IMG/VR virus record: IMGVR_UViG_3300030430_004568
Coordinates: 1,174 to 27,634 of that record
Source of the DNA: a virus
Direction: 5' to 3' (one strand)
DNA: 26,461 nucleotides
Shown here: positions 1 through 26,461 of the stretch, piece after piece
Layout: every line of letters begins with the position of its first letter
Numbering within the stretch: the stretch's first letter is position 1
Notes under the pieces: model-generated
What the model was told of the DNA's origin: nothing
Seen by the model: the letters and a program-made list of their open reading frames with translations, nothing else
Database searches by the model: none
Made by a program: the position numbers and the translations under genes

Positions 1-26
1 TAATTCCTCGCTGAGTTGTGGATATA

Positions 27-55
27 AATATAACCTTTGTAGTTTAAAAAGTCAA
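27..55 (-). promoter_or_regulatory. sigma70-like promoter reading out of the left edge
   Basis: On the minus strand TTGACT (50-55) is followed after exactly 17 bases by TATATT (27-32). Each hexamer matches 5 of 6 bases of the bacterial housekeeping consensus. It lies just downstream of a terminator (101-125) and reads towards position 1, so it would start a new transcript whose first gene lies outside the window. A 15-base palindrome (55-69) touches its -35 box. The promoter is inferred from sequence only. Confidence 0.55.
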
Positions 56-69
56 GTTGATAATCAACT
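55..69. promoter_or_regulatory. operator-like palindrome at a -35 box
   Basis: AGTTGAT-A-ATCAACT is a perfect 7-1-7 inverted repeat. It shares one base with the minus-strand -35 hexamer TTGACT (50-55). Position and symmetry fit a dimeric repressor or activator site. No regulator gene is visible in the window, and one palindrome of this size can occur by chance in AT-rich DNA. Confidence 0.4.
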
Positions 70-100
70 ATTTTATAAGTGGTGAATGTTATAGGGTAAA

Positions 101-125
101 AAAATTTAGCGTCTCAGTCTACGCT
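101..125 (-). terminator. hairpin terminator after the 53-residue gene, possibly bidirectional
   Basis: AGCGT (108-112) and ACGCT (121-125) form a 5-bp stem with an 8-base loop. On the minus strand it is followed by AAA and then a run of T (plus A's around 98-104). On the plus strand it is followed by T's at 126-132. The stop codon of the small upstream gene (106-108) sits in the stem foot. The stem is short, so efficiency is uncertain. Confidence 0.5.
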
Positions 126-267
126 TTTTTTTCTTTTTCTTTTTGCTTTTTGATTTTTCAGAAGTCTCTGAAATGCTTGATGATTCGTTATAGTCAACAG
201 GCTGAACAAATGCAGAGGTAAACAAAACATACAGTAATAAACCTAAACCGTATAAAAAGCTACGCAC
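106..267 (-). CDS. small secreted or membrane peptide with polycationic tail
   Basis: A 53-codon frame starts at GTG (265-267), five bases after a perfect AGGAGG (273-278), and ends at TAA (106-108). The N-terminus MRSFLYGLGLLLYVLFTSA is a signal peptide or single membrane segment with a plausible signal peptidase site after TSA. A Ser/Glu-rich linker follows (about residues 23-39). The last 15 residues are almost all Lys or Arg (KSKSKKKKKKRRLRR). A sigma70-like promoter (297-325) precedes it and a hairpin terminator follows, so it looks like an independent transcript. I do not recognise a family. Seen: strong ribosome binding site, hydrophobic start, extreme positive charge. Inferred: an exported cationic peptide, possibly acting at the envelope in lysis. 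The alternative is that the A/T-rich tail is fortuitous. Confidence 0.6.
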   Translation of the reverse strand: MRSFLYGLGLLLYVLFTSAFVQPVDYNESSSISETSEKSKSKKKKKKKRRLRR

Positions 268-296
268 CACTGCCTCCTGTGTTATACAGTAACTAT

Positions 297-325
297 AATT
301 TAACTTAACTAAAAAGCAATGTCAA
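297..325 (-). promoter_or_regulatory. sigma70-like promoter for the small cationic peptide gene
   Basis: On the minus strand a perfect -35 TTGACA (320-325) is followed after 17 bases by TAAATT (297-302), a 4-of-6 match to the -10 consensus. It lies between the stop of the preceding gene (333) and the AGGAGG of the 53-codon gene (273-278), where a start site is expected. Confidence 0.45.
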
Positions 326-332
326 GCCCGAA

Positions 333-569
333 TTATTTAAATATTTTTTCTTTTGAAGTGAGAAACATTTTAGGCAGAAAAGATTTCTTTAAACTTAACA
401 ACCTATCAAACCTTGCTCGTTCTCTAGAATTGATATATTGACCTGTTGGTTTTTTGATTTCGCCGTCGATCATTTGATCTCCAAAATCATAGAACTTTGA
501 TTTACTTGGTGGTGCTGCTGTGGCAGCAAAAGATAAGATTAATAATGTAGTGATAAGTATTTTTTTCAA
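333..569 (-). CDS. small secreted protein of unknown function
   Basis: The protein is about 78 residues. From the TTG at 567-569 it begins MKKILITTLLILSFAATAA, a textbook signal peptide with cleavage after an Ala-x-Ala type site. There is no Cys, so it is not a lipoprotein. The mature part is short and charged (YDFGDQMIDGEIKKPTGQY, then a basic RERARF/LKKSFLP stretch). I prefer the TTG because GGGAG (578-582) lies eight bases upstream and the product then starts with MKK. An in-frame ATG at 584 would add MGVIL and would be buried in a hairpin (583-603). It follows the HExxH gene at a short distance. Export to the periplasm is inferred. I do not recognise the mature domain with confidence. Confidence 0.55.
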   Translation of the reverse strand: MKKILITTLLILSFAATAAPPSKSKFYDFGDQMIDGEIKKPTGQYINSRERARFDRLLSLKKSFLPKMFLTSKEKIFK

Positions 570-582
570 TAGTATAACTCCC

Positions 583-603
583 ATAAGGGGCAATGCCCCC
601 TAT
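583..603 (-). promoter_or_regulatory. hairpin in front of the small secreted protein gene
   Basis: On the minus strand ATAGGGGGC and GCCCCTTAT pair into a nine to ten base-pair stem (one G-T wobble) with a three-base loop. It sits between the HExxH gene (stop 621) and the secreted-protein gene. It covers the possible ATG at 582-584 but leaves the GGGAG at 578-582 and the TTG start free. No T-run follows, so it is more likely an mRNA stability or translation-control element than a terminator. Confidence 0.4.
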
Positions 604-620
604 AGGTAATTATATCGCTT

Positions 621-998
621 TTAGCTTTGTCGACTAAACAAGCTTTTTACATAGCCTGTCCAAGCCCAGAAATTTCTTTCTTGTAAGTAATCTGGGTCTA
701 GGTCGTTTGCGTATGCTTCTACCTCAAATGGGTTTCCGTAATACGCTGCTTTCCAGCTTCCCTTTGTGAAACGACCAATAACATAAAATAAAACATACAA
801 AATCCACTGAAGGACAAACAACATTTCTAGTTGCTGTAAGAAATGAATTGTTTCATGAGTTCTTGTTTTCTCGCTTAACTCTCCACGACAAACAACAAAA
901 GGACCAGCAGAAAATGCCCATACGTCAATAGGAGCAATCTTTGATAGCCAATAAGGTAGTTTGCTATTTTCAATAAAAATTGGTTTTAAGTTCTTCAT
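621..998 (-). CDS. membrane-associated HExxH metallopeptidase-like protein
   Basis: The product is 125 residues. H48-E-T-I-H52 is an HExxH zinc motif, and PFEVEAY (residues 90-96, E92/E94) could give the third zinc ligand, as in gluzincin-type enzymes. Between them lies a hydrophobic segment (about 59-75, MLFVLQWILYVLFYVIG) able to span a membrane. I recall similar short HExxH...FExEAY proteins in bacteria and phages, but no function is established to my knowledge. The ATG at 998 overlaps the TGA of the exonuclease gene (995-997) in an ATGA arrangement, and AAGGAA precedes it, so the two are translationally coupled. Zinc binding and protease activity are inferred from the motif. It could also be a catalytically dead relative. 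Confidence 0.6.
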   Translation of the reverse strand: MKNLKPIFIENSKLPYWLSKIAPIDVWAFSAGPFVVCRGELSEKTRTHETIHFLQQLEMLFVLQWILYVLFYVIGRFTKGSWKAAYYGNPFEVEAYANDLDPDYLQERNFWAWTGYVKSLFSRQS

Positions 999-1969
999 TT
1001 ATTAAGTTCCTTTTTATCCCTTTGGATTCTTGCAAAACCCTCAAACATAGTGCTCCAATTGATCTCATTGATCCCATCCTCTAACATCATTTTGTATGTT
1101 TGAGTTTTATTGAAGGTGTGTTCGAAGTTGTCAATAATCCATTCGATGCTTTGTTTAGTCTGTGTTGAAAGACTAGGACTATACAGTTGCATCAAGTTAT
1201 AATTAGACTGAATAAGTTGTTTGTTCTCTTTTATAGAGATGAACGCTTTAGCGTTGCTTTCTTGATTTTCACAGAACTCTATCAAATCATTAATGTATAC
1301 ATCTTCTTCTTTTTCAAAGAAAGGAAAACGTTTTGCTACCGTTTTCAGTCCAATACCAGGAACTCCATCTAAATTATCAGATTTATCTCCAACTATAGCA
1401 CGAGCTAATGCAAAGTTGTTTGGGTGAATACCATGCTCGTCTATTATGCTATTTTGTGTTAAAAGCTTTTTCTGCACAGGACGATATAAAATAGTCTTTT
1501 GATCAAGCAACTGATAGAAGTCTTTATCACTAGAGACTATAATCTTTTCACTATCACGCAAACTACTATATCGACATATGTAAGAGATAATATCATCAGC
1601 CTCAACTTCATCTGCAATTAATTGCATAACCGGAAAGTTATTCAAATACTCACAGATTCTTTCTTGCTGCCAGATTTTATTTTCTTTTTCTTGTTCTTCT
1701 GTTAAAACTTTAAAATTGCGGTTGAGGCGAATGGGCGCCCTACCTTCTTTATAGTTTTTATTTTGCTGCTTTCGTTTACGACTACCTCCGCGACCATCCC
1801 AACATACAACAATCTGTGTTGGTTTCATCTCGCGGCAAAGCTTTTGAAGAGACTTAAGAAAGCCAGTTGTTCCACCAATGGGCTGACCTTGTTTAGAAAT
1901 CTGCGGAACCACAATATAGCTCCGCAGAAACATGTTTAGCCCATCAATAATGATGACTCTTTCACTCAT
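995..1969 (-). CDS. rnh: 5'-3' exonuclease / flap nuclease (T4 RNase H type)
   Basis: The product is 324 residues from the ATG at 1967-1969, which has AGG seven bases upstream. The longer in-frame start at 2026 lies inside uvsX and adds a poor N-terminus. The acidic metal-binding residues of the FEN/PolA-exonuclease fold are all visible: D9 (IIIDGLNMF), D58 (VCWDGR), E123/D125/D126 (EVEADDI), D148/D150 (SSDKDF) and D195/D198. The helix-three-turn-helix GDKSDNLDGVPGIGLKT follows (194-210). The family removes RNA primers and 5' flaps during lagging-strand synthesis. It starts seven bases after the uvsX stop and overlaps the next gene by four bases. The polymerase at 5409-6596 lacks any nuclease domain, so this gene probably provides that activity separately. 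Confidence 0.93.
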   Translation of the reverse strand: MSERVIIIDGLNMFLRSYIVVPQISKQGQPIGGTTGFLKSLQKLCREMKPTQIVVCWDGRGGSRKRKQQNKNYKEGRAPIRLNRNFKVLTEEQEKENKIWQQERICEYLNNFPVMQLIADEVEADDIISYICRYSSLRDSEKIIVSSDKDFYQLLDQKTILYRPVQKKLLTQNSIIDEHGIHPNNFALARAIVGDKSDNLDGVPGIGLKTVAKRFPFFEKEEDVYINDLIEFCENQESNAKAFISIKENKQLIQSNYNLMQLYSPSLSTQTKQSIEWIIDNFEHTFNKTQTYKMMLEDGINEINWSTMFEGFARIQRDKKELNK

Positions 1970-1976
1970 ATTTAAC

Positions 1977-3089
1977 CTACGCAGTTTCCTCATAGAATTC
2001 AGTGGCGTCACCTGTTCGCTTATCAAACTTCATAACAACCTCTTCATCTATAATTTCTAGTACGCGATCTTTAAATTTAGCGTCTTGTAGTTTATCAATC
2101 CAACGAGCAGACTGAAATTTCTCGCTGGTACCATCAGCAAATTTAAGTTCATACCATGCACCTGATCTTTCTAAGTGATCTGATCCCTGGATTGCCTCGA
2201 ACCAACTTTCTTCATCAGCAACACCGACACTATCGCCCCAAAGTATTTGGAACTTGCACTGACGACCTTGCGAACCAAAGCGAGACTTTTCTAGCTTTAC
2301 TTTCACAGTATTACCAATACGATATCCTTTATCGTCAGTTACAAAAGATGCTTTTGCCTTCGGACGAGTAAGCCAAATACGAAGCGAATAAGCGTAAATC
2401 ATCGCTTTACCACCCGGTGTCATATAAGGAGTGGTAAGTGCTTCAGATGGCGAACGAGTAATGTTTGCCTTTAGCTGATTTAGCACTAGGAAAGTCGACT
2501 GACTATTCGCAATAGGAACAGTTAGTTTTGACATACCCTTTGACAGAATACGAGCTTTTACAGCCATTGTCGACTGTGGGTTAAAGTCTCCTTCCACATC
2601 TGAAATGGATGGAGTAAGAGCCAAACTATCCCAGATAAAAAGAAACTGACTATCTGTAGATGATAACAATTCTTCAATTGTTTCCAAAACAAATTCCACT
2701 GAAGTTGCTTGCACATAAAGAATTTTAGTTGGATCACATCCAGCTTTTTCTAAAAAGTTAAAGTCAAGTGAAGACTCTGAATCAAAGTAAACAACATCAA
2801 TACCCATCTTCTGGGCATTGCCTGCTATCTGTGCAGCCATGTAAGACTTGCCACTTGCTTCTAATCCAGCAATCTCTGTAACCTTGCCCACTGGAATACC
2901 AGCTAATTTGCCACGACAGATAATACTATCAAGCCATCGCGATCCAGTTGGAATCCACTGTTTTACCGTTGTGGGATTATTTGGATCTGCTAGGTCAACA
3001 GAGACTTCTTGTCCTGCTTTTTTATTTATTAGTTTTCTCATCTGGTCCATCGATAAACGACCAGCGGATTTCTTTTTAGCCAATCTCAT
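1977..3089 (-). CDS. uvsX: RecA/UvsX-type recombinase
   Basis: The product is 370 residues. The Walker A loop is G75-LEASG-K81-S82. Walker B is FLFIWD (to D154). The DSESSLD segment (103-109) corresponds to the catalytic-glutamate region of RecA. The L2/DNA-binding region is seen as TTPYMTPGGKAM in mid protein. The length is close to T4 UvsX (about 390) and RecA (about 350). It would form filaments on ssDNA and drive strand exchange and recombination-dependent replication, working with the SSB encoded nearby. The start at 3089 has GAGGAGG just upstream and overlaps the preceding gene by 14 bases. The stop TAG runs into the SD of the exonuclease gene. Whether it is closer to UvsX or bacterial RecA needs an alignment. 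Phage context favours UvsX. Confidence 0.92.
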   Translation of the reverse strand: MRLAKKKSAGRLSMDQMRKLINKKAGQEVSVDLADPNNPTTVKQWIPTGSRWLDSIICRGKLAGIPVGKVTEIAGLEASGKSYMAAQIAGNAQKMGIDVVYFDSESSLDFNFLEKAGCDPTKILYVQATSVEFVLETIEELLSSTDSQFLFIWDSLALTPSISDVEGDFNPQSTMAVKARILSKGMSKLTVPIANSQSTFLVLNQLKANITRSPSEALTTPYMTPGGKAMIYAYSLRIWLTRPKAKASFVTDDKGYRIGNTVKVKLEKSRFGSQGRQCKFQILWGDSVGVADEESWFEAIQGSDHLERSGAWYELKFADGTSEKFQSARWIDKLQDAKFKDRVLEIIDEEVVMKFDKRTGDATEFYEETA

Positions 3090-3411
3090 GTTCCTCCTCT
3101 TCTAAGTTTTCATTTAGTAACCTATCTGGTCTAAATGCATATATTGGTCCCCGGTATCCACTTTTATCTAACTTAAACGAAATATTATCACCATGATCTC
3201 TAATTTCTAGAATATAGTCTTTAGATCGCTGAATTAAATTAGATACATCACTATTGTCAGACCAAAACCAAGCAAACCCCTCTCTAATGTCTTGCTTTGA
3301 AGCATGTACTGAGGATTCGCTATTTGGACCGCCCCCAAGACCTTTATATTTTCTTGCTATATCTTGTAAGGCTTTCTCAAAACCTTCTTCTCCTTTTTTC
3401 CATTTTTTCAC
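3076..3411 (-). CDS. hypothetical protein, 111 residues
   Basis: It starts at GTG (3409-3411) with AGGAGA five bases upstream. That SD overlaps the TAG stop of the zinc-ribbon gene, and the 3' end overlaps uvsX by 14 bases, so it is a coupled member of the recombination cluster. The N-terminus is Lys/Glu-rich (MKKWKKGEEGFEKAL). The middle has FAWFWSDNSDVSN, and the C-terminus is acidic (NENLEEEEHEIG). There is no signal peptide, membrane segment or recognisable catalytic motif. I do not recognise the family. A role in replication or recombination is suggested only by position. Confidence 0.75.
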   Translation of the reverse strand: MKKWKKGEEGFEKALQDIARKYKGLGGGPNSESSVHASKQDIREGFAWFWSDNSDVSNLIQRSKDYILEIRDHGDNISFKLDKSGYRGPIYAFRPDRLLNENLEEEEHEIG

Positions 3412-3420
3412 AATTATCTC

Positions 3421-3708
3421 CTAAAAAACATATGTTGTTTGTGTTTTTTCTTTGTCTGTGTTTTTGTTTATTAAGCCAAACCTGTCTTCCATGTTTTCAT
3501 AATCATCATACAGATCACTAGGCGTTGCTTTTATTTCCATTTTTACGGTTTTAAACTTTGTTTTCTTGCCCATTATATCATATTTAAAATGACCCATGAA
3601 GCCGCCGTAGACTCTTACACGCCCACACTTACATTCTCTTAAATCTTCTGATGTTCTTGAATAAACAGTTGTATTGCACTCTTCGCAATGAATCGCTCTT
3701 ACTAGCAA
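3421..3708 (-). CDS. small zinc-ribbon protein
   Basis: The product is 95 residues. C8-x2-C11 and C26-x-C28 near the N-terminus form a probable zinc ribbon (IHCEEC ... RECKCG), followed by a basic segment rich in Lys (MGKKTKFKTVKMEIK) and an acidic stretch (DDYENMED). The start is TTG at 3706-3708. A purine-rich GGAAGGGG lies four or more bases upstream, and no other start codon precedes the first cysteine pair. It is separated from ssb by a terminator, so it is expressed by read-through or from an unseen promoter. Zinc binding is inferred from the cysteines. No specific function can be assigned. Confidence 0.75.
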   Translation of the reverse strand: MLVRAIHCEECNTTVYSRTSEDLRECKCGRVRVYGGFMGHFKYDIMGKKTKFKTVKMEIKATPSDLYDDYENMEDRFGLINKNTDKEKTQTTYVF

Positions 3709-3742
3709 TTTTCCCCTTCCTTTCGCAGTAGAAATAAAAAAA

Positions 3743-3759
3743 GGGGGGACAAACCCCCC
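3743..3759 (-). terminator. rho-independent terminator after ssb
   Basis: On the minus strand GGGGGG-TTTGT-CCCCCC is followed by TTTTTTT. The six-base-pair G:C stem starts eight bases after the ssb stop codon. The plus strand has A's rather than T's after the hairpin, so it acts in the minus direction. Confidence 0.85.
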
Positions 3760-3766
3760 AAAAAAA

Positions 3767-4513
3767 TTAGCTACCTAGTAGCTCAGAGAATGCCTTATCG
3801 ACATCCGAAACCGATCCAGCAGTTGTGGTTGCTGTCTGATTAGATACCGTCTCGTCAACAGTGTTAAGGAAACGGTCAAGAATATCCGCTACTTGCGTAG
3901 TGGAACGACGAGCATCTGAAAAGACCTCATCAAAATCAGGTACAGACTCCATAATAGTACGAGCCTGCGTCTCATCCTCGTGAAGAAGAGATGACTTGCG
4001 CCGTGGAGTAATCTTAGTCTCAGGGTAAGATGCGCCAGCTGGCTTGGAATAGCCAATCACCAAATCAGTGCCCTCTGATGGGTCTGTGATGTCACCATAT
4101 TCTGGGTTTAGAACAAGACCAAGTAGAGTTTCGTAAGCACGCTTACCAAAGCCCCAAACTTTTACGCCTTCTTCCTCTTGCCCTCGGACAAGAACTGGAG
4201 CAAAGAAACGTTGCTTCGCACCTAGCTTACGTGCAACACGCTTGGACTCTTCAGAACCTTCACGCCATAGAGCACGTACATAATCATCAAGTGGGCAGTC
4301 CTCACCAAAATTACGCTTTGGCGAAAGGAATCCGGGCTCACCTGCTACGTCATAGTGAAACCAATAATCTCGGAAGGGATCGCCATCTGACGGAGCTACC
4401 AAGCGAATAGTTTGCTCGCCTTCCTGTGGTTTCCAAAAGTTGTTTTTCTTGTTATTTCCGTTTCCTTGTAGCGCCTCCATACGAGCACGCATTTTATCCA
4501 TATTAATTCCCAT
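3767..4513 (-). CDS. 32: single-stranded DNA-binding protein, gp32-like
   Basis: The product is 248 residues, shorter than T4 gp32 (301). The N-terminus MDKMRARMEALQGNGNNKK is basic. The OB-fold core begins at NNFWKPQEGEQTIRLV, the usual opening of phage gp32-like proteins, with aromatic-rich FRDYWFHYDVAGEPGF. The C-terminal tail is Ser/Thr-rich and ends DKAFSELLGS, a typical partner-binding tip. The Cys/His zinc site of T4 gp32 is not conserved (only one Cys, in EDCPLDDYV). AAGGAGA lies nine bases before the ATG at 4513. It would coat ssDNA and organise the polymerase and recombinase encoded around it. A strong terminator follows, and a hairpin lies just upstream (4538-4560). Its G+C-richer codon choice resembles gp23 and suggests high expression. 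Confidence 0.88.
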   Translation of the reverse strand: MGINMDKMRARMEALQGNGNNKKNNFWKPQEGEQTIRLVAPSDGDPFRDYWFHYDVAGEPGFLSPKRNFGEDCPLDDYVRALWREGSEESKRVARKLGAKQRFFAPVLVRGQEEEGVKVWGFGKRAYETLLGLVLNPEYGDITDPSEGTDLVIGYSKPAGASYPETKITPRRKSSLLHEDETQARTIMESVPDFDEVFSDARRSTTQVADILDRFLNTVDETVSNQTATTTAGSVSDVDKAFSELLGS

Positions 4514-4537
4514 AATAATTTTCTCCTTAGTTAAAGT

Positions 4538-4560
4538 CAGTGTGTTGATCTTTCACACTG
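4538..4560 (-). promoter_or_regulatory. leader hairpin upstream of ssb
   Basis: On the minus strand CAGTGTG and CACACTG form a perfect seven-base-pair stem with the nine-base loop AAAGATCAA. It spans the stop codon of the tubulin-like gene and ends 24 bases before the ssb start. It is followed by an unstructured A/T-rich stretch holding the SD. No T-run follows, so it is not a terminator. T4 gp32 represses its own mRNA from a folded element at a similar distance, so an autoregulatory operator is a reasonable inference. Confidence 0.5.
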
Positions 4561-5401
4561 CTAGTTGTTGTATCAAAGTGCTGCTTTTTTCGCAGTAAGC
4601 TATAAGCTCATTATAATCAGTTGAATGAACTGAATAAGTAGTTTTCATTTTTTCATGTTCTATGTTTGACTTTAGGTTTCCACGAATAACCTCCATGAGA
4701 TTAGGATCTTCTTCTAGTTGTTTTTTTGGAACTCCATAATAATAACTTTTTTCTCTTGGAATGTCAAGCTCAAAAAACATTTTTTCTTGGTTATTTTCTG
4801 AATCTAACAAACCAAAGGTGGATATACGAGCAGTATCAACACGCTTAGTCTGTGTAGTCATTATAGGTTGTGTGTTTTGAAAAACATTTAACATATGATA
4901 TGTTGTCGCAATCAAGCTATTCATCGAGTCCCATAATCTTATAATTGGAACAGGACCCATTATATCAGATATTTTAGAATTGTCAACTAAAAAAACACGG
5001 TCAAGCAGATCTGATCGAGCATACTCCTGAAAAACGTTGAAAAGCAAATTATTTTGTAGAGCCTTTAAACCAACTAAGTCGTCTTTTTGTGGCAGAATAT
5101 ACATTATTTTTATTTTAGTTTTAGTATGGATTTTCTGTAGAATCTTTAAGGAAGCACCAGAGACAGCACCACAACTTGTAATAAATAAAGTTTCAGGCAT
5201 CACCCCCTCTAAGAAATTATTTATACCTTTCGGCATATTGCTTTTTTCATAAAGTTCAGGGCTGTCCTGATGCTTAAGACCAAATGTTGTTTTGGTCTTT
5301 TTTAGACCTACATCTATTTTTTTTATTTTGTATTGTGGGTATTGTGATAGCTGATCTGCTATGTTGCAACCCGCTTTACCTAAACCTATGACGGTCTGCA
5401 T
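4553..5401 (-). CDS. divergent FtsZ/tubulin-like protein
   Basis: The product is 282 residues. The N-terminus VIGLGKAGCNIADQL (4-18) has the layout of the FtsZ T1 nucleotide loop, with G6, G8, G11 and N13. Residues 78-84 GAVSGAS sit where the tubulin signature GGGTGTG lies, after a strand and before a helix. V139-DNSKIS-D146 matches the FtsZ strand-plus-loop IPNDKLL with the ligand Asn at 141. LWDSMNSLIATTYHMLNVF (156-174) resembles the core helix H7. The signature is degenerate and the catalytic T7 loop is unclear (perhaps VDTARIS), so GTP hydrolysis is doubtful. It is shorter than bacterial FtsZ. It starts seven bases after the polymerase stop, with the SD TGAGG overlapping that stop, and precedes ssb. 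The family call rests on motif reading. Rossmann-type NAD-binding proteins are the main alternative. Confidence 0.62.
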   Translation of the reverse strand: MQTVIGLGKAGCNIADQLSQYPQYKIKKIDVGLKKTKTTFGLKHQDSPELYEKSNMPKGINNFLEGVMPETLFITSCGAVSGASLKILQKIHTKTKIKIMYILPQKDDLVGLKALQNNLLFNVFQEYARSDLLDRVFLVDNSKISDIMGPVPIIRLWDSMNSLIATTYHMLNVFQNTQPIMTTQTKRVDTARISTFGLLDSENNQEKMFFELDIPREKSYYYGVPKKQLEEDPNLMEVIRGNLKSNIEHEKMKTTYSVHSTDYNELIAYCEKSSTLIQQLAV

Positions 5402-5408
5402 CTATGCC

Positions 5409-6596
5409 TCATTTAATATTAAGTGGTTTCATTTCTGACCAGTTTTTGCCGCCTTCATGATTTATTTTAAACTTGCCAAATCTTGTATTACTAAATAGTT
5501 TAGAGATTTGGTTTATGTCATATTGGTCTTCCTCTGCCAGATCAACAACTAAACTATCGTGATTACAGAACTTAACAAAAGATTTTTTGTCCTCAAGAAA
5601 CTCCCAGACTTTATACATTTGCTCAAAAACTAAATCTGCTGCTGTTGATTGAATAATATAACTAATCGCATGATCTTCGTCAGCATCAATCTCTCTGCCA
5701 AACTGTGTATAAACCTTACCCAAAACTTTATCAAAATACATATCTTTTAAGATTTTACGGTCGTAAATCTTATCAACTTTATCGTCAGTGCTGTTTGGAT
5801 TATAAAGCCAAGAAAAAATCCTTTTCTTTGCATTTTCTCTACTTTTAGTTCTAGTGAAGACATTTTTAAGATTCCAATCATGTAAATCCTCTTGGGGCTG
5901 GTCATGACCCAACAAAGCCAAAGCAACTCGCAACTCACAAGCGTTAAAATCCAATTCAAACAACCAATCGTTAGTGGGGGTAAGGATCTGGCGATATTTC
6001 TTTGGAAGCGTCATGACTGGAAATGAGTTTTGTTTTGTTGCCAACCGACCAGTAACTGTTTTAAACATGTCATAGTCAATATAAGGCTTACAGTTGCTTA
6101 CAGTCTTGAACATATTTCGGTCTTGAACTGTAAGTCGTTCTATCTTTGTTGGATCGATGTTAACCTTACGGTTTTTAATATCTGCGATAACTTTGTTAAT
6201 CTTAAGCAACTGATCGTAGTTTGTAGGTTTTGAATAGTTGGCAAAGATATCTTCACAGATTTTATTTTTTATCTCTGCAAAGTTTTGTAAATAATGACTT
6301 GGGATTAGATCATATAAGCAATAATCATCAAGGCTTAGACCTACTTCGTTTGCTGCTTTGAACGCTGCTTTGATTCTTGCTTGGACTGCGGACCACTCCC
6401 CTCTAGAATCTTCTGGGCAAAGCTCGTCCAGGGATTTACCCCCGGTGTAAAGATTAGCATACTCGACCTCCTTGTCGCGTAGATAAGTAGCATATGACCA
6501 AGTTTTGGTACAGTTATTTGTTATTTGTTCGCTAAATGTTCCTTTTCTGTAGATTAGGGAACATTTATTTTTTTCATCAAATGTTTGGAAAAGCAT
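5409..6596 (-). CDS. minimal family A DNA polymerase without exonuclease domain
   Basis: The product is 395 residues. Family A motifs appear in order: TGRL (182-185); motif A D216-FNAC-E221-L-R223; motif B R253, K257, F261 and Y265 with exact Pol I spacing; Q316 in SYIIQSTAAD; and motif C H346-D347-S348. Both catalytic Asp residues (216, 347) are present. Departures from Pol I are the last Glu of HDE, which is Ser, and Tyr-Gly after motif B, which is Tyr-Asn. The segment between motifs A and B is very short, so the fingers are reduced. No 3'-5' exonuclease domain precedes the thumb-like N-terminus, so no proofreading is expected from this chain. The start codon overlaps the preceding stop (TAATG), indicating coupling. 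It may be the replicative polymerase or an accessory one. Only the full genome can tell. Confidence 0.85.
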   Translation of the reverse strand: MLFQTFDEKNKCSLIYRKGTFSEQITNNCTKTWSYATYLRDKEVEYANLYTGGKSLDELCPEDSRGEWSAVQARIKAAFKAANEVGLSLDDYCLYDLIPSHYLQNFAEIKNKICEDIFANYSKPTNYDQLLKINKVIADIKNRKVNIDPTKIERLTVQDRNMFKTVSNCKPYIDYDMFKTVTGRLATKQNSFPVMTLPKKYRQILTPTNDWLFELDFNACELRVALALLGHDQPQEDLHDWNLKNVFTRTKSRENAKKRIFSWLYNPNSTDDKVDKIYDRKILKDMYFDKVLGKVYTQFGREIDADEDHAISYIIQSTAADLVFEQMYKVWEFLEDKKSFVKFCNHDSLVVDLAEEDQYDINQISKLFSNTRFGKFKINHEGGKNWSEMKPLNIK

Positions 6597-7996
6597 TAAA
6601 GGTCCGGTGTAAATTCAGTGACAAATTTGCCCACAGTGGGCTGGTCTTTGGTTTGCAGATTAACATAGCTTTTTGCCATTGTCAATTGTTTTTTAGGAGA
6701 ATTCCAAAATAATTTATTAGTTTTTGGATCATATATTTTTGTCGGAGTGTAAAAGTCTTCAATTTTATCTAAAATTTCTATGGTGCTTTTCTTATCTAGG
6801 ATCATTGTTTTTAACAACTTTTTAAAGTTGTGATATTGTGCGGACCTTGCCTTGTTTTCATGTCGATTTGCCAAGATGTTTTCAAATTTCATTAAAAAGT
6901 AATTGTCATTAAATTTTTTCTCATTAAGGTTTTTAATTTTAAATATTTTTTCTTTTTCTCTAAAAAATTCAATACCAGAAACATTCTTTATATAGTCCTG
7001 TAGACTGCTGTACGCTTTACCATGATCTATAATATAATCAACTTTATTTTTATATTCATCATATCCACCTTTCACTTGAGAGACAAATAATCCAAAAGAA
7101 GTATCTATAACTCTATCGTAATATTCATTAAAAAATACATCTAGACTCGGTATAAACTTTTCTCTTAAATAACCATCAGTTTGTATTGTTCTTAATTTTT
7201 TCTTTATCGGATCGTAGCCTCTTTTTATTGTTTTACCAGACATCATTGGCTTGGACCTTAAATCTGCCAACAACATTCCTGGTACATTTCTATTTATCCT
7301 AAACCCAAAATTTGCAGCTGTTTGCACGAATTTGTAAAATTCTGGGTCAATGTAAAATTTATTTTTTAGAAAATCATTATTATTATTTTCAATTACAAAT
7401 CTAAAAGCCAATCCTGTGCCGCTGTGACTATTATCAATACTCATAAACGTATCGTAAAATAAAAACTCTTCATTGAAGAAGTGAAGAAAATCAACAAACT
7501 CGCACATGTACGATTCAAAATCAATAACTTTTCTTTTTTGAGGGGGATTCGTAACCAATCTAAGATTGAATGCTTCAATTATTTTTGTTGATTTTATTAA
7601 ATGTTGTTGAAATGGATCGACAAAACATTCTTTAACTTTAAAATTATTGTAAAGTCTACCCAAAGAAGTTTTGCCACCAGTTGTTGCTTTTCTCATAAAA
7701 AAAGTAAAATCATCAATAGCTTTAATCATAAAATCAAAACCATAGTATCTTGTTGAAGTACCCTCTAGCATTGGGTAAGACATTTTACTTGTTTTTGGAT
7801 ATACTAATTTATTTGAAATATCTATTTTTCCATAAAGAGGCACATCATACCAAAGATCAATATAATTTGGATTAAATTGATCAAAGATTTCTGTTGTTTG
7901 TCTTTTGTAATATTCTTCCAAAAGATAAGAGGGAAGAGCACTATTTGCAAAATTTGTATTTCCTTTGTTTAAAAATAATGGATTATAGTTTGGCAT
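6596..7996 (-). CDS. hypothetical protein between hub and polymerase genes, possibly structural
   Basis: The product is 466 residues, rich in Phe, Tyr, Lys and Asn, with no signal peptide, membrane segment or nucleotide-binding loop. The N-terminal part reads NPNYIDLWYDVPLYGKID, which recalls poorly characterised virion-associated proteins of marine phages, but I cannot name a family. The rest is predicted mostly helical (LIKSTKIIEAFNL, FVDFLHFFNEEFLFYDTF). It starts 13 bases after the 1061-residue hub gene without a clear Shine-Dalgarno. It ends in a TAATG overlap with the polymerase. By position it is either the last baseplate or tail gene or the first replication gene, and I lean to a virion protein. 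Its codons are A/T-rich like those of the hub gene. Confidence 0.75.
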   Translation of the reverse strand: MPNYNPLFLNKGNTNFANSALPSYLLEEYYKRQTTEIFDQFNPNYIDLWYDVPLYGKIDISNKLVYPKTSKMSYPMLEGTSTRYYGFDFMIKAIDDFTFFMRKATTGGKTSLGRLYNNFKVKECFVDPFQQHLIKSTKIIEAFNLRLVTNPPQKRKVIDFESYMCEFVDFLHFFNEEFLFYDTFMSIDNSHSGTGLAFRFVIENNNNDFLKNKFYIDPEFYKFVQTAANFGFRINRNVPGMLLADLRSKPMMSGKTIKRGYDPIKKKLRTIQTDGYLREKFIPSLDVFFNEYYDRVIDTSFGLFVSQVKGGYDEYKNKVDYIIDHGKAYSSLQDYIKNVSGIEFFREKEKIFKIKNLNEKKFNDNYFLMKFENILANRHENKARSAQYHNFKKLLKTMILDKKSTIEILDKIEDFYTPTKIYDPKTNKLFWNSPKKQLTMAKSYVNLQTKDQPTVGKFVTEFTPDL

Positions 7997-8009
7997 GGTA
8001 GTATAATTA

Positions 8010-11000
8010 TTACTTAGTCTTCTTTATTTCTTTAATAATAAACTTTCTCAATTCTTCTTCTACTTTTCCGTCGTTGAGCTTGTGTTTTTTTTCAAGCTTT
8101 TCTCTTTCCTTTTGCAAACGCTTAGTGTTTTTTGTTTTATATTCTTTTATCTCTTCCTCTTGTGCTTTTTTAAATTCCTCTCTAGATTGTACAACTTTTT
8201 TATACGTTTTGCTTTTGCTAAATTTTTCTTTTTCTTTTGATAGCTTTGCTTCCGTTGCGCCTAATCTGTTTTTCTGTCTTTCATAAGAGTCTTTAGACTC
8301 TTTATTTTGAGTTTGTATTTTTTCTAATCTAGCAGTGACCTTCAATTTTTCCGCAGCTCTTTTCGCTGCCTTTAAGTCAAATTCAGTTTTGGTTTTAGTT
8401 GCCTCTTCCGTTATTTCTTCTCTATCACTGTATGGCACTTGTATAATAGCTGTAATGTTAGAAGAAAAAGTTTCTGGGGTTATTTGATGCGACACTTTAT
8501 AAATTGAATAATACCCACTAGCTTTAAGCATTCTAGATGCATCTCTTACTTTTTCAGGATTTATTAAATCAATATAAATCATTTGACCAATGTTAAAAAG
8601 AGGAAATCCAATTGTTTCAATTTCCGCTTGAAAAACTGCAGGCGGTATACCGGTTCTTTTGTATAATTTATTAGAAGTAATCGCGTCTGTCACCAAAGAA
8701 GATTTAGAACTATAGTAAACTGCAGCTTTTACTGACTGATCTGCAATATCTGTTAGTGTAATGTTTTTTTCTATACCTCTATCTACTCCTAAAAAATAAA
8801 AATGCGGAACCCCTTTATCCATATTTGATGCAAAATTTCCAAATGCGCTCCCTTCACTCGTAGGTGATAAACCTTTTACCACGAGATCTATTCCAGCTTC
8901 TTTTGCGCTATAAATAAAAACATTATCAATTGAGTGTTCTGTTGTTAGTCTTGCTTTTTTTTGATCAAAACCGGCAAACTGTTTTTTTAAATCGCCTGTC
9001 CTCAGTACTCCATTTTCAGGCACGCTGAAATCTTTGGTGGTTGTATTTAAAATAGATAATTTTGGAGGTGTGAAACCTTGGGTGCCGCTTTCTCTAGAGC
9101 TTTGTTCAAATGCACCTCCGAGAAACTTTTTGCACATGTCCGTTATCAAATCGCTAACTGAATAAAATTCTCTCCCCTTTGACACAACCTCTCTATTAAA
9201 AAAGTTATTTAATTCGACTAAAGAAATAGGCATATAATATATTGGAAAGTTTTTAATCGGCACACCTACGAAGGGTGTTCTATAAGAAATCATACCAAAG
9301 TCGACTCTAATATCTCCGCCATCATCTGAAATTAAATCATAAACATATAGATCTACACCTCCTTTCTCTCCGGCGGGAATTCTTTCTAATACCGATCTTA
9401 TTACATCTCCAAAAAACACATAAGGGATTATCTGATATTCGTCAATATCGAGAGATGCATCTAATACGCCGTCGAAGCCTGAAAACTCCTCTAAAGGTCC
9501 GATGTGATTAAATGGACCTCTATCTCCGCCAACTCTTACGTAAGGAGCGAGAGCCGGCGCGGTCGCCGCGGCTTCCGGTGCTTTTATTTGTATAAATTTG
9601 GAGGCTTCTATGTTGCTTGTTTTAGCTAATAAATAATAAACATTAGAAGATTCAATTAACTTTTTTCCAATCTCTCGCAAAGCAGATAATTTAGCTAGGT
9701 TTGCTTGTTTTACTGCTTCTGCTGTTGCAGCACCCAACGCGTTTGAAGCCTTACTCGATGCATCCCCTTCTTCTCTTCTAATTTCATTAATTCTTTTAGT
9801 TGCTTCTTCTAGTTGTACAAGAAAAAACTCTTGTGCTGTCGCTTCTTTTCTAGTTGTATTTGTTATAACTTTATCAAATATACTTTGTGATAATCGGGCA
9901 TATTCTTCTTGTATAATACGATAGGCGTCTACCCGGCTGTCATGCGTTTCAAAGCCCAATTTTTGTAACGCTTTTGTCTGCGTTGCGGGGGTGCCGCCAA
10001 AAACCCTCTCTAGAGCCCCATCAAAAGGACGGGTACTTGGGTAGCGCGTTATGTCGTTTTCACCGAAAATTTGTAATCTAAATTGTTCTATATCGCTTAT
10101 TTCTTTTGTTGAAAAAGCGCCTACGCGAGCACCGCTTATGTGTTCTGCTGTTTGATTTCTAAATTCTTCTAGAACCAATAACAACGCTCTTTTTTGTTTT
10201 GCTACTTCTAGAGATTCACCTGCTATTCTTTGTGCATTTCTCTCTGTTTCCTCTACATCATTTTTCACTTTCGCTGCTGCTGCTTTACTAAACTCTAGCA
10301 CATTAGCACTTGAAGAGGACAATGTTTCTATGAAACTTCCTCTGTACGTTGCGTCGACTATAATTGACCCATCTTGATTTAAATTTATATTGTAATTTAC
10401 TAAATTTGTTCTCAATTTTAATTTCAAATTGTCAAAATTAACTCCAACCTTTTCTGGAGCGTTACTGTCCCATCCGATATTAAAGTTAATTGTTCTCCTA
10501 TGGGCAACTCCCCCCACTTCTTTTTTAGTATCTAATAAAAATAACTTTAGATAGGGATCTTTTAACATTTCTGAGGCGTCTTGAAATACAAATTTAGCAT
10601 TTACCATCACTATTCTTTTTGTTTCGCTGTCAATACCCTCATAATTTACATTAATGCTTTGTATACCAGCGCCACCTTTTCGACCGGTCGTTGGATCGAG
10701 AATATAACTGTTTGAATACTTCGGATCGTATCTATTGAATATTGTTTCTTCAATGGTTCCCTTGGTTTTGCTAGTTAATTCCTCTGTAATAAACACATAG
10801 TGACCCATATGCGCGATTTTATCAGGAGTTATATTAAAATAATTTCTAAAGCTAGTTCCGTCTGAGTAAAAATCCGTTAATTTTGTTTTTTTTTCAATGT
10901 ACTCTATGTTTGATGTAAAGGGTAAATATTTTTTGTTTGCGTCAACATCAATAAAACCAGGCAAACCCACTTGACGAACAACAGTGGGGTTCTCACGATT

Positions 11001-11195
11001 AGTATCATTTTGAATGTATTTCGCAGCTGGTGAACTGGCTGGGTCCTCATTAGCTGCCAAAATATATTGAATGTATAAAGTGTCTGCATTTTCAAACAAA
11101 AGAGTTTGTCTGTTAAATTCTGCGACGTTATTTTTACTAAAAACCTCTTTTAGTTTGTCTAGCGTGCTTTTGGGTTCTTTTGTTGTTGTAGTCAT
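8010..11195 (-). CDS. large baseplate hub-like protein with C-terminal coiled coil
   Basis: The product is 1061 residues. The N-terminal third is beta-rich. About residues 300-520 are Ala/Glu/Lys-rich and coiled-coil-like. About 550-930 resemble hub proteins of contractile tails (gpD, VgrG, T4 gp27): the region ends with FPLFNIGQMIYIDLINP, then ASGYYSIYKVSHQITPETF and ITAIIQVPYS, the typical closing pattern of that fold. The last 130 residues are an extreme Lys/Glu coiled coil. There is no lysozyme motif like that of T4 gp5. It follows gp53 by nine bases, which fits a central baseplate component. It is far larger than T4 gp27 (391), so it may combine several hub roles. The hub call is motif-based. 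The N-terminal half is unassigned. Confidence 0.65.
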   Translation of the reverse strand: MTTTTKEPKSTLDKLKEVFSKNNVAEFNRQTLLFENADTLYIQYILAANEDPASSPAAKYIQNDTNRENPTVVRQVGLPGFIDVDANKKYLPFTSNIEYIEKKTKLTDFYSDGTSFRNYFNITPDKIAHMGHYVFITEELTSKTKGTIEETIFNRYDPKYSNSYILDPTTGRKGGAGIQSINVNYEGIDSETKRIVMVNAKFVFQDASEMLKDPYLKLFLLDTKKEVGGVAHRRTINFNIGWDSNAPEKVGVNFDNLKLKLRTNLVNYNINLNQDGSIIVDATYRGSFIETLSSSSANVLEFSKAAAAKVKNDVEETERNAQRIAGESLEVAKQKRALLLVLEEFRNQTAEHISGARVGAFSTKEISDIEQFRLQIFGENDITRYPSTRPFDGALERVFGGTPATQTKALQKLGFETHDSRVDAYRIIQEEYARLSQSIFDKVITNTTRKEATAQEFFLVQLEEATKRINEIRREEGDASSKASNALGAATAEAVKQANLAKLSALREIGKKLIESSNVYYLLAKTSNIEASKFIQIKAPEAAATAPALAPYVRVGGDRGPFNHIGPLEEFSGFDGVLDASLDIDEYQIIPYVFFGDVIRSVLERIPAGEKGGVDLYVYDLISDDGGDIRVDFGMISYRTPFVGVPIKNFPIYYMPISLVELNNFFNREVVSKGREFYSVSDLITDMCKKFLGGAFEQSSRESGTQGFTPPKLSILNTTTKDFSVPENGVLRTGDLKKQFAGFDQKKARLTTEHSIDNVFIYSAKEAGIDLVVKGLSPTSEGSAFGNFASNMDKGVPHFYFLGVDRGIEKNITLTDIADQSVKAAVYYSSKSSLVTDAITSNKLYKRTGIPPAVFQAEIETIGFPLFNIGQMIYIDLINPEKVRDASRMLKASGYYSIYKVSHQITPETFSSNITAIIQVPYSDREEITEEATKTKTEFDLKAAKRAAEKLKVTARLEKIQTQNKESKDSYERQKNRLGATEAKLSKEKEKFSKSKTYKKVVQSREEFKKAQEEEIKEYKTKNTKRLQKEREKLEKKHKLNDGKVEEELRKFIIKEIKKTK

Positions 11196-11204
11196 TTAAG
11201 TATC

Positions 11205-11555
11205 CTAAAGTAAGCCATAGATAGATAAAATATCTTGTAAAGGTGTTGGGATATAAACAACATCACCAGGCTTAAAATCTGTTTCTAGGGGTTTAAGGTT
11301 GTACCAAGCAATTACCCACCAATACTCCTCACTACCATAGTATTTTTTAGCAAGTTTAAAATATTTTGTTCCAACAGCCCATATTTCTGTTTTAACATCT
11401 AAATTTATAATCTCATTAATATCCGGTGATCTTAATCTTGCAGTGATAAATTGTTCAATAGAGTTAATTCCTCTTTTTTTTAAAATATCTGACAATACAT
11501 AAGATTCATTATTATTATCTATTATGGTTCTATTGTTGTATCTACTTACTGCCAT
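11205..11555 (-). CDS. 53: baseplate wedge protein gp53-like with LysM domain
   Basis: The product is 116 residues. Residues 55-104 form a LysM-like module: a strand (EIWAVGTKYFKLAKKYYG), EEYWWVIAWYNLKP, then FKPGDVVYIPTP. This W-x(3)-YN ... G-D-x(2)-YIP pattern is shared by T4 gp53 and its relatives, which link baseplate wedges. It is shorter than T4 gp53 (196). AAGGATG lies just before the ATG at 11555. It sits between the gp48/54-like gene and the hub gene. Small LysM tail proteins of other myophages (gpX-like) are the alternative, with a similar baseplate role. Confidence 0.75.
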   Translation of the reverse strand: MAVSRYNNRTIIDNNNESYVLSDILKKRGINSIEQFITARLRSPDINEIINLDVKTEIWAVGTKYFKLAKKYYGSEEYWWVIAWYNLKPLETDFKPGDVVYIPTPLQDILSIYGLL

Positions 11556-11584
11556 TGTTCATCCTTTATCCTTAAAAGTTTATT

Positions 11585-12430
11585 TCAATCGTCCTTGTGG
11601 CGCGGCTTCACAACCTTATCTCGTGCTGCCTTCTCTGCTTTGGAAGCCGTATCAGTTGGGTCCGATGTGTTTGGTGCAGTTGGACCTCTGGGCGGAGTGC
11701 CAGGATCTGGTGGTGTTGTTTGCGCATTACCACCAGCGGGAGGAGGGCTGGCTCCAGCTACTGTTACAGCGTACGGATCTAAATTATCCGCTACCCCCTG
11801 ATCTATACCGTATGGGTAATCTCTAGAATTCGCTGCTTCTGCGACCACTTCAACCTCATGAAGAACTTGTAATCTTAAGGTGATTGTAACGTCTGAAAAA
11901 TAAATCTCACTGAAATCTAAACTAAAATATTGTGCTTGATCTTTTGTTTGAAATCCCGGATTAATTTGAACTGGTCCGTTAATGTAAGCCTTTAAAACTT
12001 TGCTTTTGCCACTCTTAAAAAGATTTAGAAACTCTAATTCAAAATAAGGTGGAGCTTGAATAAAAAATCTTTTATTAGCTGTTTGGCTTTCACCTTGTCT
12101 AAAATCAGATTGAAATCTGCTAAAAGGATACTGATATTGAATTAGCTTTTGAATTTTTGCCATATTTCTTTTAGCTTCAATGGCACTATCAGAAACCACC
12201 CTAAAACCAAAAGTTAATTCTCTGCTTGTTCCTCCATAAAAAGGTAATGGGTCCATTCTACCATAAACATTTACAGAATTCCAGCGGGGAGTCCAAGAAT
12301 CTGAAAATTCCGTTATAATAGAATTGAAATAAAGATCAGGAGCTGATTCTCTGTTCGTTATGTTTTGTAAGTGCAAAGGGCGAATCACAAACCTTTTGAA
12401 GTCTCTACTGCTTTTTTCTGCGAAGGGCAT
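11585..12430 (-). CDS. baseplate protein, gp48/gp54-like tail tube initiator
   Basis: The product is 281 residues. The core SWTPRWNSVNVYGRMDPLPF, then YGGTSRELTFGFRV and KIQKLIQYQYPFS, is the pattern of tube-initiator or tube-cap proteins that bridge hub and tail tube in T4-type phages (gp48, gp54) and simpler myophages. A second beta-rich part (FELEFLNLFKSGKSKVLKAY, then VTITLRLQVLHEVEVV) follows. The last 80 residues are Pro/Gly/Thr-rich and end in a basic tail (about ARDKVVKPRHKDD), probably flexible. No strong SD precedes the ATG. Only one such gene is seen here, so it may do the work of both T4 proteins. The choice between gp48 and gp54 cannot be made by eye. Confidence 0.65.
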   Translation of the reverse strand: MPFAEKSSRDFKRFVIRPLHLQNITNRESAPDLYFNSIITEFSDSWTPRWNSVNVYGRMDPLPFYGGTSRELTFGFRVVSDSAIEAKRNMAKIQKLIQYQYPFSRFQSDFRQGESQTANKRFFIQAPPYFELEFLNLFKSGKSKVLKAYINGPVQINPGFQTKDQAQYFSLDFSEIYFSDVTITLRLQVLHEVEVVAEAANSRDYPYGIDQGVADNLDPYAVTVAGASPPPAGGNAQTTPPDPGTPPRGPTAPNTSDPTDTASKAEKAARDKVVKPRHKDD

Positions 12431-12456
12431 ATCTTAATTAGTTTTAAATTTAATTT

Positions 12457-14508
12457 CTAAACAGGATTGTGTACAATGCTTATTTGTCTAAACTTTTCAT
12501 CGATGATTCTTCTAACGTCGCCAGAATTTAGTTGATGTTTGCTGCTTGCAATAACTTGACCATCTGCGTGAAGGTTGATTGTAACAGGTTGACTGGTGTT
12601 TGCAGAGGCTCCCGCGCTTTGGACTGCACTACCAGCTGGTAGGTAAGTTAAATTACCTGTTCTATTACCAACCGACATTGGCATTGGATTGCCTCTGGTG
12701 AACTTGTTTTCCATTCCTAATTCATCGGTCATGGCAAAACCGCCTTCACTCATAAAGTTATTACCTGCTGCAAATCCTAAAGCATCGCTCAGGAAACCCC
12801 CCGCCATCCCACCAGCCAAGGCGCCACCAGGATTACCGCCACTCAAGACAAAACCGCCGATTGCTCCAACCGCTCGTATTGCAATACCGCCAAATTTAGC
12901 CAAGGCAGATGAAGCGCGTGGTGAAGCTTCTGCAACTTTTAAAAGTGAACGTGCAGCCGAGTCAAGTGATTTTGCTACTCCATCAAGAGTGTTCATTAGC
13001 TTATCTTGCGTTTTTGCCTGCATTTCTGCAGTGGTTTCACCTTCCTCTTGTGCGGCTGTTAATTTATTCATCGCTTCTTCGGCGCTGACGCTTCCGGCGG
13101 TGATATTCCTTAACTGCTCGGAAGACACATTACCAAATCGTCGCATTTGTTCAGCTGACATTCCCACAGAGCTGGTCAATGCACGCATTTGCGAAAAGTT
13201 TAATTGGTCTATCTGCAAACCTTGAGCCTCAAGCACTTCTCTTAATTGAATAAAAGCTTCTACTGGACCTTCAAGATTAAATGTATCCATTAATTCTAGA
13301 CCATCAATCGTCGTTCCGAATACAGCATTTAATTTAGAAGCAGCAGTCAATGCACCTTCAAATGTAGAAAAAGTTTCTAAAGAGCTTACCATGCTGTCAA
13401 TGGCGATACCAGTTTGCTGTTGAATTTTACTTAGTTTTAGAAACTCTCTTTGAATATCTGGTAATCCAAATTTGGCTAGATTGTTAGATTGTGCTTGAAA
13501 ATCTGTAAACGCTTGCCTTGCATCTAAACCCATATTGTCAGCTAAAACAGCTAGCGACTTTGCAAACCCTTGAGATTCCATGGCACTTTGACCAAATGCT
13601 TGAGAAAGGGTATCAGTTAGTTGTGCTGTTTGCGAAATAGGAATATTTAATCTTCTTTGTAAAAGAAAAGAAGTTTTAAGTAGGGAGTTGGCAGCGGGAT
13701 CATTAGCTGCTTTTAGCTCTCTAAATTGTCTTGATGCGCTAAATAACTCAGTGGATAGCTGTCTAACTTCGTCAGTAGTTGCTCTGAAGGAGTCAGCCAG
13801 CGCCATAGAATTTTGTCTGAAGCTTTCTATTTCCCCCGGATCGAGTAATTGAAGATCTCTACCAGATGTTCTAAATGCATCCAATCTACCGGCTGCTTTT
13901 TTCAGAGCCTCATCAAAATCTACTGCACTTTTAACCGGTTCAATAGCAATGTCTCGCATACCGGCTAAAGACTTCTTTACTTCTTTAGCGGCGTCTGCCG
14001 CAAGGGAAAGGACGATTCCCAAACCACCAAGGTTCTTGCCCTTAGCCATAATGTCTTTACCGATACCCTTTACTACCTTAAGGGAACCTTTAAGCTTGCT
14101 GCCGCCACCAGCGGCTGCATTTGTGGCTTTAGCAAATTGTTCGGCTCTATTACTTATTCCGCCAAAAGATTTTATTAATTGGTCGGATTCATTGTCAATA
14201 AATTTTAAAAGATCTGATTGTTTTTCGTACTCTTGTGTTGCTTCTTTGAGCTTTTCAATTAACTCATCGGTAGCTTCACCAGCTTTTTGAGCTTCAGTTA
14301 GAGCGTCTTTAGCTGCTTGCACTTTTAATCTTTCAGAATCTAATGTCAAACGGGTTAATTCTTCAGTATTTCCCAGCTCTTTAGCTATTTGTTTTTCAAT
14401 TTCTAATTCTTTCTGCCGCTCTTCATTAGTTTTTGCTTTTATTCTCAGCCGCTCTTCAAGAAGGCGAATTTGTTCTTCTAGTTGTTCTCGGGTTTGGTTC
14501 TCAGACAT
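12457..14508 (-). CDS. 29: tail tape measure protein
   Basis: The product is 683 residues. Residues 1-115 form a charged coiled coil (EEQIRLLEERLRIKAK, many Glu/Lys heptads). A long helical, Gln/Ala/Ser-rich centre contains tape-measure-like stretches (SQTAQLTDTLSQAFG, LAVLADNMGL). A Gly/Ala hydrophobic region at about 536-585 (RAVGAIGGFVLSGG, GGMAGGFLSDALGFAAG) is of the kind thought to reach the host membrane. The C-terminus reads PVTINLHADGQVI, usual in tape measures. It would run inside the tail tube and set its length. By the rough 0.15 nm per residue rule the tail tube would be about 100 nm. It follows an unknown gene by nine bases and precedes the tube initiator. T4 gp29 is 590 residues. 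Confidence 0.85.
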   Translation of the reverse strand: MSENQTREQLEEQIRLLEERLRIKAKTNEERQKELEIEKQIAKELGNTEELTRLTLDSERLKVQAAKDALTEAQKAGEATDELIEKLKEATQEYEKQSDLLKFIDNESDQLIKSFGGISNRAEQFAKATNAAAGGGSKLKGSLKVVKGIGKDIMAKGKNLGGLGIVLSLAADAAKEVKKSLAGMRDIAIEPVKSAVDFDEALKKAAGRLDAFRTSGRDLQLLDPGEIESFRQNSMALADSFRATTDEVRQLSTELFSASRQFRELKAANDPAANSLLKTSFLLQRRLNIPISQTAQLTDTLSQAFGQSAMESQGFAKSLAVLADNMGLDARQAFTDFQAQSNNLAKFGLPDIQREFLKLSKIQQQTGIAIDSMVSSLETFSTFEGALTAASKLNAVFGTTIDGLELMDTFNLEGPVEAFIQLREVLEAQGLQIDQLNFSQMRALTSSVGMSAEQMRRFGNVSSEQLRNITAGSVSAEEAMNKLTAAQEEGETTAEMQAKTQDKLMNTLDGVAKSLDSAARSLLKVAEASPRASSALAKFGGIAIRAVGAIGGFVLSGGNPGGALAGGMAGGFLSDALGFAAGNNFMSEGGFAMTDELGMENKFTRGNPMPMSVGNRTGNLTYLPAGSAVQSAGASANTSQPVTINLHADGQVIASSKHQLNSGDVRRIIDEKFRQISIVHNPV

Positions 14509-14516
14509 TTATATGT

Positions 14517-14864
14517 TTATCCTATGGGCCACTTAACACCAGTGGTTTTCTCAAAGTTGTGAATTGATTTCTCTAACTCTAGCTTTGTGTCTGTGAGTTC
14601 TGGTGAGCCTAGACCATGCTCCGCATAATCTTTTGCATATTGTTTTTCTTTTTCTAAAGTATCAGCAAAAGCTTTCACATCCTCTTTTGAGCCTTTGATT
14701 ACAAATGTAGGTTCTCCCTCGTCTTTTTCTCTGATTAAGGCTCTATAGGCATCTAAAGATAAAACATTTCTCAATAGCGCTCTTAATTGAGCAGCAAACC
14801 GAGACATAGATGATTCAGTTAGCAAATGTTTTTTTGAAACATTAATAACAATGCGGTCGCTCAT
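14517..14864 (-). CDS. hypothetical protein before the tape measure gene
   Basis: The product is 115 residues, soluble and mostly helical, with GGAG nine bases before the ATG at 14864. The N-terminus MSDRIVINVSKKHLLTESS resembles other phage proteins with a short strand followed by a helix. The middle has FVIKGSKEDVKAFADTL, and the C-terminus IHNFEKTTGVKWPIG is distinctive. There is no known motif. It lies between the gp51-like gene and the tape measure gene, where many phages place tail assembly chaperones, so a role in tail assembly is inferred from position only. Confidence 0.75.
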   Translation of the reverse strand: MSDRIVINVSKKHLLTESSMSRFAAQLRALLRNVLSLDAYRALIREKDEGEPTFVIKGSKEDVKAFADTLEKEKQYAKDYAEHGLGSPELTDTKLELEKSIHNFEKTTGVKWPIG

Positions 14865-14902
14865 TACACAATACTCCTTTGTATAATTAGTGTTTTTATT
14901 AA

Positions 14903-15079
14903 TTATCTTTTTGTGTTTTTTTGATTAGCCTTTTCGATTGCTTCGTTTTCATTTTCTTTTTGTTTGATTGTTCTCTCAACAAACCAATTACGCAATCCAA
15001 TAGGTAGGTTATATAATTCAGTCAAAGACCATTGGCTAATGTATTTCATAAAGAAGAACTGTTCATAAACGTCCTTCAT
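14903..15079 (-). CDS. small baseplate or tail assembly protein, gp51-like
   Basis: The product is 58 residues from the ATG at 15077-15079 (MKDVYEQFFFMKYISQWSLT). It starts four bases after the gp26-like stop. A longer frame opening at 15178 would lie inside gp26 and add an unlikely hydrophobic stretch. The segment FFFMKYISQWSLTELYNLP followed by GLRNWFVERTIKQK and a Lys/Glu/Asn tail resembles the short proteins encoded next to gp26 in T4-type phages (gp51, baseplate hub assembly) and small tail chaperones. No Shine-Dalgarno is visible, so reinitiation after gp26 is likely. The name is a positional and motif guess. Confidence 0.6.
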   Translation of the reverse strand: MKDVYEQFFFMKYISQWSLTELYNLPIGLRNWFVERTIKQKENENEAIEKANQKNTKR

Positions 15080-15083
15080 ATAA

Positions 15084-15905
15084 TTAGAGGTTAGGCCAAA
15101 AAAACTCCGCAGTAAGCGGAACCTCCAATCTTGAAATAGTACCACAAGCAGGACATTCAGCTTCACAAGACATATCAACGTCTGGCATTACCGAAGCATA
15201 AAGCTTTTTTAAGATAGAAGAGTCTCTAATAGGAAGAACTTGGAGCGCCCGATTGATATAGAATGAATCTGTTTGACCATTAATAGAAACAATAATTAAA
15301 CTAAGTAATCCAGTTGTTCCTTTGTTTTTTTCTTTTGCAACAATTTCTTCATCACGCGAAGTTAACAATCTAAACTCAACAACAAATTCGCTCTTTGGAA
15401 GAGTGATTAAAAAGGTATTGTTTTCTGTTTTCTGAACCTCTTCACCAATAGTTATTTCTCTTGCCTCAAAACTATTTAAATCCACGGTAGTTTCGAATTG
15501 ATTTGAACAGTTTTGACAAGTTAGAGATACATTGTAGTCTTCTCCGTAGCCATAGATTCTAGAGGCAATAATTAGCGCATTCTTGTCACCAATTAGTAAA
15601 TCATCAACTTTAATTGAATCATCAACGATAATGCTCTCTAAAACACGATTGATTGCAATACCTTTTCTAATTAAGCTTTGAGAAGTAAGAATATCCTCTT
15701 CTTTTGCTGTCATGTGTTTTATTTCAATTGAATCAACACCATGTAGGGGATGGTTAGGTGGATAAAACTCGCCCTTGCTTGGCAAATCAACGATTTCAGT
15801 TGGAACAACAAAATTAAATAAACCTTGATGCTGCTGCGCAGGGACGGGTGGGGCTGCAGCCACTTGGGGTGCATTAGCCTTAACACGATTTTTATTTCTT
15901 GACAT
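15084..15905 (-). CDS. 26: baseplate hub subunit gp26-like, zinc-binding
   Basis: The product is 273 residues. A low-complexity Ala/Pro/Gln N-terminus is followed by LPSKGEFYPPNHPLHG, a near-universal opening of this phage family, then MTAKEEDILTS and LLIGDKNALIIASRIYGYG. Two cysteine pairs, C130-QN-C133 and C251-PA-C254 (with C247 nearby), probably hold one zinc ion. The end EFFWPN is typical. In T4, gp26 belongs to the hub-assembly set. Here it follows the tail tube genes and is coupled to the gp51-like gene. GAGG lies five bases before the ATG at 15905. T4 gp26 is 208 residues, and this one is longer at its N-terminus. Confidence 0.8.
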   Translation of the reverse strand: MSRNKNRVKANAPQVAAAPPVPAQQHQGLFNFVVPTEIVDLPSKGEFYPPNHPLHGVDSIEIKHMTAKEEDILTSQSLIRKGIAINRVLESIIVDDSIKVDDLLIGDKNALIIASRIYGYGEDYNVSLTCQNCSNQFETTVDLNSFEAREITIGEEVQKTENNTFLITLPKSEFVVEFRLLTSRDEEIVAKEKNKGTTGLLSLIIVSINGQTDSFYINRALQVLPIRDSSILKKLYASVMPDVDMSCEAECPACGTISRLEVPLTAEFFWPNL

Positions 15906-15921
15906 TTTAACCTCTTATTTG

Positions 15922-16470
15922 TTATAGTAGTAATTGACTGTATGGCGATCTAGATCTAGAATCATACGTAGCATAATCATATTTTATAGTCAAAGAAATT
16001 GAAATTATTTCATCAGCTGCATAGTTTCCTTGACCAAAATTAACTGACTCCAAGAAAGGATCAACTAAAGTCCATTCTTCAACAGTGTCGCCATTAGAAT
16101 CTATTTGTGTAAAAACCATTTGACCACCAAGAGCCGCGGAAGAATTTTGTTTTTCTATTCTAGAAAAAGGCTCATTAACATTTGTATTATTATACCCTGA
16201 TGTTCTCAAAATTTCATACAAATGTTTAGCATTATTTTCGTCGCGATCTTCTCCGTCTGTTAAAACGATTTCTATTGGATTCCAAGTTAATACACCCGGA
16301 CGAAAACCAACATCATTTAACCAAAGATATTCCGCTGAAGCTATCGTAAATGATGGTCTTTGAAACGAACGTAGTGTATAACTTCTTATAATGGCATCCT
16401 GAAATCCAAATGAAGCAAACCATCTAAAAGATAATTTTGGTTGTACATTAGTATTACTCCAAAAAGCCAT
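15922..16470 (-). CDS. second tail tube protein paralogue (gp19-like)
   Basis: The product is 182 residues and clearly related to the next upstream gene. Both begin M-x-FWS, share LSFRWFASFG / RSFRYYASFG, then RPSFTI / KPSFTI, TWNPIEIVLTD / TWNAVDITFID, and end with a KYDYATYDS / RYDYASYAT strand. This copy has diverged at the central loop (ILRTSGYNNTNVNEPFSRIE). The start has only a weak SD and lies 16 bases after the first tube gene. Duplicated tube-type proteins occur in contractile tails, where one copy builds the tube and another acts as a cap, initiator or adaptor. Which copy does which is inference. I take this one as the specialised copy because the FYYPGR motif of the other is altered to GFRPGV. 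Confidence 0.8.
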   Translation of the reverse strand: MAFWSNTNVQPKLSFRWFASFGFQDAIIRSYTLRSFQRPSFTIASAEYLWLNDVGFRPGVLTWNPIEIVLTDGEDRDENNAKHLYEILRTSGYNNTNVNEPFSRIEKQNSSAALGGQMVFTQIDSNGDTVEEWTLVDPFLESVNFGQGNYAADEIISISLTIKYDYATYDSRSRSPYSQLLL

Positions 16471-16486
16471 GTTTAAACCAATTTAA

Positions 16487-17044
16487 TTAACCGCTGGCGT
16501 TGCCAGCTAATATAGAAGGTGGAGTCTGACCACCGACAGTTGCATAAGATGCGTAATCATATCTAACTGTAACAGACATTACAACTAAATCTTCTGTGCC
16601 GTAGTCTAATTGTCCATAATCAACATTAGTGAAAAAGCAATTCACCAGTGACCACTCGTCAACGTCATTGCCATCAGCATCAATTTGAGAAAACTTAATC
16701 TCACCAATTGCGCTGTTAAAGTCAGATTTGCTAAAAGACTTTCTAGCTGTGATCTCATCTACAGGCTTTCTATATCCAGCCTCAACAAGCATATTACTTA
16801 TCACGGCTGAACTATCAGGATTAACTGGGTCAATAAATGTGATATCAACTGCATTCCAGGTAATTCTCCCTGGATAGTAAAACGTGTGAGCAACATATTG
16901 ATGCGGAATCTCACTTATCGTAAAAGAAGGCTTCTTAACTGTTTTAATTGCATAAGTCTCAATCTTTTGATCTTGACCTCCAAAAGAAGCATAATATCTA
17001 AAACTTCTTTTAGGCTCTGTTGAAATGTCACTCCAAAATCCCAT
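16487..17044 (-). CDS. 19: tail tube protein gp19
   Basis: The product is 185 residues, against 163 for T4 gp19. It contains SFRYYASFGGQDQKIETYAI, KPSFTISEIPHQYVAHTFYY, PGRITWN and a C-terminal strand VTVRYDYASYA, the pattern of T4-type tube monomers, which stack as hexamers to form the inner tube. GGAG before the ATG at 17044 is strong. It follows the sheath gene by 30 bases, the usual 18-19 order. A paralogue lies immediately downstream. Confidence 0.88.
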   Translation of the reverse strand: MGFWSDISTEPKRSFRYYASFGGQDQKIETYAIKTVKKPSFTISEIPHQYVAHTFYYPGRITWNAVDITFIDPVNPDSSAVISNMLVEAGYRKPVDEITARKSFSKSDFNSAIGEIKFSQIDADGNDVDEWSLVNCFFTNVDYGQLDYGTEDLVVMSVTVRYDYASYATVGGQTPPSILAGNASG

Positions 17045-17074
17045 TAATCTATCTCCTTCTTATAGTAAGTAGTC

Positions 17075-20000
17075 TTAATCTTCAAAAGCCGCTCCTGAGT
17101 CAGTTAAAATAAAGTCCACAGCGATAAACTCTATTGCTCTTGCTGGTTTAATAAAGATCTTGGCATAAAGAATATTTCTATCAACTAAATCTGGTGTTGT
17201 CGTTGTTTCGTCCAATACCAATTTAAAGTCAGTTATTCCAAGCCCAGCTTGTACTGATCTTAAGAAAGGCTCAACTCTACCGCGGAATCGATTCCACGTT
17301 GTTTGAACATTTTGATCAAACAAAATAGTTGCCGCAAATCTAGAAATTTCCCTCTTCAAGAAGATCATCAATCTTCTAACATTAATTCTATCAAGCGCCG
17401 TTGGCGTAATTTGTAATGTCTTTTGTCCAAAGATTACAATACCTTCAGCCGGGAACTGTGCGATAGGATTAATTCTATTTTCATATAGTTTGTCTCTATC
17501 TCTAGAGTTTAATCTATCTTTAACGGATATAACTGGAAGCCCTGCTCTACCAGCAGATAATCCACCTCTTGTAAATCCTGCTGGTGCAAACCAAAGTTCA
17601 GCAGTCTTTTGACTGTAAGAGAGGGCACCAATAGCAGCAACTGAAGGTGGTACAGTTACAATTTGTCCATTATTAAGATCACGAACATTAACATATGGAT
17701 AGTAAGTAGCAGCGTAGCTAGAGTTGATAACATTTGTTTTCATTTCTGAAACAACTGCGTCTACAGTGCCTTTTCTGCTACCCGCACTTCCTAACTTTTG
17801 CTCTGGTGGTATAAATCCACCTTTTACATCGATAATTGCAAGCGCATCTCCACGAGCCTCGCACATGTCGACAAGCTTGGTATTTAAACTAGCATTAACA
17901 ATTCCAGGCATAGAAGCAAGATTGTATTCTACTACTTCTGGATCTCTAATAGAATCGATAGCAACATTAAGCGAGTTAAATACGGCGCTGTTTTTATTTG
18001 TTGCATTTGCACCAATTCTATAGTTTACATCTCTTAATGGCTCGGACTCTGTAATATCAAGACCATCAAAACCACCAGCAAAAACTGTTGTGAATTTATC
18101 AATTCCTGCATCTAGAACTTGAGTGTAACTACCAGAGCCACGTAAATAAGTTAATGAGCCACGAGGTCCAGTCTCTTGACCAACCACGGCTCTAGATCCT
18201 TTTTTATAGGCATAGAATTTAGCTCCATCTGTTCCTGTCTCGAAACAGATATCGTCTAATGTAAAGTGGAACGAAACTTCGGTTGTGGTACCGGCATTGA
18301 AATCTGAAAAGTCTCTTGGTTTAACTTTTAAATGATCTCTAATTGATTTATCTAATCTTACAGAATTAAAAGTAGTATCAACTCCAAAGAAAGAATTAAA
18401 TTGATCAACCGGGCTACCCTCTGAAGCAGACACTCTCAAACGAAGTTGTGGGAACTCAAAATTAATTTGACCATTGGTAGCTTGTGCGCCACTAATAAAT
18501 GTTTTGACTGCACCTCCACCATAGTTACTGTAGTTTCCTGAAACTAGAGTATTTCTTGTAGCTGACCCAGTTTGGTCATTGAAAGATTTAAATTGAATTG
18601 GTCCGCGAACGCCGAATGGAAGCCTACGTGGATCTGTTTGTCCAAGTAAAACTTCATCTGGCATACTTACGTAAACATATTTTGAGTTATTTGGGAAGTC
18701 TCCAAACTCTCTATATCTTTTGTCTTGGTTATTCCACTCTTGATACTTTGTTCCAATCTTTAATCCAATGAAATCTTGCGAACTTGGATTCAAATTGCAA
18801 TTGTCAAAACGCTCAACTATCTGCATTCTATTATCAGTATCGTTAATTTTTCTAATGATAACACTAAAAGATCCATATGGCTGATCTGAAGTGTCGTCAG
18901 GAGCGGCGCGTAAATCAGAAATTGAAACCTTTAGATTTCTAGATACATAATCGCCACTATTTCTGGCGACTAGCTTAAATAGATTCTTTTGGTTCTCTAC
19001 AACAAACGAACCGGTTGTGTTACTTAAATCTTGTGAGAAAAAGAAACCAGTCTCGCCGTTTTGATAATCTTTTCTAAAATCGCTGCCCTCACCAGAGGTT
19101 CCTGACATGAGAGGCAAGATAACACCTACTTGATCGCCTGATGTGCCAACGGTTTGTCTAACTGCGCCTTCAAATGACTCGCCAAGCCAGTACCTTGTAA
19201 AAGAGTTACTGTTTGGGTCTGTTACGCTGCTATTAGTTAATGTTGGATTTGTACTAAAAACTTTTCTAATAAACTTATCACTAGTGTCTGTAAAGTTAAA
19301 AGTAGAATCTGCGAGAATACCAGTGGCGCCACTTACTTGAACTTTAAAGTGTTGCGCAGAATCAATATTATCAAAGTATATTCCTGCGCCTGCCCCTGGT
19401 TCGCCATTATCGCTTCTAGTGCCGGATAATGCAATTGAAGCGCTTTGGTCAATATACCAAACTGCGGCTAGTGTTCCGGTAGTTGCAGCGTAAGATGCGC
19501 TAACGCGACCAAATGTACCATTTGCTACAGTTGTTGAATTGCCTTGAGAATCAGGCACGGTGATTATAATCGCACTTGGTCCGTCTACGCCACCATCAAA
19601 TTGATTACTTGTTGCTTGCTGTCCTCCTACGGCAGTGTAAGAAGTAAGATTATTAGTTACAGCTTTATTACCCACAGCACCAGCGGTGTTCTGTGTTATT
19701 GTTATGGTAAAGGGGTCGCTCCCACCGACAGCGCTGACGGTGACTTTACCAGCGAGGGTGCTTGCTTCAATTGCAGCTTTTAATTGATCTATACCGTGCG
19801 AGGCGCCACCTCTATTGAAAAGTGCGACGGTAGCGGTACCGTCTGTGGATGCGTTAGTGGCTTTAAATGTTTTTGCTGTTCCGTCCGCAGCTGTAATTTC
19901 TATTGTGTCATCGACATTCGGAGCGTTAGCAGCAGTAATTAATAATGACGCTGCTACATTAGCACCACCTTCTTCCTTGATAAGCGGACCAGGATACAGC

Positions 20001-20719
20001 GTTGGAAGCTCGTTGTCAGTCATTGGCGAACTTCCGCTTTTAACTTCAACTGTGATTACACCTGCAACGTTAGAAGCTGAAAAGATAGTATTTAAGTTGA
20101 TAGCGGTTTTAATGGCATCTGCTACTAGTGTGACAGTACCGCCCGAAGCATCAAAGTTAGTAGCATCTGTAGTCGTACCAGAATTGATAGTATGTACAGT
20201 GCCCAAACCATCAGAAAGAACAATAGTTTGTCCGGATCGTATAGTAGCCGAGTGTACCGTAATCGTTCCTCTTTGATAAGTTCTACTAGGTGCATTGCTG
20301 ATGAAAAGACCAAAAGCACCGCCATTTTCATTGTTAGCAGCCGGCGTCAGATCTGTTGTTTGCCAGCCTGCAAGACCACCGGGAGAATCAGCTTCTTCAG
20401 AAGCTTGACCACCTAATCGTACAAAAGTTACTGGTGCGTTGTTTCTAAACCATGCTTGTGCAGCATAAGCACCATAAGTAGGAGAAGTATAATTTCCGTC
20501 TCTAGCAACATCACCACCGGCGCCGCCAGGGATAGGCTCGCCAAAGGTATTAACAAAATCAAAAAATGAATCTACTTTTGTTGGTTGAAGAATTGGACCC
20601 TTTTCTGCGCGACCAATAATCACTGGTCCAACTGCTTCAGGTGTCGCGGTTCTTGCTGTGTTATCAATCTCACTTACAAATATTCCAGGTGAGATAAATT
20701 TATACTTTTCTACGGACAT
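17075..20719 (-). CDS. 18: tail sheath protein gp18, enlarged
   Basis: The product is 1214 residues, nearly twice T4 gp18 (659). The N-terminus YKFISPGIFVSEIDNTARTA and the C-terminal core are typical of contractile sheaths: the GIVIFGQKTLQ region, INVRRLMIFLKREISRFA, then QNVQTTWNRFRGRVEPFLR and ARAIEFIAVDFILTDSG. The extra length is mostly between about residues 150 and 480, with two related Ala/Thr/Gly-rich beta modules (about 160-232 and 266-380) that should lie on the outside of the tail. GGAG precedes the ATG at 20719. The sheath contracts to drive the tube into the host. It follows gp15 and precedes the tube genes, as in T4. Confidence 0.92.
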   Translation of the reverse strand: MSVEKYKFISPGIFVSEIDNTARTATPEAVGPVIIGRAEKGPILQPTKVDSFFDFVNTFGEPIPGGAGGDVARDGNYTSPTYGAYAAQAWFRNNAPVTFVRLGGQASEEADSPGGLAGWQTTDLTPAANNENGGAFGLFISNAPSRTYQRGTITVHSATIRSGQTIVLSDGLGTVHTINSGTTTDATNFDASGGTVTLVADAIKTAINLNTIFSASNVAGVITVEVKSGSSPMTDNELPTLYPGPLIKEEGGANVAASLLITAANAPNVDDTIEITAADGTAKTFKATNASTDGTATVALFNRGGASHGIDQLKAAIEASTLAGKVTVSAVGGSDPFTITITQNTAGAVGNKAVTNNLTSYTAVGGQQATSNQFDGGVDGPSAIIITVPDSQGNSTTVANGTFGRVSASYAATTGTLAAVWYIDQSASIALSGTRSDNGEPGAGAGIYFDNIDSAQHFKVQVSGATGILADSTFNFTDTSDKFIRKVFSTNPTLTNSSVTDPNSNSFTRYWLGESFEGAVRQTVGTSGDQVGVILPLMSGTSGEGSDFRKDYQNGETGFFFSQDLSNTTGSFVVENQKNLFKLVARNSGDYVSRNLKVSISDLRAAPDDTSDQPYGSFSVIIRKINDTDNRMQIVERFDNCNLNPSSQDFIGLKIGTKYQEWNNQDKRYREFGDFPNNSKYVYVSMPDEVLLGQTDPRRLPFGVRGPIQFKSFNDQTGSATRNTLVSGNYSNYGGGAVKTFISGAQATNGQINFEFPQLRLRVSASEGSPVDQFNSFFGVDTTFNSVRLDKSIRDHLKVKPRDFSDFNAGTTTEVSFHFTLDDICFETGTDGAKFYAYKKGSRAVVGQETGPRGSLTYLRGSGSYTQVLDAGIDKFTTVFAGGFDGLDITESEPLRDVNYRIGANATNKNSAVFNSLNVAIDSIRDPEVVEYNLASMPGIVNASLNTKLVDMCEARGDALAIIDVKGGFIPPEQKLGSAGSRKGTVDAVVSEMKTNVINSSYAATYYPYVNVRDLNNGQIVTVPPSVAAIGALSYSQKTAELWFAPAGFTRGGLSAGRAGLPVISVKDRLNSRDRDKLYENRINPIAQFPAEGIVIFGQKTLQITPTALDRINVRRLMIFLKREISRFAATILFDQNVQTTWNRFRGRVEPFLRSVQAGLGITDFKLVLDETTTTPDLVDRNILYAKIFIKPARAIEFIAVDFILTDSGAAFED
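19580..20242 (-). repeat. tandem related domains inserted in the tail sheath
   Basis: Two modules, at sheath residues about 160-232 and 266-380, share one layout. A strand reads GQTIVLSDGLGTVHTI or DTIEITAADGTAKTF. A Thr-rich stretch follows, then a helix with AIKTAINLN or QLKAAIEAS, then strands GVITVEVKSGS or GKVTVSAVGGS. The second continues to TQNTAGAVGNKAVT and a GG-rich end. They are divergent protein-level repeats, not DNA repeats. Modules like this recur in phage tail and surface proteins. A surface position is inferred. Confidence 0.6.
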
Positions 20720-20766
20720 TAGCTAATTCTCCTTTTTGAAACTTAAAGTTCTTTATTAATTAGTTG

Positions 20767-21666
20767 CTACTCTCTGTAAAATCCTTTATTATCATTACGC
20801 TCTGGAATATCACCTAAAATAACTCGCTCTCGTGGAATCTTGACTTCTACAGCATTTTCTCTTTTTATTACTTTAGGTCTATCTCCGTTTGGACCCTCAC
20901 CTATAATGTAACCTAAAACCTTAAATGTGAATTTTGTATCATAAGTTCTTTCATCGGTTCCCATGCTGGAGACATTATTATTTAAAGCAAAATCTGATTG
21001 GACAAACGTTTCATATTTATGTCCGTCTTTTCTAATCGCAAATGAGTTAATATGACCTCCGAGAGTAGCAAAAGGCGTGGTCAATTGATTCATTTGCTGT
21101 ATGTACTGTGTCCTAACAGTAACAGTATAATTAATAGTCAAATAAACTGGCATTGGAATGTTTAAAGTTTCATAAACTACTTTTTCATTTTTCTTAACTG
21201 GATAGTACGCCTGACCTTTTGGTGTTCTCTTAATACCATTAAGACTTTTAATATTATCAGCGACACTAAAATTATTTGTTTTATCTTTGACTATTTTTCT
21301 AGCTAGAACTATTCTGCCTCCACGAAAAGAATCTGAATAGTTAACCGGATTACTATAATAAGCACCTTTAAAGTTTAAATCTTTAACAACAGAAGTTCTC
21401 TCTATTGTTATTAATGGCAGTCTCAAGCTACCATCTTCGTCTCTTAAATCTTTATTGTTTTTAGATAAAAACGCACGTTCAGAAGTAACCCATATCACAG
21501 GAGTTTTTTTCCAACCTTCATTTGTATCTGCAGAGCTATTCATCTTGTCGTTAATAAAATCAAAAAGCGCAAAATCTATTGTCTCCAGTGTAGAAGGCTG
21601 TATTTCCTCAACACTAATATTCTCCTTAGCGTTATCAACTCCTTTGTATTGATCATTACTCGGCAT
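20767..21666 (-). CDS. 15: tail completion / sheath terminator protein gp15-like
   Basis: The product is 299 residues, against 272 for T4 gp15. The segment PVYLTINYTVTVRTQYIQQM and TPFATLGGHINSFAI has the T4 gp15 arrangement (a strand with an aromatic and an Arg, then a helix), followed by YDTKFTFKVLGYIIG. The C-terminus is charged and extended. In T4, gp15 caps the tail tube and sheath and binds the neck. It overlaps the gp14-like gene by 11 bases and lies just before the sheath gene, matching the T4 order 13-14-15 ... 18-19 with the terminase genes absent. Alignment confidence is moderate because the family is divergent. Confidence 0.65.
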   Translation of the reverse strand: MPSNDQYKGVDNAKENISVEEIQPSTLETIDFALFDFINDKMNSSADTNEGWKKTPVIWVTSERAFLSKNNKDLRDEDGSLRLPLITIERTSVVKDLNFKGAYYSNPVNYSDSFRGGRIVLARKIVKDKTNNFSVADNIKSLNGIKRTPKGQAYYPVKKNEKVVYETLNIPMPVYLTINYTVTVRTQYIQQMNQLTTPFATLGGHINSFAIRKDGHKYETFVQSDFALNNNVSSMGTDERTYDTKFTFKVLGYIIGEGPNGDRPKVIKRENAVEVKIPRERVILGDIPERNDNKGFYRE

Positions 21667-22150
21667 TGAAAGTCCCCTTGCGTGCCTTTATGCACTTTGC
21701 TTCTATGGTCATTCTGTGTTCTATTTGCCCAAACATTTGTTTGGGTTCATTTAGCTGGACTATCTCATAGAAGATCTCACCGTATTTTACAAAATCTCCT
21801 TCTCTTACAAAAAGATCTTGATCTTCCGTTAATCTTCTTTTGTGAAAGTGAATAATTATAGAAGGTCTACGGTCGATTCCTAAATTTGTTGTTTGTGTTT
21901 CGAAGCCTTCCCACATTACAAGTGCATAAACTCTAACTGGTGGTAAAAACGTTTTCTCTATTGCTTCTCCGTAAAGTGGATGAAAGTTTGTGTGCTCCAT
22001 GCTAATTGGATAATAAAATATCCCTTGACCGATAACTCTTTCAATTAATTCATCATTTACCTGCTTTACAAAGTCACGCTCTTTTTCTCCAAGAAATAGC
22101 GGCGGTGGTGGTGCATCTGGTTGTGTCCATTCATTTTTCTTATCAGACAT
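21656..22150 (-). CDS. 14: neck protein gp14-like
   Basis: The product is 164 residues, shorter than T4 gp14 (256). A Pro-rich start (QPDAPPPPLFLG) precedes a helix (EKERDFVKQVNDELIERVIG), then GIFYYPIS and HPLYGEAIEKTF, which match the 'xYYVP ... D-x-I-F-G-E' region of T4 gp14. A beta barrel follows, with REGDFVKYGEIFYEIVQL and QIEHRMTIEAK, also as in gp14. It would close the filled head and join it to the tail with gp13. It starts four bases after gp13 and overlaps gp15. Confidence 0.7.
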   Translation of the reverse strand: MSDKKNEWTQPDAPPPPLFLGEKERDFVKQVNDELIERVIGQGIFYYPISMEHTNFHPLYGEAIEKTFLPPVRVYALVMWEGFETQTTNLGIDRRPSIIIHFHKRRLTEDQDLFVREGDFVKYGEIFYEIVQLNEPKQMFGQIEHRMTIEAKCIKARKGTFNAE

Positions 22151-22154
22151 TCAT

Positions 22155-23405
22155 TTACCCCACAAAAATCCTCATTGGAATTCTTTCTTGAACTTTATTC
22201 ACTGCATCGGATAATTCAGCATCTCCCTGTGCGATCTTTGCATAAGTAAGTTCATCGAATATTGTTTTTAATTCATCTCTTAATTTTTCTTGTTCTGTCT
22301 GACCTTGAGATATGAGTGCCGGTCCATCCAAAGTAACGCTATCTCCTGGGATTGGAATCGTGCTTATTTTAGATCGAATATTGCCTAAAGTTTCTTTTGA
22401 TAAAGCTAAAGCAAAACGTCTAATCCACTGCTTTCCTATAGAGTTAATAGACTGATAAGGTGTGTTTTCAAATGGCAATGTATTAATGTTATTAATTCCA
22501 TTTACGCCATTATCGACTGTGCCGTCTTCTTTCCATGGAGTATCGGTGTCGACAAAGAACTCTACATACATTTTTTTAGGAGTGACATTTACCACATTTG
22601 GAAATATTCTTAACTTGTTATTTTTAATTTCAAAACTATAGTGGCTGTTTCTAGTGTATATCGCGTCTTCAAAAGCCATAGCTTGGCTTTTATTTTGCCA
22701 AGTTGGAATCAGTTGAAATGTACTATCATCAGCGTATTGACCATAGCTAGCTAAATCACCAACAGTGTTTAAGCCGCCATAATACCCAAAAAACCTCCAC
22801 ATTGCTTGTGGTGTTTTATAATAAACTTTTGTTACATTAATTCTTTTATCACCAACAATGCTGCTAAACTCGCTTGAAGTCGAAATAATTTCTTGAAGGT
22901 CGTAATCTTGCTTTCCTTCTTTGGTTACAAAAGAAGCAGAATAAATTTCAGTAACGCCACCGATGCCAGCTTCTGTTGAATAACCGTGACCCACTCTTCT
23001 AGCATATTCAAACTTAAACTTAGGGAATTTTAAGGCTACATCTTTAAGATCTGTATCATTTAGTAATTCACCCTCTTCGTTAAAAGAACCTGTTTTGGCG
23101 CCTAAAAGATCGCCAATTGAGTTCTTTGCTTGATGTATGTTAAGAAGGTAAGAGTACTCTAATACTGCCTCTTGATAAGAAGAAAATACTTGTTCTTTTG
23201 TAAGTTCAATATCAAGAACATCGCCGCCCAGCTTGTGATAAGTGTAAGCAACCTGATCTGCTGCTCCAGATAAGAAATAATCATTATCAGTATATACACT
23301 GAATGGAAAAGAAGCAGCTGCAGCTTCTGCGTCACCAGGGCTACTTCCGCTAGGTAAAATGACTTTACTTGTTTGTGAAGCTGGTGTTAGTGTGGGTTCA
23401 GACAT
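22155..23405 (-). CDS. 13: neck protein gp13-like
   Basis: The product is 416 residues, against 309 for T4 gp13. Diagnostic segments are TKEQVFSSYQEAVLEYSYL near the N-terminus and KQWIRRFALALSKETLG, then IRSKISTIPIPGDSVTLDG and QEKLRDELKTIF near the C-terminus, the conserved end of T4-type gp13. The extra length is in the middle (VTEIYSASFVTKEGKQDYDL and a Tyr-rich region). The low-complexity N-terminus has a run of Ala. It forms the head-completion ring with gp14. Its ribosome binding site lies in the loop of a hairpin (23407-23433), which may restrain its translation. The SD-to-ATG distance (12 bases) is long. Confidence 0.75.
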   Translation of the reverse strand: MSEPTLTPASQTSKVILPSGSSPGDAEAAAASFPFSVYTDNDYFLSGAADQVAYTYHKLGGDVLDIELTKEQVFSSYQEAVLEYSYLLNIHQAKNSIGDLLGAKTGSFNEEGELLNDTDLKDVALKFPKFKFEYARRVGHGYSTEAGIGGVTEIYSASFVTKEGKQDYDLQEIISTSSEFSSIVGDKRINVTKVYYKTPQAMWRFFGYYGGLNTVGDLASYGQYADDSTFQLIPTWQNKSQAMAFEDAIYTRNSHYSFEIKNNKLRIFPNVVNVTPKKMYVEFFVDTDTPWKEDGTVDNGVNGINNINTLPFENTPYQSINSIGKQWIRRFALALSKETLGNIRSKISTIPIPGDSVTLDGPALISQGQTEQEKLRDELKTIFDELTYAKIAQGDAELSDAVNKVQERIPMRIFVG

Positions 23406-23406
23406 T

Positions 23407-23433
23407 TATTTATAGATCTCCTCTCTATAAATA
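23407..23433 (-). promoter_or_regulatory. hairpin enclosing the gp13 ribosome binding site
   Basis: On the minus strand TATTTATAG and CTATAAATA are perfect nine-base complements flanking the loop AGAGGAGAT, which contains the only GGAG in front of the gp13 ATG (23405). The folded form would present or hide the SD and sits one base from the start codon. The stem is A/T-rich and only moderately stable. Translational control is inferred. Confidence 0.5.
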
Positions 23434-23445
23434 GTAGGAGTAGGT

Positions 23446-23790
23446 CTAAATAGCTTTGTCTGTTGTTGGTTTAGTTTTTTTGACTCTTTTTGTTGTTTTG
23501 TTTTTAGCTTTAACCTTGGGTGTTGCTTTTCTAGTGACCGTTTTTTTAACCTTTGGTATTGTTTTACTTTGTGTTTCAACAATAGGTTCTGGTTTAAATT
23601 GAACTTTTGTTTCTTCAACTTTAATTGGCTTTTCTACTTTTTTAACTTCTATAATTGGTTTATCAACTATCTCCACAACTTCGTTTTCGCTGGGTTGTGT
23701 TTGACTGTTAATTCGCTTTAATACCGGATGGTTAGAGTGTTTAGCAGTGAATTTATTAGATTTGTTAATTAGTCTTCTTTTTTTACCCAT
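23446..23790 (-). CDS. Lys/Pro/Thr-rich basic protein, possible DNA-binding virion protein
   Basis: The product is 114 residues. A conserved-looking N-terminus MGKKRRLINKSNKFTAKHSN is followed by HPVLKRIN, a short acidic part (ENEVVEIVDKP), then repeats of Val/Lys/Pro (VKKVEKPIKVEETKV) and a histone-H1-like tail (KVKKTVTRKATPKVKAKNKT). It should be disordered and very basic. CAGGAG seven bases before the ATG is good. It lies between a terminator (23836-23859) and gp13, inside the head-completion block, so it is probably a virion or assembly protein. DNA binding or condensation is inferred from composition only. A second frame (23406-23618) in the same A-rich stretch is not a gene. Confidence 0.7.
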   Translation of the reverse strand: MGKKRRLINKSNKFTAKHSNHPVLKRINSQTQPSENEVVEIVDKPIIEVKKVEKPIKVEETKVQFKPEPIVETQSKTIPKVKKTVTRKATPKVKAKNKTTKRVKKTKPTTDKAI

Positions 23791-23835
23791 AATAAAACTC
23801 CTGTTTTATATAAATAGTTGTTTTCATATAAAAAA

Positions 23836-23859
23836 AACCCCCTCCAAAAGAAGGGGGTT
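23836..23859 (-). terminator. rho-independent terminator after the decoration-like gene
   Basis: On the minus strand AACCCCCTTC-TTTT-GGAGGGGGTT forms a ten base-pair stem (one T-G wobble) with a four-base loop, followed by an eight-base T-run. It begins 20 bases after the stop of the 23879-24496 gene. Confidence 0.9.
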
Positions 23860-23878
23860 ACAATATCCAAGTATAATA

Positions 23879-24496
23879 TTATAGTACTGTATATTCTACG
23901 AGAACATTAAATCGACCAGCTGTAGCATCACCATCTAGCGCTGTGTGTGTACAGGCGTACAAGTGTACTACGTTACCGGCGACGGTAATACTAGGACGGC
24001 AAAAAGTCAATGCCGCAGCATCGTAATCGATATCTGCCTCTGTTGCCGTCGTCGCAAGACCATAACCTTCTGGACTTAGCTGTGTGGCGCCAGCGCCCAT
24101 AATCTCTACTCTACCTGTTACTGCCTCGTTGGTTGCTTCATTTGCCACAGTGCCTAGTGCGAGGTTTCCAACTAATGTTGGACCCGCAACTGTTTCAACA
24201 ACAAATGTTATTTTGTCAATTAAAATTTTACTAGGATCATTTAGTCCTGCAGGTGTAGTAACATCTAAAGCTCCTAAGTAACATAATATATCGTTAGTGC
24301 CATATGCAGCGGCGGTGTCCGTACCAGCTAAACTTCCTGCGAATGCTTGTACTTTCTTGCATCCAAGCCCAATTGCAGTGTTTTTATCGCCCTGTGTGAC
24401 GATACCTGAAAGAAGGCTTGCGCCTATATTTATTTCTCTTTTTAAATTCTCTATCAATGCTTGCATTCTTGCAAGACCTACTCTTTTTGTACCCAT
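23879..24496 (-). CDS. Ala/Thr/Gly-rich structural protein, candidate capsid decoration
   Basis: The product is 205 residues from the ATG at 24494-24496 (MGTKRVGLARMQALIENLKR), which has GGGAGG about nine bases upstream. An ATG ten codons earlier has no SD. A short basic helix (residues 1-22) leads into a long beta-rich, Ala/Gly/Thr-rich body (DKITFVVETVAG, VTGRVEIMGAG, RFNVLVEYTVL at the end), as in secreted or virion surface proteins. There are a few Cys but no CxxC motif. It is bounded by terminators on both sides, directly after gp23, with G+C-rich gp23-like codons, so it is probably an abundant virion protein expressed at late times. Decoration of the head is inference. It could instead be a head vertex or scaffold-associated protein. 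Confidence 0.75.
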   Translation of the reverse strand: MGTKRVGLARMQALIENLKREINIGASLLSGIVTQGDKNTAIGLGCKKVQAFAGSLAGTDTAAAYGTNDILCYLGALDVTTPAGLNDPSKILIDKITFVVETVAGPTLVGNLALGTVANEATNEAVTGRVEIMGAGATQLSPEGYGLATTATEADIDYDAAALTFCRPSITVAGNVVHLYACTHTALDGDATAGRFNVLVEYTVL

Positions 24497-24580
24497 TGCT
24501 ATAACCCTCCCTTGGCTCCACGCCATTTATAATCATGTCAAAAACATGGGTATAGTAACTAGTCAAGCCCCAAAACAAAA

Positions 24581-24610
24581 GACCCCATGCCTCAAAAGAA
24601 ACACGGGGTC
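24581..24610 (-). terminator. rho-independent terminator after the major capsid gene
   Basis: On the minus strand GACCCCGTG and CATGGGGTC pair over nine positions (one G-T wobble) around a 12-base loop, followed by TTTTGTTTTG. It begins 36 bases after the gp23 stop. It separates gp23 from the next gene, which would need read-through or a new promoter. Confidence 0.85.
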
Positions 24611-24645
24611 GAATTGATTTTAAACTATTTTTAGTTTAAGTTAGA

Positions 24646-26433
24646 TTACGCTTTTGCGCCGCTCTCACCTAAGAGTCCGCGACAAATGACTAGACCGTAC
24701 ATATCTGGTCGAACCATCTTCTTCGCGTAACGAGTCATAACACCCTTACGTGGTACGAAGTCTTCCACACCGAAGATGGTAGGAGTGACTTGTAGTGGCA
24801 CGTATGGAGCGTATACATAACCGCTCTCTAGGAAGGAACCACCCTTACGTCCAACGAGGATAAGGTTACGTGGGAAGTAAGGATCAACATATACATCATA
24901 ACGCTTGCTTAGGGTACCAACTTGCTTTGTACCAGCTGCACCGGTAGCATCGTCATGGGTTACGTTAGCGCGGAAACCGGCTGTGAACTCAAGGATGTTA
25001 GCAACCTCTGGGGAAGTAACAAGGAAGTTCGCGCCGCCACGAAGAGTCTTACGGTGAATCTGAGCAGAGATATCATTAATAGTCTCGCCAAGAGTCTCGT
25101 ACCACTCTGAAACAGTACCAGTGAAGTCTGGGGCAGCGGAGCTAGCACCAATTTCTGCACCGGTCTCTTTATCAACAAATAGACCTGGGCTGCGTGACCA
25201 GTAGTATTTACCGGCAGTTGCACCTTTTACGAGGTCTTCTACGATCTCACGGTCGATCTCAAGAGCAATCTGCTCAGAGAGAATCGAAGTAAGCTCTACC
25301 TCTGCATCAAGGTTGTGGTAAGCGTTTAGGTCTTGACCTAATTCTGGTGTCCACTTTGCCTTGAGCTTCTTGGTGACTGCAGTTACCGAAATGGAATCGA
25401 CCTTAAGGTTGATCTCTGGAATCTCTTCGCTATTCTCAAGACCCCAAGCCGTTGCACCAACTACCGAACCAAGACTAGCCGCTCGCGATTCAAAGTTATC
25501 TTTAATCGGGAAACTTATCGACGCGGCTCTCATCGAACTACTGAGAGCAGCCGCCGAGGTCGTATTATCACCAACCATAACAAGCAGAACGTTACCATCA
25601 GCACGATTAGTTCTGAACTGTGATAGGCGACGAAGCTGGGTGCCAGCGAGTGCGGCGGAACCGGTTAATGTAATTGCAACCAGATTATCAGCGTTGAAGT
25701 CGCTGCCTTCTCCAACAAGCGTCGATAACGCAACCTGACCAACAGCGAAGACAGTTGTTCCAGAAACGACTGCTGGGTCATATCTAAGAATAGAGTCAAG
25801 CTCTGCCACTGTAAGCTGTTGGCTTGCGCCTGTTAGAACAGTAGCGCCAGGACCTGCATAGGTACCACTAGCAATAATAGGAAATGTGGCGTGCGCCTGG
25901 GCTCCCAAAGTACCAGTTGGCGATGAATAACCATTAGTTAGGTTATAAAGCGCTCCGGCTGAAGTTCCAAACTCGCCAGACAAATCAACACCACCGGTTA
26001 GCTGGCGACCAACTTTTCCTGCGCCGTATAGCGACTCGCCGTCTGCAAAGTCTAGACGAGCGCTATCTGGACCACCGCCGAGGGTTCCTCCATCGGCAAA
26101 GGTAAAGTCTAGGAAGAAGATAAGACCAGATGGAAGCGACATTGGCTGAACGCTAACAAGGTCATTTGCAATAAGACCACCGAATACACGACGGACAATT
26201 GGGAATGCAACAGCAGCGAAACCTTCTACGTCGCCACCGCTCATGGTTGAAGCTGCCTCTTTTAGAAGCTGCTTTGCTTGGTTCTCAAGAAGACGAGCCA
26301 TATTGTTTTTGCTAACGTCGTTTCCGAGACCCTCTAGAAGTCCGGTCTGCTCCCACTTGTTTAGGAGTGCCGCACCTTCCTTACGCATGTCGCGTGATAC
26401 GACACCTTCTGTAAGTTTTTGTAAAATAGACAT
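24646..26433 (-). CDS. 23: major capsid protein gp23
   Basis: The product is 595 residues, against 521 for T4 gp23. The T4-type core opens with VAFPIVRRVFGGLIANDLVS followed by VQPMSLPSG. A helical N-terminal delta domain (about 1-59) precedes it. L57-K-E59|A60 fits the (L/I)xE prohead protease rule and lies near T4's processing site at residue 65. The C-terminal half has DLNAYHNLDAEVELTSILS, the usual gp23 helix, and ends RPDMYGLVICRGLLG. AAAGGAGA nine bases before the ATG is strong. It forms the HK97-fold hexamers of the head. Codons are clearly more G+C-rich than the tail genes, as expected for the most abundant protein. The upstream prohead genes (gp20-gp22) would be beyond the right edge. 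Confidence 0.95.
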   Translation of the reverse strand: MSILQKLTEGVVSRDMRKEGAALLNKWEQTGLLEGLGNDVSKNNMARLLENQAKQLLKEAASTMSGGDVEGFAAVAFPIVRRVFGGLIANDLVSVQPMSLPSGLIFFLDFTFADGGTLGGGPDSARLDFADGESLYGAGKVGRQLTGGVDLSGEFGTSAGALYNLTNGYSSPTGTLGAQAHATFPIIASGTYAGPGATVLTGASQQLTVAELDSILRYDPAVVSGTTVFAVGQVALSTLVGEGSDFNADNLVAITLTGSAALAGTQLRRLSQFRTNRADGNVLLVMVGDNTTSAAALSSSMRAASISFPIKDNFESRAASLGSVVGATAWGLENSEEIPEINLKVDSISVTAVTKKLKAKWTPELGQDLNAYHNLDAEVELTSILSEQIALEIDREIVEDLVKGATAGKYYWSRSPGLFVDKETGAEIGASSAAPDFTGTVSEWYETLGETINDISAQIHRKTLRGGANFLVTSPEVANILEFTAGFRANVTHDDATGAAGTKQVGTLSKRYDVYVDPYFPRNLILVGRKGGSFLESGYVYAPYVPLQVTPTIFGVEDFVPRKGVMTRYAKKMVRPDMYGLVICRGLLGESGAKA

Positions 26434-26461
26434 TTTTTTAATCTCCTTTGTTTATTCTATT

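Follow-up and report, generated by a model that had tools for sequence, protein, structure and literature searches.

The 26,461-nt stretch of marine phage DNA analysed here (referred to as the window; positions 1,174 to 27,634 of the IMG/VR record IMGVR_UViG_3300030430_004568) encodes a small family A DNA polymerase, mini-PolA, which on balance we take to be a conserved accessory enzyme, that is, an exonuclease-less, Pol I-like polymerase for gap filling and repair, and not the replicase of the phage. Its gene is the first of a cluster that continues with the genes for SSB, RecA, a 5' nuclease and the gp41 helicase. The relevant features of the window, all on the minus strand, are the following.

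998..2026 (-): stand-alone 5'-3' nuclease of the Pol I N-domain/FEN type (PF02739, PF01367)
1977..3089 (-): UvsX/RecA recombinase (PF00154)
3076..3411 (-): conserved protein of 111 aa, same cluster
3421..3708 (-): 95-aa protein of the same cluster, with a DUF7695 match
3767..4513 (-): gp32-type single-stranded DNA-binding protein (SSB; PF08804)
4553..5401 (-): tubulin/FtsZ-fold protein of 282 aa, directly downstream of mini-PolA
5409..6596 (-): mini-PolA, exonuclease-less family A DNA polymerase, ATG start, 395 aa; motif A, D216..E221; motif B, R253/K257/F261/Y265; motif C, H346-D347-S348
6596..7996 (-): 466-aa protein (h466), encoded immediately before mini-PolA (upstream) in most loci, with no confident family
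17075..20719 (-): T4 gp18-type tail sheath (context gene)
24646..26433 (-): T4 gp23-type major capsid protein (context gene)

The match of mini-PolA to the Pfam family DNA_pol_A (PF00476) is split over two stretches and scores 43.7 bits (E 2e-11), which exceeds the curated cut-off of 34.3 bits. By comparison with E. coli Pol I, D216 corresponds to D705, R253/K257/F261/Y265 to R754/K758/F762/Y766, and H346-D347-S348 to H881-D882-E883. The interval from motif A to motif B measures 37 residues (E. coli Pol I, 49; T7 gp5, 43), and 82 residues separate the Tyr of motif B from motif C, versus 116 and 124, respectively. The AlphaFold model, for which 23 homologues were used as input, has a pLDDT of 92 and a pTM of 0.89 and could be superposed on the large fragment of Bst Pol I over approximately 350-370 residues with a VIA Z of about 25. 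The profile score, the residues of motifs A, B and C and the Klenow-type fold all place mini-PolA in family A. The ORF, the Pfam match and the model thus agree with what the initial annotation had read from the sequence, namely a 395-residue family A polymerase with both catalytic aspartates, the R/K/F/Y of motif B, a very short A-B interval and HDS instead of HDE in motif C.

With TIGR00593, which represents canonical Pol I, mini-PolA scored only 20 bits (cut-off 600). Its 395 aa do not include the fused 5' nuclease and 3'-5' exonuclease domains of canonical Pol I, and the canonical HDE is replaced, the residue after the motif C Asp being Ser in 80 of 83 distinct sequences. Membership of family A as such does not depend on HDE, because the polymerase of the Thermus phage Tt72, which is active, has a natural Ser at the E883 position (PMC9324360). 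Mini-PolA has no working 3'-5' proofreading domain. As judged from the model, the first ~110 residues probably represent what is left of a shrunken exonuclease domain, because residue 1 aligns near Bst residue 316, inside the exonuclease-like domain (by alignment range only). The earlier statement that a proofreading domain is missing therefore holds for a working one, but not in the sense of a clean absence.

An identity as DpoZ, the Z-genome polymerase, had been suggested by a PurA-like gene in the related record G001 and was rejected, mini-PolA scoring 17 bits with NF038380 against a cut-off of 500. The short PurA-like protein itself (336 aa; L061 14504-15511 = G001 134504-135511) falls below the PurA and PurZ cut-offs, scores better with PurA than with PurZ and keeps YGDCGKGK (GD-GKGK); the same record also carries GuaB-like and GroEL-like genes.

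The first search recovered 46 close relatives of mini-PolA, and a profile-type query raised the number to at least 575. One hundred matches, representing 82 distinct homologues, all share the invariant residues, so that a chance likeness of motifs is excluded. The equivalents of R668, D705, E710, R754, K758, Y766, Q849, H881 and D882 are kept in 83/83 distinct sequences and that of F762 in 82/83. The median dN/dS of 28 pairs among eight close mini-PolA genes was 0.063; the gene is under purifying selection. From this value and the prevalence of Ser, we concluded that HDS is a family trait fixed under selection and not a defect. The concern that HDS might cost the enzyme its activity is answered by this conservation together with Tt72, whose S616A variant keeps 76% activity (PMC9324360), and inactivity due to HDS was rejected. 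That mini-PolA is a catalytically dead or scaffold protein which only binds DNA is in a wider sense highly unlikely: HDS and the strong active-site divergence in the YDA branch described below would fit such a protein, but the catalytic residues are kept in every one of the 83 marine sequences, the Tt72 enzyme works with Ser, and HDS also occurs in T7 RNA polymerase and a Herelleviridae PolA. Judging from its residues, mini-PolA is predicted to be catalytically active. Another natural loss of the E883 carboxylate is seen in the full PolA of Flavobacterium phage immuto_2-6A (L159 37898-40231), which has HDQ for HDE.

The T4-type structural context noted at the outset was borne out by the families found, i.e. 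gp23-like capsid, sheath, tube, baseplate hub and wedge, and by synteny with Microcystis phage Mel-JY01, and the clustering with a separate 5' nuclease, SSB and RecA by profile matches to the 5' nuclease, gp32-type SSB and UvsX/RecA families. In nearly every locus long enough, the gene order is h466, mini-PolA, tubulin-fold protein, SSB, RecA, 5' nuclease and gp41 helicase, with minor departures in a few loci. The 466-aa protein is probably the last gene of the tail/baseplate side. The listed TTG start of the 5' nuclease overlaps RecA, and the true start is probably an internal ATG (MSERVIIIDGL). An adenosylcobalamin-type ribonucleotide reductase adjoins gp41 (L056 1998-3857), scores 933 bits to its Mel-JY01 counterpart and is far more highly conserved than its neighbours. 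The scan of genome contigs gave a single match, in the WOR-3 MAG chromosome CP070664.1 (L183 8704-14060), in which a mini-PolA/tubulin-fold/SSB/RecA cluster is embedded, possibly as a prophage remnant or an assembly chimera; it was not taken as evidence for a host.

T4 relatives replicating with gp43 would be expected to carry a family B polymerase (PolB; PF00136), and the absence of one elsewhere had been anticipated. This was confirmed, as PF00136 was detected in 0/22 related IMG/VR records with sizes of up to 205 kb. Nor was a second family A polymerase found in the related records tested, at a Pfam threshold below which mini-PolA itself falls in two of them, G004 and G012. On the other hand, a family C DnaE (PF07733) is present in 16 of the 18 related records tested, the remaining two, which lack it, being fragments (47 and 36 kb). 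Two full-length family C polymerases are located as follows.

G001 13167-16439 (L055): DnaE
G004 130180-133656 (L075): DnaE

The G001 DnaE comprises PHP, alpha NTPase, finger and HHH domains, scores 560 bits with TIGR00594, which is above the cut-off, and has its Asp motifs in place (PDIDYD/FDILGL); its PHP region is cut by a ten-N scaffold gap, and the G004 copy is intact. The closest DnaE in the phage collection shows only about 30% identity to the DnaE of the gp43-less T4-type phages. In three of the related records (G015, G016 and G017; 186-204 kb), the ends overlap by about 99, 119 and 51 bases, respectively, as in circular or terminally redundant assemblies, and these records therefore probably represent complete genomes; each has one mini-PolA, one DnaE and no PolB, and owing to the end overlaps this lack of PolB carries weight. 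The viruses of G001 and G002 are almost identical, so that the two records should count as one. Since the record from which the window comes is a 27.6-kb fragment, ending before the position that DnaE has in the relatives, DnaE is demonstrated in the relatives and not in that record. No bacterial beta clamp was found in the clamp search; the T4 clamp search gave zero matches, even in Mel-JY01, and is hence uninformative on the presence of a clamp.

The locus of mini-PolA was also compared in isolates and a huge phage. By sheath and RecA, Mel-JY01 is the closest isolate; it is collinear with the window and has PolB and clamp-loader genes. At the position of mini-PolA, it encodes an unannotated 408-aa protein, which scores 118 bits to the orthologue of the huge phage LR756508 (452 aa) and 24 bits to the G004 mini-PolA. 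LR756508 has PolB and a partial Pol III alpha match; its PolB gene (L092 37803-40712) is apparently interrupted by a Hint/intein-like domain, and a further PolB match lies downstream in a second frame (W01:266583). In immuto_2-6A, gp001 is the mini-PolA orthologue and precedes SSB, RecA, 5' nuclease and DnaB; this phage has a separate 777-aa PolA with exonuclease, and neither PolB nor, by tblastn, a DnaE homologue. Since an orthologue at the same locus occurs with DnaE, with PolB or with a full PolA, the replicase varies among families C, B and A while mini-PolA stays in place.

These results overturn one of the two roles first proposed for mini-PolA, a replacement replicase. The lack of PolB in the clade would suit a main replicase acting in place of gp43, but a full DnaE in 16 of 18 records and orthologues that coexist elsewhere with PolB or a full PolA leave this idea almost no probability. 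The other role, that of an error-prone repair enzyme or an accessory one, is upheld in its accessory part by the same-locus orthologues standing beside PolB in Mel-JY01 and LR756508 and beside a full PolA in immuto_2-6A.

The polA tree that the initial annotation had called for was built, and in it all mini-PolAs fall together, apart from the full PolAs, with 100/100 support; the three isolate-type sequences (Mel-JY01, LR756508 and immuto_2-6A) form a sister branch to the marine mini-PolAs, in a topology for which long branches call for caution. The three share with them the locus between the tail genes and SSB-RecA-5' nuclease-gp41, but they are longer (408-452 aa), have YDA as motif C and accompany a PolB or full PolA replicase. 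In addition, their E710 position is occupied by His, and the Arg of R754 is missing. Because the active site has diverged in these three PolB- or PolA-carrying phages, polymerase activity may not be common to all mini-PolA orthologues.

In bacteria, primer RNA is removed and gaps are filled by Pol I during Okazaki-fragment maturation and repair (PMC12926913). A Pol I-like gap-filling role is suggested for mini-PolA because its family A core adjoins a stand-alone 5' nuclease, as if the activities of Pol I were split over genes. In the mechanism that we propose, the phage's own DnaE would carry out bulk synthesis, the 5' nuclease would remove RNA primers or flaps, and mini-PolA, acting on SSB-coated template, would fill the short gaps arising from Okazaki-fragment maturation and from RecA/UvsX recombination and repair, so that separate genes would jointly do the work of the domains of bacterial Pol I. 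Gap filling, low fidelity and a partnership with the nuclease, SSB and RecA are all putative, and a shared neighbourhood by itself is no proof of a shared pathway.

Two other roles have to be weighed against gap filling. Mini-PolA might be an error-prone translesion or damage-tolerance polymerase, made with RecA and SSB and bypassing UV lesions in sunlit seawater. The lack of a working exonuclease, the compact fingers and the RecA/SSB neighbourhood are consistent with this role, as is the fact that some bacteria employ Pol I enzymes whose proofreading is inactive in lesion bypass (PMC12926913). We nevertheless consider it rather unlikely, as the mini-PolAs, like accurate PolAs, keep the R/K/F/Y of the O-helix and the steric-gate Glu, and no insertion specific to lesion bypass was seen in mini-PolA. 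Somewhat less probable still is an enzyme of recombination-dependent replication that would extend the D-loops formed by RecA/UvsX ahead of the loading of DnaE and the helicase. This would agree with the preservation of the order mini-PolA, SSB, RecA, 5' nuclease and gp41 in distant phages with different replicases, but T4-type phages without mini-PolA start recombination forks with the main replicase.

The 282-aa protein encoded next to mini-PolA matched no sequence family in profile searches. Its model (pLDDT 94) matches FtsZ, TubZ and CetZ along the whole chain (Foldseek E 5e-13; VIA Z 24.6), and in 98 loci (62 at <88% identity) its gene is the one immediately downstream of mini-PolA. The first glycine-rich loop is kept (GLGKAGCN). 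GTP hydrolysis is doubtful, because the GGGTGTG-like loop is degenerate (CGAVSGAS). The protein was not detected by sequence in Mel-JY01 or immuto_2-6A. Tubulin-like proteins are present in jumbo phages (PMC7824862), and no link between a tubulin-like protein and a polymerase gene was found in the open-access papers searched. It is conceivable, if improbable, that mini-PolA and this protein form one unit, in which the polymerase would be tethered to a cytomotive or scaffold protein of the phage or organised by it, as the hallmark of a large unnamed marine T4-type clade with DnaE replacing gp43.

No description of a T4-type phage with DnaE and mini-PolA was found in the open-access papers searched, and mini-PolA, widespread as it is, was not found described there as an accessory enzyme. 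In this phage lineage, the main replicase has been exchanged among families A, B and C, whereas a small second polymerase has been retained at its position, and the question why phages need a Pol I-like helper thereby becomes testable. In virome surveys with PolA as the single replication marker, an accessory enzyme may be misread as the replicase. Small exonuclease-less enzymes of this kind are also candidate laboratory polymerases.

Compared with known systems, mini-PolA shares with the Bst/Klenow/KlenTaq large fragment of Pol I the fold over nearly the whole chain and the main active-site residues except E883, but identity is about 14-17%, the N-terminal domain is shrunken, the fingers and the B-C interval are shorter, and the 5' nuclease is a separate gene. 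The Tt72 polymerase is likewise a family A enzyme with Ser for E883, but has 703 aa and strong 3'-5' proofreading (PMC9324360). The TV-Pols also have a minimal superfamily A core of about 400-600 aa without exonuclease, but their gene partners are D5 helicases or transposon genes, never nucleases (PMC2579912). An identity of mini-PolA as a TV-Pol was rejected on context, as its neighbours, in a T4-type phage, are SSB, RecA, 5' nuclease and gp41 and not a D5 helicase or a transposase/resolvase. APEX/PolA2 of Actinobacteria resembles mini-PolA as an accessory PolA with an inactivated exonuclease domain alongside a family C replicase, but is cellular, and its vestigial exonuclease domain bears a beta-clamp motif (PMC12926913). 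Finally, the T4-type virion, gp41 helicase, UvsX and gp32 are shared with the gp43-based replisome of T4, and the combination of two polymerases with the group 2.2 jumbo phages (PMC7824862), whereas the phages described here have a full PHP-containing DnaE in place of gp43, and mini-PolA in addition.
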